Positions 1 to 64,000 of a stretch of 64,000 nucleotides of DNA are shown piece by piece (position 1 is the first letter of the stretch; each line of letters opens with the position of its first letter). The notes below the pieces were generated by a model. The model made no database searches and was not told where the DNA came from. It worked only from the letters and a program-made list of their open reading frames with translations. The translations under genes were made by a program, and so were the position numbers. Origin of the DNA: Jiangella gansuensis DSM 44835 (lineage in GTDB: Bacteria; Actinomycetota; Actinomycetes; Jiangellales; Jiangellaceae); assembly GCF_000515395.1 (NCBI RefSeq), contig NZ_KI911782.1, forward strand, positions 1,155,090 to 1,219,089, read 5' to 3'.

Positions 1-6
1 CGTCCT

Positions 7-552
7 GTGAGCATCGCCGACTGGACCGAGGCGGACCTCGGGGTGGCTGGCCGCGTGCTGCCCGTCGTCCGCGCACCTGCCCCCGTGCTGTCGGCGCCGT
101 CGCCGCCGGTGGACCCGGCCGATCCGGCCGTCGTCCAGCTGGCCGCCGACCTGGTGGAAACCATGCGCGTCTCGCCCGGCTGTGTCGGCCTGGCCGCCGT
201 ACAGGTCGGCGTCGCCGCCAACATCTTCTGCGTCGACGTCAGCACCCATCCCAAGACCCGCACGTCGCACGGCACGTTCGCGCTGTGCAACGCCGAGGTC
301 GTCGACGCCAGCCGGAAGGAGAAGGGCCGGGAGGGCTGCATGTCCGTCCCCGATCTCACCGGCGACGTCAAGCGGGCCACCCGGCTGACCGTGCGTGGCA
401 CCGTGCCCGGCAGCGGCGACGAGGTCGTCATCGAGACCGACGCCTTCGAAGCCCGGGCGCTGCAGCACGAGATCGACCACTGCGCGGGGTTCCTTTTCCT
501 CGACCGGGTGGCCGGAGCGCACGCCGTCTACCCACGGCAGACGTATCTGTAG
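7..552 (+). CDS. def: Peptide deformylase
   Basis: Removes the N-formyl group from nascent polypeptides in the cytoplasm; metal-dependent (Fe2+ or Zn2+). All three family motifs are visible: GLAAVQVG at residues 61-68, EGCMSVP at 109-115 with metal ligand Cys111, and the helix HEIDH at 154-158 giving two His ligands and the catalytic Glu. The length of 181 aa is normal. The GTG at base 7 is the only start visible, but the window opens 6 bases upstream, so an earlier start cannot be excluded. It stands alone here, about 120 bp ahead of a tRNA-like gene. Actinobacteria often carry more than one deformylase, so whether this is the main one is unknown. Confidence 0.95.
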   Translation: MSIADWTEADLGVAGRVLPVVRAPAPVLSAPSPPVDPADPAVVQLAADLVETMRVSPGCVGLAAVQVGVAANIFCVDVSTHPKTRTSHGTFALCNAEVVDASRKEKGREGCMSVPDLTGDVKRATRLTVRGTVPGSGDEVVIETDAFEARALQHEIDHCAGFLFLDRVAGAHAVYPRQTYL

Positions 553-672
553 GCACGGATTCGATGTCGAAGGGATCGACGGGCACCGAGCACAATGTCG
601 CGGTTCGCCGAGCCGTGCTACCGTTCCCGGCGCCCGTTCGTCCCCGTCACCGGTGCCGGATACTGGGGATGA

Positions 673-746
673 GCCCCCGTAGCCCAATCGGCAGAGGCAT
701 CGGCCTTAAAATCCGAACAGTGTCGGTTCGAACCCGACCGGGGGCA
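673..746 (+). tRNA. tRNA with UAA anticodon but short variable loop (tRNA-Leu-like, atypical)
   Basis: A full cloverleaf can be drawn. The 7-bp acceptor stem is 673-679 with 739-745, and the discriminator is A746. The anticodon stem-loop is 700-716 with loop CTTAAAA and anticodon TAA at 707-709. The variable loop is 5 nt (717-721), and the T arm is 722-738 with loop TTCGAAC. CCA is not encoded. A UAA anticodon reads the Leu codon UUA, the BldA codon of streptomycetes, but bacterial tRNA-Leu normally has a long class II variable arm, which is absent here. The last anticodon-stem pair (C704-T712) is mismatched. It may be a genuine class I variant, a misacylated or regulatory tRNA, or a decaying copy. 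Confidence 0.7.
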
Positions 747-861
747 CGCGCAGGATGCACCCAAGCCCTGACCTGGTGCAGCTGTGTGATCGGCAGGAAG
801 GACCACGCTCAGGGCCGCCTCGTCGTTCCGGTGGTGGATCGTGATCGTGAGCTCTGACATC

Positions 862-919
862 ATCGGAACCCCGTTGGGCGTGCTGGCTTGCTGGTTGGTG
901 GCGGCAAGGGGGTTCCGAT
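862..919 (-). terminator. Inverted repeat downstream of mazEF
   Basis: Perfect 11-bp arms ATCGGAACCCC (862-872) and GGGGTTCCGAT (909-919) lie 15 bases past the stop of the toxin gene on the minus strand. The loop is long (36 nt) and no T-run follows, so this is a terminator-like hairpin or a remnant repeat. The stretch 747-861 beside it shows no convincing gene. Confidence 0.4.
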
Positions 920-933
920 CGGACTGGGTCGGA

Positions 934-1272
934 TCACAGGTCGATGACACGTCGTAGTCCGGCGTCGACCGCGTTGAGTAGATTCTCCGGGAGATTGGTC
1001 CCAGTCGGTTCGATGACCGCCCGGTCGACCGTCATCGGCTGGGAGACGTTCACGACCGAGTCCTTCGGCAGGCCAGAGGCGAGTGCTGGCACGAAGACGT
1101 TACCGGGATGCCTCGCCAAGGCGGTGTTCGAGGTCACCGGAAGCACGATGACAGTCGAGATGCGGGACTTGTTGTAATGGTCGGACTGGACCACGATCGC
1201 GGGGCGTCGTTTGGCCGGCGCGCTGCCCCGTGGTTCGCCGAAGTCGACCCAGCACACCTCACCGCGTCGCAT
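934..1272 (-). CDS. mazF: MazF-type (PemK/MazF) endoribonuclease toxin
   Basis: Sequence-specific mRNA interferase of a type II toxin-antitoxin pair. The 112-aa protein opens with MRRGEVCWVDFGEPRGS, the typical MazF first strand, followed by KRRPAIVVQSD (the substrate-site strand with its basic residues) and a TVIVLPVTSN strand. The start at 1272 is preferred because its ATG shares one base with the stop of the upstream antitoxin gene (TGATG), the usual coupling in these pairs. A longer reading to 1323 would overlap the antitoxin heavily. The toxin follows the antitoxin, as is usual for mazEF. The cleavage sequence cannot be read from the gene. Confidence 0.9.
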   Translation of the reverse strand: MRRGEVCWVDFGEPRGSAPAKRRPAIVVQSDHYNKSRISTVIVLPVTSNTALARHPGNVFVPALASGLPKDSVVNVSQPMTVDRAVIEPTGTNLPENLLNAVDAGLRRVIDL

Positions 1273-1520
1273 CACCACTCGTCGGACGCCTCGACCAGGT
1301 GGGTGTTCGCGGCTCTGCGCCACTCGGTGCTCTCGTCGCCGGGCTGGCCGACGTCATCGATGGCGTGGTCGATCTGCGCGGTCAGCTCCGCGCCGTCGAG
1401 CTCGTCGGCGTAGTGCTCGGCGGCGCGCCGGTAGAACTCCGACCGCGTCATCCCGTGCTTCTGGGCGATGCGGTCGAAGCGCATGGCCGCGTGGTCCGGG
1501 AGGCTGATCGCTGTCTTCAT
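1272..1520 (-). CDS. Ribbon-helix-helix (CopG/MazE-like) antitoxin
   Basis: Predicted antitoxin for the MazF-type toxin, with which it overlaps by one base. The 82-aa protein begins MKTAISLPDHAAMRFDRIA, a typical ribbon-helix-helix strand followed by helix A. GMTRSEFYRRAAEHYADEL forms the second helix. The acidic, less ordered C-terminus (about residues 42-82) is the part that usually wraps the toxin. Such antitoxins repress their own promoter; the upstream sequence 1521-1560 is short, and no operator could be assigned with confidence. Confidence 0.85.
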   Translation of the reverse strand: MKTAISLPDHAAMRFDRIAQKHGMTRSEFYRRAAEHYADELDGAELTAQIDHAIDDVGQPGDESTEWRRAANTHLVEASDEW

Positions 1521-1714
1521 GCCACCACGGTATAACTTTTCCTACCCCGGATGCCACAGGCGTGGTCCGGCGGTGATCGTCGTAGACCCCTGTCCGGAAT
1601 CGTTCGGGTTCGTTCTCTCGGGCGGTCTGCCCACGGACGATCGTGGAGTCCGGTGACACCGGCCGTCGAAGCGCCGAGACCGACGGGACGGCCACGAAGG
1701 AGAGGAACAGTCAA

Positions 1715-1924
1715 GTGAAGAGGATGCTCAAGCGTGGCATCGCGTCCGTGGTCCTTGCCGGCGGCTTGGCTCTGGGCGTCGCGGGCGCGGCGGCCGCGTA
1801 CCCGGGGACGGACGACGGGATCTTCCCGCCGCCCGAGCCGCCGATCATCGTGGACCCGGGCCGCCCCGGGCCCGACGTCGGCATCTATCCGCCGCCGGAG
1901 CCTCCCATCAGGATGCCGTTGTAA
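1715..1924 (+). CDS. Small secreted proline-rich peptide with an internal repeat
   Basis: Not a recognised family. The GTG at 1715 follows a good ribosome-binding site (AAGGAGAGG at 1697-1705); a longer in-frame start at 1643 lacks one. The 69-aa product has a Sec-type signal peptide: basic MKRMLKRG, hydrophobic core SVVLAGGLALGVAG, likely cleavage after AAAA before YPG. The mature part is only about 38 residues and holds two copies of GI[F/Y]PPPEPPI, each preceded by an acidic stretch, separated by a Pro/Gly linker. There is no Cys and no sorting signal. Role unknown; a wall-associated or extracellular peptide is one guess. It stands alone between the toxin-antitoxin pair and a DDN-family oxidoreductase. 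Confidence 0.7.
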   Translation: MKRMLKRGIASVVLAGGLALGVAGAAAAYPGTDDGIFPPPEPPIIVDPGRPGPDVGIYPPPEPPIRMPL

Positions 1925-2074
1925 CCGGACACGAGCATCTCGCCGAGAGCCGACGACACCGGGCAGACAGCGCATCAGCCTGGTGCCGTCCTGGCGCGGG
2001 TCCAGGCTTGACCTGCCGGAGGCGGCACGCATAGGTTGCCCTGTCGGCGGGCATCCCGAGCGAAGGCGGCAGCG

Positions 2075-2560
2075 ATGGGCACGACCGGTCAGCGGCCTCC
2101 GCGTGTCCCACCGCGGTGGTTCGTCCGCTCCTTCTGGGCGGGACATCGGTCGCTGTACCGCGCCACGGGTGGCCGCATCGGGCTGTCCCGCCCGAAGCCC
2201 GGGAAGTACGGTCTGCTGCGGCTGCGCACGATCGGACGGCGCAGCGGGATGGAACGTGCGGTGATCCTCGCCTACTTCGAGGACGGCGCGGACCTCGTCC
2301 TGCTGGCGATGAACGGCTGGGGCGACCCGCCGCCGGCGTGGTGGCTGAACCTGCTGGCCAACCCCGATACCACCGTCGACCTGGTCGACGGTGCACGTGC
2401 CGTACACGCGCGCGAAGCCCAGGGCGCGGAGCGAGAACGGCTCTGGGCGGCGTGGCGCGGCTACTCGAAGAATCCCGACGACCTAGACGCGCTGGCCGGG
2501 TTGCGCTCCCGCGAGACCCCGGTCGTCGTCCTCGAGCCGGCGGCGACGGTTACCGGGTGA
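2075..2560 (+). CDS. Nitroreductase/deazaflavin (F420)-dependent oxidoreductase, DDN family
   Basis: Small split-barrel flavoprotein of the family that includes mycobacterial Ddn; members use the deazaflavin F420 to reduce varied substrates. The 161-aa product shows the family core: a LLRLRTIGRRSG strand-turn, an acidic strand, then MNGWGDPPPAWWLNLLANP, matching the conserved SxGGxxxxPxWxxNLxxNP signature. The ATG at 2075 is chosen over an earlier one at 2036 because AAGG (2063-2066) precedes it at proper spacing. The 3' end overlaps the end of the convergent GntR gene by 11 bp. The natural substrate is unknown. Confidence 0.85.
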   Translation: MGTTGQRPPRVPPRWFVRSFWAGHRSLYRATGGRIGLSRPKPGKYGLLRLRTIGRRSGMERAVILAYFEDGADLVLLAMNGWGDPPPAWWLNLLANPDTTVDLVDGARAVHAREAQGAERERLWAAWRGYSKNPDDLDALAGLRSRETPVVVLEPAATVTG

Positions 2561-3269
2561 TCCGCATCCGTACCAGGTCCGTGCGCTGGTAGGACGTGCC
2601 GTGCGCGACCGGTTCGCCGCGGCGGGCGAACGTCGTCTGGGTGGCGCGCAGCACCGGTGCCTCGTCGGCCAGGTCGAGGGCACGGGCGTCGTCCCCATGG
2701 ATGCAGACGGCTTCCAGTTCGGTCGAGGCATGCATGGCCGCGCCGGGGGAGTGCTGGTTCAGCAGCTCGTACAGGGACGTGTCGATCTGGAGCATCGGAC
2801 TGGGGTCGATCGGCCGCCCGAAGAGGTGCGCGGGGATGATCTCGCTCATCAACGCGGACGGTGAGCCGTCGACGGCGAACAACCGCCGCACATGCCAGGC
2901 CTTGGCGCTGCCCTCGACCTGCAGCGCCGCGGCGGACGCCGCCGGCGGCGTCACGAGGTCGCACGACGCCTCGAGCAGGGTCACGGTCCGGCCGCCGGCT
3001 CCCACCCGCTCGCGGTACGACTCGATGGACGACATGTTGAGCGACGCCACTTTCTGCGGCGCGCTGACGAACGTCCCCGCCCCCCACCGGCGGGTGACGA
3101 TGTCCTCCGCCGCGAGGACGACCAGCGCCTCCCGCACCGTCGTCCTCGACACGTCGAGCGTCTCCGCGAGGTCCTTCTCCGGCGGTAACCGGTCGCCGGG
3201 CTTGAACTGGGCCGCGATCAGGTGACGCAGCCGCAACAGGGCGCTCTGTGCCGCGGAGTCCCGCCTCAT
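2550..3269 (-). CDS. GntR-family regulator, HutC/UTRA type
   Basis: Transcription factor of 239 aa. The N-terminal winged helix (about residues 5-70) contains the GntR signature LPPEKDLAETLDVSRTTVREAL. The rest (about 80-239) is a UTRA effector domain, including PAHLFG and the strand LEAVCIHGDDARALDL. It is the last gene of the minus-strand peptide-utilisation operon, 25 bp after the M19 dipeptidase, so it probably represses that operon and is lifted by a peptide or amino-acid ligand. Candidate operators lie at 13390-13436 ahead of the first operon gene. Confidence 0.9.
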   Translation of the reverse strand: MRRDSAAQSALLRLRHLIAAQFKPGDRLPPEKDLAETLDVSRTTVREALVVLAAEDIVTRRWGAGTFVSAPQKVASLNMSSIESYRERVGAGGRTVTLLEASCDLVTPPAASAAALQVEGSAKAWHVRRLFAVDGSPSALMSEIIPAHLFGRPIDPSPMLQIDTSLYELLNQHSPGAAMHASTELEAVCIHGDDARALDLADEAPVLRATQTTFARRGEPVAHGTSYQRTDLVRMRITR

Positions 3270-3294
3270 GCTCGGCTACCGTCCTTGTCCGAGA

Positions 3295-4515
3295 TCATCG
3301 GTCGTCATCGGTGGACCGCCACACCGCCTCCAGGACCCGCAGCGTATTGCCACCGAGTACCTTCGCGATGTCTGCATCAGAGTAACCGTGACGCACCAGC
3401 CAGCCGGTGATGTTATGGAAGCTCTCGCCCGGGTTCTCGACGCCGTCGACGTAGTCGACCATCGGGTGCTCCGGGCGTCCCTCGTCCTTGTGGGCGTAGT
3501 TGCCCGCGTACACACGGTGCACCGCCACGTGGTCGCCGAACATCGTGTCGGGCCCGAACGTCACGTGGTCGACGCCGACCAGGTCGACGCAGTACTGGAA
3601 GTGGTCCATGAACGACTCCAGCGAGTGCTCCGGGTGCTGCTCGGACAGCGTGGTGTGGGGTGCCGCCTCGATGCCGATGACCCCGCCTCGCTCGGCACAG
3701 GCGATGATCGTCTCGTCCGTCTTGAGCCGCGGGATGGGCCAGACGGCCCTGGCGCCGGCGTGAGTGATCATCACGGGGACGGACGACTCCTCGATGACCT
3801 CCAGTCCGGTGCGGTCGCCACAGTGCGAGATGTCGATGGCCATGCCGAGTTTGTTCATGCGCTCCACGGCCCGACGGCCGAAATGCGTCAGGCCGGCGTC
3901 GGAGCGTTCGGACAACCCGGAGCCCAGCAGGTTGGCCTGCGAGTACGCGATGCCCATCTGGCGGACCCCGAAGCCGTAGAGCATGTCGATCCGGTCGAGC
4001 TCGTTCTCGATCATGGTCGCGCACTCGAGCCCCGCGATGAGCGCCAGCTTGCCCGCGGCCTTGGCGTCCCGGATCTCCTGCACCGTGGTGGCGTGGACGA
4101 CGTAGTCCTGCTTGGCCAGGTCCGCCAGCCGGAAACCGAGCGCGTAGATCATGTCGTCCCACTTCCAGCCGTGCTGGCTGGTGACGCACGATGCTCCGGC
4201 CATGAAGTTGTCGACCACCGCGGTCAACCCCGAGTGGGCCAGGCCCTCGTAGCCGGTGCGCTGCCGGCCGGTGCGGTTGTAGCGCCGGATGTCCTCGGCG
4301 TTCTCCGGCAGGACGACGGCGTGCTCGTGCAGCGAGATCACGATGTTCTCGTCCAGCAGCCGGGCGACCCGGGCCCGCTCGTCCGGGGTGAGGCCGCCGT
4401 CGTATCCGGGGACCCGCCCGAGCTCGGCCGAGAGCTCGAACTCCTGGTAGTCGACGCCGGCCTTCAGGTACGAGTACGCGCGGTAGCCGTCGTACGCGGG
4501 CGCGGGGGACGTCAT
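3295..4515 (-). CDS. Peptidase M19 (renal/membrane dipeptidase family), copy A
   Basis: Zinc dipeptidase family protein of 406 aa. Family features: E in AGLECATMIENEL (bridging ligand), H in AIDISHCGDRT and H in MITHAGARAVWP, plus the late D in HVTFGPDTMFGD. The first motif reads SLHEH where classical M19 enzymes have HxD, so one metal ligand appears to be His instead of Asp; the paralogue at 12172-13374 has the same change. The start at 4515 has GAGGAG ten bases upstream and aligns with the paralogue; an alternative ATG at 4539 overlaps the preceding stop. No signal peptide, so it probably acts on imported dipeptides in the cytoplasm. Confidence 0.9.
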   Translation of the reverse strand: MTSPAPAYDGYRAYSYLKAGVDYQEFELSAELGRVPGYDGGLTPDERARVARLLDENIVISLHEHAVVLPENAEDIRRYNRTGRQRTGYEGLAHSGLTAVVDNFMAGASCVTSQHGWKWDDMIYALGFRLADLAKQDYVVHATTVQEIRDAKAAGKLALIAGLECATMIENELDRIDMLYGFGVRQMGIAYSQANLLGSGLSERSDAGLTHFGRRAVERMNKLGMAIDISHCGDRTGLEVIEESSVPVMITHAGARAVWPIPRLKTDETIIACAERGGVIGIEAAPHTTLSEQHPEHSLESFMDHFQYCVDLVGVDHVTFGPDTMFGDHVAVHRVYAGNYAHKDEGRPEHPMVDYVDGVENPGESFHNITGWLVRHGYSDADIAKVLGGNTLRVLEAVWRSTDDDR

Positions 4516-4535
4516 GGTCACTGTGCTCCTCGGGG

Positions 4536-6580
<2,045 letters not shown>

Positions 6581-6588
<8 letters not shown>

Positions 6589-7447
6589 GGGGCCTGACCC
6601 CGACGTCGCGGAGGAACCCCCGCAAGGTCGCCTGGAACAGCTCCGGCTCTTCCAGTTGCGGCGAGTGGCCGGACTGCTCGAACACGACGAGCCGGCCGTC
6701 GGCGACCCGGTCGGCGATGAGCTGCGAGGCCGGGACCGGGGTGCGCCAGTCGTGGCGGCCGACGGTGACGAGGACCGGACAGGTGATCTCGGGCAGCCGG
6801 CCGGTGAGGTCGTACTTCGGCATGTTCACGCCGAACGCGTGGTTGTGGGTGGCGTAGTGGTACTGCGTGTTGGCGGCTTTGCGCTCGACCGCGGCCGGGT
6901 CGTAGTGGTGGTCGTAGAGCGGGAGGATCGCCCGCCAGTACCGCTCGAACTCGGCGTTGTCGGCGAAGTTCCCGGTGCCGATCCGCTCGATCGCCCACGG
7001 GTCGATGGGCACGACGTCGAACGTGCGGGCCCGCTCCACGGCGAGATGGTCGTGCGAGGTGTCCGCCGCCGTGTCGCGCAGCACCAGCGCCCGGACTCGT
7101 CCGGGGTGGGCGAGGGTGTACTCCATCGCGAGGAAGCCGCCGTACGAGCCGCCGGCCATCACGATGTCGCCGAGGTCGAGCCGGTCGCGGATCTCCTCGA
7201 TGTCGGCGACCCACTGCTCGTGGCTGAATGGGCCGTCGTCCGACGACGAACCGGAGCCGCGGGCGTCGAAGGTGACGATGCGGTACGCGTCGGCGAACGG
7301 GCCGAACGACCGCAGCGGCTCGGACCGCGACCCCAGGCCAGGGGCACCGTGGTGGACCACGATGGCCGGCGCGTCCACGGGCCCGAGCTCCTCGATGACG
7401 ATGCGTGCGCCGTTGATCGTCTCCGTGTATGTGCGAGAGGTCGTCAT
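6581..7447 (-). CDS. Alpha/beta hydrolase, proline iminopeptidase-like (S33)
   Basis: Likely releases N-terminal residues (often Pro) from short peptides in the cytoplasm. The 288-aa protein has an HGAPG oxyanion motif near residue 33 (HGGPG in the family), the nucleophile elbow GGSYGG, the acid in VGRHDWRTPV and the catalytic His in EQSGHSPQ. The ATG at 7447 overlaps the stop of the M24 gene (ATGA), which fixes the start; a longer upstream reading lies inside that gene. Sitting between the permease and ATPase genes, it fits a role in breaking down the imported peptide. A specific substrate cannot be assigned. Confidence 0.85.
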
Positions 7448-8619
7448 ACCGGGATCACGTTCTCCTCGATGGTGCGCGGGTAGGTGGTGAGCCGTTCCGG
7501 GCCGTCGTCGGTGATGAGCACGGTGTCGGAGATCCGGTAGCCGCCGTGCCCGGGCACGTAGACGCCCGGCTCGCTCGACAGCACCATGCCGGCCGCCAGC
7601 GGGGTGGGGTCGCCGTCCTCGACCCACGGCGCCTCGTGCTGCTGGACGCCGATGCCGTGGCCCTGCCGGTGGCGCAGGTGCTCGCCCATGCCGGCGGCGC
7701 GGATCACGTCGAGGCATTCGGCGTTGACGTCGGCGCAGGTGCGGCCCACGCGCATCGCCTCGGTTCCGACGTGCTGGGCCGTCCAGGCGGTCTCGAAGTA
7801 CCGGCGCTGGTCCGCGTTCGGCTCGCCGATGACGAAAGTCCGCTCGCTCTCGACGAAGCGGCTCAGGACGGCCGCGCCGAGCGACAGGATCAGCGTGTCG
7901 CCGACCTGGACGCGCCGGCTGCTCGGCAGTCCGTGCGGGTTTGCCGCGTTGGGCCCCGCGTAGACGAGACCGCCGGCGAGCTTCGTCGTGAACACCACAT
8001 GGTCGTAGCGCCGGTAGACCAGGTCCGAACCGTGCCCGATGACGTGGCGGGCGATCTCGCCCTCACGGGGGAGCTCGCCGCCCGCGGCGAGGGCCTCCTC
8101 GATGTACGCACGCCCGGCCGCGAGCATGGAGTCGCAGATGTCGGCGGCCTGCCGGTGCAGCTCGATCTCCTCCGGTGCCTTGGTCAGCCGCAGCCCGGCG
8201 ACGACGTCGGAGACCTCCCACGTGACGTCCGGCAGCGCCGCGTGCAGCGTGCCGAACGTGCCCACCGAGATCGACGACGTGTACGCGATGCGGCCGGATC
8301 CGAGGCCGCGGTAGCGCAGCAGACCGGCGAGGTGCTCCTCCGGGCTCGTGACGCCGGGGTACTCGAAGTACGTCTCGACCGGTGCGTGGATCCGCTGCTG
8401 TGCGGCGTACTCGCGGTCCAGCTCGGGCACCAGCACGAACCGGTCCCGGTCGGTGCCGATCCACAGGTAGACGGGGCGCTCGGTCACGGCGTAACAGAAG
8501 CCCACGAGGTACGCGACGTCGGCGGGATGCGTGACGAGGATCCCGTCGTAGCCGGCGGCGCCGAGCCGGTCGACCACGCGGTCGAGCGTGCCCAGGTAGA
8601 ACGAGTCGGGCAGGTGCAT
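7444..8619 (-). CDS. M24-fold protein (Xaa-Pro aminopeptidase/creatinase-like) with altered metal site
   Basis: 391 aa with an N-terminal creatinase-like domain (about 1-140) and a C-terminal pita-bread domain. The fold motifs are clear: GHGIGVQQHE, SSEPGVYVPG and GGYRISD. An ungapped alignment by eye to the aminopeptidase P metal motif shows that the first Asp is Ser246, the second Asp is Glu257 and the final Glu of RIED is Ser. Only the His and one Glu ligand remain. It is therefore probably not a normal dinuclear aminopeptidase. Creatinase and ectoine hydrolase are M24-fold enzymes that work without metal, so a metal-independent C-N hydrolase is plausible. It overlaps the S33 gene by 4 bp. 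Confidence 0.85.
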   Translation of the reverse strand: MHLPDSFYLGTLDRVVDRLGAAGYDGILVTHPADVAYLVGFCYAVTERPVYLWIGTDRDRFVLVPELDREYAAQQRIHAPVETYFEYPGVTSPEEHLAGLLRYRGLGSGRIAYTSSISVGTFGTLHAALPDVTWEVSDVVAGLRLTKAPEEIELHRQAADICDSMLAAGRAYIEEALAAGGELPREGEIARHVIGHGSDLVYRRYDHVVFTTKLAGGLVYAGPNAANPHGLPSSRRVQVGDTLILSLGAAVLSRFVESERTFVIGEPNADQRRYFETAWTAQHVGTEAMRVGRTCADVNAECLDVIRAAGMGEHLRHRQGHGIGVQQHEAPWVEDGDPTPLAAGMVLSSEPGVYVPGHGGYRISDTVLITDDGPERLTTYPRTIEENVIPV

Positions 8620-8626
8620 CGGGGCG

Positions 8627-9511
8627 TCACACTCCTCGGGTGCGCGGGTCGCGCGAGTCGTTGTAGCGGATGCCGGCGATCGTCGCGGCCAGGACGAGCA
8701 GCAGGATCGCGAGCGACGGGAAGAGCGTCTGCCACCAGGCCGAGGCGATGGTGCCGGAGCGCTGCGCGTTGAGCAGGATGCGGCCCCACGACCACGACGA
8801 CGGGTCGCCCATGCCGAGGAACGAGAGGCCGGCCTCGGCGATCACCGCGCGGGCGGCGGTGAGCAGCACGTTGACCACGACCAGCGGCATGACGGCGGGC
8901 AGGATCTCGCGGGAGATGATCCGGGTCGCACCGGCCCCGAGCACCCGCGCGCCGTCGATGTACGGCATCGCCGCCACGACGAGACCGTTCGCCCGGATCA
9001 TCCGGGTCACCTCCGGCCAGGACAGCAGCCCGATCACGGTGATGAGCGTGGTCACGCTCGGACCGGCCAGCGCGGTCACCAGGATCATGAGCGGCAGCAT
9101 CGGCAGCGACAGCATGACGTCGGTGAGCGTCGTCACGACCGGGTCGAGCCGCTTCACGTACGCGGCGGCCAGGCCGAGCAGGGTGCCGATGCAGATCGCG
9201 ATGAGCGACGCGACGGCGCCCACCAGGAGACTGATCCGGGTGCCCCACACGACCTGGGCGAACACGTCCTGGCCTAGGTCGTCCGTGCCGAACCAGTGGG
9301 ACGTGGACGGCGGCTGGAGGATGTCGGTCCCGAGTCCGCTGGGCGAGTCGACGAACAACGGCCCGAAGACCGCGACGACCACGAAGAGGCCCAGCACACC
9401 GACCGACAGCCACCCGGACGGCGCGGAGAAGAACCCCCCGGTTCGCCGGCGCCTGGTGGTCATCGCGGCCGTCGGCGTGTCGACGGTGAGATTCTGCGGC
9501 TCGGTGCTCAT
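8627..9511 (-). CDS. Peptide ABC transporter permease (OppC/DppC type)
   Basis: Inner-membrane channel subunit, 294 aa. A cytoplasmic N-terminus rich in Arg is followed by a first membrane segment, then the OppC-type sequence HWFGTDDLGQDVF and five more hydrophobic segments. The EAA-type loop EAGLSFLGMGDP contacts the ATPases. The start at 9511 overlaps the OppB stop (ATGA at 9508-9511); a longer in-frame extension lies within oppB. It is followed 7 bp later by the M24 gene. Confidence 0.92.
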   Translation of the reverse strand: MSTEPQNLTVDTPTAAMTTRRRRTGGFFSAPSGWLSVGVLGLFVVVAVFGPLFVDSPSGLGTDILQPPSTSHWFGTDDLGQDVFAQVVWGTRISLLVGAVASLIAICIGTLLGLAAAYVKRLDPVVTTLTDVMLSLPMLPLMILVTALAGPSVTTLITVIGLLSWPEVTRMIRANGLVVAAMPYIDGARVLGAGATRIISREILPAVMPLVVVNVLLTAARAVIAEAGLSFLGMGDPSSWSWGRILLNAQRSGTIASAWWQTLFPSLAILLLVLAATIAGIRYNDSRDPRTRGV

Positions 9512-10461
9512 GTGCGGATCCTTGGGTTGAGAACCATCGAGAGCAGATCGGTGAGCAGATTGGCCAGCACGACGGTCACGGCCAGCACCACGAAAGCCCC
9601 CTGCAGCACGGGGAAGTCCAACTGTTGCACCGACTCGAAGATCAGCCGGCCCACGCCCGGGTAGGCGAAGACGGTCTCGGTCAGCACCGCGCCGCCGATG
9701 AGCGTCCCGAGCTGAAGACCCATCAGCATCAGCGCCGGCAGGACTGCGTTGCGCAGCGCATGCCGCCACACGACCCGCCGCGGGGTGAGCCCGCGCGAGC
9801 GGGCACTGGTGATGTAGTCCTCACCGAGCACCTCGGCCATGTTGGTACGCAGCGTGAGGGCATACGGGCCGAGCTGCACCAGCACCAGCGAGAACAGCGG
9901 CAATGCCAGGTGGTGCAGGAGGGAGGCGTACGCCGCGAGCCCCCGGGTGTCCGGGTCGATGGCCTGCCCGATCGGGAACCAGCCCAGGTTCGAGCCGAAG
10001 ACGACCAGGAGCAGGATCGCGACGCTCGGAATGAACAGCGCGTTCGACGTGATCCCGAAGAACTGCACGCTCCGGTCCACCGCGCCGCCCCGCCCGACGG
10101 CGGCGTAGACGCCGAGCGGGATGCCGATCAGCAGCGTCAGGACGAACGCCGAACCGGCGAGCAGCAGCGTCCACGGCAGCCGCGACAGCAGCAGGTCGGT
10201 GACCGGGACGAGCTGGCGGAACGAGACCCCGAGGTTGCCCTGGACGAGCTGGCCCAGGTACAGGCCGTACTGCTGGAGAAGGGGCTTGTCGAGGCCGTAC
10301 TGGCTCCGGAGCGCCTCCTGCATCTCCGGGGTCATGTCGCCCTCCACGACCAGGAGGGTGGGATCCGCCGGCAGGAGCCGCAGCAGGAAGAACGTCACCG
10401 TCACGGCGATCCAGATCGTCAGAATCGCGCGCAGCAGTCGACTTGCGGCGTACCTCAACAC
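9508..10461 (-). CDS. Peptide ABC transporter permease (OppB/DppB type)
   Basis: Partner channel subunit, 317 aa with about six membrane segments. It opens with MLRYAASRLLRAILTIWIAV, the classic OppB first helix. It contains the conserved YGLDKPLLQQYGLYL periplasmic stretch and the EAA loop DYITSARSRGL ahead of the last helices. It lies 70 bp after the binding-protein gene and overlaps the OppC gene by 4 bp. Confidence 0.93.
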   Translation of the reverse strand: MLRYAASRLLRAILTIWIAVTVTFFLLRLLPADPTLLVVEGDMTPEMQEALRSQYGLDKPLLQQYGLYLGQLVQGNLGVSFRQLVPVTDLLLSRLPWTLLLAGSAFVLTLLIGIPLGVYAAVGRGGAVDRSVQFFGITSNALFIPSVAILLLVVFGSNLGWFPIGQAIDPDTRGLAAYASLLHHLALPLFSLVLVQLGPYALTLRTNMAEVLGEDYITSARSRGLTPRRVVWRHALRNAVLPALMLMGLQLGTLIGGAVLTETVFAYPGVGRLIFESVQQLDFPVLQGAFVVLAVTVVLANLLTDLLSMVLNPRIRT

Positions 10462-10531
10462 GGTGTGCTACCCACCCTCCCGGTGTGTCGTGGACATGAC
10501 GTGAGCGCCCGGCGGGCCTCGTTCAGCGGTC

Positions 10532-12175
10532 TCAGTCGACTGTCGTGACCTGGGACAACGAGTAGCCGGTCACCATGCCGAGCAGGTCGGACGGCGACGG
10601 GTCGAAGCCGGTGAACCGGTCGCCGCGGTACGCGAAGCGGAAGTCCTCCACGTACAGCGGGGTGAGCAGCGCCTGGTCGTGCACGTACGCGTCGATGTTC
10701 TTGATCTTCTCGACGAAGGCGTCGTGGTCGTCCGTCGTCGCGGCGTCGTTCACCAGGGCGTCCAGCTCGGGGTCCTGCACGAGGTTGTAGTTGATGCCGC
10801 CCGGGTTGCTCGACAGGTAGGTGCTGCGCAGCTGGTCCATGGGGTTGTCGAAGACGCCCCACTGCGACAGATCGATGTCGTAGTCGCCGCTGCGGGTCCG
10901 GCTGAGGAACGTGTTCCGCTCGATGCAGGCCAGGTCGAGCTGGATGCCGGCCTCGGCCGCGTCGTCACGCACGACCTCCGCGACGCGGGTGAGGTTCGCG
11001 TTGGACTGGTCGCACACCACCTCGAACGTGAGGTCGTCGAACGTGCCGTCGCCGTCGGCGTCGGTGTAGCCGGCTTCCTCGAGCAGGGTCCTCGCGGCGG
11101 CCGGGTCGAACGGGTACGGCTCGAGCTCGGTGTTGTCGTACTCGGCGAAGATCGGCGAGATCGGACCGGTCATCTGCTGGCCGTCGCCCTGCAGGATCGT
11201 CGCGATGATCGACTCGGTGTCGACCACCATCGAGAGCGCCTGCCGGACCGCCTGGTCCGCGAGCACCGGGTGCTGCACGTTGTACGTGAGGTGCGCGAAC
11301 CCGAGCGACTCCACCGACTCGATGGCGATGTTCTCGTCACTCTCGATCGAGGCCACCGCGGAGATCGGCACCGGAGTGCCCATCAGGTCGATGTCGCCGT
11401 TGCGCAGCGCCAGGATCATCGTGTTGATGTCCGGGTAGACGACGTACTCGACCGTCTCGACCGCGGCGCCGCCCTCGGGGGCATAGGGGTAGTTCTCGTT
11501 GGCCTTCAGGGTGTAGCGCTGACCGGGAGTCACCGAGTCCAGGATGTATGCGCCGGCACCGACCCAGTCGGAGTCGTTCGCGAACTGCGACAGGTCGCCG
11601 GCCTCGCTGAAGATGTGCTCGGGCACGATGCGCATCCAGAACCCGACGCCCTCGGCGAAGGGCGCGTACGGCTCGGTGAGGTGGAACGCGACCGTCTGCT
11701 CGTCACGGACCTCGATGCTCTCGACCCAGGTCAGCTTCGCCGCTACGTTGCCCAGCTGGTAGTCCATGATCGCCTGGGCCGTGAACGCGACGTCGTTGGC
11801 CGTCACCGGAGTGCCGTCGGTCCACTCGAAGTCGTCGCGCAGGTGGAAGACCACGGTGCTGCCGCCGTCCTCCGTCGTGTACTCCTCGGCGAGCTCCGGC
11901 ACCTTCTGTGCGTCCCGGTCGATGCGCAGGAGCGCCGGGTAGGTCGCGTTCAGGATCCAGCTGTCCGTCTTGGACAGCGACTGCAGCGGGTTGTAGTTCT
12001 CGACGTCCGTCGTGGTGCCGATGCGCAGCGTCGCCGGGGCCGACTGCTCGCCCGAGCCGCTGCCGGCCTCACTCGTGTCGCCGCCTTCGTTGAGCGAGCA
12101 TCCCGTGACCGCGACCATGGCCGCGACCACCAGCGCCGCGCTCGTCGCGCGGACGCGTGTGATCTTCCCGTTCAC
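10532..12175 (-). CDS. ABC transporter substrate-binding lipoprotein (SBP_bac_5, peptide type)
   Basis: Extracytoplasmic receptor of the importer, 547 aa. The signal peptide ends in the lipobox AVTGC with Cys26 as the lipidation site, followed by a Ser/Gly/Glu-rich linker. The family sequence VVFHLRDDFEWTDGTPVTA is clear, and PFDPAAARTLLEEAGY is the usual late motif. The GTG start at 12175 overlaps the stop of the upstream M19 gene (GTGA). Cluster 5 receptors bind di- and oligopeptides but also some opines and glycosides, so the ligand is inferred from the peptidases next to it. Confidence 0.93.
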   Translation of the reverse strand: MNGKITRVRATSAALVVAAMVAVTGCSLNEGGDTSEAGSGSGEQSAPATLRIGTTTDVENYNPLQSLSKTDSWILNATYPALLRIDRDAQKVPELAEEYTTEDGGSTVVFHLRDDFEWTDGTPVTANDVAFTAQAIMDYQLGNVAAKLTWVESIEVRDEQTVAFHLTEPYAPFAEGVGFWMRIVPEHIFSEAGDLSQFANDSDWVGAGAYILDSVTPGQRYTLKANENYPYAPEGGAAVETVEYVVYPDINTMILALRNGDIDLMGTPVPISAVASIESDENIAIESVESLGFAHLTYNVQHPVLADQAVRQALSMVVDTESIIATILQGDGQQMTGPISPIFAEYDNTELEPYPFDPAAARTLLEEAGYTDADGDGTFDDLTFEVVCDQSNANLTRVAEVVRDDAAEAGIQLDLACIERNTFLSRTRSGDYDIDLSQWGVFDNPMDQLRSTYLSSNPGGINYNLVQDPELDALVNDAATTDDHDAFVEKIKNIDAYVHDQALLTPLYVEDFRFAYRGDRFTGFDPSPSDLLGMVTGYSLSQVTTVD

Positions 12176-13374
12176 CAGACCTCCTTGAGTACGCGCAGGA
12201 TGTTGAGACCGATCACCTTGCTGATGTCCTCGTCGGACCAGCCGTGCTTGACCAGCCAGCCGACGATGTTGGTGAAGTTCTCCGCCGGGTTCTCCACCCC
12301 GGCGACGTACGGGACCCGCGGATGGTCCACGTGCCCGTGCGCGCTGGCGATGGTGAGATGACCGGTGAAGGAGTCGTGCAGCCCGACGTGATCGCCGAAG
12401 TTGGTGTCCGGGCCGAACGCGACGTGGTCGATGCCGACCAGGTCGACGCAGTACTGGAAGTGGTCCATGACCGACTCCAGCGAGTGTTCGGGGTGTTCGG
12501 CCGAGAGCGTGGTGTGCGGTGCTGCCTCGATGCCGATGACCCCGCCGCGCTCGGCGCAGGCGACGATGACGTCGTCGGGCTTCATGCGGTTGGTGGGCCA
12601 GACCGCCCGGGCGCCGGCGTGGGTGATGAACACCGGGACGGCGGAGCGCTCGATGACGTCACGGCTGGTGCGGTCGGACGAGTGCGAGATGTCGATCGCG
12701 ATGCCGAGGGCGTTCATCCGCTCGACGGCGCGGCCGCCGAACATGGTGAGCCCACCGTCCTGCGGCTCGGCGAGACCGGCGCCGAGCTGGTTGGCCATGG
12801 AGTACGCGATGCCCATCTGCCGCACACCGAGGCCGTAGAGGATGTCGAGCCGGTCGAGCTCGTTCTCGATCATCGTGGCGGCTTCGAGCCCCGCGACCAG
12901 CGCGATCCGGCCCTCCTCCTTGGCCTTCTCGAGGTCGGCGACGGTGCGCGCGAGCACGACGTGGTCCTGCTGCGCGACATCCGCGAAACGCAGGCCAAGG
13001 TCGAAGATGACGTCGTTCCACTTCCAGCCGTGTTCGGACGTCACACAGTTGGTGCCGTTCATGAAGTTGTCGAAGAACGCGGTCATCCCCGACCGCGCGA
13101 TGCCCTCGAACCCGAACGCGTTGCGCCCGGTGCCGTTGTACTCCTTCAGCAGGGACGGGTCCGTGGTGAGGATCTTCGGGTGCTCGTGCAGGGAGATCAC
13201 GTGCTCGCGGCCCAGGATGTCGGTCACTCGCCGTGTCTGCTCCTCGTCCAGCCCGAGGTCGTACGCGGGCACGCGGCCGATCTCGGGGGCGAGGTCGAAG
13301 ACGCGGAAGTCGGTGTGCGGTTCGAGGTAGTCGAAACTGCGGTAGCCCCGGTAGCGCACGCCTGGTCTCTGCAT
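12172..13374 (-). CDS. Peptidase M19 (renal/membrane dipeptidase family), copy B
   Basis: First gene of the peptide operon; 400 aa, paralogous over its whole length to the protein at 3295-4515. Ligand motifs: SLHEH (His-x-His instead of His-x-Asp), AGLEAATMIENEL, AIDISHSSDRT, FITHAGARAVWP and FGPDTNFGD. The ATG at 13374 has GGGAGAA just upstream; an in-frame extension to 13527 runs through the operator region and is unlikely. No signal peptide is visible. Two such dipeptidases at opposite ends of one operon suggest different dipeptide or stereochemical preferences, but that is inference. Confidence 0.9.
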   Translation of the reverse strand: MQRPGVRYRGYRSFDYLEPHTDFRVFDLAPEIGRVPAYDLGLDEEQTRRVTDILGREHVISLHEHPKILTTDPSLLKEYNGTGRNAFGFEGIARSGMTAFFDNFMNGTNCVTSEHGWKWNDVIFDLGLRFADVAQQDHVVLARTVADLEKAKEEGRIALVAGLEAATMIENELDRLDILYGLGVRQMGIAYSMANQLGAGLAEPQDGGLTMFGGRAVERMNALGIAIDISHSSDRTSRDVIERSAVPVFITHAGARAVWPTNRMKPDDVIVACAERGGVIGIEAAPHTTLSAEHPEHSLESVMDHFQYCVDLVGIDHVAFGPDTNFGDHVGLHDSFTGHLTIASAHGHVDHPRVPYVAGVENPAENFTNIVGWLVKHGWSDEDISKVIGLNILRVLKEVW

Positions 13375-13389
13375 CGGCTTCTCCCAAGT

Positions 13390-13436
13390 GGTCCAACCTC
13401 TTTCGAGGGCACACCATAACCAGAGGTTGGACCTCT
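13390..13436 (-). promoter_or_regulatory. Paired operator-like sites upstream of the peptide operon
   Basis: Two copies of the same site face each other. GGTCCAACCTCT at 13390-13401 is the exact inverse of AGAGGTTGGACC at 13422-13433. The right copy is itself a perfect palindrome, AGAGGT-TGG-ACCTCT (13422-13436); the left copy matches it in 14 of 15 positions when read on the minus strand. A possible -10 (TATGGT, minus strand, 13413-13418) lies between them. The layout is what a dimeric GntR-type repressor would use, and the operon ends with such a gene. Confidence 0.65.
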
Positions 13437-13730
13437 TGAGTTGCTGATTCCTTGATCGAGAATTCGTCGACAGATCATTCGCGGCGCACTGGGGGAGTCT
13501 TTTGGGCCTGCTGAGCAGGACGGACACGCTCCGCGCCCGCCGTCCACGACCTGATCAACGGGAAGCGCGACGTCGCCGGATCGTTACGAGAAGGAAACGT
13601 GCGTTCACGAATAAGGGCACTTTTCGGTCCGCCACGATGGCCGACGGCACCGCAAGCGATCAGCCAGGCCGATCATCGGCATGACGGCTGAGAGCTCGGG
13701 CCGGTACCCGCGGGCGGCCGGCGCTAGGGT
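13437..13730. other. Intergenic stretch with no gene seen
   Basis: Between the operator pair of the peptide operon and the repeat element at 13731. Short reading frames here have no ribosome-binding site or recognisable product. It may hold the -35 region of the peptide operon promoter at its left edge. Confidence 0.5.
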
Positions 13731-13897
13731 GTGTCACCTGATCGTCGTTGTGTCACCTGATCGCCTCGGTGTGGACGATCAGGTGTCCCGGACGCCGACC
13801 ATCGGCGCGCGTGGCCCACCTGATCATCGCCAACATGTGGATCCGAAACGATCAGGTGACCTCGACGCGCCGTTCAGCGCCGGAAGGTCGCCTGATC
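13731..13897. repeat. CACCTGATC-motif element, copy 1
   Basis: About 167 bp holding six copies of a core (G)TCACCTGATCG in the order forward, forward, reverse, forward, reverse, forward (starts near 13731, 13750, 13776, 13816, 13849, 13887). The stretch between motifs is also related to the second copy at 27763-27928, so the whole element is a dispersed repeat and not a chance run of motifs. It has no coding potential. Function unknown. Confidence 0.75.
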
Positions 13898-14090
13898 GCC
13901 AGGCCGCGGCCGGAATGCGCGTAGTGGCCGATGACTTTCTGGTTGCTTGCCAGTGAGGCGCGAAGAGTACCCGCCTGCGGTGGCGTCGGTCGCCGGAGCT
14001 GGGCGCCGGGCCGAACCGGCTGGCCGCGGGTGACGATTCGCGCTGACGCGCCAGGTCAGGCCGCTCGGTCAGCCTGCGCGGACATGAAAG

Positions 14091-14131
14091 GGCCGCCCTA
14101 CCAATTTGGGGGGCAAAACGGCAGGGCGGCC
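14091..14131 (-). terminator. Hairpin downstream of the MocR gene
   Basis: GGCCGCCCT (14091-14099) pairs with AGGGCGGCC (14123-14131) around a 23-nt loop, 60 bases past the stop of the minus-strand MocR gene. The loop holds a G-run and an A-run rather than a terminal T tract. The flanking bases 13898-14090 show no gene. Confidence 0.5.
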
Positions 14132-14190
14132 ACGTGAATCCACTGTAACTCACCGTGACGGTGTTGCGCATCCTTAAGTGGTGAGATGCT

Positions 14191-15603
14191 TCACATCGCG
14201 CGCAGCTGGCCCATCGCGGCGGCCAGCAACTCCACGCCGTCGCGCACGGCGCGTTCGCTCAACGCCGAGTACCCGAAGATCAGCCCGCCGGGTCCGGGCC
14301 CGCCCAGCCGGTACGGGCCGACACCGTGAACGCGGACGCCGCGGCGCCCGGCCGCCGCCACGACATCGTCCTCGTCGAGTCCCGGCGGCAGCCACGCCAC
14401 CAGGTGCAGGCCCGCGGAGACGCCGGCGGGTTCGAGGTCGGGGAGCAGGGCACCGAGCGCGGCCAGCAGGGCGTCGCGTCGGCGCCGGTACGCCGGTCGC
14501 ATCCGCCGCAGGTGCCGGTCGAACTCCCCGTGCGCGACGAAGTCGGCGAAGGCCAGCTGGTCCAGGACCGGCGAACCGCGGTCGACGGCCAGTTTGGCGG
14601 CCGCCACTTCGTCGACGAGGCCCCGCGGCAGCACCAGCCACCCCAGCCGCAGCCCGGGCGCCAGGGTCTTGCTGGCCGAGCCCGCGTAGGCCACGCGGTC
14701 GGGCGCCAGGCCCTGCATCGCGCCGATCGGAGCGCGGTCGTAGCGGTACTCCGCGTCGTAGTCGTCCTCGACGACCAGGGCGTCGTTGCGTTCGGCCCAT
14801 CTCAGTACCGCGGCCCGGCGCTCGGCGGGCAGCACCGCGCCGGTGGGCCACTGGTGCGACGGGGTCAGCACGACGGCGTCCGCGGGCGTCGCGTCCAGCA
14901 GGTCGGTGCGGATGCCGTCGGCGTCGACCGGCACCCCGACGACCTCCAGCCCGGCTGCCGCCGCGAGCGGGCGGACGTCGTCGTCGGCGGACGGGTCCTC
15001 GACGACGAGCCGCCGGGCGCCACGTGCGGCGAGCACCTGCACGAGCAGCGCGACACCCTGCGCGTATCCGGTGCAGACGACGACGGTGCCGGGCGTGGCC
15101 GCGGTGCCCCGAACCCGGTTGAGGTAGTCGGTCAGGGCGTCGTGCAGCTCGGGCACTCCGCGGCCGCTGAGGTAGCCGAACCGTTCGTTGGGTGCCGCGG
15201 CGAAGGCGCGGCGGATCGAGCGCATCCAGGCGGTGCGGGGGAAGTTCGACACGTCGTAGCGGCCGTAGCCGAAGTCGACGCGTGGGGCCGGTGGCGGCGC
15301 CGCCGCCGCGGTGGTCCGCTGACCGACCGGCCCGATGGCCACCTCGGTGTAGCCGCCGGGCCGGCTGGTGAGGTACCCCTCCGCGACGAGCTGCTGGTAC
15401 GCCTCGACGACGACGCCACGTGAGACGCCGAGATCGGCGGCCAGCGTCCGGGTCGGCGGCAGGCTGGTGCCCAGCCGCAGCCGCCCGGAGCGGACGCCGT
15501 CGCGCACCGCGGCCGCGAGCTGGCGGTGGAGGGGCACGGCAGTGGCCCGGTCGAGCTGCACGAGCAGCCCGCCGGGTGGCGAATTGGTCCGGCTTCCCGC
15601 CAC
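14191..15603 (-). CDS. MocR/PdxR-type regulator (GntR helix-turn-helix fused to aminotransferase fold)
   Basis: 470-aa regulator: N-terminal GntR winged helix (about 15-85, with SLPPTRTLAADLGVSRGVV) and a fold-type I aminotransferase domain (about 110-470). The PLP-binding Lys is K312 in GSASKTLAPG, and DDYDAEYRYD carries the PLP-contacting Asp region. Such proteins sense PLP or an amino compound. It is divergent from the FAD oxidoreductase gene with only 47 bp between the two starts, so the most likely target is that shared promoter. Confidence 0.92.
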   Translation of the reverse strand: MAGSRTNSPPGGLLVQLDRATAVPLHRQLAAAVRDGVRSGRLRLGTSLPPTRTLAADLGVSRGVVVEAYQQLVAEGYLTSRPGGYTEVAIGPVGQRTTAAAAPPPAPRVDFGYGRYDVSNFPRTAWMRSIRRAFAAAPNERFGYLSGRGVPELHDALTDYLNRVRGTAATPGTVVVCTGYAQGVALLVQVLAARGARRLVVEDPSADDDVRPLAAAAGLEVVGVPVDADGIRTDLLDATPADAVVLTPSHQWPTGAVLPAERRAAVLRWAERNDALVVEDDYDAEYRYDRAPIGAMQGLAPDRVAYAGSASKTLAPGLRLGWLVLPRGLVDEVAAAKLAVDRGSPVLDQLAFADFVAHGEFDRHLRRMRPAYRRRRDALLAALGALLPDLEPAGVSAGLHLVAWLPPGLDEDDVVAAAGRRGVRVHGVGPYRLGGPGPGGLIFGYSALSERAVRDGVELLAAAMGQLRAM

Positions 15604-15650
15604 GGCATTGGACCTTATCGCGAGTACCGGTCGCTGCCAGGCTCGAAGCC

Positions 15651-16970
15651 ATGACGACGTACACCCGGATCCGAGAGCAGCTCGACGGCCAGTTGGTCCT
15701 GCCGGGCGACGAACACTACGACCGTGCCCGCACGGTCTGGAACGCGATGGTCGATCGCCGGCCGCGGATGATCGTGCGCTGCGCGAGCGTCGGCGACGTC
15801 GTGGCGGCGGTGCGCACGGCCCGCGAGCTGGGCCTGGAGATCGGGGTCCGGTGCGGCGGGCACGGTGTGTTGGGGCTGGCGGTGCCCGCGGACGGCGTGA
15901 TGATCGACCTGACCCCGATGAACGGCGTGCGGGTCGACGCGGAGCGGCGGCGGGCCGTCGTCCAGGGCGGTGCGCTGCTGGGCGCGCTCGACGCCGCGGC
16001 GCAGCGGCACGGCCTGGCCACCACCGCCGGCAACGTGTCGCACACCGGGGTGGGTGGGCTCACCCTCGGCGGCGGCATGGGCTGGCTGGCCCGTCAGTAC
16101 GGCCTGACGTGCGACAACGTCGTCTCGTACGAGGTGGTGACGGCTGCCGGTGACGTCGTGCGCGCCAGCCGCAGCGAGAACCCCGACCTGTTCTGGGGAC
16201 TGCGCGGCGGCGGCGGCAACTTCGGCATCGTCACGTCGTTCGAGTTCCAGCTGCACCCGGTGGGCACCCGCGCGTTCGTCGCGGAACTGTCGTATCCGCT
16301 GGAGCGGGCCGCCGCCGTGCTGCGCGGCTGGCGCGACCTCAGTACGCAGGCGCCGCGGGCGGCGACGTTCGCCGTGTCACTGGGCGGCGGGCTCGCCACC
16401 GTCGGCTTAGTCTGGGTCGGCCGGCCCGACGGTGCGTCGTCGCTGGTGCCGGAGCTGCGGGCGCTGGGCGCTCCGGTGACGGAGAACGTCGGTGAACTGT
16501 CCTACGTGGACCTGCAGCGGCGCGAGGACAGCCCGGAGGGGTACTCGATGCGCCGGTACTGGAAGGGCCACTACCTGCACGGCCTGCCCGACGCCGCCGT
16601 CGACGCGCTGGTCGAGCACGCCGCGAACGGGGTGGGCGTCAGTCTGCAGGCCTACGGGGGCACGATCGCCGACGTCCCCGACGAGGACTCCGCGTTCAGC
16701 CAGCGCGACGCCGCGTTCGAGTACGTGGCGGCCGCGAAGTGGGCCGACCCGGCCGAGGACACCGAGCGGATGGCGTTGGCCCGCCGGTCGGCCGCGGCCA
16801 TGGAACCGTTCGCCAGCGGCGCGTACGTCAACGCGCTCAGCGACGAAGGCAGCGCGGGGGTGCGGCGGGCGTACCGGCCGGCCAAGCTGGCACGGCTGCG
16901 CACCCTGAAGGCGGCCTACGACCCCGAGAACGTGTTCCACCTCAACCAGAACATCACCCCCGCGACCTGA
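15651..16970 (+). CDS. FAD-linked oxidoreductase of the berberine-bridge (BBE-like) family
   Basis: Oxidises a small molecule with O2 using covalently bound FAD. The 439-aa protein has the PP-loop and FAD domain with RCGGHGV, where His71 is the expected 8-alpha attachment point. The Cys of bicovalent members is not seen in the GNVSHTGVGG region, so a single covalent link is expected. The C-terminal BBE motif NVFHLNQNI is present. The ATG at 15651 is used; the longer in-frame reading overlaps the MocR gene. Leu253 is encoded by a rare TTA codon (16407-16409). Substrate unknown. Confidence 0.9.
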   Translation: MTTYTRIREQLDGQLVLPGDEHYDRARTVWNAMVDRRPRMIVRCASVGDVVAAVRTARELGLEIGVRCGGHGVLGLAVPADGVMIDLTPMNGVRVDAERRRAVVQGGALLGALDAAAQRHGLATTAGNVSHTGVGGLTLGGGMGWLARQYGLTCDNVVSYEVVTAAGDVVRASRSENPDLFWGLRGGGGNFGIVTSFEFQLHPVGTRAFVAELSYPLERAAAVLRGWRDLSTQAPRAATFAVSLGGGLATVGLVWVGRPDGASSLVPELRALGAPVTENVGELSYVDLQRREDSPEGYSMRRYWKGHYLHGLPDAAVDALVEHAANGVGVSLQAYGGTIADVPDEDSAFSQRDAAFEYVAAAKWADPAEDTERMALARRSAAAMEPFASGAYVNALSDEGSAGVRRAYRPAKLARLRTLKAAYDPENVFHLNQNITPAT

Positions 16971-16992
16971 CCCGGCCGGCGCCCGACGCGAT

Positions 16993-17058
16993 CCCACTTC
17001 TGGAGAGTTGCGCACCCTACGAGGAGAGTTTTGGCGTGGATAAGTCTCCAGAAGTGGG
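16993..17058. repeat. Short palindromic intergenic element with perfect 14-bp arms
   Basis: CCCACTTCTGGAGA (16993-17006) and its exact inverse (17045-17058) enclose 38 bases between two convergent genes. It can form a strong hairpin on either strand and may act as a bidirectional terminator. The arm style, together with the element at 38337-38410, resembles REP-like repeats. Confidence 0.6.
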
Positions 17059-17061
17059 GTC

Positions 17062-17820
17062 TCAAGGGGAGGAGGGGCGGTGGCCGAGGAAGATGTCGCG
17101 CGGGGTGTGCGCGCCGTCGGCGACCTGCTCGCTGAGCGCCATCGGTTCGAAACCGGCATCGGTGAGCCGGCGGAACCACACGTCGCGGCTGAACAGGCCG
17201 GTGTCGTGGGTTTCGTGGACGCACTCGGTCCTGCCGTCGGCCGAGCGTAGGAGCAGCACGTACTCGGTTCGCACCCAGGTGTCGGCGGGGTCCGGGTCCC
17301 AGGTCCAGCCGAGGAACCGGGCACCGCGGCCGTCGGTGTCGTCCTCGCCGCCGTGCTCGGTGCTCTCCTGGAACGTCTCGGCGGTGTGGTCGGGGACGAA
17401 GACGGCGACGCCGCCGGGCCGGCAGTGCGCGAACGCGGTGGCGATGGACTGGACGAGATCGTCCTCGGTGACCATGTAGTCGACGGCGTCGTGGACGAAC
17501 ACGGCGTCGAAGTCGCGGCCCAGCCGGACCGTGCGCATGTCGGCCTGGTGGTGCTCGCACTCGGGGTTGAGCCGCCGCGACACGTCGAGCATCTCCGGCG
17601 ACAGGTCGACCAGGGTGAGCGCGAAGTGCTGCTTCAGGTGGACGGCGTTGTGGCCGCCGCCGCTGCCCAGCTCCAGCACCTCCCGTACCGGCCGCTGCGC
17701 GGAGTTCAGCACGCTGGCGGCGAAGGCGGCCTCGTCGGCGTACTCGTCCGGCGGCGAGATCAGTGGCCACCAAGAGGCCAGGTCACCGTAGAAGCGGTAC
17801 GGAGCGGACGGCTCAGGCAT
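17062..17820 (-). CDS. Class I SAM-dependent methyltransferase
   Basis: 252 aa. Motif I VLELGSGGGHNAVHL binds S-adenosylmethionine, the acidic strand 2 reads LTLVDLSPEML, and FDAVFVHDAVDYM is motif II/post-II. The C-terminal half has the strand TEYVLLLRSADG followed by an active-site lid. Substrate class cannot be told. It is convergent with the FAD oxidoreductase and is not obviously in an operon with the small membrane protein upstream (15 bp away). Confidence 0.85.
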   Translation of the reverse strand: MPEPSAPYRFYGDLASWWPLISPPDEYADEAAFAASVLNSAQRPVREVLELGSGGGHNAVHLKQHFALTLVDLSPEMLDVSRRLNPECEHHQADMRTVRLGRDFDAVFVHDAVDYMVTEDDLVQSIATAFAHCRPGGVAVFVPDHTAETFQESTEHGGEDDTDGRGARFLGWTWDPDPADTWVRTEYVLLLRSADGRTECVHETHDTGLFSRDVWFRRLTDAGFEPMALSEQVADGAHTPRDIFLGHRPSSP

Positions 17821-17835
17821 GCCGGAATCGTCGCA

Positions 17836-18138
17836 TCAAGCGGTGTCGCCGGGGGCCGGGGGCCGTTGATGGCGCTGGACCGGCGGCGCCTCCGGCTCGG
17901 TACCCGGAGACCTGGCCTCCAGGAACGCCTCGATCTCCGCGATGCCGGCTTCGGCCTCGCGGGCGACGGCGTCACGGCGCCGTCGGGCGGGTGGTCCGGC
18001 CTTCTGCCAGATCGCGTGGACGCTGGAACCGCCGTAGAAGGCGGCGCCGACGACGGCAAAGCCGCTGACCGTCATCCACATGAGATATCGCAGGCCGTCG
18101 AACATCGCGTGCACGAGGTGTGCCGACCAATAGCTCAC
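17836..18138 (-). CDS. Small single-pass membrane protein, unknown function
   Basis: About 100 aa if started at the GTG at 18138, which follows GGAGG at 8 bases; a longer reading to 18213 lacks such a site. One membrane helix (around YLMWMTVSGFAVVGAAF) is followed by a basic patch PARRRRD, a helical acidic stretch and a Pro-rich tail. No family recognised. It ends 15 bp before the methyltransferase start, so co-transcription is possible. Confidence 0.55.
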   Translation of the reverse strand: MSYWSAHLVHAMFDGLRYLMWMTVSGFAVVGAAFYGGSSVHAIWQKAGPPARRRRDAVAREAEAGIAEIEAFLEARSPGTEPEAPPVQRHQRPPAPGDTA

Positions 18139-18317
18139 GTGGCTCACCTCCGCTCCGTTGCGGCTGCAGGCGACTTGCTGTCCACATACCCACCGTGAAC
18201 AGTTCGTCACCACCGAGAGTACGTCGATTTATATAGCAGGAACACCGCAGCGCGCCAGCGATGGCGCGTCGAGGTCTCCGACCTGGCCGGATCCGGGCAG
18301 ATCCATCCGCGCGGGCG

Positions 18318-19550
18318 CTACCCGAGCTGGTCGCGGCGGCGGGTCAGGTAGGCGGTCTCGGCGGTGTTGCCCGCCAGCTCGATGGCTCTGTCGTACGCGG
18401 CGCGCGCCTGCCGGCCGCGGCCCAGCCTGCGCAGGAGGTCGGCGCGGGTCGCGTGGTAGGCGTGATAGCCGGCCAACGTGTCGTCGAGCCGGTCAACGGC
18501 GGCAAGCGCCACCTCGGGGCCGTCCAGCTCGGCGACGGCGATGGCCCGGTTGAGGGCGACGATCGGCGACGGGTCGAGCCGGACGAGCTGGTCGTAGAGG
18601 GCGACGACCTGCGACCAGTCGGTGTCGCGCATGTCGCGGGCGGAGGTGTGCACGGCGTTGATCGCGGCGAGGATCTGATAGCGACCCGGAGCCACCCCGG
18701 CGGCCAGGCGCTCGCGCACCAGCCGGTGGCCCTCGGCGATGAGCGCCGCGTCCCAGGCCCCACGGTCCTGCTCGCCGAGGGTGACCAGTTCGCCGCCGGC
18801 CGACACGCGGGCGGTGCGGCGGGCCTCGGTGAGCAGCATCAGAGCCAGCAGCCCGGCCACCTCACCGTCCTGCGGCAGGAGGGCGCGGACCAGGCGGGTG
18901 AGCCGGATCGCCTCGGCGGTCAGGTCGTGGCGTACGGGGTCGGAGTCCGGGCCGCTGGCTAGGTAGCCCTCGTTGAAGACGAGGAAGAGGACGGCGAGAA
19001 CGCCGGAGACGCGTGCCGGGAGGTCGTCCGCGCCCGGTACCCGGTAGGGGATGCGAGCGGCCTTGATCTTGGCCTTCGCGCGGGTGATCCGCTGGCCCAT
19101 GGCGGTCTCCTGCACCAGGAAGGCGCGGGCGATCTCGGGCACGGTCAGACCGCCGACCATGCGCAGCGTCAGCGCCACGCGGGACTCCATCGCGAGCGCC
19201 GGGTGACAGCAGGTGAAGATCAGCCGGAGCCGCTCGTCGTCGATGGCGCCGAGAGGCTCGACCGGGTTGTCGTCGTACAGCATCCGAGCCTCCTTCTGTT
19301 TGTCGTCGCGCTTGTTCTCGCGCCGGATCCGGTCGATGGCCTTGCGGTTGGCGGTGGTGGTCAGCCAGGCGCCCGGGTTGGGCGGTACGCCGTCGGCCGG
19401 CCACCGCTCGACGGCGGTCGCGAACGCGTCGGCAGCGGCCTCCTCGGCGATGTCGAGGTCGCCGAACCGCCTGGCCAGGCCGGCGACCACCCGTGCCCAT
19501 TCCTCGTGGTGGGCACGGGTGATCGCTTCCCGGACGTCGACCATGCTCAC
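18318..19550 (-). CDS. ECF42-type RNA polymerase sigma factor with C-terminal TPR-like extension
   Basis: 410-aa extracytoplasmic-function sigma factor. Region 2 is HHEEWARVVAGLARRFGDLDIAEEAAADAF, region 4 includes LTVPEIARAFLVQETAMGQRI, and a long helical C-terminal domain (about 200-410) follows, as in the ECF42 group. The gene overlaps the DGPF (YCII) gene by 4 bp (GTGA), and ECF42 genes are typically paired with DGPF proteins. No classic membrane anti-sigma factor is seen. Its C-terminal domain is thought to replace such control in this group. Two matching promoter sequences nearby (19954-19980 and 21294-21320) suggest autoregulation. Confidence 0.92.
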   Translation of the reverse strand: MSMVDVREAITRAHHEEWARVVAGLARRFGDLDIAEEAAADAFATAVERWPADGVPPNPGAWLTTTANRKAIDRIRRENKRDDKQKEARMLYDDNPVEPLGAIDDERLRLIFTCCHPALAMESRVALTLRMVGGLTVPEIARAFLVQETAMGQRITRAKAKIKAARIPYRVPGADDLPARVSGVLAVLFLVFNEGYLASGPDSDPVRHDLTAEAIRLTRLVRALLPQDGEVAGLLALMLLTEARRTARVSAGGELVTLGEQDRGAWDAALIAEGHRLVRERLAAGVAPGRYQILAAINAVHTSARDMRDTDWSQVVALYDQLVRLDPSPIVALNRAIAVAELDGPEVALAAVDRLDDTLAGYHAYHATRADLLRRLGRGRQARAAYDRAIELAGNTAETAYLTRRRDQLG

Positions 19551-19897
19551 AGGAGCGGCCGCACCTCGATCCTCCGGTTGCAGGCCTTCGAGCCCTCGGC
19601 CGCGAGCTGGAGCGCCACGTCGAGATCGGGAGCCTCGATGACCCAGAAGCCGCCGAGGTGCTCCTTGGACTCCAGGAAGGGTCCGTCGGTGAACATCGCC
19701 TCCCCGCCCCGGTTGTCGACGATGGTGGCCGTGTTGGGCGACGCGAGGCCACCGGCGAAGACCCAGCGACCCTCCGCAGTGAGCCGGTCGTTGAACGCGT
19801 TGATCGCGGCCTGCTCCTCCGGAGTGGCGGAGCCGGCCTCGTCCGCTCGGACGCCACCCGGCAGGAACTGCTCGATCACGGAAACGAGGTACTGCAT
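19547..19897 (-). CDS. DGPF/YCII-family protein, partner of the ECF42 sigma factor
   Basis: 116 aa. Contains the family tetrapeptide DGPF within MFTDGPFLESKEHLGGFW and the strand MQYLVSVIEQ at the start. The ATG at 19897 is preceded by AGGAG at good spacing. YCII proteins have a ferredoxin-like fold with a His-Asp pair, and their biochemical role in ECF42 operons is unclear. A sigma-factor-type promoter is visible 57 bases upstream. Confidence 0.9.
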   Translation of the reverse strand: MQYLVSVIEQFLPGGVRADEAGSATPEEQAAINAFNDRLTAEGRWVFAGGLASPNTATIVDNRGGEAMFTDGPFLESKEHLGGFWVIEAPDLDVALQLAAEGSKACNRRIEVRPLL

Positions 19898-19953
19898 CTG
19901 AAGACCATCTCCTATGGTCGGGGCGCCCCTCGTGGGCAGCCTCTCATCCTTGC

Positions 19954-19980
19954 TGCGAACATCGCGGCCCCGAGCCGACA
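19954..19980 (-). promoter_or_regulatory. Putative ECF42-dependent promoter ahead of the DGPF-sigma operon
   Basis: On the minus strand TGTCGG (19980-19975) and TTCGCA (19959-19954) are separated by 15 bases. The surrounding ~58 bp (19923-19980) closely resemble 21263-21320 ahead of the RibD-like genes, with the TGTCGG, the central TCGGGGC and the GTTCG block conserved. This fits an ECF-type -35/-10 pair and self-activation. Confidence 0.6.
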
Positions 19981-20029
19981 CCGCTTCCCAGGCCGCGGGG
20001 AGAATCTCCGGGCAGGTGCCTGGATGCAC

Positions 20030-20608
20030 TCAGACGTGCAGGGTGGGCCGGTAGACGAGTTCCTGGATGTGGCCGTCGAGTGTTCGGTGCTCGATGAGCT
20101 CGAGGTCGAAGTCGGCTGCGTTCTGGAAGATCGGGTCCGCTCCGGTCTGGCCGGTGATCACCGGGAAGAGCGTGACCTGCACGCGGTCGACCAGGCCGGC
20201 GGCCATCAGCGCGCGGTTCATCGACAGGCTGCCGTGTGAGCGCAACGGCACCTCGGACTCCTCCTTGAGCCGGGCGACGACGTCGACGGCGTCACCGCTC
20301 GCGACGGTCGCGTCGGGCCAGTCGAGCGGCCCTTCCAGGGTGGTCGACACCACCGTTGCCGGTAGGTTCCTCATCCGGGTGACCCATGGGTCGCGGACCT
20401 CGGAGTCCTCGGTGCTGGAGGCCAGCATCTGCGCGAACGCCCGGTACGTGTTGGCCCCGAAGACCATCCGCTGTTCGTCGCGGTACAGGGCGAGGCGATG
20501 GTCGAGCAGCTCGGGGCCTTGCTTGCCCCAGTAGCCGGTCCAGTTGCCGGTGGCGGCGCCGAAGCCGTCGAGGCTGGAAAAGACGTCGAACGTGTAGGTA
20601 GCGGTCAT
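20030..20608 (-). CDS. RibD C-terminal/dihydrofolate reductase-fold protein, copy 1
   Basis: 192 aa with the DHFR-like fold used by RibD reductases: N-terminal strand YTFDVFSSLDGFGA, the MVFGANTYRAF helix that carries the NADPH loop, VVSTTLEGP and the glycine stretch SHGSLSMNRAL. Such small proteins are common in actinobacteria near ECF42 and DGPF genes. The reaction is unknown. It follows the second family member by 24 bp and probably shares its transcript. Confidence 0.88.
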   Translation of the reverse strand: MTATYTFDVFSSLDGFGAATGNWTGYWGKQGPELLDHRLALYRDEQRMVFGANTYRAFAQMLASSTEDSEVRDPWVTRMRNLPATVVSTTLEGPLDWPDATVASGDAVDVVARLKEESEVPLRSHGSLSMNRALMAAGLVDRVQVTLFPVITGQTGADPIFQNAADFDLELIEHRTLDGHIQELVYRPTLHV

Positions 20609-20632
20609 GGTGCTCTCCTCGAGTCACGTGGT

Positions 20633-21238
20633 TCAGGCCGAGTACTGCGGGCGCCCGGCCGGCCGGTAGGTGTGGGCTGTGATGCCGCTGGTGAAGGCTC
20701 GCGAGTCGACCAGATCGAGCGCCGCGTCCGGGCCGGCGTCGGGGAACAACCGGGTGCCCTGGCCGACGACCACGGGGTAGGTGAGCAGGATGATCTCATC
20801 GACCAGGTGGTTGTCGAGCAGCCAGCGGACCAGTCTGCCGCTGCCGTGCACCTGCAGCTCACCGCCCGGGCTGGCTTTGAGCTCGCCCACGGAGGCCGCG
20901 GCGTCGCCGGAGAGGACGGTCGTTTCCGCCCATTGCGGGTCGGTGAGCGTCGTCGAGGCCACGTACTTGGGGCGCGTGTTCAACGCCGTCCAGATGGGGC
21001 TGTCGCCCGGATCTGCCCACGTCCCCCAGGAGCCGGCGAAGATCTCGTAGGTCTGCCGGCCGAACAGGAACGCGTCGGCGCGCTGGTAGACCTGACCGAG
21101 GAACGTCTCGGCCTCGCCTTCGAACAGCGGCAGGGCCCATCCGCCGCGCTCGAATCCGTTCCGGCGGTCTTCGTCCGCCCCGCCGAGTCCCTGCATCACC
21201 CCGTCGACGGAGACATTGGTGACGGTCGTCAGTTTCAT
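20633..21238 (-). CDS. RibD C-terminal/dihydrofolate reductase-fold protein, copy 2
   Basis: 201 aa of the same superfamily: MKLTTVTNVSVDGVMQG, AFLFGRQTYEIFAGSW, VASTTLTDPQW, VHGSGRLVRWLL and YPVVVGQGTRLF are the usual landmarks. The two neighbours are clearly diverged from each other. Its upstream region carries the same sigma-type promoter block as the DGPF-sigma operon, so it belongs to the same predicted regulon. Confidence 0.9.
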   Translation of the reverse strand: MKLTTVTNVSVDGVMQGLGGADEDRRNGFERGGWALPLFEGEAETFLGQVYQRADAFLFGRQTYEIFAGSWGTWADPGDSPIWTALNTRPKYVASTTLTDPQWAETTVLSGDAAASVGELKASPGGELQVHGSGRLVRWLLDNHLVDEIILLTYPVVVGQGTRLFPDAGPDAALDLVDSRAFTSGITAHTYRPAGRPQYSA

Positions 21239-21293
21239 GATCGCGGTTTCCTTGTCCTCGCGGCGCCCCTCGCAGGCGACCTCTTACCCCTGC

Positions 21294-21320
21294 TACGAAC
21301 GCCGCTGCCCCGATCCGACA
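21294..21320 (-). promoter_or_regulatory. Putative ECF42-dependent promoter ahead of the RibD-like genes
   Basis: Minus strand TGTCGG (21320-21315) and TTCGTA (21299-21294) with a 15-base spacer, in a ~58-bp block (21263-21320) that matches 19923-19980 in most positions. It lies 56 bases upstream of the ATG at 21238. Confidence 0.6.
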
Positions 21321-21390
21321 CTGCGCCCCGGTTTCCTTCGGATCTTTTCGTCTGCCGGACGCTCGGATCGTTCCCAGACCTGCGTTCGGC

Positions 21391-21876
21391 TCAGAAAAGG
21401 CGCTCCACCAAGTCGGAGAGGTGCCGCAGCAGGGGTACGACGAGCGCTCGCTCGGCCGGGGAGAGGTCGTCCCAGGCGCCCGCGAGGTGCCCGGCTACGA
21501 CGTCGCGTTTGGCCGCGAGCAGTTCCGTGCCCCGCTCGGTCAGTTCCAGGGCGTGCCGCCGGCCGTCGCCGCCGTTGTCGCCGTGACGGACCAGGCCGTC
21601 GCGGATCAGCGCACCGGCACTGCGGGTGACGGTGGGCTGGGTCAGCCCGGTCAACTGCGCAACCGCACCGACGCCGTCGCGGCCGCATTCCTCGATGGCG
21701 TCGAGCAACACCAGCTGTGGCACGGTGATGTCGTCGAACAGGGGCTGCAGCCGGCCGCGGGTGCGCCGGGCGGTCGCGAGGAACGCCATGAGCGCATCGG
21801 CGAACTCGCGCGCTTCGCCGCCGGACGTGGTCACCGTACGGCCCAGTGCGCCGCTGGTATGCGTGTGATCGGCCAT
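21391..21876 (-). CDS. MarR-family transcriptional regulator
   Basis: 161 aa. The winged helix-turn-helix covers about 55-120: VAQLTGLTQPTVTRSAGALIRDGLV is the recognition segment and HALELTERG is the wing. The helical ends form the dimer. It lies upstream of the RibD-like genes on the same strand but is separated by their own promoter, so it may be an independent unit. Ligand unknown. Confidence 0.88.
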   Translation of the reverse strand: MADHTHTSGALGRTVTTSGGEAREFADALMAFLATARRTRGRLQPLFDDITVPQLVLLDAIEECGRDGVGAVAQLTGLTQPTVTRSAGALIRDGLVRHGDNGGDGRRHALELTERGTELLAAKRDVVAGHLAGAWDDLSPAERALVVPLLRHLSDLVERLF

Positions 21877-22197
21877 GCGGGACCTCCGTACTCCTCGAGT
21901 GGAATGAAACCACCAGCGGCCGCGGGCCGCTCGACCGAGTCCGTCTCAGGACCGGAACCCCGGGTCGGGAATGAACTCGGGAGAGGATGGGTTGTACGGG
22001 ACGGTCGTAGTTTTTGTGTTGTCGTGTTCCGCACGCTCGCACGGAACTTTCGTTGCGGGCGCGCTGCTTGCGTTCATTGCTCTTCCGTCCGAGGAACCAT
22101 CTCGGGCGTCAGGTCACTGGAGAAGTTGCGTCGTCTAGAACCGGCCCGGGACCACCGCACGGTGCGGTGCCCGTATCCAGCCCTGTGAGGAGCATTC
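21877..22197 (+). other. Leader and divergent promoter region of the cold-shock gene
   Basis: 320 bases between the MarR start and the cold-shock ATG with no gene. A small perfect hairpin, CACCGCA-cgg-TGCGGTG (22153-22169), sits about 29 bases before the ATG, close to the ribosome-binding site GTGAGGAG. Long structured leaders are usual for cold-shock mRNAs, so this may take part in temperature control. A promoter could not be placed confidently. Confidence 0.5.
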
Positions 22198-22398
22198 ATG
22201 ACTCAGGGAACTGTCAAGTGGTTCAACGCGGAGAAGGGCTTCGGCTTCATCTCCCGCGAGGACGGACCGGACGTGTTCGTGCACTACTCCGAGATCGACG
22301 GCGCCGGCTTCCGGAGCCTCGAGGAGGACCAGCGCGTCGAGTTCGAGCTCGCGCAAGGCCCGAAGGGTCCGCAGGCCACGAGCGTTCGCGCCGTCTGA
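22198..22398 (+). CDS. cspA: Cold-shock protein (CspA family)
   Basis: Single OB-fold RNA chaperone of 66 aa that melts mRNA structure. RNP1 KGFGFI and RNP2 VFVHY are intact and the start [13 protein letters not shown] is canonical. The AGGAG ribosome site is 6-7 bases before the ATG, and a strong hairpin follows the stop. It is convergent with a DEAD-box RNA helicase, another RNA-remodelling function. Confidence 0.97.
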
Positions 22399-22438
22399 TC
22401 CGCTGGTAGGCAACGCCTACCGAGGACCTGACTGACGA

Positions 22439-22466
22439 GGGGCCGGCACCATCAGGTGCCGGCCCC
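22439..22466. terminator. Bidirectional terminator between the cold-shock and helicase genes
   Basis: Perfect 12-bp stem GGGGCCGGCACC (22439-22450) and its inverse (22455-22466) with a tetraloop ATCA, followed by TTCT. It lies between two convergent stops and could serve both. Confidence 0.85.
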
Positions 22467-22480
22467 TTCTCGCGTCCGCA

Positions 22481-24169
22481 CTACCGGGTCGCGGACCGTT
22501 TCGACGGGTACCGCTCGCGACGCACGGTCGCCTTCCGGCCCTTGATCGTGGTGCTCCGCATCGCCGCGATGACCTCGTCGGCCGTCGCCTCCGGAACCTC
22601 CACGAGCGAGAACCGGTCAGCGATCTCGATCGCGCCGATGTCGCGACCGGTCAGGCGGGACTCCCCGGCGATCGCGCCGACGAGGTCCTGCGGCCGGATT
22701 CCGGCCCGCCGCCCGACGCCCAGATAGATGCGCGTGGTGGCGGCGTTCGGATCGCCGCCGCGTTGCCGGCCGGCCTTCGCCGACCGCTGCTTCCGCCCGT
22801 CGGCGGAGACGGGGGCGACCTCGGGGATGTCCTCCTCGTCCGTTCCGCCGGTGGTGGCCTCGTGCGCCAGCTTCACGCCGGCCAGGGCCACGTCGACGAT
22901 GTCGAACTCGTCGGTCAGGGTCTCGATCACGGTGCGGAACTGCGCCAGGTCGTCGGTGAGCAGGATCTCCCGGAGCGCGGCACGCGTCAGGTCGAGCCGG
23001 CGCGTGCGCAGCTCGGCGACGGTGGGCACCTTCTCAACCGCGATGCGTTGCTTCGTCAGACGTTCGATCGCCTTGAGCATGCGGTGTTCACGCGGCTCCG
23101 CGAGCGTGATCGCCACGCCTTCTCGCCCCGCACGCCCGACCCGGCCGATCCGGTGGACGTACGCCTCCGCCGCGGCGGGCACGTTGTAGTTCACGACGTG
23201 CGTGAGCTGCTCGATGTCCAGTCCCCGGGCGGCGACGTCGGTGGCGACGACCAGTTCTGTCGTGGCGGCACGCAGCCGCCCCATCACCCGGTTCCGCTGC
23301 TCCTGGTCCATCCCGCCGTGCAGGGCCTCGGCCCGGTACCCGCGCCCGTTCAGCGCTTCCGTCAGCTCGTCGACCTCCTGCCGGGTGCGGCAGAACACGA
23401 TGGCCGCCGCGGGCGCCTCGACGTCCAGCACCCGCCCGAGCACGGCGGGCTTGTGCGCCCGGGCGACGATGTACGCGCTCTGCCGAACCAGCGGCGTGCT
23501 GCCCTCACTCGTCGGGATGAGACCGATCTCGATCCGGACCGGGTCGCTCAGATGACGGCGCGCGATCCGGTCCAGCCGCGCCGGCATGGTGGCCGAGAAC
23601 AGCACGGTCTGCCGGCCGGTGGGGGTCTGCTCCAGGATCGCCTCGATGTCCTCGGCGAAGCCCATGTCGAGCATCTCGTCCGCCTCGTCCAGCACGACCG
23701 TCTCCAGGCCGTCCAGGTTCAGCGTGCCCCGGGCGATGTGGTCCAGGGCGCGACCGGGCGTGGCGACGACGACGTCGACCCCGCGCGCGAGCGCCGCCAG
23801 CTGCCGCCCGATGGGCTGCCCGCCGTAGACCGGGAGCACCCGCACCCCGAGTTCGCGGCCGTAGCGGTGGAACGCTTGTGAGACCTGTTCGGCGAGTTCG
23901 CGAGTGGGCGTGAGCACCAGGGCGACGGGGCCGGCGCCCCGGCCGTCCGGGGACAGCCGCTGCAACACCGGCAGCGCGAACGCCGCCGTCTTCCCGGTAC
24001 CGGTGGCGGCCTGGCCGAGGAGGTCCCGATCGGCCAGCAGCGGTGGGATCGCCGCGAGCTGGATAGGGGTGGGTTCCTCGTACCCCAGTGTCGACAGGGC
24101 GCGGATCAACTCCGGTCGCAACGCCAGATCGGCGAAACCGGCGCCGTCGTCGGGCTCGTTCACAGTCAT
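22481..24169 (-). CDS. deaD: DEAD-box ATP-dependent RNA helicase (DeaD/CsdA type)
   Basis: 562 aa. The Q motif (GYEEPTPIQ), motif I ATGTGKT, Ia PTRELAEQ, II DEAD, III SAT and VI HRIGRVGRAG are all present. The C-terminal region contains TTRIYLGVGRRAGIRPQDLVG, the DbpA-like RNA-binding domain that targets structured RNA such as rRNA. The ATG at 24169 is chosen; the in-frame extension lacks domain content. It probably helps ribosome assembly or mRNA unwinding in the cold, fitting the convergent cold-shock gene. Confidence 0.95.
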   Translation of the reverse strand: MTVNEPDDGAGFADLALRPELIRALSTLGYEEPTPIQLAAIPPLLADRDLLGQAATGTGKTAAFALPVLQRLSPDGRGAGPVALVLTPTRELAEQVSQAFHRYGRELGVRVLPVYGGQPIGRQLAALARGVDVVVATPGRALDHIARGTLNLDGLETVVLDEADEMLDMGFAEDIEAILEQTPTGRQTVLFSATMPARLDRIARRHLSDPVRIEIGLIPTSEGSTPLVRQSAYIVARAHKPAVLGRVLDVEAPAAAIVFCRTRQEVDELTEALNGRGYRAEALHGGMDQEQRNRVMGRLRAATTELVVATDVAARGLDIEQLTHVVNYNVPAAAEAYVHRIGRVGRAGREGVAITLAEPREHRMLKAIERLTKQRIAVEKVPTVAELRTRRLDLTRAALREILLTDDLAQFRTVIETLTDEFDIVDVALAGVKLAHEATTGGTDEEDIPEVAPVSADGRKQRSAKAGRQRGGDPNAATTRIYLGVGRRAGIRPQDLVGAIAGESRLTGRDIGAIEIADRFSLVEVPEATADEVIAAMRSTTIKGRKATVRRERYPSKRSATR

Positions 24170-24313
24170 CGATCGCCTACCGTACCCACTCCGTGCGACG
24201 ACACCGGCATCGCTGATGGCCGCGCCCGATGCGGGCTCCCCTAAGCTGGCGGACGGTTGACCCGGCGGGCGAACCCGGTCGGCCACGGTGGCGCGGCGGC
24301 GACGGGAGGTCAG

Positions 24314-27235
24314 GTGGAACGTCAGCTTGCCCGCACCGCCCGCCCGATCGAATCGACCGGCCCCGCCTTCGTCGGCCGCGACCGCGAACTGGCGGCCGTC
24401 GCGGAAGCCCTCACCGGCGGGCCGGCGCTGGTGCTGGTGGAGGGCGAGGCCGGCATCGGCAAGACCCGTCTGCTGCAGGAGAGCCTGCGCGGACTCGACG
24501 AGCTGACCGTGCTGGCCGCTGCCTGCCCGCCCATGGCCGAGCCGTTCCCGCTAGGGCCCCTGGTCGATGCCCTGCACCGCCGCTCCATCGACGGCGTCGA
24601 GCTGACCCCGCTGGCCGGTGCGCTGCGGCCACTGTTCCCGGAGTGGGCCGAGCACCTGCCGCCGGCGCTGGAGCCGCTGGAGGATCCCAGCTCCACCCGG
24701 CACCGGCTGTTCCGGGCCCTCGTCGAGCTGGTCGAACGGTCCGGCGTCGACGTGCTGGTCCTGGAGGACGCGCACTGGGCCGACGCGGCCACCTTGGAGT
24801 TCCTGCCGATGCTGTGCGCCTCCAGCGACCGCGACCTCAGCCTGGTCGTCACCTACCGCGCCACCGACGTGCCGGCAGGGTCGCCGCTGCTGCGGCTCAC
24901 GTCGCGCCCACCGGCCGGGCTGCGGAGGCTGAGCCTGACGCTGCAACCGCTCGGCGTCGACGCCACCACCGCGCTGGTGGCGTCCATCTTCGCCACCGAC
25001 GACGTGTCGGCGGAGTTCGTCTCGTTCCTGCACCGGCACACAGGAGGCGTGCCGCTGGCGGTCGAGGAGAGCGTCTCACTGCTGCGCGACCGTGGCGACA
25101 TCGTCCGCCGCGGCGGCGAGTGGTCGCGGCGCGCACTCGACGAGCTGCAGGTGCCGCCGACGGTGCGCGACTCGGTTCTCGAGCGGGTGGCCCGGCTGGC
25201 ACCGGAGGCGCGGCGGATCCTGGCCGCGGCAGCCGTGCTGACGGATCCCGCCGACGAGCCGACCCTGGCCGCCGTCGCCGGCCTGGACGAAGAGGACGCC
25301 CGGTTCGGGCTGGCCGAGGCGCTCTCGTCCGGGCTGGTCCGCGAGGCCGCCGCGGGCCGGTTCGTGTGCCGGCACGCGCTGGCGTCCCGGGCCATCGAGG
25401 AGGCCACACCGGCGTCCGAACGCCGGCACCTGCACCGCAAGGCCGCCGAGGCGCTACAGGGCTCGGGGACGGCGCCGGTGGCCCGGCTCAGCCGGCACTA
25501 CCGTGAGGCCGGCGACGTCGCCGCCTGGAGCCGGTACGCCGAGGCGGCCGCGGACCTGGCGCTGGAGTCCGGCGAGGACCGCGCCGCCGTCGTCGTCCTT
25601 CATGAGCTGCTCACCACGGCCGACCATCCGCCGGACCGGCATGCCCGCCTGGTGCGAAGCCTGGGCGAGGCCGCTACCTGGGGCGTCGCAGCCCTGGGCG
25701 ACCTGGCGCTGGAGGTGGCCGAAACGCTGAGCTCTGCCCTGGAGCGCTACGACCTGCCGGCCGCCCAGCGCGGGGAGATCCGGGTGCTGTTGGGCCGGCT
25801 GTGGCTGCAACTCGGCGACTTCGACGCCGGCATCTCGCAGGTCGAGGCGGCGGTGGCCGACCTCGCCGAGCGGCCGGAACTCGCGGTCCGGGCGATGATC
25901 TCGCTTGCCTATCCGCGCGGCCACGACTGGCCGGTCAGCCGGCACCTGGAGTGGCTGGGCCGCGCCACCCGGGCCATGCCGCACCTGCCCGAGGCCGAGC
26001 GCGTCTGGTTCGACGTCGACCGCGCCAGCGCTCTGCTGATGATGGGTGAGGAGTCGGGTTGGTCGGCCGCGGCCGAGTTGGCCGGCGAGGCCACCACCCT
26101 GTTCGATCAGCGGCAACTGGCGCGCGGCCTGATGAACGTCGGCCACTCGGCCATCGGCTGGGGCCGCGACGACGACGCCCGCCGGCAGCTCGACCGGGCG
26201 ATCGAGCTGCTCGCGTCCACCGGCTACCAGCGCCTCATGAACTCCGCCCTGATCACCCGGGCGCTCGTCGACTGGCATGCCGGTGCCTGGGACGGCCTGG
26301 CAGACCGGGTCGGTGAGCTGGCCGACAGCGACGACACCCTGCCCGAGGCGCTGCTCGAGGCGCGAATGCTGCTGGGCCTCGCCGGACTCGCCGACGGCCG
26401 GCGAGCGGACGCGGAGGAGCACCTGCGCACCGTCGTCGCGGAGGCGGGGCGGCGCGGCCTGGTCGACGTGCACGCCGCCCCCACCGGCGCGCTGGGCCGG
26501 CTGTATCTCGCCGACGACGCCGTCGACGACGCTCTGCAGGTCACCGGCCCGGCGATGGCGACCATCGTGCGCAAGGAGCTCTGGCTGTGGGCCGCCGACC
26601 TCGCGCCGGCACACGTCGAAGGGCTGGTGCGGGCGGGACGCCTGGCCGAGGCCGGTGAGCTGGTGGACCGGTTCGCCGCCGGGCTGGCCGGCCGGGACAT
26701 GCCGGCCTCGCGGGCCGCGCTGCTGGTCTGCCAGGGACTGGTGGCCGCCGACGACGCCACGGCCGCGGACCTGTTCGGGCAGGCCGCCGAGGCCTGGTCG
26801 CGGCTGCCCCGTCCGTACGCGGAACTGCTCGCCCGGGAACGACGCGCCCGTAGCCTCCTGGCCGCAGGCAGTGCCGGCGACGCCGCGCTGGACCTGCTCA
26901 CCTCGGTCCAGCGGCGGCTGCGGGAACTGGGCGCACGGTGGGACGCCGACCGGGTGGCCCAGCTGATGCGCGGGCAGGGTGTCGACGTTGCCCGCGCCTG
27001 GCGCGGCGGCCGGCGCGGCTACGGCGACCGGCTGTCGCCGCGGGAACTCGAGGTGGCCCGGCTGGTCGCGCAGGGGCTCACCAACCGGCAGGTCGCGGAG
27101 TCGCTCTACCTGTCGCCACGAACCGTCGACCGGCACCTGAGCGCCGCCATGCGGAAGCTGGCGGTGAGGTCGCGGACGGCGCTGGCGGTGGCCATCACCG
27201 CCGACGCGGCGGCCACCGACCCCAAGATTGGGTGA
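24314..27235 (+). CDS. LAL-type LuxR regulator (large ATP-binding)
   Basis: About 973 aa. The N-terminal AAA-type ATPase has Walker A GEAGIGKTRLL and Walker B VLVLEDAHWADAATLEFL. A long helical, TPR-like middle follows. The C-terminal LuxR helix-turn-helix is LSPRELEVARLVAQGLTNRQVAESLYLSPRTV. The GTG at 24314 has GGGAGG four bases before it; a TTG at 24257 is an alternative start giving 992 aa. LAL proteins usually activate nearby or distant secondary metabolism or sugar genes. The target is not evident, though the subtilase gene lies downstream beyond the repeat island. Confidence 0.85.
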   Translation: MERQLARTARPIESTGPAFVGRDRELAAVAEALTGGPALVLVEGEAGIGKTRLLQESLRGLDELTVLAAACPPMAEPFPLGPLVDALHRRSIDGVELTPLAGALRPLFPEWAEHLPPALEPLEDPSSTRHRLFRALVELVERSGVDVLVLEDAHWADAATLEFLPMLCASSDRDLSLVVTYRATDVPAGSPLLRLTSRPPAGLRRLSLTLQPLGVDATTALVASIFATDDVSAEFVSFLHRHTGGVPLAVEESVSLLRDRGDIVRRGGEWSRRALDELQVPPTVRDSVLERVARLAPEARRILAAAAVLTDPADEPTLAAVAGLDEEDARFGLAEALSSGLVREAAAGRFVCRHALASRAIEEATPASERRHLHRKAAEALQGSGTAPVARLSRHYREAGDVAAWSRYAEAAADLALESGEDRAAVVVLHELLTTADHPPDRHARLVRSLGEAATWGVAALGDLALEVAETLSSALERYDLPAAQRGEIRVLLGRLWLQLGDFDAGISQVEAAVADLAERPELAVRAMISLAYPRGHDWPVSRHLEWLGRATRAMPHLPEAERVWFDVDRASALLMMGEESGWSAAAELAGEATTLFDQRQLARGLMNVGHSAIGWGRDDDARRQLDRAIELLASTGYQRLMNSALITRALVDWHAGAWDGLADRVGELADSDDTLPEALLEARMLLGLAGLADGRRADAEEHLRTVVAEAGRRGLVDVHAAPTGALGRLYLADDAVDDALQVTGPAMATIVRKELWLWAADLAPAHVEGLVRAGRLAEAGELVDRFAAGLAGRDMPASRAALLVCQGLVAADDATAADLFGQAAEAWSRLPRPYAELLARERRARSLLAAGSAGDAALDLLTSVQRRLRELGARWDADRVAQLMRGQGVDVARAWRGGRRGYGDRLSPRELEVARLVAQGLTNRQVAESLYLSPRTVDRHLSAAMRKLAVRSRTALAVAITADAAATDPKIG

Positions 27236-27279
27236 TCTGCCCACTCGCGAGCGGCGCCTGCGAAGCTGATCGTGGCTCC

Positions 27280-27402
27280 ATGGGAGAGCACGAACAGCCC
27301 AGCGCCGAGCCCGCCGCCGAGCCGACTGGGTGTTGGGAGCCGCAGCCCGCCCCCGCCGACGACGACGGAGCCGGCGGCGGGGACGGCTGGGAACCGCTCT
27401 GA
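27280..27402 (+). CDS. Possible 40-residue peptide, Trp-Glu-Pro motif repeated
   Basis: ATG at 27280, stop at 27402. The product is acidic and Pro/Glu/Gly-rich, with CWEPQ near the middle and ends in GWEPL, so WEP occurs twice. No strong ribosome-binding site precedes it, and there is no modifying enzyme next door. It may be chance coding in GC-rich DNA downstream of the LAL gene. Reported because it is the only plausible frame at the left edge of the repeat island. Confidence 0.2.
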   Translation: MGEHEQPSAEPAAEPTGCWEPQPAPADDDGAGGGDGWEPL

Positions 27403-27554
27403 GACTGGTGCCGCTGGGAAAGGTCCCACCGCCTTTGCAATGGACACCTATACGCACCACCCGGGTGTGCCGACGCCCTCCTGCCCGCCACCGCGGATGA
27501 CGGCATAGACGTCGCAGCAGGTGCCGTGCGCGCTCGCCGGACGCAGCGCCACGC

Positions 27555-27630
27555 GGCCCTGGCCATGGCGCGGCGTCCTGGCCGTGGCGGGGCGTCCTGG
27601 CTGTGGCGGGATGTCCTGGCTGTGGCGCGG
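27555..27630. repeat. 19-bp tandem repeat
   Basis: Three good units of the form YGTCCTGGCYGTGGCGSGR (27574-27592, 27593-27611, 27612-27630) and a degenerate one before them (from about 27555). Lies inside the 777-bp inverted-repeat element. Confidence 0.7.
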
Positions 27631-27762
27631 CATCTCGTGCCGCAGCCCTGGCGGTGGGCGGGCTGTCGTGGCGAGACGGTCCCGGCGGTGGCGTGGGTTC
27701 TCGTTGTGGCGCAACTCTGGCGGTGGGCGGCCTCTCGTGGCGGCGCAGCCCGACGTGGTGCG

Positions 27763-27928
27763 CTGTCACCTGATCGTCGATGTGTCGCGTGATCGGGTTC
27801 GTGACGACGATCAGGTGACGACCGCACGCGCATCGGTGCGGCTAGGTCACCTGATCGGCTCCAGCATGTGGACCGGCCGCGATCAGATGACCTCGACACA
27901 CCCATTCGGCGGGAACGGTCACCTGATC
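27763..27928. repeat. CACCTGATC-motif element, copy 2
   Basis: About 166 bp matching 13731-13897 in motif order, orientation and much of the spacer sequence. Motifs lie near 27765, 27782 (degenerate), 27808 (reverse), 27846, 27880 (reverse, one mismatch) and 27918. It lies within the 777-bp element. Confidence 0.75.
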
Positions 27929-27933
27929 ATTCC

Positions 27934-28003
27934 GGCCACCGGCCACCGGCCACCTGGGACCCACCACCGGCCACCGGCCACCGGCCACCTGGGACCCACC
28001 ACC
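27934..28003. repeat. 35-bp unit duplicated in tandem
   Basis: Two identical 35-bp copies (27934-27968 and 27969-28003), each made of a GGCCACC triplication and then TGGGACCCACCACC, followed by a decaying partial third copy. Low-complexity and replication-slippage prone. Confidence 0.8.
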
Positions 28004-28096
28004 GGCCACCGGCGACCCGCCACCGCGACCCGCCGCCCGCCTCCGCGCCGGGTCGGAATGGGCGCCGGATCCAGGTGAGCGGATGGGTCGTGCTGT

Positions 28097-28148
28097 CGAT
28101 GGCGGGTGGTTTGGTGGCGCCCTGGCCCCACCAAACCACCCGCCATCG
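28097..28148. repeat. Perfect 21-bp-stem hairpin
   Basis: Arms 28097-28117 (CGATGGCGGGTGGTTTGG...) and 28128-28148 are exact inverses around a 10-nt loop. It is much longer than a usual terminator, with no T tract, and lies near the right end of the 777-bp element. The sequence from 28206 to 28418 beyond it shows no gene and should hold the subtilase promoter. Confidence 0.75.
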
Positions 28149-28418
28149 CCGTTCGCGGCGGCCGTCGGCGCCGGTGGTGCGTATAGGTGTCCATTGCAAA
28201 GGCGGGCCACCCGCATCCCGGCGGCTCGGCGCTGCGATGCGGAGATAAATGGGTGATCCGCACAATCGCAACCATTCCGGCGGTGCGGGACCGTGGCCAC
28301 ACAGGGAGTTCCTGCCTGGCGAGACGCCGGCGTCCGCATCGTGGCGGTGTCGGCAGCACAGCCGAGACGTAGCGCACCGACCGGGCCCGGCGGGCGTCGA
28401 CCGAGGCGAGGGAGAACG

Positions 28419-31400
28419 ATGAGCGATCCGAAGAGCCGGTGGTCGAGACTGCCGGTACCGATGCTGACCGCCGCGGCCCTGACCGTGCTGGGGACCGCGG
28501 CACCCACGGCCACGTCGGCGCCGGCGCCGGTGGGCACCGGCCCGGCCGTCACCTCGGGCGCCGGCCAGACCTACCAGGTCACGCTGCTCACCGGAGACGT
28601 CGTCGCGCTGCACATCGCACCGGACGGGCGGCAGGCCGCGTGGATCGAGGAGTCGGCCACCGAGCGGCAGCCCCGGATCGCCGAGCTGGACGGACACGTG
28701 CACGTGGTGCCCGACGAGGCGGTGGCGTATCTGGAGTCCGGTGCACTCGACGAGCGGCTGTTCGACGTCACCTACCTGGCTCAGGAGGGCTACCACGACG
28801 CCGCCACGGCCGAACTCCCATTACTGCTGGCGGCGCCGGACGGGCCCGGAATCCGCAGCGTGCCCGAAGCTCCGCCGGGCATCCGGGCCGAGCGTGAGCT
28901 CGACAGCCTCGACGCCGTCGTCGTCGCCGCGCCGAAGGACGACGTGCGCGACGTGTGGCAGGAGCTGGTGTCCGGCGCCGTCGGCCAGATCTGGCTCAAC
29001 GGCCGCGTCGAGGTGGCGCTGGACGAGAGCGTGCCGCAGGTCGGTGCACCGGCCGCGTGGGAGGCCGGCCTCGACGGCACCGGCGCCACGGTGGCCGTGC
29101 TGGACACCGGCTGGGATCCGGGACATCCGGACCTGGCCGGTCAGGTGACCGGGGCGGCGAACTTCACCGAGGACACCGACCCGGAGGGTCAGCCCGGCCT
29201 TGACGGACACGGTCACGGCACCCACGTCGCGGCCACGATTGCCGGTACCGGAGCGGCGTCGGACGGCGTCACCCGGGGCGTCGCGCCAGGCGCGGACCTG
29301 CTGGTCGGCAAGGTCCTCGACGCCAACGGCAGCGGCTACGAGGACTGGATCATCGCAGGCATGGAATGGGCGGTCGAGCAGGGCGCCGACGTGGTCAACC
29401 TGAGCCTCGGCACCAACTACGCGACCGACGGCACGGACCCGCTCAGCCAGGCGGTGGACCGGCTCAGCGAGACGTCGGACTCCCTGTTCGTCGTCGCGGC
29501 CGGCAACATCGGGCCGGACGACGGGAGCGTCACGTCGCCGGGAGCGGCCACGACGGCGCTGACGGTCGGCGCGGTCGACAAGGCCGACCAGCCGGCGGCG
29601 TTCTCCTCCCGCGGCCCGCGTCGCGGGGACGGCGCGGTGAAGCCGGAGATCGTGGCACCGGGAGTCGGCATCGTCGCCGCCCGGGCCGCCGGGACCTCAC
29701 TGGGCAACCTGCTCGACGAGCACTACACGTCCATGAACGGCACGTCGATGGCCACCCCGCACGTCGCCGGCGCCGCTGCCATCGTGGCGCAGCAGCACGC
29801 CGACTGGGACGGCGAGCAGATCAAGGAGCGGCTGGTCTCCAGCAGTGTCACGCTGCCGGAGCAGCCGCTGACCTTCCAGGGCGGCGGCCGGCTCGACATC
29901 GCGTCCGCGACGGCCGACGCGGTCAGCGTCGACCAGGGTGTCGTCGACCTCGGCCACCTCGGCATGGAGGACCCCGCGGTGAGCCGGACGTTGACGTACC
30001 ACAACCCGACCGACCGGCGGGTCACGCTGCGGCTCACCGCCGAGGTGACCCGGCCGGGCTCCGGTCAGGTGACTCCGGCGCTTCGGGTGCGCGACCGGGT
30101 CCTGGCGATCCCGCCCCGCGGAACGGCCAGCACCCAGGTCGAGGTGGCCGCCTCCGCGAGCCCCGGCGGCACCTACACCGGGCAGATCGTCGCTACCGAC
30201 CCCCGCAACCGCGGCGTCAACCTGCACAGCGTCGTCGCGTTCACCGTCGAACGGCCGGTCCATACGATCACCGTGACCGCCACCGACCGCGACGGTGCGC
30301 CGGCGGCCGGGCCGGTCGACCTGTGGAACACCGAGACGGGTGAATGGACGCGGGGGTTCCTGCGCGACGGCACCGAGGCCATCGAGGTGCCGGCCGGCCG
30401 GTACACGCTGGTCACCGCGATCGAGACCCCGGGCGACGGGATCCTCACCACCAGCGAGACCATCGCCGGTGAGCCGGAGCTGCTGGTCGACGACGACATC
30501 TCGCTGCGGTACGACGCGCGCGACGGCGAACCGGTCGAGGTGGTGACCCCGCGCCCTGCCGACGTCGAGGACGTCACCGTCACCTGGCACCGTCAGGTCG
30601 CAGAGCAGTCGATGACCCGGATGCTCACGCAGAACTGGTTCGAGCCCGAGGTGTATGTGATCGCCAGCGATCGGCCGCGCACCGGGACGTTCGAGTTCTC
30701 CACCACCTGGCAGCTGGTGGAGCCGCTGCTCACCGCCACCGTGCCCGGCCCGGACGGGTTCCAGCTCGACCCGTATCCGGCGCTGATCTCGCAGCGCAAC
30801 CCGTATGTCGGTGCGGGAGCGCTGCGCGTGGTGGACGTCGGCACCGGGACCGCGGCGGAGTTCGCCGCTGCGGGCGACGCCGTCGACGGAGCGGTCGCGC
30901 TCGTCACCCGGCGCGAGTCGGGGGATGCGACGAGCGAACAGCTCGAGCTCGCCCGCGACGCCGGGGCAGCCCTGGTGCTGATCGCCAACGACGGGCCCGG
31001 CGGGTGGTCGCAGAGCCTCTGGTCCGCGCCGCACCACGCCTACGCGGTGAGCGGTGAGACCGGCGACCGGTTGCGGGCGGCCCTGGCCGCCGACCCTGGC
31101 CGCACCGTCGACGTCGTCGGGCTGCGCGACTCCACCTACAACTACGAGCTGGCGTTCACCGACACCGACGGCATCCCCGGCGGCACCACCTACGACGTCA
31201 CCGAGACACCGCTGGCGACCGTCGAGACGCAGTACCGGCAGGCGTCGGAGCGCATGAACCGGCAGGAGCTGTGGGCGCCGTATGTCGGCTCGGCCACGCT
31301 CGGCACGGGGCTGCGGATCGCGCGCAACGGGCCGGTGCACCGCACCGAGTACATCACCAGCGAGGGTGTCGAGTGGCAGCGCTTCGGCCAGCCGCACCAA

Positions 31401-32168
31401 GAGTTCCCGGGCCTGTACTGGACATGGTCGGCGATCCGGCCGTACGAGACCGGGTCGACCACCCAGCGGACCTGGTGGGGCCCGCTGGTCGCGCCGGGAA
31501 CACCGGCACTCAGCGGCGCGGAGGAGTACGGGCTTCCCGTGGCCCGGTTCCGCGACGCCATCCGGATCTCGATTCCGCACTACCTGTACGGGCCGGCGCT
31601 CTACGGCACCATCTTCGAGCAGGCCGGTGACCGGTCGGAGCTGGTGCTGCGCCGCAACGGCGAGGTCGTGGGCACGTCGACGTGGTCGGACGCGCAGTTC
31701 ACGGTCCCGGCTGAGGAGGCCGACTTCGCGCTGTCGCTGTCGGTGACCAGCGGGCCGGGCCACTTCTCCGACCTGTCCACCCATACGGAGACGACATGGG
31801 GCTTCCGGTCCGGCCGGCCGGAGGATGCGCGCGACGTGCTGCCATTGGTGCAGCTGGGCTACGGGCTCGATGCCGGGCTGAACAACGACGTGCCCGCCGG
31901 CGAGACCTACCCGCTGGTGGTGACGCCCGCCTATCAGCCGGGCGCGACAGGGCCGGGCGGGTTCACCGTCGCCGCCGAGGTGTCGTTCGACGACGGCGCC
32001 AGCTGGCAGGAGGTGCCGGTGACCGCGTCCGGCGCCGGGACGTTCCGCGCTGAGATCCCTGCCGCCGGGGCCGGCTTCGCGTCCGTGCGGGTGTCGGCGA
32101 CCGACGGCGACGGCAACAGCGTCAGCCAGCGCATCGACCGGGCCTGGCGGATCGGCACCGCCGGTTGA
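28419..32168 (+). CDS. Secreted S8 family serine peptidase (subtilisin-like), large form
   Basis: 1249 aa. Signal peptide near the N-terminus, then a propeptide-like region. The catalytic domain has the triad Asp229 (AVLDTGWDP), His266 (HGHGTHVA) and Ser443 (NGTSMATPHVAG). Beyond about residue 500 are beta-rich modules; one (about 800-890) could be a protease-associated insert (ALVLIANDGPGGW). No sortase motif is seen. The ATG at 28419 has GAGGGAG upstream; the longer in-frame start at 28293 would hide the signal peptide. Leu135 is a rare TTA codon (28821-28823). Likely digests extracellular protein. Confidence 0.92.
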   Translation: MSDPKSRWSRLPVPMLTAAALTVLGTAAPTATSAPAPVGTGPAVTSGAGQTYQVTLLTGDVVALHIAPDGRQAAWIEESATERQPRIAELDGHVHVVPDEAVAYLESGALDERLFDVTYLAQEGYHDAATAELPLLLAAPDGPGIRSVPEAPPGIRAERELDSLDAVVVAAPKDDVRDVWQELVSGAVGQIWLNGRVEVALDESVPQVGAPAAWEAGLDGTGATVAVLDTGWDPGHPDLAGQVTGAANFTEDTDPEGQPGLDGHGHGTHVAATIAGTGAASDGVTRGVAPGADLLVGKVLDANGSGYEDWIIAGMEWAVEQGADVVNLSLGTNYATDGTDPLSQAVDRLSETSDSLFVVAAGNIGPDDGSVTSPGAATTALTVGAVDKADQPAAFSSRGPRRGDGAVKPEIVAPGVGIVAARAAGTSLGNLLDEHYTSMNGTSMATPHVAGAAAIVAQQHADWDGEQIKERLVSSSVTLPEQPLTFQGGGRLDIASATADAVSVDQGVVDLGHLGMEDPAVSRTLTYHNPTDRRVTLRLTAEVTRPGSGQVTPALRVRDRVLAIPPRGTASTQVEVAASASPGGTYTGQIVATDPRNRGVNLHSVVAFTVERPVHTITVTATDRDGAPAAGPVDLWNTETGEWTRGFLRDGTEAIEVPAGRYTLVTAIETPGDGILTTSETIAGEPELLVDDDISLRYDARDGEPVEVVTPRPADVEDVTVTWHRQVAEQSMTRMLTQNWFEPEVYVIASDRPRTGTFEFSTTWQLVEPLLTATVPGPDGFQLDPYPALISQRNPYVGAGALRVVDVGTGTAAEFAAAGDAVDGAVALVTRRESGDATSEQLELARDAGAALVLIANDGPGGWSQSLWSAPHHAYAVSGETGDRLRAALAADPGRTVDVVGLRDSTYNYELAFTDTDGIPGGTTYDVTETPLATVETQYRQASERMNRQELWAPYVGSATLGTGLRIARNGPVHRTEYITSEGVEWQRFGQPHQEFPGLYWTWSAIRPYETGSTTQRTWWGPLVAPGTPALSGAEEYGLPVARFRDAIRISIPHYLYGPALYGTIFEQAGDRSELVLRRNGEVVGTSTWSDAQFTVPAEEADFALSLSVTSGPGHFSDLSTHTETTWGFRSGRPEDARDVLPLVQLGYGLDAGLNNDVPAGETYPLVVTPAYQPGATGPGGFTVAAEVSFDDGASWQEVPVTASGAGTFRAEIPAAGAGFASVRVSATDGDGNSVSQRIDRAWRIGTAG

Positions 32169-32174
32169 CCGCAC

Positions 32175-32221
32175 GTGCCCGGTGGCGGGGCGCAGCCACC
32201 CCCGGCCCCGTCACCGGGCAC
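32175..32221. terminator. Terminator hairpin between subtilase and DUF3352 genes
   Basis: GTGCCCGGTG (32175-32184) pairs with CACCGGGCAC (32212-32221), and the enclosed GC-rich bases can pair further. It starts 6 bases past the subtilase stop and precedes the stop of the convergent gene at 32247, so it can act in both directions. Confidence 0.7.
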
Positions 32222-32246
32222 ACTCCACGGGAACGGCGACAGTCGA

Positions 32247-34001
32247 TCAGTCGGCGGTGACGCGCAGGCTCATCTCGGTGTGACCGTCCAGCACCCGCGC
32301 CGACGCGCCCAGCGCCCGCAGCGCCTGGATGGACTCGAGCTCGCTGTCGCTCAGGCCCTGGCTTTCGGCCGCCGCCAGGATGTCGTCCTCGATGGCATCG
32401 AAGTTGAGGAAGAACACCGTGTTGGCGTCGTCCGCGTCCCGGACCGCGGTGGTGTACACGTCGCTGTCACCGAGCCCGCCGCCGTCGAGCAGCGTGTCGG
32501 CGTAGTCGTCGTTGGTGGCGATGACGTAGCCGTCGTCGATGATCTGCATCGGCACGCCGTCCAACGACGCACCGGAGTCCTCGGCCAAGCCCTGGACGCG
32601 GTCCCAGAAGTCCTGGAACGCGTCCGGATCGGTCTGGACCCGCGCGCCGACGTCCAGCGTGGACAGGTCGCCCTCCATGATGGCGCCGAGGTCGAGCTCA
32701 CCGCCGCCCATCGCGACGACGAAGTGCTCCCCGAACACGGTGGCGAGGTCCTCGGGCAGCGTGATCCCCGTCTGCTCCTCGAGGAAGCCCAGCTCGTCGT
32801 CGGCGCCCGGATAGGACCCGATCAGCGCATCCCAGTTGTCGACGGCGTACTGGCCGCCGCCCGCCACGCCGAGGAAGGCCGTGGTGTCGTCGGGGACATC
32901 GGCGCGCACGCCGTCGGTGTCGACGGACTGGTACACCTCGCCGGTCATGACGGCCGCGACCTCTGCGTACGAGTCGTCGAACCGGAACGCCACCGCGGCG
33001 CTGCGGTACGAGTCGTCCACCAGCTGCCGCATCTCCTCACCCGACGGGACACCGGCGCCCTCGGGCAGATCGGCGAAGGCGTCCACGCCGCCGAAGGAGT
33101 CGAACAGCGCCGTGCCCGACGTCCACGCCGACGCGATGCCCGGGTCGCCGAGCAGGTCCATCGTCTCGGTGAACTCGGCGTTGTCGTCGAGCGAGGACTC
33201 GGCGGCGGCCTCGGCGTACCGGTCGGCGTTCTCCTGCGTGTCGGTCATGATCAGGTAGCCGTCGAGGAACGCGCGGCCCATCTGCGCATCGCCGGACGCC
33301 TCGCATTCGAGGACCTTGTCGATCGCGGCCTCGGCGGCGTCCTGGTCGTCAGTCTGCAGCGCCAGGGCGAACCCGGGCTCGTCGCCGTCGCCGGCCGGCG
33401 GCAACATGGCCATACCGAGGCGGTTGCCGATCCACGGCTCCACGTCGTCGGAGAAACTCACGTCACAGCCGGTGGCCGCGGAGAACGCGTCGACCAGCCG
33501 TTCGCGCAAGTCTGCTTGGTCGTCCTCGATGCCGGTGGCCTCGGTGAACAGCGGGAACTTACGCAGGAACCGGAACGCGTCGATCTTCTGCCCGGCCGAC
33601 GGGTCAAGGTCGATGCGCGCGTACCCGAGGGCATCGGCCGGCAGGACGTCGTGCGGCTGCGTCCCGCCGCCGTCGAGTGCCTGCCACGCCACCACGGCGC
33701 CCGGAACTACGACGACGACCGCCGCGGCCAGCACGCCGGCGACCAGGCCGCGGCGGCGCTTGCCGGGCTCGGGCTGCTCGGGCGTGGAACTGACGGTGAC
33801 CGCGCCGAGGTCCAGCGGCCGGGTGGGCCGCGGCTGGGGGCCCGTCGGAGGCGGCGGGGGCACGGCTCCCGGGGGCGGCGGGGGCGTGGAGCCGTGGGCC
33901 GGCGGTGGGGGAACCGGCGGGAGGGGACCGTCGCCGCCACGACCGTCCGGACCGTGACCGCCCGGATCGTCAGGACCCGTGGGCGAACCTGTGCTAGACA
34001 T
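32247..34001 (-). CDS. DUF3352 domain membrane-anchored protein
   Basis: 584 aa of unknown function. The first ~80 residues are a cytoplasmic Pro/Gly-rich tail (runs of PPPPP). One membrane helix (about 84-106, LVAGVLAAAVVVVVPGAVVAW) follows. The remainder is an acidic extracellular DUF3352 domain beginning HDVLPADALGYARIDLDP. Pro-rich tails of this type occur on actinobacterial membrane proteins that meet signalling or division partners. Alone on its strand; divergent from the Bax inhibitor-1 gene across 260 bp that shows no other gene. Confidence 0.85.
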   Translation of the reverse strand: MSSTGSPTGPDDPGGHGPDGRGGDGPLPPVPPPPAHGSTPPPPPGAVPPPPPTGPQPRPTRPLDLGAVTVSSTPEQPEPGKRRRGLVAGVLAAAVVVVVPGAVVAWQALDGGGTQPHDVLPADALGYARIDLDPSAGQKIDAFRFLRKFPLFTEATGIEDDQADLRERLVDAFSAATGCDVSFSDDVEPWIGNRLGMAMLPPAGDGDEPGFALALQTDDQDAAEAAIDKVLECEASGDAQMGRAFLDGYLIMTDTQENADRYAEAAAESSLDDNAEFTETMDLLGDPGIASAWTSGTALFDSFGGVDAFADLPEGAGVPSGEEMRQLVDDSYRSAAVAFRFDDSYAEVAAVMTGEVYQSVDTDGVRADVPDDTTAFLGVAGGGQYAVDNWDALIGSYPGADDELGFLEEQTGITLPEDLATVFGEHFVVAMGGGELDLGAIMEGDLSTLDVGARVQTDPDAFQDFWDRVQGLAEDSGASLDGVPMQIIDDGYVIATNDDYADTLLDGGGLGDSDVYTTAVRDADDANTVFFLNFDAIEDDILAAAESQGLSDSELESIQALRALGASARVLDGHTEMSLRVTAD

Positions 34002-34261
34002 CGCGTGACCCCCTCGGCAAGACCTTCGGCTGCTCGACCGCTCAGGGTAGTCGAGAGCGGCGAACGGGGCATTCCGTCAGCTCGGCGGTGAGGCCGGCCG
34101 CAGGCCCGTTCATCCGGTCCGGGTGGATGCGCCCGGCGGGCCGATGTGACATTTTCGTTCACCAGGCCTTTGGCGGCCTCCAGTCTCCCTGTCGAGCCTG
34201 GTGATCAGTAGACTTGTCCCACGTATCTGATCCGCCCGGTGACGGGCGTTGGAGGAGAGCG

Positions 34262-35062
34262 ATGCAAGGGAACAACCCGATCTTCAATCGGGCTGAAGGC
34301 TTCAACGGACGGCACGCGACCTACGACGCTGCCGCGCCGAGTGCTGAAGAACTTCAGCAGATGTACGCCGCCCCGTCTGCGACCCCCGTCCAGACCGGGC
34401 GCATGACCTATGACGACGTCGTCATGAAGACGGGCATCACGTTCGCCGTGCTGCTCGCCGGCGCCGTCGTGGGCTGGTTCAACCCGGGCCTCGCGTTCGT
34501 CGGGTTGATCGTCGGCCTGGTGCTCGGCCTGGTCAACGCGTTCAAGCGCAACCCGTCGCCGCCGCTGATCCTGGCCTACGCCGCGTTCGAGGGCCTGTTC
34601 GTCGGTGGCATCAGCCAGATCTTCGAGAACTACGCCATCAGCGGCCGCCCCCTCGACGGCATCGTGGCGCAGGCGGTCCTGGGCACGCTGGCGGTCTTCA
34701 CCGCCACACTGCTCGTCTACCGCAGCGGCAAGGTCCGCGTGACGCCGAAGTTCCGCCGTGGCGTCATGATCGCGCTGATGGGCTACGCCCTGTTCAGCCT
34801 GGTCAACCTGCTGTTCATGGTGTTCGGCAGCGGTGACAGCGCGTTCGGGTTCCGCGACGGCATCTTCGGCGCGCTGATCGGCCTGTTCGCGGTCGGCCTG
34901 GCGTCGCTGGTCCTGATCCTCGACTTCGACTTCATCGAGAAGGGCGTCAAGGCCGGTATCCCGGCCAAGTTCGCCTGGACGGCGGCGTTCGGCCTCACGG
35001 TCACGCTCGTCTGGCTCTACATCGAGATCCTGCGCCTGCTGGCCATCCTTCGCGGAGAATGA
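34262..35062 (+). CDS. Bax inhibitor-1/YccA family membrane protein
   Basis: 266 aa with about seven membrane segments after a soluble N-terminus of ~60 residues (MQGNNPIFNRAEGF...). The family's late motif is present as FDFIEKGVKAGIPAKFAW; the acidic pair in the final helices is linked to pH-sensitive Ca2+ leak in a characterised bacterial relative. The ATG at 34262 has GGAGGAGAGCG directly upstream. Probably a stand-alone gene; a terminator follows. Confidence 0.93.
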   Translation: MQGNNPIFNRAEGFNGRHATYDAAAPSAEELQQMYAAPSATPVQTGRMTYDDVVMKTGITFAVLLAGAVVGWFNPGLAFVGLIVGLVLGLVNAFKRNPSPPLILAYAAFEGLFVGGISQIFENYAISGRPLDGIVAQAVLGTLAVFTATLLVYRSGKVRVTPKFRRGVMIALMGYALFSLVNLLFMVFGSGDSAFGFRDGIFGALIGLFAVGLASLVLILDFDFIEKGVKAGIPAKFAWTAAFGLTVTLVWLYIEILRLLAILRGE

Positions 35063-35097
35063 CCGCAGCACCGTCCGTCGTGACGGTGACGCACGTT

Positions 35098-35130
35098 CGG
35101 CCCGCCTCGTGTACTACGCGAGGCGGGCCG
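35098..35130 (+). terminator. Rho-independent-type terminator after the Bax inhibitor-1 gene
   Basis: Perfect 12-bp stem CGGCCCGCCTCG (35098-35109) with its inverse (35119-35130) and a 9-nt loop, followed by ATCTCGTTGTT. Confidence 0.85.
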
Positions 35131-35282
35131 ATCTCGTTGTTCCCCGCCGACCGCCTCGGAAATGATCACGTCCGGCATGGTTGTTCCCGCTCCACCAGGA
35201 ATGCTTGCCTAGTGAGGCGAACACACGCCTAGTGCCCGACGACAGCGCAGGCCGACGGCGGGCGCTGACCCCCCGCGACGCC

Positions 35283-35513
35283 TCAGCCGAAGAAGCGGGC
35301 TGCGCGGCGCAGGTCGTGCTCGTGCACGATGGCGGTGGCGTGGCCGTGCGCCAGACCGTGCTCGTCGCGCAGCCACCTCACGCGGTCGTCGAACCGTAGG
35401 AATGCCGGTCCGGCCTCCAAGGCCTCGAACCACTCCGGAAGTTCTCGTCCGGTGACACCTGGGACCCGGGCGAGAAGATTGCGATGGGTCTCGTCGGAGT
35501 GATTCAGGCTCAT
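35283..35513 (-). CDS. DUF4287 domain protein
   Basis: 76 aa. The sequence NLLARVPGVTGRELPEWFEAL and then WLRDEHGLAHGHATAIVHEHDL match the small helical DUF4287 family, of unknown function; the HGHA region is the most conserved part. The ATG at 35513 has GGAGG five bases upstream; the longer frame to 35576 has none. Confidence 0.75.
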   Translation of the reverse strand: MSLNHSDETHRNLLARVPGVTGRELPEWFEALEAGPAFLRFDDRVRWLRDEHGLAHGHATAIVHEHDLRRAARFFG

Positions 35514-35613
35514 GGCTGCCTCCGTGGGTGAGGGTTCCCGTACTTCGACTGTGCCTGACAGGCCCATACCGCACAACCCCCTTCGTCAAGACCATCTACG
35601 GATCGGACGGGCA

Positions 35614-35964
35614 GTGGTGATCAGCAACGATGTCGAGGTGCTAGCACGGGAACTCGATCGTGTGGTCCGTGACCTTCGCCGGCTCGACCGGCGCCTCACC
35701 GGCGACGCTGCCGCCGCCGTCGCGAGTTCCGGCGCGGACTCCGTCGCCCACCGGGCGCACCGGCTCGCGCAGGCCCTTGCCGATGCGGCGGCCGGGGCGG
35801 CCGCCGCGCCGCGCCGGGCGGTCCCGCGGTTGGCCGACCACGCACTGGCTGACCAGGTGGCTGTTGTCGGCCGGGACCTGCTCGACCTGCTCCGGGCCGG
35901 CCGGCCGGCGGACCTGGACGGCGTCAACGCGGCGTTGGGGGCGCTGCGCCCACCTCCGGAGTGA
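35614..35964 (+). CDS. Small helical Ala/Arg/Leu-rich protein, unknown function
   Basis: About 116 aa from the GTG at 35614 (a GTG at 35617 is equally possible; the ribosome site is weak). The product is almost entirely helical, starting VVISNDVEVLARELDRVVRDL, with heptad-like Leu spacing, so a coiled coil is possible. No family recognised. Divergent from the DUF4287 gene and followed by a hairpin. Confidence 0.55.
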   Translation: MVISNDVEVLARELDRVVRDLRRLDRRLTGDAAAAVASSGADSVAHRAHRLAQALADAAAGAAAAPRRAVPRLADHALADQVAVVGRDLLDLLRAGRPADLDGVNAALGALRPPPE

Positions 35965-35968
35965 TCGA

Positions 35969-36002
35969 GAGCCGGCTACCACCCTCAGTGGGGTAGCGGC
36001 TC
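35969..36002. terminator. Hairpin between convergent genes
   Basis: GAGCCGGCTACC (35969-35980) pairs with GGTAGC-GGCTC (to 36002) with one bulged base. It lies between the stop at 35964 and the thiolase stop at 36011. Confidence 0.6.
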
Positions 36003-36010
36003 CCTGGCGA

Positions 36011-37231
36011 TCACAGCCGCTCGAGGATGATCGCCATGCCCTGGCCGCCGCCGACGCACATGGTCTCCAGTCCGATGCTGGCGTCGCGCTTGTGCAAGCC
36101 GTTGATCAGCGTCGTCATGATGCGTGCGCCGGTGGAGCCGAACGGGTGGCCGAGCGCGATGGCGCCGCCGTGCACGTTGAGCTTGTTCACGTCGATGCCG
36201 AGCTGGCGGGCGCTGGGCAGCACCTGGGCGGCGAACGCCTCGTTGATCTCGACCAGGTCGACGTCGTCGATGGTCATGCCCGCCCGCGCCAGCGCCCGCT
36301 GCGACGCCTCGACCGGGCCGAGCCCCATGATCTCCGGCGAGAGCGCCGACGCCGCGGTGGCCACGATGCGGGCGAGCGGGGTCAGGCCGAGCTCCCGGGC
36401 CCGGGTGTCCGACATGATGACCACCGCAGCGGCGCCGTCGTTGAGCGGCGTGCAGTTGCCGGCTGTGACGGTGCCGGCCGGCCGGAAGACGGGGTCGAGC
36501 CCGGACAGCTTCTCCAGCGTGGTGCCGGGGCGGGGGCTGTCGTCGGTGTCGACGACCTGTCCGTCCGGCCGGGTGATGGGCACGATCTCGCGGGCGAAGA
36601 ACCCGTCCTTGATGGCCTGCTCGGCACGCGACTGCGACAGGACGCCGAACTCGTCCTGGTCGGCGCGGCTGACTCCGCACAACGTGGCGACATTCTCCGC
36701 GGTCTGGCCCATCTGGACGTAGATGTCGGGCAGGTGGCCGTCGGCGCGCGGATCGCTCCAGGTCTCGTTGGTCTCGGCGTATCTGGCGGTGCGGGCCTGA
36801 GCTTCGGCGAACGCGGGGTTCTGCGTCTCGACGGGGTCGACGCCGGCGCCGCCGAAGCCGGCGTAGCGGGACACGCACTCCACGCCGGCGGACACGAAGG
36901 CGTCGCCCTCGCCGGCCTTGATCGCGTGGTACGCCATGCGGGCGGTCTGTACCGACGACGCGCAGAACCGGTTGATCGTGGCCGCTGGGACGGCGTCGAG
37001 CCCGAGTTGGACGGCGATGCGGCGGGCGACGTTGCCGCCGTGCTCGTCGCGGGGCTCGGCGCAGCCGACGTAGATGTCGTCGAGGGTGGCGGGGTCGAGC
37101 GCCGGGACGGAGTCGAGCGCGGCCTGGATGGTGGCGACTGCGAGGTCGTCGGGCCGCACGTCGACCAGCGATCCCTTGAGTGCCCGGCCGATGGGGGAGC
37201 GGGCGGTGGCGACGATGACTGCCTCGGGCAT
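36011..37231 (-). CDS. Acetyl-CoA C-acyltransferase (thiolase)
   Basis: 406 aa. Catalytic Cys90 lies in NRFCASSVQ, the His in HGGAIALGHPFGSTGAR and the second Cys in CVGGGQGMA: a complete thiolase active site. Cleaves 3-ketoacyl-CoA in beta-oxidation or condenses acetyl-CoA units. No other fatty-acid genes are adjacent, so the direction of use is unknown. Start ATG at 37231. Confidence 0.95.
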   Translation of the reverse strand: MPEAVIVATARSPIGRALKGSLVDVRPDDLAVATIQAALDSVPALDPATLDDIYVGCAEPRDEHGGNVARRIAVQLGLDAVPAATINRFCASSVQTARMAYHAIKAGEGDAFVSAGVECVSRYAGFGGAGVDPVETQNPAFAEAQARTARYAETNETWSDPRADGHLPDIYVQMGQTAENVATLCGVSRADQDEFGVLSQSRAEQAIKDGFFAREIVPITRPDGQVVDTDDSPRPGTTLEKLSGLDPVFRPAGTVTAGNCTPLNDGAAAVVIMSDTRARELGLTPLARIVATAASALSPEIMGLGPVEASQRALARAGMTIDDVDLVEINEAFAAQVLPSARQLGIDVNKLNVHGGAIALGHPFGSTGARIMTTLINGLHKRDASIGLETMCVGGGQGMAIILERL

Positions 37232-37286
37232 GGCGGGCTCCTCGGACGGGTTACCGGCTGGTAACTCCAGGCTACACGCCGCCGGC

Positions 37287-38294
37287 CTACATCTGGTGGG
37301 CCTCGGCGGCGTCCGGCAGCGGCCGGCGGCGCCGGTTGCGGACCTGTGCCCAGCGCCCGCGTGGGCCGCGGCTGTGCCCGGCGACGGTGGCGGCCGCGAC
37401 CTCGGTGCCGGCGTGGTCTGCGGCGGCGACCGCGGCGATCGACACCGGCAGCACGCTGTCGCCGCGGACGTGCTCCGGCCGGTCCTCGTCGGCCGCCCAC
37501 AGTCCCAGCGCTCCGACCAGCGACGGAAGCGCGGCCGCGGCGGCGTGTGCGTAGCCGGCCGACGACGGGTGGAACTGGTCCTCGCTGAACAGTTCGCCGG
37601 GGGCGGCCTCGAACTCCGGTCCCAGGATGGAGCCGAGCGACACCGTCCGCCCGCCGGCCTCGATGACGGCGACCGTCTGGGCCGCGGCCAGCTGCCGGCT
37701 CGCGCGCCGGGCCAGCCAGCGCAACGGCGGCCGGATGGGCCGGATGGTCCCGAGGTCGGGGCAGGTGCCCGCCACCACCTCGCAGCCGGCGTCGCGCAGC
37801 CTGCGGACGGCCTCGTCGAGCAGCCGCACGGAGTCGGTGAGCCGGACCTGGTGAGTGATGTCGTTGCCGCCGACGATCATCAGCGCGACATCGGGTGCCG
37901 CGACGAGCGCCTTGTCGATCTGGTCGGCCAGGTCCGTGGTCTGCGCGCCGACCTGGGCGACCGTGGTCAGCGCGACTGGACGGTGCGCGATCTCGGCCAG
38001 TCCGGCGGCCAGCAGCGCACCGGGTGTTTCCTCGGGGGACTCGACGCCGTAGCCGGCGGCCGCGGAGTCGCCGATGACGACGAACGAGATGGGCGGGCCT
38101 TCGCCCGTGCCGTAGATGCCGTCGGGGTCCGGTGGACCACCGAGCGGCCGTCCGGTGATGGTGCGCCGCGCCACCGATGCCTGCAGGCGGAGCAGGCCGT
38201 AGACACTGGCCCCCAGGACGCTGAGCCCACCGCCGCCGTACGCGGCGGCGGTGGCGATACGACGGGCGGTTCGCGCGCTGAGCATGCCGGCCAC
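37287..38294 (-). CDS. SGNH/GDSL-type esterase, membrane-anchored
   Basis: 335 aa. After an N-terminal hydrophobic helix (about 15-40), block I is VVIGDSAAAGYG with nucleophile Ser77, block III is VGGNDITH, and block V is DQFHPSSAGY with Asp and His. Family members are lipases, esterases or deacetylases. Position and anchor suggest action outside the membrane. A basic Arg-rich C-terminus (NRRRRPLPD) is unusual. It precedes the thiolase by about 55 bp and could share a transcript. Confidence 0.88.
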   Translation of the reverse strand: MAGMLSARTARRIATAAAYGGGGLSVLGASVYGLLRLQASVARRTITGRPLGGPPDPDGIYGTGEGPPISFVVIGDSAAAGYGVESPEETPGALLAAGLAEIAHRPVALTTVAQVGAQTTDLADQIDKALVAAPDVALMIVGGNDITHQVRLTDSVRLLDEAVRRLRDAGCEVVAGTCPDLGTIRPIRPPLRWLARRASRQLAAAQTVAVIEAGGRTVSLGSILGPEFEAAPGELFSEDQFHPSSAGYAHAAAAALPSLVGALGLWAADEDRPEHVRGDSVLPVSIAAVAAADHAGTEVAAATVAGHSRGPRGRWAQVRNRRRRPLPDAAEAHQM

Positions 38295-38336
38295 GCACCG
38301 ACTCTAGCGAACGTGCGGCGTCCCCTGCCCGCATCC

Positions 38337-38410
38337 CGTTGATCTTGGAGTAATCGTGGAAACTCCGGGCGATATGTCCGTTTGATGCCGCCAGAACTCC
38401 AAGATCAACG
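38337..38410. repeat. 74-bp palindromic element with perfect 15-bp arms
   Basis: CGTTGATCTTGGAGT (38337-38351) and its exact inverse (38396-38410) enclose 44 bases upstream of the cystathionine beta-synthase gene and after the SGNH gene start. From memory, similar GTTGATCTTGGAG arms occur in other actinobacterial intergenic regions. It leaves only about 33 bases before the downstream GTG, so it may affect that promoter or leader. Confidence 0.65.
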
Positions 38411-38443
38411 AGGTCGGGCGGCGGGAGAGATAAAGTCTGCGAC

Positions 38444-39811
38444 GTGGAGTACTACGAGAACGTCATCGACCTGATCGGCGACACCCCGTTGGTCCGGCTC
38501 GGTTCCGTGGCCGGTCACGTCCCGGCCACCGTGCTGGCGAAGGTCGAGTACCTCAACCCCGGCGGCTCGGTGAAGGACCGCATCGCCACCCGCATGGTCG
38601 ACGACGCCGAGAAGGCCGGCCTCATCGGGCCCGGTGGCACCATCGTCGAACCCACCAGCGGCAACACCGGCGTCGGTCTGGCCCTGGTCGCGCAGCGGCG
38701 CGGCTACCGGTGCGTCTTCGTCTGCCCGGACAAGGTCAGTGAGGACAAGCGCAACGTCCTGCGCGCATACGGCGCCGAGGTGGTCGTCTGCCCGACGGCG
38801 GTCGCCCCGGAGGACCCCGGCTCGTACTACTCCGTCTCCGACCGGCTGGTCCGCGAGATCCCCGGCGCCTGGAAACCCGACCAGTACGCCAACCCGGCCA
38901 ACCCGCGGTCGCACTACGAGACCACCGGCCCGGAGGTCTGGAAGCAGACCGACGGTGCCGTCACGCACTTCGTCGCCGGTATCGGCACCGGCGGCACCAT
39001 CAGCGGTGTCGGCCGCTATCTCAAGGACGTCTCCGGCGGCCGGGTGCGCATCGTCGGCGCCGACCCGGAGGGCTCGGTGTACTCCGGCGGCACCGGCCGG
39101 CCGTACCTGGTCGAGGGGGTCGGCGAGGACTTCTGGCCCAGCACCTACGACACCGGGGTCTGCGACGAGATCATCGCGGTGTCGGACAAGGAGTCCTTCG
39201 AGATGACCCGCCGGCTCGCGCGCGAGGAGGGCCTGCTGGTCGGCGGCTCGTGCGGGCTCGCCGTGGTGGCCGCGATCCGAGCCGCCGAGCAGGCCGGGCC
39301 GGACGACGTCGTCGTCGTGCTGCTGCCCGACGGCGGCCGCGGCTACCTGTCGAAGGTCTTCGACGACGGCTGGATGACGTCGTACGGCTTCCTGCCGCCG
39401 GTCGAGGGCGTGACCGTGGGCGACGTGCTGCGCGGCAAGACCGGCGCGATGCCGGCGCTGGTGCACACCCACCCGGGTGAGACCGTGGCCGACGCCGTGC
39501 ACATCCTGCGTGAGTACGGCGTGTCGCAGATGCCCGTGGTCCGGGCCGAGCCGCCGGTCATGGCCGCGGAGGTCGCCGGCGCCGTGGTAGAGCGCGACCT
39601 CCTACACGCGCTGTTCACCGGCGCCGCCGCACTCAACGACCAGGTCGAGCAGCACATGTCGCAGGCGCTGCCCATGCTCGGCGCCGGTGAGGCGGCCAGT
39701 GCCGCGGTCGAGACGCTGCGCTCGGCCGACGCGCTGCTGGTGGTCGACGACGGCAAGCCGGTGGGTGTGCTCACCCGGACCGACCTGCTGGGCTACGTCG
39801 CCGCGAGCTGA
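38444..39811 (+). CDS. cbs: Cystathionine beta-synthase (PLP domain plus CBS domains)
   Basis: 455 aa. Condenses serine (or O-acetylserine-like donors) with homocysteine in transsulfuration. PLP Lys44 lies in NPGGSVKDR, the substrate loop is PTSGNTG, and the PLP phosphate loop is GIGTGGTISG. The C-terminal third (about 340-455) is a CBS pair (ALVHTHPGETVADAVHILRE... ALLVVDDGKPVGVLTRTDLL), as in mycobacterial Rv1077-type enzymes. GTG start. No cystathionine gamma-lyase gene follows in this window. Confidence 0.93.
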   Translation: MEYYENVIDLIGDTPLVRLGSVAGHVPATVLAKVEYLNPGGSVKDRIATRMVDDAEKAGLIGPGGTIVEPTSGNTGVGLALVAQRRGYRCVFVCPDKVSEDKRNVLRAYGAEVVVCPTAVAPEDPGSYYSVSDRLVREIPGAWKPDQYANPANPRSHYETTGPEVWKQTDGAVTHFVAGIGTGGTISGVGRYLKDVSGGRVRIVGADPEGSVYSGGTGRPYLVEGVGEDFWPSTYDTGVCDEIIAVSDKESFEMTRRLAREEGLLVGGSCGLAVVAAIRAAEQAGPDDVVVVLLPDGGRGYLSKVFDDGWMTSYGFLPPVEGVTVGDVLRGKTGAMPALVHTHPGETVADAVHILREYGVSQMPVVRAEPPVMAAEVAGAVVERDLLHALFTGAAALNDQVEQHMSQALPMLGAGEAASAAVETLRSADALLVVDDGKPVGVLTRTDLLGYVAAS

Positions 39812-39837
39812 CTGCGCTGCTGTGCAGGCGAGAACCG

Positions 39838-40299
39838 TCAACTCTCGTGCAGGACGAGGGCGATGGCGCCGCGGATCTCCATCACGGTGACCGTGGCGCC
39901 GGATTCGAAGGCCGACCGGCCGTCGTAGCTGTGTGCCGTCCAGGTCTCTCCGGCCAGCTTGATGCGCCCGCCGTGGGCGTCGACCCTGTCGATGACGACG
40001 CCGCTCCGGCCGACCAGCGCGGCGGCTCCGAACGCCGACGGGGTCGGCTTGAGCAGCCGACGCTTGGCGATGGGGCGCACGATGCCGAGCAGCGCCACGC
40101 TGACTCCGACGCCGACCAGCAGCTGGACCAGGAATCCCGCGCCGAGCGCGGCGCTGACCGCTCCACTGGCGGCGCCGATGGCCAGCATGAGGAACACGAA
40201 GTCGAGGGTGGTCAGCTCGATGGTGCCGAGCACCAATGCGGTGCCGGCCCAGCCAACCACCCACGCGTGGTCGCTGAGCCAGTCCCACAACGATTGCAT
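39838..40299 (-). CDS. NfeD-family membrane protein
   Basis: 153 aa. Two to three hydrophobic helices (about 12-75) are followed by a soluble OB-fold (about 85-150: GRSGVVIDRVDAHGGRIKLAGETWTAHS). NfeD proteins usually pair with an SPFH (stomatin/flotillin) protein or serine protease in membrane quality control. No SPFH gene lies next to it here, so the partner must be elsewhere. Convergent with cystathionine beta-synthase (26 bp between stops). Confidence 0.88.
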   Translation of the reverse strand: MQSLWDWLSDHAWVVGWAGTALVLGTIELTTLDFVFLMLAIGAASGAVSAALGAGFLVQLLVGVGVSVALLGIVRPIAKRRLLKPTPSAFGAAALVGRSGVVIDRVDAHGGRIKLAGETWTAHSYDGRSAFESGATVTVMEIRGAIALVLHES

Positions 40300-40389
40300 G
40301 GCCGCAGTTTATTGACTGCCGCCACGCCTGTGTCCATTGTCGAAGCGGCCCTTGTGCGCTGAGAATTCTCTGAGAACGCGTGTGAGATC

Positions 40390-41199
40390 ATGACCCGCAT
40401 GGTCCCCGCAGCCCGTCGAGCCGGCCGTCGGGAGCGGGGCAGGCGCCGGGTTCCGGCGCTGCGTGGACGCCGGCCCTGGCGGCTGGCCGGGTTCGTCCTG
40501 GGGGTCGTCGCGTTGGCCGGTGCGGGTTGGGCGATCGTCCCCGACGACGGCGGCTCGGGTGGCGCTGCCGGTGTGGAGCCACCGCCGGCCGTCGTGAAGC
40601 TCGCCGCGTCGCCCCCGGCTTCCTGGTCTGCAGAGTCGACGCTGGCGTCACCTACGCCGACTCCCACCCCGCAGGTGCCGCAGGCCGGTGCGGGCACGTT
40701 CACCATCACCCCCGGGCAGAGCGCACGCGCGGGCGCCGGTCCGGACCTGCGGCGCTACACCGTCGAGGTCGAGGACGGGCTGCCGTTCGACCCGATCGAG
40801 GTGGCCGACACGGTCGACGCCACGCTGGCGGACCCCCGCAGCTGGATCAGCGGCGGACGGCACGCGTTCGAGCGGGTGCCGGCAGGCGGCGACATCAGGA
40901 TCCTGATCGCGTCTCCCGACACCACCGATGCCCTGTGCGCCCCGCTGCGCACCAACGGGGAGGTGTCGTGCCGCAACGGCGACAACGTGGTCCTGAACGC
41001 GATGCGGTGGGCGTTCGGCGTTCCGCACTACGACGGTGACCTCGCCGGCTACCGGCAGTACCTGGTCAACCACGAAGTCGGACACGCGCTGGGCGAAGGT
41101 CATGTGCCGTGCCCCGGCCCGGGCCAGGTGGCGCCGGTCATGCTGCAGCAGACGTACGGGCTGGACGGGTGTCTGCCGAACTCCTGGCCGTATCCCTAG
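40390..41199 (+). CDS. DUF3152 protein, metzincin-like zinc motif
   Basis: 269 aa. Arg-rich cytoplasmic N-terminus, one membrane helix (about 31-52), a Thr/Pro linker (TPTPTPQVPQ), then an extracellular domain. It contains HEVGHALGEGH at 228-238, an exact HExxHxxGxxH metzincin pattern, followed by PVMLQQ, a candidate Met-turn. DUF3152 is of unknown function; the motif suggests a zinc peptidase. Paired Cys residues (CAPLRTNGEVSC and CPGPG...GC) may form disulfides outside the cell. Confidence 0.85.
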   Translation: MTRMVPAARRAGRRERGRRRVPALRGRRPWRLAGFVLGVVALAGAGWAIVPDDGGSGGAAGVEPPPAVVKLAASPPASWSAESTLASPTPTPTPQVPQAGAGTFTITPGQSARAGAGPDLRRYTVEVEDGLPFDPIEVADTVDATLADPRSWISGGRHAFERVPAGGDIRILIASPDTTDALCAPLRTNGEVSCRNGDNVVLNAMRWAFGVPHYDGDLAGYRQYLVNHEVGHALGEGHVPCPGPGQVAPVMLQQTYGLDGCLPNSWPYP

Positions 41200-41290
41200 T
41201 GCGACGTGATCCCTAGGGCGACGCGCGCGTCGCCCGCGGTGCCACGCGCTTCGGGGCGCGGCCATCGCCGCAGGTCAGGTAACCCTTTAC

Positions 41291-41485
41291 CGCCCTTTGC
41301 AATGAGCACCCATACGCACCACGCTGATAGCCCGTCGTGCGGACGGGCTTGCCACGGCGTTGCGCGGCAGGCCACAGCGAGCTGACCGATTCGCAGACCA
41401 GGCGCTTCGGCATCGGAGCGGCGGCCGACGGCCGAGAAGCTGGCGGCGCACAGATGGTGCGTATGGGTGCTCATTGCAAAAGGCG
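41291..41485. mobile_element. 195-bp element with ~31-bp terminal inverted repeats
   Basis: The left end 41291-41321 and right end 41455-41485 are inverse copies with one mismatch; 26 of the innermost bases are perfect (TTTGCAATGAGCACC...). The ends match those of the 777-bp element at 27429-28205, but the interior is unrelated and non-coding. No gene is seen in 41200-41290 or in 41486-41660. Confidence 0.6.
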
Positions 41486-41660
41486 GCGCGACGGACACGC
41501 CGGCAGCGTGCGCGTGACGGGCCGGGTGGGCCGAAGGAGCCAGCGGGTCGCATCGTTGGCCAGCCCGCTGCGGACACTGACGTCGCGCCCGGGCCGGCGG
41601 TGTCGGCGCGAGCGGGAGTGCGCGGGATCTGTCCGACTCGCACTAATTTGATCAGAACCC

Positions 41661-41690
41661 TTGACGCCGCCCGCAGATAGTGACGATAGT
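41661..41690 (+). promoter_or_regulatory. Candidate sigma-70-type promoter of the glycoside operon
   Basis: TTGACG (41661-41666) and GATAGT (41685-41690) with an 18-base spacer. The -10 lies inside the 26-bp site shared with the ROK gene, the expected arrangement for repression. Transcription would run through the pseudogene leader into the gene at 42105. Confidence 0.55.
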
Positions 41691-41703
41691 TTCTTTACTA
41701 AGT
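41678..41703 (+). promoter_or_regulatory. 26-bp operator shared with the ROK repressor gene (site 1)
   Basis: TAGTGACGATAGTTTCTTTA-CTAAGT is exactly the reverse complement of 51549-51574. The AT-rich core AGTTTCTTTACTAA resembles operators of ROK-family repressors. It overlaps the -10 of the operon promoter. Confidence 0.75.
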
Positions 41704-41748
41704 CTTGGACGTGACGTCAGCTGCAGCCGGGCAACCCCGGGAGGGCTC

Positions 41749-42067
41749 ATGTTGGGCAAGCGATCTGCGTCTCCGCTTCTGTTACTGCCGCTGTCGAAGC
41801 CGGCCTTCGTGAGCGTGGCCGGCGACCACACGCACGCGTTCGAGAGGTACCAGCACTCCCCCTGACGAGCGGCCCAGCCACGAGTCTCATTGCGCGCGGC
41901 GGACCGCCGGCAACACCGACGACCTGAGGGGCACGATCCTGCCGATCGCCCTCAGCTCGGCACCACGTACCCGAGCCTGCGGGGGCAGCCTGCCCCCGCC
42001 CGACGATCACGACGGTCCGACCCGTCCCGGGATCGACGCGATGGGTGCCCGCAACCCGTCCGGATGA
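41749..42067 (+). pseudogene. Decayed copy of the PQQ-type dehydrogenase gene
   Basis: Three pieces match the intact gene at 42105 in order. The ribosome site and N-terminus (CCGGGAGG then MLGKRS, 41749) match its first residues. A middle piece (RRTAGNTDDLRG, near 41900) matches [12 protein letters not shown], and a later piece (AMGARNP, near 42045) matches AMGFRNP, ending in a stop at 42067. Intervening sequence is deleted and frames are broken. A strong 9-bp hairpin with a 3-nt loop (41979-41999) also lies here. It now forms the leader of the intact operon. Confidence 0.75.
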
Positions 42068-42104
42068 TCCATTCACGTAGAACCGGCAACCCCGGGAGGA
42101 ACAC

Positions 42105-45100
42105 GTGTTGGGAAAACGATCCGTATCGTTACTCCTGTTCTCGGCCCTGCTGTTGTCAGTCATGATCAGCGCACCGGCCACCGCGCACACGACCGACGTC
42201 CACGAGGACACGAACCAGACGTTCGCGGAGTTGTCCGCTGACGACCAGTTCGAGAAGGTGCTGCTGACTCCCGATGTCCCGGAGCCGATGTCGATGGACA
42301 TCGCCGCTGACGGGCGGGTCTTCATGACCAGCCGCGATGGTGTGATCCGGGTGTATCACCCGGAGACCGAAGAGGTGACCGTAGCGGCTGAGCTGAGCGT
42401 GTTCGACGACCATCCGCTGCCGCCCAACCCTGATTTCGAAGGGTCGAAGAACCAGGAGGGAGGTCTCCTGGGGCTGGCGCTGGATCCGGACTTCGAGGCG
42501 AACGGCTGGGTGTACGTGTATTACACCAGCCGCGACGAGAACAACCATTTCCTGTCGCGGTTCGAGGTCGTCGGCGACGAACTCGACATGGCGTCGGAAA
42601 TCGTCATGCTGAAGGTGCCGTACAACAAGACGCACTGCTGCCACGTGGCGGGCGACCTGGAGTTCGATTCCGCGGGCAACCTGTACCTGAGCACCGGTGA
42701 CGAGTCGCCGCCGGACCTGAACCAGCAGTACTCGCCGCTCGACAGCCGGCCGACGCACTGGTACAACGACGACCGCCGGACGTCGGGCAACACGAATGAC
42801 CTGCGTGGGAAGGTGCTGCGCATCACGCCGCAGCCGGACGGCACGTACACGACTCCAGAAGGCAACCTGTTCACCGGGGACGAGGACGGCGGCGGCAAGG
42901 CGCGGCCGGAGATCTTCGCGATGGGATTCCGCAACCCCTTCCGGATCTCGATCGACCCCGAGACCGATCGGCTGCACATCGGCAACTACGGCCCGGACCG
43001 CCTGGGCGACTGGACCGAGCGCGGACCGTGGGGCTTCGACCAGTTCATGGCGACGTCGGAGGCGGCCAACTTCGGGTATCCGTTCTGTATCGGAAACAAC
43101 TACCCGTATCGGCCGTGGAACTACGAGACGAACGAGCCGATGGGCGATTTCTATGATTGCCAGAACGGCCCGGTCAACGACTCGCCGAACAACACCGGTC
43201 TCGACCAGCTCCCGCCGGTGAAGCCGGCGACCATCTATTACCCCAGGAGTTGGGCGGGGTGGCCGGAAAACTGGGTCGGATGGCCGGCTCAGGAGATCAA
43301 CCCGATTCCGGAGCCGTTCCTGAACATGGGGTCCGGCGCTGGTGGACCGATGTCGGGCCCCGTGTATCGCTACGACGAGACCCTCGAGTCCGACACCAAG
43401 TTCCCCGAGCACTACGACGGACGCTGGTTCCTCCTCGAGTTCCACCGCGGTTACATCAAGACGGCCGAACTCGACGAGAACGAGACCATCACCGCGATCG
43501 ACGATTTCATGCCCGGTCAGACCTGGCGCGGCCTCATGGACGGCGAGTTCGGGCCGGACGGGTCGTTGTACGTGCTCGAGGGCGGTGCCTTCGGGGCCAG
43601 CCCGAACGCGGGCCTCTACCGGGTCGACTACGTCAACGATGACCAGCCGCCGCTCGGCGAATGCGTGAGCGACGACTTCGCCGGGACCGAACTCGACCGT
43701 GAGAGGTGGTCGACGATCGTTCGCGAGAACCCGGAGGGTTACCGGCAGGTCGACGGCGCCCTCGAGATCGACATGCTCCAGGGCGACATGATCAGCAATC
43801 ACCTGAGCGGCAACATCAACACCGAGGCTCAGAACCTGATCATGACTCCGGTCCCCGACGGTCGGTGGGTGGCCGAGGTGACGCTCGAGCTGCCGCCGAA
43901 TCCGGTCAGCCACGATCAAGCCGGGTTCATCATCTACAGCGATGACCAGAACTTCACCAAGGCGGCGTTCTTCCCGGCGTATGCCGGCCAGGTCGATGGC
44001 CGGTTCGAGTACCTGTTCCACCAGAACGGGGAGATCCGCTATCAGAGTGGCGTCGACAACCCCACCATCACGAATGCGCCATCGACGATCCACCTCCGGC
44101 TCACCAGTAACGGTGAGGACGTGTCCGCCGCGTACTCGCGCGACGGCGCGACCTGGGTCAATGTCGGGAGAGCAGCCCCGATCTCGCAGTACGAGAACCC
44201 GCAGTTCGGCTTCTTCGCCGCACATGGCCCGAACGCGATCGAGACGCCGCTGACGGCGACGTTCAGCGACTTCTCGCTGTGCCTCCCGGAAGACCCGGTG
44301 TGCGCCGAACAGCCGGTCGACGAGGGCTACCGGGCGTTGTGGGACGGGTCCACGCTGACCGGCTGGAACCAGGCCGGGCCGGGTGGGTTCGCGATTGTCC
44401 CGGACGGGGACCGCGAGGGTACGTGTGCCCTGGAGTCGATCGGTGATCCAGCCGGGCTGGGGATGCTCTGGCACGAGGAGGAGTTCGAGTCGTATCGGCT
44501 GCACGTCGACTTCAAGGCCGTGGCCGAGGACGACAACTCCGGCGTGTTCTTCGGCTTCCCCGACCCCGGTGACGACCCGTGGGTGGGAGTGCGCCAGGGC
44601 TACGAGATCCAGATCGACGACACCGGTGGCTCTCCCGGGGCCGCGGACCGCTCCAAGACCGGGTCGATCTACACGTTCCAGGGCCCGACCTCGTTCCCGG
44701 CCGTCGTCGGCGAGTGGAACGAGATGGAGATCGAGGTCGACGACCCGATGGTGCGGGTGTGGATCAACGACGTGCTGGTGAACGAGTACGAGAACCCGGA
44801 AGGTTCGGGACGTGACCTGGCCTCCGGATTCATCGGCCTGCAGAACAACCGGGTGTCGGACAACGTGTTCTTCCGCGACATCTGGGTCCAGGAGCTGGGC
44901 GGGTGCCCGGAGCCGCAGACACCGCCCGCGGGCTACGTGCCGCTGTACGACGGCGCGACGCTCGACGGATGGACGCAGGCGGGCCCCGGTGGCTTCGCGG
45001 TCGACGAGTGCGGGCTGCTCCAGCCGCACGGCGGCATGGGCCTGCTCTGGTACGACCAGCAGACGTTCAGCGACTACACCATGCGCGTCGACTTCCGGGT

Positions 45101-46658
45101 CCAGGACCCCGCCGACAACTCCGGCGTGTTCGTCCGCTTCCCCGACCCGGAAGGCGATCCGTGGAACCCGGTGAATCAGGGCCACGAGATCCAGATCTAT
45201 GAGGCCACCGACAACCCGCTGGGCCGGACGGGCGCCGTCTACCAGTTCGCGCCGGCCGAGCCGCTGGCCACCAACCCCATCGGCGAGTGGAACACGATGG
45301 AGATCGAGGTGATCGGCCAGGAGTACCGGGTCATCCTCAACGGCACCGAGGTCACCACCTACACCGGTGACGGCAGCCGGCCGCTCGAGGGCTACGTCGG
45401 CCTGCAGAACCACTCAGCAGGTCAGGCCGCCGGCGAGAGCGTGGAGTTCCGCAACGTCTGGATCAAGGACCTCACGAGCGTGCCGGAGCTGACGGTCGAC
45501 GCGTCGGTGGAGCCGGCCGAGCCCGACGGCGCCAACGGGTGGTACGTCTCACCGGTCACGCTCAGCCTGGAGTCGAACAACCCTGACGCGGTGCTGCAGT
45601 GGCGCCCGAGGACCGATGAGTCCCAGTGGCGGACGTGGACCGAGCCGGTGCCGTTCGACACGGACGGGGTCTACAACATCGACTACAAGGCGGTGCTGCC
45701 CGGCGACGGTGGCGGGGAACCGGCCGAGAAGGAGATCCTCGTCGGGGCGGGCGGATTCGGTTTCAGCGAGACCGAGTTCAGCGTCCGGCAAGGCGACACG
45801 ATCAAGTTCCAGTACGTCCCCGGCTACCCGCACGATGTGGTGATCACGGACGACACCGGCCAGGTCCTGGCGTCTCGTCCGGAGGGATCGGACTGGGAGG
45901 ACGATCCGTTCTACTTCGAGGCGGCGGACGTGGGCACCTTCTACGTCTACTGCACGCCGCATTCGAACCGGCCGAATCCGAACGATCCGACGACGTGGGC
46001 CGGCATGGTGTCGACCTTCGAGGTGACTCCGTCCAGTGGTGAGCCGCCGGTGGAGACCGGGATCGAGGAGATCGAGTTCCTGATCGATCAGACGGCTGCG
46101 ACCACCACGGCGTCCCTGGCGGGCGAGCAGGCCGGCGACGTCTTCACCGGTCCGGTGACGGTGACCCTGCAGGCGCGGGACGCCACGTCCGGCGTCGCGC
46201 AGACCCAGTACCGGATGGCTGGCACGGAAGAGCCGACGGTCTACGACGACCCGATCAACGTGACCGATGTCGGAGCCCACACGATCGAGTTCCGGTCGGT
46301 GGACGTGGCCGGCAACGTCGAGGACTGGCAGTCCGTCGAGTTCACCATCGGCGAGGCGGGGCCGTGCCCCGAGCCGGACCAGCGCGAGACCGTCGTGGTC
46401 GGTGACGTCGACAGCGGTGTCCCCAACTACACGCTCGACGACGGGTGCACCGTCAACGACCGCATCGACGAGGACGGGGACTGGGCGAACCACGGAGCGT
46501 TCGTCCGCCACGTTCAGGCGGTGGCCGACCAGCTGGTGGCCGACGGCGTGATCAGCAAACGAGAACGCGGCGCGATCGTCCGTGCCGCAGGCCAGAGCGA
46601 CATCGGTCGCAAGGACAACCGAGGTGGTCCGCACATCAAGTCCGCACACCTGCTCTGA
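42105..46658 (+). CDS. Secreted multidomain PQQ-type sugar dehydrogenase - double DUF1080 - cupredoxin protein
   Basis: 1517 aa with a signal peptide (cleavage near ATAH, residue ~28). Domains: six-bladed GSDH/PQQ dehydrogenase (about 49-510; [20 protein letters not shown] and [10 protein letters not shown]); concanavalin-like DUF1349-type module (about 519-729); two DUF1080 (3-keto-disaccharide hydrolase type) modules (about 741-931 and 943-1123); Ig-like strand module (to ~1205); cupredoxin (about 1214-1311) with full type-1 copper ligands His1243, Cys1283, His1286, Met1301; OmpL47-like module (about 1325-1420); and an unassigned helical C-terminus. Predicted to oxidise glycosides at the cell surface, hand electrons to copper and hydrolyse the keto product; this is inference. 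GTG start with GGGAGGA. Leu9 is TTA. Confidence 0.88.
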
Positions 46659-46771
46659 AGCGGTCCGTCGCCGGCCAGCCGGAACCCCGGCTGGCCGCGA
46701 CGGCCGCCGAGCTGGCGGACCTGACCCGGAAGGACGCGGACCACCCCGACAACGACGGAAGGAGACGGTCA

Positions 46772-47848
46772 ATGTCGACCAGACGACCGTTCAGCATCGC
46801 CACCCTTGCCACCGCCGTGGCGCTCGTGCTCGTGGGATGCGGTGGAGACGGTGGCGATGCCACGGCGGAGGGGGAGGGCGGCGGCGCCGACGAGGGCCCC
46901 TTCACGATCGGCGTGAGCAACACCTTGGTGGGTAACCAGTGGCGCGAGCAGATGGTGTGTTCCATCCAGGCGCAGGCTCTGGCGAGCGGTGTCGTGGACA
47001 AGGTGGTCCTGGCCAACCGGAACACCGATGCCTCTGGCCAGATCGCCGACATCGAAGGACTGATCGGCCAGGGTGTCGACGCGATCATCGTGAACCCGCA
47101 CGATCGGACGGCGCTGGACGACGTGATCGCCGCGGCGGACGAACAGGGCATCATCGTGATCTCGGTGGATCAGGCGGTCACCGCGGAGGCTGCCTACAAC
47201 GTCACGAACGACCAGGTGGCCTATGCCGAGCTCGGTGCCCGGTGGCTGTTCGAGCAGCTCGGCGGGTCCGGTGACGTGGTGTACATGCGCGGGTTCGAGG
47301 GCAACCCGGCCGACGTGGCAAGGGATGAAGGGTTCCAGGCCGCACTCGCCGACTATCCCGGCATCAACGTCGTGCGTGAGGTGCACACCGGCTGGGACCC
47401 GACCACGGGCGCGCAGCAGGCGCTGGAGATCCTGTCGGCCGCCGAGGTCGACGGCATCTGGACGTCGGGCATCGACTACACGGTCGTGGAGCAGTTCGAG
47501 GCGGCCCGGCACCCCTACGTGCCGATCGTGGGCGCGGACAACAACGGGTTCATCGAGCAGCTGATCGAGTTGAAGGACGAAGGGCTGATCGGAGCGGCCG
47601 TGACGAACCCGCCGCCGGTTGGTGGGGTGGCGACGGCGATAGCGGTCGATCTGCTCACCGGTGCCGAGGAACACCCGCAGGACACCCTGCTGACCCCCGA
47701 AGTCCACGACAACGTCGAGGACCTGGCCACCCTCGAGGAGCTGCATCTGCCGGACCTGCCGACCGGGTTCGTCTCCACGATGGAGTTGGAGCCGTGGACC
47801 ACCTATACCCAGGAGGACGTCCTCGAGTGCCGCGGTCCCGGGGACTGA
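46772..47848 (+). CDS. Sugar ABC transporter substrate-binding lipoprotein (ribose/RbsB type)
   Basis: 358 aa. Lipobox LVGC (Cys23) after a hydrophobic segment, then a Gly/Glu-rich linker. The periplasmic-binding-protein type 1 fold is clear: [36 protein letters not shown] and [11 protein letters not shown]. The ATG at 46772 follows GGAAGGAGA; it lies 113 bp after the dehydrogenase gene and 4 bp before the ATPase gene. The imported sugar is probably a product of the secreted enzyme. Confidence 0.93.
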
Positions 47849-47852
47849 CGCG

Positions 47853-49331
47853 ATGACGGTAGACGGGCAGCCGCTGTTGAGCGTCCGCCAGGTCAGGAAG
47901 GCCTACGGCGGGGTCGTGGCCCTCTCCTCGGCCGACCTGGTGGTTCGGCCGGGTGAGATACACGGCCTGGTGGGCGCCAACGGAGCGGGCAAGAGCACAC
48001 TGGTCAAGATCCTCTCCGGCGTGATCCGGCGCGACGCCGGCACGGTGGAGGTGCACGGCTCGCCGGTGGAGGTGCGCAACCCGAGGGAGGCGGCTGACGC
48101 CGGCCTGGCGACGGTGTTCCAGGACCCGGCGGTGGTGCCCGACCTGACGCTGGGGCAGAACCTGGCGTTGGTCGGGCTCACCCCGGACGACGTGTGGCCA
48201 TGGCTCGAGGAGCTGCGGCTCAGCACGCTGGATCCGGCCGCAATGGCCAAGGACGTGCCGCTGTCGGTCCTGCGGCTGTTCGATCTGGCGCGGGCGTTGG
48301 CGCGCGATCCCCAACTGCTGCTGCTGGACGAGATCACCGCAGCGCTTCCGGGTGACCAGGTGGAACTCGTGTTGGCGCTGATGTCGCAGTGGCGCGAACG
48401 GGGCCGGTCGGTGTTGTTCATCACCCATCGGCTGCGCGAGCTGCAGCGGATGTGCGACCAGGCGACGGTGCTGCGCGACGGGCGTCGTGTCGCGACACTG
48501 GTGCCGGCCGAAGGCACCGAACAGGACCTCGTCCAGGCGATGCTCGGCGAGGCGGCGCCGACGCGCGCCGTCGCCGAAGCCCGGTCCCGTCCCAGTGGGG
48601 CGGCCCGCGCGGTGTTCGAGGCGCGGGAACTGAGTTCGCTGGACTACCTGAAGGGGGTGTCGTTCACGGTATCCGCGGGTGAGGTGCTGGGGCTGGTCGC
48701 GCTGGAGGGGCAGGGCCAGGACCGGCTGTTCGAGGTGCTGTCGGGAGACCTCCCCGCTGACGGCGGACAAGTGGTCGTCGACGGGGAAGTGGTGCGGCCG
48801 CGGTCACCGTACGACATGGTCCGCCGGGGAGTGGTGCTCGTCCCCGCGGACCGGCTGCACGCGCTGCTGCCGCAACGCTCGCTCCACGAGAACCTGTCCT
48901 CGGCGCTGTACAACCGGGTCGCACGGTGGTTCCGGCTGGTCGGCGACGAGCGGCACCGAGTCGCCGAGGCGACCGAACGGCTGCAGATCGACGACCGCGG
49001 ACAGCGTGAGGTGCGCCAGCTCTCCGGCGGGAACCAGCAGAAGGTCGCGGTGGGCCGCTGGCTGGCCGCGGGCTTCGGCACGCTGCTGTGTTTCGACCCG
49101 ACCCGCGGCATCGACGTCCGCACCAAGGAGCAGCTCTACCGGCTGCTACGTGAGCTCGCCGACGCCGGTGCGGCGGTGCTGTACTACACCAGCGAGTTCG
49201 TCGAGGTCCCGCAGGTCTGCGACCGGGTGCTGGTCATGTACGACGGCCGCATCGTCGACGAGCTCGAGCCCACGGCCGACGAGGCGAGCATGCTGGCCGC
49301 AGCCCATGGCCTGGGGAAGGCGACGCTATGA
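47853..49331 (+). CDS. Sugar ABC transporter ATP-binding protein (RbsA-like, two ATPase halves)
   Basis: 492 aa. The first half has Walker A GANGAGKST, Walker B LLLLDEITAALPGDQ and H-loop FITHRL. Its signature is degenerate (LSVLRLFDLARAL, two residues short of the usual LSxGxQQ pattern, with no Gln). The second half has a non-canonical P-loop (LVALEGQGQDRLFE), as in RbsA proteins, and an intact signature LSGGNQQKVAVGRWL with FDPTRGID. So the two composite ATP sites are unequal. It overlaps the first permease gene by 4 bp. Confidence 0.93.
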   Translation: MTVDGQPLLSVRQVRKAYGGVVALSSADLVVRPGEIHGLVGANGAGKSTLVKILSGVIRRDAGTVEVHGSPVEVRNPREAADAGLATVFQDPAVVPDLTLGQNLALVGLTPDDVWPWLEELRLSTLDPAAMAKDVPLSVLRLFDLARALARDPQLLLLDEITAALPGDQVELVLALMSQWRERGRSVLFITHRLRELQRMCDQATVLRDGRRVATLVPAEGTEQDLVQAMLGEAAPTRAVAEARSRPSGAARAVFEARELSSLDYLKGVSFTVSAGEVLGLVALEGQGQDRLFEVLSGDLPADGGQVVVDGEVVRPRSPYDMVRRGVVLVPADRLHALLPQRSLHENLSSALYNRVARWFRLVGDERHRVAEATERLQIDDRGQREVRQLSGGNQQKVAVGRWLAAGFGTLLCFDPTRGIDVRTKEQLYRLLRELADAGAAVLYYTSEFVEVPQVCDRVLVMYDGRIVDELEPTADEASMLAAAHGLGKATL

Positions 49332-50347
49332 CGGCCCCGACCACGGAGAGGACGCGCGCCGACCGTGCCCGGTCGGTGGCCCGCCGGCAGGCTCGCCGGC
49401 ACGGCTGGACGGTGGGAGTGTGGCTGCTGCTGGTGGTCATGCTGGTCTGGTACGCGACGCTGATCCCGCAGTTCGGGGACTTCCAGCTCACGTCGATCGC
49501 CAAGAACAGCCTCCCGACCGTCTTCCTCGCCCTCGCTCAGGCCGTCATCGTGATCGCCGGCGGCATCGACGTCGGCATCGGCGCGCTGATGGTGCTGGCC
49601 AACTCGGTGGCGGCCAGGCTCATGGAAGGCCAGCCCTTCGTGGTGACCGTCGCCATCGGGCTCGGCGTCGTCGTCGGATCGGCGTTGCTCAACGGCCTGG
49701 TGGGCTGGACCATCGTGCGGTCCGGGGTGCCCGACGTCGTCGTCACCCTGGCCACGCTGTTCATCTTCACCGGCCTGGCTCTCCTCGTGCTCTCCTCGCC
49801 CGGGGGCGGCACCAGCCCCGGCCTGCGCCTGATGTTCACCGGCTCGGAGACGGGGGTGGGTTCCAACTATGTGCCGTCGTTGCTGGCGTTGGCGATTCCG
49901 GCGATCATCCTGTCCTGGTGGCTCACGCGGACCAGGCGGGGACTCGCGCTGTACGCGATCGGCAGCGACACCAGCGCCGCCTTCCTGTCCGGGATCGACG
50001 TCGGGCGGGCGAAGATCAGGTCCTACGCGGTAGGCGGCGCGTTCGCGGGACTGGCCGGTGTCGCGTTGGTGGCGATCTCCAACTCCGGCGACCCGCGGTT
50101 CGTCAACGCCCTGAACGGCACCCTCAACAGTCTGGCCGCTGTGGTGCTCGGCGGCGTCCTGCTCGGCGGCGGCGTGGGCTCGGTCATCGGCGCGACGGCC
50201 GCGGGCATCATGCTGTTCACGCTCAACCCGGTCCTCACCGCCATGGGCATCGACCCGAACACCGCGCAGATCGTGCGCGGAGCGCTCATCGTCGCCGTGA
50301 TGATGGCCGCCGGGCTCCTCGAATGGCGTCGACGGAGGCGCACATGA
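49328..50347 (+). CDS. Sugar ABC transporter permease 1 (RbsC/BPD_transp_2 type)
   Basis: 339 aa, about eight to ten hydrophobic helices after an Arg-rich start. Landmarks are VIVIAGGIDVGIGALMVLANS and the loop YAIGSDTSAAFLSGIDVGRAKI, which contacts the ATPase, plus the late GGVLLGGGVGSVIGA helix. It overlaps both neighbours by 4 bp (ATGA), consistent with tight coupling. Paired with the next gene, so the channel is probably a heterodimer. Confidence 0.93.
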   Translation: MTAPTTERTRADRARSVARRQARRHGWTVGVWLLLVVMLVWYATLIPQFGDFQLTSIAKNSLPTVFLALAQAVIVIAGGIDVGIGALMVLANSVAARLMEGQPFVVTVAIGLGVVVGSALLNGLVGWTIVRSGVPDVVVTLATLFIFTGLALLVLSSPGGGTSPGLRLMFTGSETGVGSNYVPSLLALAIPAIILSWWLTRTRRGLALYAIGSDTSAAFLSGIDVGRAKIRSYAVGGAFAGLAGVALVAISNSGDPRFVNALNGTLNSLAAVVLGGVLLGGGVGSVIGATAAGIMLFTLNPVLTAMGIDPNTAQIVRGALIVAVMMAAGLLEWRRRRRT

Positions 50348-51369
50348 CCGACCGACAAGCAACCACAGCCCCGCCGAAGCATGCGGCCGCAGCCGAACCG
50401 GCGGGCTCGGCACCGCGCCGGTCGCTGCGACGGGCTCTGGTGGACCACCCGCTGCTGGTCCTGGGCGGCGTACTGGTCGTCCTGGTCCTGGCCACCGGCG
50501 TGATCGAACCCAACTACCTCAGTCTGCGCGGGTTGCGGAACACCCTGCTGCTGGCCGCTCCGCTCGGGATCATGGCGGCCGGACAGACGCTGCTGATGCT
50601 CACCCGCGGCATCGACCTGTCCGTCGCCATGATCGCCACGGCCGCGGCGTACGTCGTCGGCGCCCAGGCCGGCGGCAGCCTCGCCGTGGCCATCGTGCTC
50701 GGCCTGCTGGTCGGCGCGGCCGCTGGCGCGGTCAACGGAGCGGGGGTCGGGATCTTCCAGGTCCATCCCCTGATCATGACGCTGGCCATGTCGACCATCC
50801 TGCTGGGCGTACTCACGCAGCTGGCGCAGTCGGTCTTCGTCGACGCCACGTCGACACCGGATTTCGTGCGCACTCTCGGCGTCGGCACCTTCGCCGGCGA
50901 TCTGATCCCCTGGAACGCACTCATCTGGGCCGGCCTGGCCACGATCATCATCGTCGGGCTGCGCCGCACCGGGTTCGGCCGGATGCTCTACGCCGTCGGC
51001 GACAACCCCGTCGCCACCAGGCTGGCCGGCGTGCGCACCTGGCAGGTGCTTATCGCCACGTACGCCCTCTCCGGACTGTTCGCGGCGTTGGCCGGGATCC
51101 TCATCGCGGGCCAGACCGGCGCCATCGACCTGCAACTGGCCCAGGAACTCCTGCTGCCGTCCATCGCCGCGGCGGTCATCGGCGGCACGTCCATTTTCGG
51201 CGGTCGCGGCAGCTACTCGGGGACCATCCTCGGCGCGCTCATTCTCAGTGTGCTGTCCAGCATGCTGACGTTCCTTGACACGCCTCAGGCGTTCAAACAG
51301 GTGATCTTCGGCCTCATCGTGCTCGGCCTCGCCTGGCTCTACGCGGCCGTCACCCGAACCCGGGACTAG
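50344..51369 (+). CDS. Sugar ABC transporter permease 2 (RbsC/BPD_transp_2 type)
   Basis: 341 aa with the same architecture: LLMLTRGIDLSVAMIATAAAYVV, the ATPase-contact loop YAVGDNPVATRLAGVRTWQV and GGTSIFGGRGSYSGTILGA. The ATG at 50344 lies in the overlap with the preceding stop. Last gene of the transporter operon; a hairpin follows at 51377. Confidence 0.93.
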   Translation: MTDRQATTAPPKHAAAAEPAGSAPRRSLRRALVDHPLLVLGGVLVVLVLATGVIEPNYLSLRGLRNTLLLAAPLGIMAAGQTLLMLTRGIDLSVAMIATAAAYVVGAQAGGSLAVAIVLGLLVGAAAGAVNGAGVGIFQVHPLIMTLAMSTILLGVLTQLAQSVFVDATSTPDFVRTLGVGTFAGDLIPWNALIWAGLATIIIVGLRRTGFGRMLYAVGDNPVATRLAGVRTWQVLIATYALSGLFAALAGILIAGQTGAIDLQLAQELLLPSIAAAVIGGTSIFGGRGSYSGTILGALILSVLSSMLTFLDTPQAFKQVIFGLIVLGLAWLYAAVTRTRD

Positions 51370-51376
51370 GGAATGT

Positions 51377-51405
51377 CGACCGCTGCCTCGCCCGGGCAGC
51401 GGTCG
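51377..51405 (+). terminator. Terminator of the glycoside transporter operon
   Basis: Perfect 11-bp stem CGACCGCTGCC (51377-51387) with its inverse (51395-51405) and a 7-nt loop, 8 bases past the permease stop. It separates the operon from the ROK gene. No gene is seen in 51406-51548. Confidence 0.75.
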
Positions 51406-51548
51406 CCGTCCGGGCCGGCCGGCCGCGGTGGCTCACGTGGGCCGTCGTCGGGCGCTGCGTCGTCGTCGCCCCGGAGCCGGCCGGCGGCTCATCTTCTTCG
51501 GTGTGTTGTCATTCAGAGGTCACCAGATGCGCGGGCCGCACTACCTAC

Positions 51549-51574
51549 ACTTAGTAAAGAAACTATCGTCACTA
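51549..51574 (-). promoter_or_regulatory. 26-bp operator ahead of the ROK gene (site 2)
   Basis: Exact reverse complement of 41678-41703, located 32 bases before the ROK ATG. A -10-like TACACT (51546-51551) touches its edge. Suggests autorepression by the ROK protein and coordinate control with the dehydrogenase operon. Confidence 0.75.
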
Positions 51575-51605
51575 ATTCCGGACAAGTGCCGCCAAGGGGG
51601 ATGCC

Positions 51606-52817
51606 ATGACCCAACCCGGACCAAGTGGCGGGCCGCAGATGCTGCGGTTGATGAACTGCGCCGCAGTGTTGTCCGCCATCAGGGACGCCGGGACGGCGCG
51701 CGTGACGGAACTGATGCGAGCGACCGGCCTGTCCCGCCCCACGGTCACCGCGGCGGTCTCGACCCTCGTCGAGGACGGACTGGTCGAGGAAGCCGAGGCA
51801 CTGGAACTCGACCAGCCCCGGATGGGCCGGCCGCCGCGCGTGCTGAGGTTCCGCGCCGAGGCACGATACGTGCTCGGTATCGACGTCGGCCCGAACCGGG
51901 TCCTCTGCACGGTGGCCGACCTCAACGGCACCGTCGTCGCCAGCGGGCGGCGCGACGTCGCGACAGCGGGTGCGCGCACCAAACTGCTCGAACGTGTCGA
52001 GGCGACCATGCGCGACGTGCTCGCGGAGGCCGCGGTTCCACCGTCCGCGCTCGCGGCCGTAGGCGTCGGGACACCAGGCATCGTCGACCCCCGCCGCGGC
52101 ACGGTCGTGCGGGCGCCGTCCGTGCCGGGCTGGGATTCTCTCGAACTCGGCAGCCTGCTGCGCGACAGCGTCAACTGCCCCGTGCACGTCGAGAACGACG
52201 TCAACCTCGCCGTCATGGCCGAGCGGTGGCGTGGTGCCGGCAGCCAAGCCGACGACCTGCTCCTCGTGCAGTGGGGATCCCGGGTGGGCGCCGCCGTGCT
52301 GGTACGGGGGCAACTGCACCCCGGTGCCCACGGGGCGGCCGGCGAGATCGGGTTCGTGGATCTCGAGGAGCAACCGCAGGGCGTGCAGGCTTACGGACAC
52401 GGCCCGCTCGAGTCCGCGGTCGGCACCGCGTCGATGCTCCGCCGGGCCCGCCACCTCGGCGACGACGAGAGTCAGGATGCCGCGGCCGTCCTCATCGCAG
52501 CGGGTGAAGGCGACGCACGAGCTCTCCAGGTGCTCGACGAGGCCTGCGCACTCATGGCGCGCGGGCTCGCGGCCTTCGTGATGGCGATCGACCCGGAACT
52601 CGTCATCGTCGGCGGCGAGATCATCCTGGCCGGTGACGCCGTCCTCGACGCGCTGCGGCGGCATCTCGCCAGGCGCGTGCTGGTGGCGCCCCCCATCGAA
52701 CTGTCCCGCCTCGGCGACGACGCCGTCGCGCTGGGTGCCGTGCGCCTGGCCCTCACCGACGCCCAGCAGCGTCTGCTGGACCCGTACACGGCACCCAGCG
52801 TCAAATCACCGAGCTGA
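51606..52817 (+). CDS. ROK-family transcriptional repressor
   Basis: 403 aa. N-terminal winged helix (about 15-80, [28 protein letters not shown]), then the ROK sugar-kinase-like fold ([41 protein letters not shown]). The Cys-rich zinc motif CxCGxxGCxE is absent; the equivalent region [21 protein letters not shown] has no Cys. It probably represses the glycoside operon through the shared 26-bp site until a sugar binds. Its 3' end overlaps the convergent dehydrogenase gene by 12 bp. Confidence 0.92.
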
Positions 52818-54020
52818 CGTCGGCGACGTCATCACGCGGTCGACGAAATCGCCCGTGTCCTCGTCCTTCAGGATCATCCGCCGCTGCCCGTCCGGCAGCA
52901 CCTCGGACTTCACGACCGTGAGGCCGTCGTGCTTCTCGGCCTCCCGGCTGATGCGCGGTGTCGTGCCGCCACGCCAGTCGATCTCGATCGGTTCCCACCG
53001 CTTCGACCGAGCCGACCGATAACACGCATCCATGATCGAGTTGACGACGTAGCCGTCATAGAACGTCTCACGCGGCGCCCGGCCCTCCTCCAGCGCGGAC
53101 AGCATGTCCGTGAACATGTCGACATAGCCGAGTTCGACCACCTCGTCGCCGACGGGGAACAGCCAGCCGGAGTCCGTTTCCGCCTTCTCGGCGACGTACC
53201 CGCCGCTTCGCCCGGTGGTGAACATCTCGAAGCCCACCCGCGGGAAGTGATCGAGCCTGAGCGTCCCTTCGGTGCCGGAGACCTCGTCCCGCAGGTCCAA
53301 GCCGCCGCGGAAGGTCCAGCTGACCTCGAACTGACCAACCGCTCCGGACTCGAAGCGGATCAGCGCGATCGCGTTGTCCTCGTCCTCGATCGGGTGGACG
53401 AAGGTGTCCGTCCAGCACATGACCTCGACCGGGCGGTTGCCCTTCCCCATGAAGCTGCGGATGATCTCGATGCAGTGGCAGCCGAGGTCGATGATCGCGC
53501 CGCCGCCGGTGAGGCGGCCATCCCAGAACCAAGCCGAGTGCGGGCCGGGATGCGACTCCCGGGACCGCACCCACGTCACGTCCCCGACCGCGCCCGCGGC
53601 CACGCTGGACAGCGCCTTGAGCGTCTTCGGCGTGTAGCACAGGTCCTCGAGGTAGCCGGCGAAGATGCCCGCCTTCTCGACGAGGTCGAGCATCCGCTTG
53701 GCTTCCTCGCCGTTGCGTCCCAGCGGCTTGGTGCACAACACGGCCTTGCCGGCGTCGGCGCACAGTGCGATGGCCTCTTCGTGCAGGTGGTTCGGGAGGC
53801 CGACCACCACGACGTCGGTCTCCGGATGCCGGATCGCCGCCTCGAGGCTGGTCGTCGACTCAGGGATGTTCCAGTCGGCTGCGAACGCCTCAGCACGTTC
53901 GCCGGTGCGCGAGTAGACGACGCGGATTCTGTCCCGGCTGCGCTGCCCGTGCAGCGCCGCGGCGTAGAACCCGCCGATCAGTCCCGTTCCCAGCATGGTG
54001 ATGGCGCGGTCGTTGCTCAC
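52806..54020 (-). CDS. Gfo/Idh/MocA-family NAD(P)-dependent sugar dehydrogenase
   Basis: 404 aa. Rossmann start [18 protein letters not shown], the KP motif as CTKPLGRN (Thr in place of the usual Glu), and the catalytic helix [12 protein letters not shown] with Asp and His. The GTG at 54020 follows AGGGGAA; the longer frame to 54227 has no such site. It likely reduces or oxidises a keto-sugar in the cytoplasm and so complements the secreted dehydrogenase/DUF1080 protein. Members of this family act in known 3-keto-glycoside pathways. Confidence 0.9.
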
Positions 54021-54618
54021 GTGATCGTTCCCCTTCCCTAGAAGGCCGGTGGAGCGGCTGGTGATGACCAGGCGTTGGATCCGCGAGGTGCCGGGTCGGA
54101 CACCGCCGGCACGTCTCGCACGAGCGGGAACGGCCGTCGGCGCCGAGCTGATCCGACATAGACAATCTTCTTTCAAAAACTCCGCCGAATCAATGCCGGC
54201 CGCCGAGGAAAGAGGTGCTCGGCGCACGTTCGCGAGCGATCAGGTCGCATCCACCGACCGCCGGTGATTCATCCTTACTCGCCGGTGATTCCCTCACGGG
54301 CATGGAGTGAGTCATTCATAACGATTTCGTGACGTTCACTACTGGGGCCGACTCCGGCCTGGGCGGAGGATGTGGACGCAACCAGTGCGTCGGAGGTGTC
54401 CAGGATGGAGGACCAGAATGAGGCGTTCTGTACGACCAGTGTCCTGTTCTGGGCCTCGGCCGACCGCCGGCGTAGCTGGTGCCTGACGACCCGGGATACC
54501 ACGCCGGACCCGGCGACCGGCTCCGCTGGGCGGCGCGGCGACACTCGACACGGACCTCGGCCTATGCCGCCGGTTCCTGGTCTGACGATCGTGCCCGGTT
54601 CGATCACGGGAGTGTCCG
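54021..54618. other. Regulatory region between the sugar dehydrogenase and lanthipeptide genes
   Basis: About 600 bases without a convincing gene. It must hold the divergent promoters of the Gfo/Idh/MocA gene and the LanKC gene. Visible structure includes a 12-bp direct repeat at 54259-54291 and a relatively AT-rich patch near 54160-54180. Short frames (for example from 54372) lack lanthipeptide-precursor features. Confidence 0.5.
54259..54291. promoter_or_regulatory. Direct repeat CGCCGGTGATTC, 21-bp spacing
   Basis: Identical 12-bp copies at 54259-54270 and 54280-54291, exactly 21 bp apart (two helical turns), on the same face of the DNA. This would suit a NarL/FixJ-type dimer such as the regulator at 63016-63621. 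The site is about 330 bp before lanKC, which is far, so the link is tentative. Confidence 0.35.
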
Positions 54619-57288
54619 GTGATCGACCAGTATGAGCTCTACTGCCTGGCTGACCAGGCCTTTTACGACGCGCCCGCCAACACGGACGCCGGTGGCCCGG
54701 ACTTCACCATCGCGGCGCGGCCGGTCCCGGATGGCTGGGAACACCAGGCGACGGACGTCTGGTTGAACTACGCACCGCGTGAGCAGTCGCTCCCGTCGCA
54801 GGGCTGGAAGATCCACGTCTCGTCCGACCTGGAGGACGCCGACCGCGTACTGGACGCCGTTTGGGACTACTGCGTCCCCCGCGGACTGGCCTTCAAGTTC
54901 CTCCGCAGCCGACCGGTCATGGTGATGTTCAACTCCAAGTCCGCCTTTCGCGGATCGAGCGGCAAGCTCGTGACCATCTATCCGGCCGATGCCGACCAGT
55001 TGGAGCTCGTCCTGAAGGAGCTGGACGGCGCGCTGCGCGGCATCAACGGTCCTTACATTCTCAGCGACCTGCGGTACGGCGACGGCCCGCTCTTCGTCCG
55101 GTACGGGGCCTTCGCGGAACGTCATTGCGTGAACGCGAGCGGTGAGCGGGTTCTGGCGATCGAGGATGATCAGGGACGGCTCGTTCCCGACGTACGCGGG
55201 CCGGTCTTCGCCTGTCCGCCCTGGGTCGGCCTGCCCGAGTTCCTCGAGCCTCACCTGGAGGCCAGGAACGCCGTGACGGTCGCGGGCCTGCCCTACGACA
55301 TCGAGAGCGTCGTGCAGTTCTCCAATGGCGGCGGCGTGTATCTCGGGCGGATCCGGAGCACCGGGGAGCGGGTGGTGCTGAAGGAGGGCCGTCCGCTCGC
55401 GGGGCTCGACGTCGCCGGCCGGGACGCGGTGGCCCGGGTGTCGCACGAGCGGGACATCCTGGGGCGCCTGTCCGGGCTGTCTGCCGTGCCCGCAGTGCGC
55501 GACTATTTCACCCTCGGCGGGCACCACTTCCTGGTCATGGAGTTCGTCGACGGCAACCCGCTGCAGCGTCTCGTCGTGGACCGGTATCCGCTCACGCATC
55601 CGGATCCGTCGTCGGAGACCGTGACCGCATACACGGAGTGGGCGCTCGGGATGCTCGCGCGAGTCGGCCAGGCGATGGATGCCGTCCACGAGCGCGGCGT
55701 GGTCTTCGGCGATCTGCATCCGGACAACATCCTGGTGGCCGGCGACGGCCGCCTCGTCCTCGTCGACTTCGAGGTGTCGTCCTTCGCCGAGTCAGGTGGC
55801 CGATCCGCGTTGGCGCACCCGGGATACGGCGCGCCGCCCGACCGGCACGGCATCGAGGTCGATCGGTATGCGCTGGCTTGCCTGTTCTTCGGGCTGTTCG
55901 CACCCCAGACGACGATCATGCTGCCTCTGCATCCGGCCAAGGCCGTCCACGTGGCTGAACTCGTGACGCAGATCTTCCCCGTGCCCGCCGCGACGGTGCA
56001 GGACGTGGTCCGGACGATCCTCGGACCGGCCGGCGACGCCGCCCCCACCACGATGCGTGCGTTGCCGATGCCCGGGGTCGCGAGCTGGGAGCACGTTCGG
56101 GCGTCGATGTGCCGGGCCATCGTCGCCAGCGCCACCCCTGAGCGCGAGGACCGGCTCTTCCCCGGCGACATCGCCCAGTTCGAGGCCGGCGGGGGCATCA
56201 ACGTCGCACACGGGGCGGCTGGCGTGCTGTACGCGCTGGCTCGGACCGACGCCGGCAGGTTCCCGGAGTACGAGGACTGGCTGTGCGCTCGCGCCGCAGC
56301 GCCACCACGCGGAACGGGCGTCGGCTTCTACGACGGCCTGCACGGCGTGGCGCACGTGCTGGAGGATCTCGGGCACCGGCAGGACGCGCTCGACACGATG
56401 CAGTTGTGCCTGGCCGGCGACTGGCGGTCTCTGGAACTCGGCCTGTACTCCGGGCTCGCCGGGATCGGCCTCAACCTCCTGCACTTCAGCGAATGCACTG
56501 GTGAGCGAGAGTTCGTCACCGAGGCGGCCGCCGTGATCGACGCCGTCGCCGACCGCCTCGGCGGACCTGAGGACGTGCCCGACGTCAGCGGCGGCGACAA
56601 CCCACGTGCCGGACTGATGTTCGGCTCGTCCGGGCCGGCCCTGCTGTTCATCCGCGCCTACGAGCGGACCGGTGACGCGGCGCTGCTCGACCTGGCTGCG
56701 ACGGCGCTGCGGCAGGACCTGCGCCGGTGTGCCCAGGACGAGGACGGGACGATGCAGGTCACCCAAGGATGGCGAACGCTGCCCTACCTCGACGAGGGTT
56801 CGATGGGGATCGCGTTGGTCCTCGCCCGCTACCTGACGCACCGCCAGGACGAGGCGTTCGCGGGGGCGCTCGACGCCTTGCGGCGGGTGGCGCGGGCCGG
56901 CTACTTCGTGCAGCCGGGCCTGTTCACCGGGCGCGCCGGCATCATCGCCGGGGCCGGCATGCTGGGGCGCGCCGGCGCCGGGCCGGCCGAGCCGTCGGAG
57001 CTGTCCGAGCTGACCCGCTGGCTGAGCTGGCACGCGCTGCCCTATGACGGCGGGCTCGCGTTCCCCGGCGACCAGTTGCTACGTCTCTCGATGGACCTGG
57101 CCACCGGAACGGCCGGGGTCCTCCTGGCGCTCGGATCGGCGCTCCACGACCGGCCGGTGTTCCTGCCGTTCCTCGAGCCGGCCGGGCCGGTTGCGACCAC
57201 GGCCACCTCATCCACCCCGCGCGAGGCCGAGCTGGCGCTCGCGGACGACGTCCGGGAGGAGGCGCACTCGACCACTACGCCGTCTTGA
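54619..57288 (+). CDS. Class III lanthipeptide synthetase (LanKC, RamC/AmfT-like)
   Basis: 889 aa, trifunctional: lyase, Ser/Thr kinase and cyclase. The N-terminal ~190 residues form the phosphoSer/Thr lyase region. The kinase domain (about 225-480) has the Lys strand RVVLKEGRP, catalytic GDLHPDN (Asp365) and LVDFE (Asp383). The C-terminal LanC-like domain (about 520-860) has HGVAHVL, YSGLAGIGLNLLHF, LFTGRAGIIAG and DLATGTAGVLLAL repeats but no Cys-Cys-His zinc ligands, as expected for class III. GTG start with GGGAG six bases before it. Followed 30 bp later by the precursor gene, the same order as ramC-ramS. Confidence 0.95.
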   Translation: MIDQYELYCLADQAFYDAPANTDAGGPDFTIAARPVPDGWEHQATDVWLNYAPREQSLPSQGWKIHVSSDLEDADRVLDAVWDYCVPRGLAFKFLRSRPVMVMFNSKSAFRGSSGKLVTIYPADADQLELVLKELDGALRGINGPYILSDLRYGDGPLFVRYGAFAERHCVNASGERVLAIEDDQGRLVPDVRGPVFACPPWVGLPEFLEPHLEARNAVTVAGLPYDIESVVQFSNGGGVYLGRIRSTGERVVLKEGRPLAGLDVAGRDAVARVSHERDILGRLSGLSAVPAVRDYFTLGGHHFLVMEFVDGNPLQRLVVDRYPLTHPDPSSETVTAYTEWALGMLARVGQAMDAVHERGVVFGDLHPDNILVAGDGRLVLVDFEVSSFAESGGRSALAHPGYGAPPDRHGIEVDRYALACLFFGLFAPQTTIMLPLHPAKAVHVAELVTQIFPVPAATVQDVVRTILGPAGDAAPTTMRALPMPGVASWEHVRASMCRAIVASATPEREDRLFPGDIAQFEAGGGINVAHGAAGVLYALARTDAGRFPEYEDWLCARAAAPPRGTGVGFYDGLHGVAHVLEDLGHRQDALDTMQLCLAGDWRSLELGLYSGLAGIGLNLLHFSECTGEREFVTEAAAVIDAVADRLGGPEDVPDVSGGDNPRAGLMFGSSGPALLFIRAYERTGDAALLDLAATALRQDLRRCAQDEDGTMQVTQGWRTLPYLDEGSMGIALVLARYLTHRQDEAFAGALDALRRVARAGYFVQPGLFTGRAGIIAGAGMLGRAGAGPAEPSELSELTRWLSWHALPYDGGLAFPGDQLLRLSMDLATGTAGVLLALGSALHDRPVFLPFLEPAGPVATTATSSTPREAELALADDVREEAHSTTTPS

Positions 57289-57318
57289 CCCCACGAGCTA
57301 TGGAAGGAGGTGTAGACG

Positions 57319-57447
57319 ATGGTTCTCCTCGACCTTCAGGGAATGGAGGCTCCTGGCCGCAAGGGCGGTGGCGGCGGCAGCACGCTGACCGTACTGACCT
57401 GTGGCTCGGTCAAGCCGAGCAACCTCAGTGTCGCCTTGTGTCACTGA
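57319..57447 (+). CDS. Class III lanthipeptide precursor (SapB/AmfS-like), 42 aa
   Basis: Starts MVLLDLQGME, the LLDLQ leader motif recognised by class III synthetases. The leader ends in a Gly5 run (16-20). The core is STLTVLTCGSVKPSNLSVALCH. It holds two rings of the form S/T-x-x-S/T-x-x-x-C: Ser21-Thr24-Cys28 and Ser34-Ser37-Cys41. This spacing is identical to SapB, with a five-residue linker (GSVKP) where SapB has two. Ribosome site GGAGG lies 8 bases before the ATG. Expected to be dehydrated and cyclised by the upstream synthetase, then exported. It could be a surfactant morphogen like SapB; activity is unproven. Confidence 0.93.
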   Translation: MVLLDLQGMEAPGRKGGGGGSTLTVLTCGSVKPSNLSVALCH

Positions 57448-57454
57448 GCGATCC

Positions 57455-57492
57455 CGGGTCCTGGGCGACGGCCGAACCTCGCCCAGGACCCG
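57455..57492 (+). terminator. Strong stem-loop between precursor and peptidase genes
   Basis: Perfect 14-bp stem CGGGTCCTGGGCGA (57455-57468) with its inverse (57479-57492) and a 10-nt loop, 7 bases after the precursor stop. No T tract follows, so partial termination or 3'-end protection is more likely than a full stop, giving more precursor mRNA than mRNA for the downstream genes. Confidence 0.75.
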
Positions 57493-57513
57493 TACGGCCG
57501 GAAGGGAGGGCCG

Positions 57514-59625
57514 GTGTCTTCGACGGATCGGATGCCCGTCGTCGTCTATCCGACGGCAGCGCGTCAGGCGATCGCCGACCGGCTTCACGGGCACGTCGTG
57601 CGCGATCCGTATCGGTGGCTGGAGGACGCGTCGAGCCCGCAGACGCGGGAATGGCAGGCCGCCCAGGACGATCTGTGGCGGCGTTTCCGTGCCTCGCTCC
57701 TCGGCCGGGAGCGGCTGCAGGCCCGCGTTGCCGAACTGTCGGACGTGGGAGTGATCACCGCCCCGATGTGGCGCGGAGACCGCCGCTTCGGCCTGCGGCA
57801 GACCGCCCAGCAGGAGCACCCGGTGCTCTACACCGCCGGGCCGGACGACCACGAGCGCGTCCTGGTGGATCCGATGACCATCGATCCGTCCGGTGCGACG
57901 ACGCTCGATCACTGGCAGCCGGACCTCGACGGCCGGCTGTTGGCCTTCCAGCTGTCGCGGTACGGGAGCGAGTGGGCGCAGCTCTACGTCATGGACGTCG
58001 CGTCGCGCGACGTGGTCGACGGGCCGATCGACCGCTGCCGGTACTCCCCGGTGGCCTGGCTACCCGGCGGCACGGCCTTCTTCTATGTCCGTGCCGTCCC
58101 CGGGTCACCGGCCGGCGCCCGGCGCGTCTACCTCCACCGGCTCGGGACGCCGGCCGAGGACGACATCCCGATCCACGTTCCGGTCACCGAGCCGGACCGG
58201 GACGAGGGTTCCTCGTTCGGTCTCGGGATCAGTCCCGACGGTCGCTGGCTGGCGATCTCGGAATCCCGGGGCACCGCGAGCTCGAATGATGTCTGGCTCG
58301 CCGATCTCTCCGCGTCGACGTGGGCGGATCCGGCTCTGCGGGTCGTACATGAGGGCGTGGACGCCCGGACGGCGTTGGACGTCGGCACCGACGGGCGGAT
58401 GTACGTCGTCACGACGCTCGGAGCGCCTCGCGGCCGGCTGTGCGTCGGTGACCCAGCACGCCCGGACCCCGAGTCCTGGCTCGACCTCGTTCCCGCCGAT
58501 CCGGAGGCGGTGCTCAGCGATTTCGTCATTCTGGACGGTCCCGATCTCCAGCGGGCCGTCCTGCTCGTCGGCTGGACGCGGCATGCCCTGAGCGAGGTCA
58601 GCGTGCACGACCTCGCCACGGGCGAGCGGCTGGGCCAGGTGCCGCTTCCCGGACCCGGGTCGATCGGCCCACTGACAAGGCGCCTCACCGGCGCGCACGA
58701 GACCTGGTTCACCTATACCGACAGCGCCACCCCGGGAGCCGTGTTCCGGTACGACGCTCGCACCGGCGAGACCACGCCATGGGCCCGGTCGCCCGGTTCC
58801 GCAGTCGTTCCCGAAACGCTGGGCCGCCAGATCGTCTACGCCTCGGCGGACGGCACGCCGGTGCGCATGGTGGTCCTGGCCCGGCCCACCGGCGAGGCCG
58901 GTCCACGGCCGGCCATCCTCTATGGCTACGGCGGCTTCGGCGTGCCGATGACGCCGGCCTATTCGAGCTTCACCCTGGCCTGGGTCGAGTCGGGCGGCGT
59001 CTTCGCGATCGCCCACCTGAGGGGCGGCGGAGAGGAGGGCGAGCAGTGGCATCGCGCCGGCACACGTGAGCGCAAGCAGAACGCCGTCGACGACTTCGTC
59101 GCGGCGGCCGAGACGCTGATCTCGGAGGGCTGGACCAGCGCCGATCAGCTCGGTGTGTGCGGCGAGTCGAACGGCGGCCTCGTCGTCGGTGCGGCGCTGA
59201 CGCAGCGACCGGAGCTGTTCGCCGCCGCGGTGTGCTCGGCTCCGGTGCTCGACATGGTGCGGTACGAGAACTTCGGTCTCGGTCCGGCGTGGCGAGCCGA
59301 GTACGGCAGCGCCGACGACCCGGACCAGCTCCGGTGGCTGCTCGGGTATTCGCCCTATCACCACGTCCGCGCGGGCGTCGACTATCCCGCCGTGCTGTTC
59401 ACCGCCTTCGGCAACGACTCGCGAGTGGATCCTCTGCACGCCCGGAAGATGTGCGCGGCCCTGCAGTGGGCGACGGCGGGCTCGCGTCCGATCCTGATGC
59501 GCCTGGAGGACGAGGCCGGCCACGCGGACTCGGCCTCCACCCGAGGCGTCTCGCTCGCCGCGGACATCCTCGCCTTCGTCGCGGCCCAGACCGGGCTCGA
59601 TCTCGCGGGAGGTGGCGGGGCATGA
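57514..59625 (+). CDS. Prolyl oligopeptidase (S9A), probable lanthipeptide leader peptidase
   Basis: 703 aa cytosolic serine peptidase: N-terminal segment RDPYRWLED, a seven-bladed propeller (about 75-430), and the hydrolase domain with Ser552 (GESNGG), Asp635 (GNDSRVDP) and His670 (EAGHAD). GTG start after AAGGGAGGG. Class III loci sometimes carry such an enzyme; FlaP of the flavipeptin locus cleaves the modified peptide after Pro. The precursor here has Pro12 in its leader (MEAPGRK), a suitable site, and also Pro33 in the core between the rings, which must be protected or be a second site. Confidence 0.93.
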   Translation: MSSTDRMPVVVYPTAARQAIADRLHGHVVRDPYRWLEDASSPQTREWQAAQDDLWRRFRASLLGRERLQARVAELSDVGVITAPMWRGDRRFGLRQTAQQEHPVLYTAGPDDHERVLVDPMTIDPSGATTLDHWQPDLDGRLLAFQLSRYGSEWAQLYVMDVASRDVVDGPIDRCRYSPVAWLPGGTAFFYVRAVPGSPAGARRVYLHRLGTPAEDDIPIHVPVTEPDRDEGSSFGLGISPDGRWLAISESRGTASSNDVWLADLSASTWADPALRVVHEGVDARTALDVGTDGRMYVVTTLGAPRGRLCVGDPARPDPESWLDLVPADPEAVLSDFVILDGPDLQRAVLLVGWTRHALSEVSVHDLATGERLGQVPLPGPGSIGPLTRRLTGAHETWFTYTDSATPGAVFRYDARTGETTPWARSPGSAVVPETLGRQIVYASADGTPVRMVVLARPTGEAGPRPAILYGYGGFGVPMTPAYSSFTLAWVESGGVFAIAHLRGGGEEGEQWHRAGTRERKQNAVDDFVAAAETLISEGWTSADQLGVCGESNGGLVVGAALTQRPELFAAAVCSAPVLDMVRYENFGLGPAWRAEYGSADDPDQLRWLLGYSPYHHVRAGVDYPAVLFTAFGNDSRVDPLHARKMCAALQWATAGSRPILMRLEDEAGHADSASTRGVSLAADILAFVAAQTGLDLAGGGGA

Positions 59626-61316
59626 CGCTGCGTGGCCAGCACGAGCGCTCCCGGCCGAGGGGACGAGGCATCACGTTCGGCGCTGTCGTCCGGCACGGTG
59701 GCCGCTGGCTTCCGCTGATCGGGATCGCGGCCCTGGCCGACAGCCTCGCCATGCTGGCGCTGCCGTTCGTGTTCGGCCGCACCGTGGACGCCATCGTCGG
59801 GGACGGGGACGTCAACCGCTGGCTGCTCGTGGCCATCGGGCTGATCGTGGTCGGAATCGTGTGCGATCTCGTCGACACGTTCGCCGACGCCGCCTGCATC
59901 GCAAGCACGACCGCCTGGCTGCGCCACCGCCTGATCCGGCACGTGCTCGCCATCGGCCCCGTGGGCACTCACCGGTTCACCACGGGAGACCTGGTCAGCC
60001 GAGTCTCCAGCAACGCCGTGGACGCTGCCCAAGCCGGTCCGAGCGCGGTGACGGTCGCAGCGGCGGCGCTGCCTCCGGTGGGCAGTCTGGTGCTGCTCGC
60101 CTACATCGATGTGTGGCTCGCTGTGGCCTTCGTGGGAGGGGTGGCGCTGGTGGCCCTCGTCCTGCTGGCCTTCGCCCGGCGGACCGCCGAGGCGGCCCTG
60201 GCATACCAGCAGGCGCAGGGCCGCATAGCCGCCCGGCTCACCGAGTCGCTGACCGGAATCCGCACCATTGCCGCGGCCGGAACCGTGGAGCGGGAGGACG
60301 AGCGCGTGCTCGAACCACTGCCCGAGCTCCACGACCATGGGATGCGGACCTGGAACGTGCTGGCCCGGTCGAGCGCGCAGGCCGCCGTCGTCGGGCCGAT
60401 CGTGCTGGTGGCGGTTCTGGCGGCGGGAGGACTCCAACTGGTGGACGGCCGGATCACCCCGGGCGAGCTGTTCGCGGCCAGCCAGTATGCGGTGATGGGC
60501 GCCGGCCTGGGCTCGTTGACCAGCGTGTTCGCGGAGTTGGCACGGGCGCGAGCCGGCGTCCAACGCGCCGCCGAGGTGTTCGGCGTGCCACCGATCTGGT
60601 ACGGGCGGCGCGAGCTTCCGCCCGGTCCGGGGCGGCTGGAGTTCCGCGGTGTCACCGTCCGCGATGACGACGCGGTGCTGCTCGACGGGGTCGACCTCGT
60701 CGTGCCAGGTGAGGCGGCGGTCGCCGTCGTCGGCCGGTCCGGTGCGGGCAAGTCCGTCCTCGCCGCGGTCGCGGCCCGGTTGCGCGACCCGGACGAGGGC
60801 CAGGTGCTGCTGGACGGGGTGCCTCTGCACGAGGTCGGCCACGACTCACTGCGGGCCGCGGTCGGCTGCGCCTTCGAGCGGCCGGAGCTACTCGGCGCGA
60901 CCGCCGGTGATGCCATCGGGCTCGGGCTGGAGCGCGATCTGGTGGTGGCCGCCGCACGCGCCACCCACGCGTACGAGTTCGTCAGCCGGCTACCCGAGGG
61001 CTTCGACACCCCGCTGCACCAGGCCCCCATGTCCGGCGGTGAGCGACAGCGGATGGGCCTGGCCCGGGCGTGGCATGCTGGCCGGCTGCTCGTGCTCGAC
61101 GACGCCACGTCCAGCCTCGACACCGTCACCGAGATGCAGATCAGCCGCACCCTCACCGGCGATTTGGGCAGGCGCACCCGCCTGATCGTCACCCACCGGG
61201 TCGCCACGGCCGCGCGGGCCGACCTGGTCGTGTGGCTGGAGGACGGGCGAGTGCGGGCCTGCGGTCCCCATGCGCGGCTGTGGGACGACCTGGCCTACCG
61301 GGAGGTCTTCGGATGA
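59622..61316 (+). CDS. ABC exporter half-transporter 1 (RamA/AmfB-like)
   Basis: 564 aa: a membrane domain (about 20-310, six helices) fused to an ATPase with Walker A GRSGAGKS, signature MSGGERQRMGLARAW, Walker B LLVLDDATSSLD and H-loop VTHRV. The ATG at 59622 overlaps the peptidase stop. With the next gene it should form a heterodimeric exporter for the mature or partly processed lanthipeptide, as RamA and RamB do for SapB. No peptidase C39 domain is present, so leader removal is left to other enzymes. Confidence 0.92.
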   Translation: MTLRGQHERSRPRGRGITFGAVVRHGGRWLPLIGIAALADSLAMLALPFVFGRTVDAIVGDGDVNRWLLVAIGLIVVGIVCDLVDTFADAACIASTTAWLRHRLIRHVLAIGPVGTHRFTTGDLVSRVSSNAVDAAQAGPSAVTVAAAALPPVGSLVLLAYIDVWLAVAFVGGVALVALVLLAFARRTAEAALAYQQAQGRIAARLTESLTGIRTIAAAGTVEREDERVLEPLPELHDHGMRTWNVLARSSAQAAVVGPIVLVAVLAAGGLQLVDGRITPGELFAASQYAVMGAGLGSLTSVFAELARARAGVQRAAEVFGVPPIWYGRRELPPGPGRLEFRGVTVRDDDAVLLDGVDLVVPGEAAVAVVGRSGAGKSVLAAVAARLRDPDEGQVLLDGVPLHEVGHDSLRAAVGCAFERPELLGATAGDAIGLGLERDLVVAAARATHAYEFVSRLPEGFDTPLHQAPMSGGERQRMGLARAWHAGRLLVLDDATSSLDTVTEMQISRTLTGDLGRRTRLIVTHRVATAARADLVVWLEDGRVRACGPHARLWDDLAYREVFG

Positions 61317-63037
61317 GGCGGGAACTGCGATTCGGCGTCGCGTCGCTGCGTCGCCGGCCGCTGCTCGAGCTCGCGGCGTGGTCGCTGCCTGATGCGGTGC
61401 CCACCGCGATCTACGGGCTGGCGATCGCTCGTGCCGTCGACGACGGCTTCCTGGCCGGTCGTCCGGGAGTGGGCCTGGCCTGGCTGGCCGTCCTCGTCGG
61501 GGCGGCCTGCGTCGGCGGCGTCGGGTCGCGTCAGGTGTTCCGCCGCCTCGGCGACCTGGTCGAGCCGTTCCGGGACGACCTCGTGCGCCGGGTGGTGGCG
61601 GCCGCGTTGCGGCAGGGCGTGGCAGGCCGTCCCGACGACGGCGCCGTCGCGCGGCTGACCCGCCAGGTGGAGATCGTCCGGGACACGTACGCCGGGCTCA
61701 TCGTCGTGGCCCGCGACTTCGTGGTGAGGGTCGTCGGCGTCGTGGCCGGCCTGCTCGCCATCGCGCCGGTCATCGTCGTCCTCGTGCTGCCGCCGTTCCT
61801 GCTCGGGTTCGCCGTCGCCGTGCTGACGCTCGGCCTGGCCGCGGCTCGTGTGCGCGCGTCGGTGCGCGCGGACGAGCGTGCCGCCACCGCGGCAGGAGCG
61901 GTGGTCGCCGGCACCCGGGACGTGGTCGCGCGTGGCGCCGAGGGGTACGCGACTGCTTTGGTGGCTGGACCGATCGGCGAGCACGCGGCCGCGGAACGGG
62001 CACTGGCCCGGGTCGGAGCGCTGCGCACCCTCTGCTTCGCCCTCGGTGGCTGGCTACCGCTGGTGATCCTGCTGGCCGCCGGGCCGTGGCTGGTCGAGCG
62101 AGGGGTGAGCGCCGGAGCCCTCATGGGAGGGTTGACGTACGTTCTGGTCGGGCTGCACCCGGCGCTCGACACGGTCATGGGTGCTCTCAGTGGCAGCGGC
62201 CTGCGGTTCGTCGTGACCCTGGGCCGGATCCTCGACGCCACCACGATCCCCGCGGTTCGCCTGCCGCGCCTTACGGCGGCACCCAGCGGGCACATCGTCG
62301 CCGTCGATGCGGCGACCTTCGCCTACGGACCCCACGCCGAACCCGTGGTACGGGACCTCGATCTCGTCGTCGACGACGGTGACCACCTGGCCATCGTCGG
62401 CCCGAGCGGGATCGGGAAGTCCACGCTCGCGGCGCTGATGTGCGGGCTGCTCCGGCCGGACGAGGGGCGAGTGCTGCTGGGTGGTGCGCCCGCCGCCGAC
62501 CTGCCGGCACAGCGGCTGGCGGCCACCCGGGTTCTGATCCCCCAGGAGGCCTACGTTTTCGAGGGGACGGTCCGCGACAACCTCGCGTACCTGCGGCCCG
62601 GCGCCACGGCCGCCGAGATCCGTGCCGCGGTCGAGGTCGTCGGTGCCGAGGCGCTCCTGGGCCGGCTCGGGGGACTCACCGCACTCGTGCGCCCGAACCA
62701 GCTCTCCGCGGGCGAACGCCAGCTGCTCGCACTCGTGCGCGCCTACCTGTCGCCGGCGCCGCTGGCGGTCCTCGATGAGGCCACCTGTCACCTGGATCCG
62801 GTGGCAGAGCGGCTGGCCGAGGCGGCCTTCGCCCGTCGTGCCGGCACCCTGATCGTCATCGCCCACCGGATCAGCTCGGCCCTGCATGCCCGGCGCATCC
62901 TCGTGCTCGACGGCGCGTCCGCGACGGTCGGACAACACGAGGAGCTGCAACTCGCGTCACCGCTGTACCGGGACCTCCTGGGGCATTGGAGCGCCACCGC
63001 AGCGGAAGGCGCCGGTCAGATCCAGCCGGCGTCCTGA
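61313..63037 (+). CDS. ABC exporter half-transporter 2 (RamB/AmfA-like)
   Basis: 574 aa, membrane domain then ATPase. Walker A GPSGIGKST, signature LSAGERQLLALVRAY (Ala in place of the second Gly), Walker B LAVLDEATCHLD and H-loop IAHRI. The membrane part is unusually rich in Val/Ala/Arg. The start at 61313 overlaps the preceding stop (ATGA). Its end overlaps the convergent regulator gene by 22 bp. Confidence 0.92.
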   Translation: MRRELRFGVASLRRRPLLELAAWSLPDAVPTAIYGLAIARAVDDGFLAGRPGVGLAWLAVLVGAACVGGVGSRQVFRRLGDLVEPFRDDLVRRVVAAALRQGVAGRPDDGAVARLTRQVEIVRDTYAGLIVVARDFVVRVVGVVAGLLAIAPVIVVLVLPPFLLGFAVAVLTLGLAAARVRASVRADERAATAAGAVVAGTRDVVARGAEGYATALVAGPIGEHAAAERALARVGALRTLCFALGGWLPLVILLAAGPWLVERGVSAGALMGGLTYVLVGLHPALDTVMGALSGSGLRFVVTLGRILDATTIPAVRLPRLTAAPSGHIVAVDAATFAYGPHAEPVVRDLDLVVDDGDHLAIVGPSGIGKSTLAALMCGLLRPDEGRVLLGGAPAADLPAQRLAATRVLIPQEAYVFEGTVRDNLAYLRPGATAAEIRAAVEVVGAEALLGRLGGLTALVRPNQLSAGERQLLALVRAYLSPAPLAVLDEATCHLDPVAERLAEAAFARRAGTLIVIAHRISSALHARRILVLDGASATVGQHEELQLASPLYRDLLGHWSATAAEGAGQIQPAS

Positions 63038-63621
63038 GCGATGCGGATCGCTTCGATGCGGGTGCGCGCCCCGGTCTTGACGAGGATGTGCGACAGGTAG
63101 TTGCGGACCGTGCCGGGGCTCAGGAACAGCGTCGCGGCGATCTCCTGGGGCGGCGCGCCGGTCATGGCCAGTCGCAGGACATCGCGCTCCCGGTTGGTCA
63201 GCGGACTGGCGTCCGCGGTGAGGGCGGCCACGGCCAACTCGGCGTCCATCACGGCTTCTCCGCGCACCAGGTGCCGTATGGCATCGACCAGGTTGGCCAG
63301 CGACGCGTCGGTGGCGATGAGTCCCACCCGAGGTGCCAGCCGGGCGAGCGACAGGCTGTCGATCCCGGACGAGTATCGATCCAGCAGCATCAGGATGCCG
63401 AGCCTGGGCAACTTCTGGCACAGCACGCGCACGTCGACCGTGCCGGGCAGCAGAGCGTCGAGCACGGCGACCTGGGCTTGCCGGCGCAGGGCGGCGGGGA
63501 GCACGTCGTCCACCCGGGCCAGCTCGTCCACGACTTCCAGATCGGGTTCGCGGGCGAGGACGGAACTCAGTGCCTCACGCACCAGCGCACCTCGGTAACC
63601 GAGCAGCACCCGAATAGCCAC
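63016..63621 (-). CDS. LuxR/NarL-type response regulator (RamR-like), atypical receiver
   Basis: 201 aa. The receiver domain (about 1-115) has VAVLDALLPG with the usual phospho-acceptor Asp, but the N-terminal acidic pair is replaced: VAIRVLLGYRGALVREA has Gly-Tyr where Asp-Asp is normal. The C-terminal helix-turn-helix is LTNRERDVLRLAMTGAPPQEIAATLFLSPGTV. The GTG at 63621 follows GAGGGGG. No sensor kinase is adjacent, as for RamR, the activator of the SapB locus. It probably activates the lanthipeptide operon without ordinary phosphorylation. Confidence 0.9.
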   Translation of the reverse strand: MAIRVLLGYRGALVREALSSVLAREPDLEVVDELARVDDVLPAALRRQAQVAVLDALLPGTVDVRVLCQKLPRLGILMLLDRYSSGIDSLSLARLAPRVGLIATDASLANLVDAIRHLVRGEAVMDAELAVAALTADASPLTNRERDVLRLAMTGAPPQEIAATLFLSPGTVRNYLSHILVKTGARTRIEAIRIAQDAGWI

Positions 63622-63789
63622 GCCGTTCGCCCCCTCGCGACGGCCGCCCTGCGGAAGACGTGCCAATCAGTCAAGTCTGATTGAATCGATCCCCCGGTCA
63701 CACTAGCGGTAATAATGTGATCGGGCCATCAGGTTGCCGATGCCGGTGAACCGTCCGTGGGCAGCGGCGACGAAGGGGCACAGCGGAAC

Positions 63790-64000
63790 CTAGAACGAGG
63801 TGCCGGTGCCGATCGGGCAGGACACACCAGTGCCGGCGAGACCGCAGTAACCGTTCGGGTTCTTGGCGTCGCTCAGGTACTGCTGGTGGTAGTCCTCGGC
63901 GTAGTAGAACTGCCGCAGGGGCTCGATCTCGGTGGTGATGTCGCCATGGCCGGCGGTCCGCAGCTTGGCGGTGTAGGTGTCCCGGGACGCCGCGGCGGCC
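63790..64000 (-). CDS. msrA: Peptide methionine sulfoxide reductase MsrA (C-terminal part only)
   Basis: Reads to a TAG at 63790-63792 from the right edge; the N-terminus lies outside the window, so no start is given. About 69 residues are visible, including the MsrA signature [12 protein letters not shown], then [17 protein letters not shown] with two Cys that serve as resolving or recycling residues. The catalytic N-terminal GCFWG motif would be off-window. The 120 bp to the regulator gene holds no gene. Confidence 0.92.

Follow-up and report, generated by a model that had tools for sequence, protein, structure and literature searches.

The window analyzed here, a 64,000-nucleotide stretch of the Jiangella gansuensis DSM 44835 genome, contains an open reading frame (42105-46658, + strand, GTG start, 1517 aa) that raises the question of whether a single secreted protein could oxidize a glycoside, pass the electrons to copper and process the resulting 3-keto sugar. 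This was the proposal of the original prediction, made from the sequence alone, which placed the gene boundaries exactly. The domain anatomy of the encoded protein is directly observed:

42105..42185, + strand: signal peptide, residues 1-27 (recognized by eye in the sequence)
42237..43649, + strand: GSDH six-bladed propeller, residues about 45-515 (Pfam, structure model, fold search)
42642-42644, + strand: H180 of the propeller (catalytic alignment column)
42930-42935, + strand: R276/N277 of the propeller (catalytic alignment columns)
43650..44279, + strand: concanavalin-like domain (DUF1349/GH43_C2), residues 516-725 (Pfam)
44316..44897, + strand: DUF1080 (PF06439) module a, residues 738-931 (Pfam; fold match to 9fbe, 8rr2, 3osd)
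44931..45467, + strand: DUF1080 (PF06439) module b, residues 943-1121 (Pfam; own gene in Saccharomonospora saliphila)
45480..45725, + strand: Ig-like domain (putative fold), residues 1126-1207 (kept in orthologs)
45726..46034, + strand: cupredoxin, residues 1208-1310 (Pfam, ortholog alignment, phmmer)
45831-45833, 45951-45953, 45960-45962 and 46005-46007, + strand: cupredoxin ligands H1243, C1283, H1286 and M1301, respectively
46146..46349, + strand: OmpL47-like domain, residues 1348-1415 (NCBIfam)
46356..46616, + strand: C-terminal domain, residues 1418-1504 (10 further copies elsewhere in the genome)

All the domains originally named, from GSDH to OmpL47-like, are present in that order and, apart from the Ig-like domain, were recovered when the proposed domain search was run with Pfam and NCBIfam, with Copper-bind slightly below the threshold. 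The GSDH match (110.9 bits against a cut-off of 25) covers residues 60-340, that of DUF1349/GH43_C2 residues 522-725, 3keto-disac_hyd (PF06439) reaches 260.5 bits over two stretches (cut-off 26.8), and OmpL47 matches two NCBIfam stretches, the best of which is 1348-1415. The signal peptide, albeit judged by eye, is in line with the predicted secretion, but one more part, the C-terminal domain (~1418-1504), which has no match in a Pfam scan at E <=1, had been overlooked.

Full-length orthologs are present in 9 of the 11 other genomes of the genus, which include one additional, interrupted copy (that of J. aurantiaca is broken into two frames) and one genome, G004, from which the gene is missing, as well as in 3 of the 10 other genomes of the family. 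Saccharomonospora saliphila has a full-length ortholog as well; there, DUF1080 module b is secreted as a protein of its own, which carries the same C-terminal domain and is encoded two genes away from the fusion. Across 396 genomes sampled from the phylum, the profile of residues 736-1420, searched as a whole, matched only the window genome. Given that the domain order is conserved across genomes, the arrangement is not due to chance, and a spurious or misassembled ORF is ruled out.

The propeller belongs, by fold, with the PQQ sugar dehydrogenases. Its structure model (pLDDT 84.5, pTM 0.90) matches 3a9g with Z 40.9 and the PQQ-bound 3das with Z 37.4. The residues H180, R276 and N277, which correspond to His144 and Arg228/Asn229 of sGDH, are invariant in all 20 aligned rows (20 of the 32 GSDH stretches found, the remainder being additional close orthologs and overlapping duplicates), and GSDH is the most conserved part of the fusion, with 68% invariant columns among the window protein and 13 orthologs. 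These catalytic residues are intact, but the positions that anchor the PQQ carboxylates are not kept: Lys377, Arg406 and Arg408 of sGDH correspond, in sequence register only, to His447, Gly476 and Met478 of the window protein, with Lys or Arg in none of the 20 rows in the Lys377 and Arg408 columns and Arg in 5 of 20 in the Arg406 column. Other residues could replace these anchors in the fusion; in AA12, Trp563/Asn564 stand in for Lys377 (PMC6881789). The fusion is not itself an AA12 quinohemoprotein: the Pfam scan found no cytochrome domain, and its resemblance to AA12 chains (Z 28.7, 14% identity) is confined to the fold.

PqqC was found neither in the window genome nor in its 15 listed family members (16 family genomes) and exceeds the cut-off in only 2 of 197 genomes of the class; the best PqqE score in the window genome is 60.7 bits, far below the cut-off of 381.35. 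The host may scavenge PQQ from outside, as is described for E. coli, which does not synthesize PQQ yet uses the external cofactor (PMC13088180). The original 'PQQ-type' label accordingly stands for the fold and the catalytic His/Arg/Asn but not for the anchors or for PqqC, so that the protein is assigned to this group by fold rather than as a proven PQQ enzyme.

The two DUF1080 modules, scored separately, reach 138.2 and 132.5 bits (Pfam cut-off 26.8), and the NSG, ExQ, TGxxY and GEWN motifs are present in both. A fold search, essentially of module a, matches 9fbe, 8rr2 and 3osd, with a lectin-like fold. Among relatives of solved structure, the titles read 3-keto-glycoside eliminase/hydratase or 3-keto-2-hydroxy-glucal hydratase, so the 'keto-glycoside hydrolase' chemistry originally proposed is probably wrong, and by analogy with these relatives the reaction is probably elimination and hydration rather than hydrolysis. 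Such DUF1080 eliminases/hydratases are reportedly the subject of 2024 studies from the Nidetzky and Withers groups. In PMC9007349, DUF1080 is genetically linked to 3-keto-disaccharide use.

The cupredoxin matches Copper-bind over residues 1213-1287 with 19.8 bits, just short of the Pfam cut-off of 21.2. Nevertheless, the assignment is firmer than this score implies, because phmmer links the domain to PDB plastocyanins (E 3.8e-7), aligning H1243, C1283 and H1286 with the plastocyanin His, Cys and His, and because the Saccharomonospora saliphila ortholog clears the cut-off with 21.5 bits. The four type-1 ligands had been numbered correctly, and none of them varies across the 14 rows (window and 13 orthologs). 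The 14 residues between H1286 and M1301 make an unusually long ligand loop, so that M1301, conserved but unusually spaced, is a candidate, unproven axial ligand. Structure prediction, also proposed originally, gave a second model, of residues 736-1420, that is poor (pLDDT 63, pTM 0.40), and in this sole model covering the H1286-M1301 loop the loop has pLDDT <50; a fold search with it returned no copper protein among 50 rows, but essentially probed module a and is uninformative on copper.

Downstream of the fusion, the window encodes a putative sugar-utilization cluster:

46772..47848, + strand: sugar-binding lipoprotein of an ABC importer (Peripla_BP_4; Pfam from 46817, start by eye)
47853..49331, + strand: ABC transporter ATPase (Pfam)
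49328..50347, + strand: ABC transporter permease (BPD_transp_2; Pfam)
50344..51369, + strand: second ABC transporter permease (BPD_transp_2; Pfam)
51606..52817, + strand: ROK-family regulator with a winged helix-turn-helix (Pfam)
52806..54227, - strand: Gfo/Idh/MocA oxidoreductase (Pfam)

This context is conserved: all 10 loci compared, the window included, have genes for a ROK regulator and for sugar import, and 9 of the 10 a Gfo/Idh/MocA gene. The ROK homolog adjoins the fusion gene in all nine loci outside the window genome. Seven Jiangellaceae loci encode a complete CUT1-type importer and two Gfo/Idh/MocA proteins; the window and Saccharomonospora saliphila have a different importer type and one Gfo/Idh/MocA, 68% identical between the two. 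Eight of these loci (L067-L074, from a non-exhaustive contig search with two peptide patterns; L072 is interrupted by a contig end) are apparently 8 of the 13 ortholog rows and hence not independent of them, and the count leaves out the ortholog genomes G001, G003, G008, G010 and G015.

The link between this type of dehydrogenase, DUF1080 and a one-electron carrier, as originally proposed, recurs beyond the fusion. Within the genus, a second locus encodes GSDH, DUF1080 and a different cupredoxin, of the classical C-x-x-PGH-x-x-M type, in two adjacent same-strand genes (13 of 13 loci). Haladaptatus carries a GSDH-cupredoxin fusion and Runella a GSDH-cytochrome c fusion, both in the same GSDH clade as two further haloarchaeal cases: in Halocatena, a plastocyanin-like-GSDH gene is located beside those for a sugar phosphate isomerase/epimerase, an ABC importer and Gfo/Idh/MocA; in Natronococcus, DUF1080-GSDH adjoins an AP_endonuc_2-DUF1080-DUF1080 gene. 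On a Streptomyces fungicidicus plasmid, a cupredoxin-DUF1080 gene is next to ThuA-GSDH, although this cupredoxin has no Copper-bind match in Pfam at E <=0.01 and is called from a one-sequence model (164 bits). Among 13 plasmid records with this GSDH, the best-matching protein has a fused carrier in 3 (Halocatena, Haladaptatus, Runella), and DUF1080 is in the same or adjacent gene in 4 (Natronococcus, Nonomuraea, S. chartreusis, S. fungicidicus); with 10 and 9 records, respectively, lacking them, neither partner is obligatory. The window-type, split and haloarchaeal clades are well supported (100/100, 100/100 and 100/98), but the branches that join them are weak (FastTree support for grouping the fusion with the split type is only 0.28), and the carrier fusion may have arisen once or more than once.

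The conserved parts, together with the ROK, importer and Gfo/Idh/MocA context, fit a 3-keto-glycoside pathway that operates outside the cell and has its electron carrier fused in. We propose, with about even confidence, that the fusion is the secreted, single-chain front end of such a utilization pathway. The propeller would oxidize an extracellular glycoside at one of its hydroxyls, most likely that on C3, with a quinone-type or other cofactor, and the electrons would move singly onto the type-1 copper of the fused cupredoxin and from there to a further acceptor; the keto-sugar would be taken up through the adjacent ABC transporter and reduced in the cytoplasm by the Gfo/Idh/MocA enzyme, with ROK regulating the cluster. 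Every catalytic step is inferred here, as are the C3 position, the cofactor, the electron transfer and the split of labour between the modules, whereas the conservation of ligands, catalytic residues and context and the recurrence of the parts elsewhere are observed. A rather unlikely, more specific version has one polypeptide perform oxidation, elimination and hydration outside the cell, with GSDH turned into a glycoside 3-dehydrogenase whose cofactor site is remodelled and non-classical, a long-loop type-1 copper exit, and the DUF1080 pair as eliminase and hydratase. To our knowledge, 3-keto-glycoside metabolism has so far been tied to LacABC-type or NAD-dependent enzymes. If the front-end proposal is true, the GSDH fold gains a place in this metabolism, copper becomes the fused electron outlet of a 3-keto-glycoside-forming enzyme, and secreted multidomain proteins of actinobacteria, haloarchaea and Bacteroidota now carrying no annotation beyond 'PQQ-dependent sugar dehydrogenase' or 'ThuA domain-containing protein' acquire a testable role.

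Several observations speak against this proposal: the PQQ anchors are not conserved, no PQQ synthesis gene was found, most of the plasmid records lack a fused carrier or a neighbouring DUF1080, the His-Met spacing of 14 residues is unusual, and the 736-1420 model is poor. Furthermore, the characterized sugar dehydrogenases of the GSDH fold, as far as is known, oxidize C1, so that 3-keto formation by the propeller is unproven; in PMC6881810, C1 of L-fucose faces PQQ in the complex. The GSDH could then be an ordinary C1 aldose dehydrogenase using scavenged PQQ, with DUF1080 acting on 3-keto sugars made by other enzymes and the fusion simply gathering sugar-active domains in a single secreted polypeptide. 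We regard this as unlikely, if a serious contender: the top fold matches are aldose sugar dehydrogenases, the catalytic His/Arg/Asn are conserved and E. coli offers a precedent for external PQQ (PMC13088180), but the anchors are missing, and free aldoses require no module cleaving 3-keto-glycosides, yet the pairing recurs in several lineages.

The HHIP propeller is GSDH-like and has no known enzyme function, an example of the fold that also weighs against the front-end proposal (Z 29.8 to the GSDH model). With this precedent, the missing anchors and the lectin-like DUF1080 fold, the propeller might be catalytically dead, a carbohydrate- or surface-binding scaffold alongside the DUF1080 and concanavalin-like domains, and the cupredoxin a copper-binding relic; this is distinctly improbable given that GSDH is the most conserved part, the catalytic triplet and the copper ligands are invariant in all rows, and the transporter/oxidoreductase context recurs. 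It is also improbable that the copper domain is not the direct acceptor from GSDH and instead stores copper or supplies electrons to some other copper enzyme or an oxidase: one multicopper oxidase gene does adjoin the S. fungicidicus pair and another is near the Natronococcus genes, but three cupredoxin arrangements and one cytochrome c on this GSDH clade fit an acceptor for the dehydrogenase.

Our literature search, most subscription journals being outside it, found no paper combining DUF1080 and ThuA with a dehydrogenase, nor one pairing any two of 3-keto-disaccharide hydrolase, PQQ-dependent sugar dehydrogenase, cupredoxin and ThuA domain-containing protein. The fusion nevertheless resembles known systems in part. 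With the GSDH-fold enzymes (Acinetobacter sGDH 1c9u, E. coli Asd 2g8s, Pyrobaculum 3a9g, Streptomyces Adh 3das) it shares the six-bladed propeller (Z 31-41), the catalytic His and the Arg/Asn pair, but it lacks the PQQ-anchoring Lys/Arg/Arg, has a Cys-Cys pair ahead of the catalytic His and is far larger and multidomain. Its DUF1080 modules are like BT2157 (3osd), 8rr2/9fbe and 8tda/8v31 in fold and family, with 3-keto-sugar chemistry, but those proteins are stand-alone, whereas in the fusion two modules share one chain with a dehydrogenase and a copper domain. The Coprinopsis AA8-AA12-CBM1 pyranose dehydrogenase, as described in PMC6881789, is likewise secreted and multidomain, shares the fold and also contains its own one-electron carrier, but that carrier is cytochrome b rather than copper, PQQ binding is proven and DUF1080 is absent. 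In the Caulobacter lactose pathway (PMC9007349), LacABC-type enzymes are tied to 3-keto-glycoside metabolism, oxidation is also non-cytoplasmic and followed by DUF1080 cleavage, and transporter, epimerase and reductase genes are nearby, but the dehydrogenase is unrelated to GSDH and the proteins are separate. The uncharacterized Runella GSDH-PKD-cytochrome c-CBM6 protein has no DUF1080 and uses haem, not copper, but is of the same GSDH clade and also carries a fused one-electron carrier.

The open reading frame at 42105-46658 (forward strand) was borne out as a genuine gene of 1517 aa, and of its predicted domains, the sugar dehydrogenase (GSDH), the concanavalin-like domain, two DUF1080 (PF06439) modules, the cupredoxin and OmpL47 were recovered with Pfam and NCBIfam. 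The cupredoxin scores slightly below the Pfam cut-off and matches PDB plastocyanins at the sequence level (E 3.8e-7). The fusion also contains an extra domain (residues about 1418-1504), absent from the original prediction and lacking a Pfam match:

46356-46616, forward strand: C-terminal domain, motif NHGxFVRHV...RERGxIxRAAxxSDxGR

This domain occurs at 10 further places in the Jiangella gansuensis genome, in many large proteins. GSDH domains occupy ten places in this genome including the fusion (3.71-3.86 Mb and elsewhere), most carrying ThuA, PKD, CBM6 and concanavalin-like domains, and several of these paralogues end in a FIMAH domain. Immediately upstream of the fusion gene lies a decayed GSDH gene piece (41855-42091, forward strand), which is 41% identical to residues 210-287 and contains a stop.

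Full-length orthologs (79-84% identity) are present in 9 of 11 other genomes of the genus and in 3 of 10 other genomes of the family; a tenth genome of the genus has an interrupted ortholog, and G004, from the same genus, has none. Of the 197 genomes in a class sample, 12 had the cupredoxin domain, all from one family, and a scan of named genomes added the fusion of Saccharomonospora saliphila, from another family. The four copper ligands of the original prediction (H1243, C1283, H1286, M1301) are invariant across the window protein and 13 orthologs; the share of invariant columns in this alignment is highest in the GSDH (68%), followed by 60% in the cupredoxin and 26% in the C-terminal domain. 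Locus L073 of Jiangella aurantiaca (7740-12337) has an ortholog split into two overlapping frames inside the concanavalin-like domain, by gene decay or assembly error. Another locus, L066 (G015:C4), retains a degraded second fusion copy with a short frame that has lost the cupredoxin Cys, adjoining a binding-protein gene and, by eye, a ROK-like gene.

The model of residues 40-520 (pLDDT 84.5, pTM 0.90) best matches PQQ-type sugar dehydrogenases, in agreement with the dehydrogenase fold originally proposed: 3a9g (Z 40.9, rmsd 2.3, 328 aligned), then 2ism (Z 40.7) and 3das (Z 37.4), with sGDH 1c9u (Z 31.0), HHIP (29.8) and AA12 (28.7) lower. In a profile alignment to sGDH, H180 aligns with His144, the general base, and R276/N277 align with Arg228/Asn229; all three are invariant in 20 of 20 GSDH rows. 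The PQQ assignment stands in its fold and these residues but not at the sGDH Lys377, Arg406 and Arg408 positions, which are His447, Gly476 and Met478. PQQ sites do vary: according to one study, AA12 is missing Lys377, and two of its three PQQ-binding arginines are also found in sGDH and Asd (PMC6881789). PqqC was found in none of the 16 listed genomes of the family, J. gansuensis included, in a search able to detect PqqC, given that 2 of 197 genomes exceeded the cut-off. Cys178-Cys179, directly before the catalytic His180 (42636-42644 for the three residues), could be linked as a vicinal disulfide close to the cofactor; the pair is present in 13 of 20 GSDH rows.

DUF1080 modules a and b are both well above the PF06439 cut-off and retain the NSG, ExQ and GEWN motifs. 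Module a matches solved relatives with Z 16-17, from a poor model; module b reaches the same chains by sequence (E 0.002-0.007), and profile A3, common to both, does so at E 1e-11 to 1e-12. These relatives include BT2157 (3osd) and structures titled '3-keto-glycoside eliminase/hydratase' (9fbe, 8rr2) and '3-Keto-2-hydroxy-glucal-hydratase' (8tda, 8v31), and the two modules could therefore be one eliminase and one hydratase. DUF1080 proteins have been linked, in one report, to 3-ketotrehalose and, via mutant fitness, to lactose use (PMC9007349).

In the window, the fusion is followed by genes for a sugar-binding protein, an ATPase, two permeases and ROK, with Gfo/Idh/MocA on the opposite strand. 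A ROK homolog (66-76% identical) adjoins the fusion gene in all nine loci compared (8 from Jiangellaceae plus S. saliphila). Downstream of the fusion, seven of these eight Jiangellaceae loci carry genes for a CUT1-type binding protein, a pair of permeases and a pair of Gfo/Idh/MocA oxidoreductases, with 77-96% identity to their L067 counterparts; the contig of the eighth, L072, ends partway into the first permease. S. saliphila has an importer of the window type and a Gfo/Idh/MocA protein 68% identical. The importer of the window and S. saliphila differs from the CUT1 type, so the roles are kept as a set while the transporter type changes. In Halocatena, GSDH is grouped with a sugar phosphate isomerase/epimerase, an ABC importer and a Gfo/Idh/MocA gene.

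The simplest account of this cluster is an extracellular oxidise-and-eliminate system, in which a glycoside would be oxidised and then eliminated outside the cell, and the keto product would be imported and then reduced. The weak points are oxidation at C3 versus C1, the usual position for the GSDH fold, the cofactor, the final electron acceptor and the long His-Met loop of the copper site. The proposed system agrees with a published four-step pathway that runs from oxidation through elimination and hydration to reduction by a Gfo oxidoreductase (PMC10628242). Every single domain is already known, as are dehydrogenase-carrier fusions (AA8-AA12). In the part of the literature covered, no published description of a protein that unites GSDH, DUF1080 and copper was found.

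The same parts also occur in other arrangements. Of the two DUF1080 modules, the S. saliphila fusion contains just a (86% identity); its module b (83.5%) is encoded on its own, two genes away, as a secreted protein bearing the same kind of C-terminal domain. A second, split type of locus has the parts in two consecutive genes of one strand, first ThuA-GSDH-Cterm-DUF1080 and then cupredoxin-OmpL47 repeats-Cterm, whose cupredoxin has a classical PGH-x-x-M ligand loop; this holds in all 13 loci, from 12 genomes of the genus and one of another genus. A Streptomyces fungicidicus plasmid encodes ThuA-GSDH, then a single gene with cupredoxin-like (from a one-sequence model), OmpL47, C-terminal and DUF1080 parts. 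A carrier shares a protein with GSDH in 3 of the 13 plasmid records that have this GSDH:

Halocatena: plastocyanin-like carrier, 38.5 bits
Haladaptatus: carrier, 28.5 bits; second GSDH protein, 36.0 bits
Runella: cytochrome c, 36.4 bits

The 42-row GSDH tree supports each of three clades (window-type, split, haloarchaeal) but not the branches that join them. Carrier type and position differ between clades, which suggests that the carrier was fused more than once. Natronococcus sp. CG52 combines DUF1080-GSDH with a nearby AP_endonuc_2-DUF1080-DUF1080 gene (L149, 10254-12548), in which an AP_endonuc_2 TIM barrel is joined to two DUF1080 modules. Nonomuraea gerenzanensis (L154, 7689-10283) has a one-frame ThuA-DUF1080-CBM6-glycosyl hydrolase 99 protein beside a GSDH-PKD-CBM6 gene.

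Elsewhere in the window, the region 54619-63037 looks like a lanthipeptide cluster, in which a RamC_N/kinase/LANC-like protein (54619-57288) precedes a prolyl oligopeptidase (57514-59625) and, at 61070-63037, an ABC transporter.
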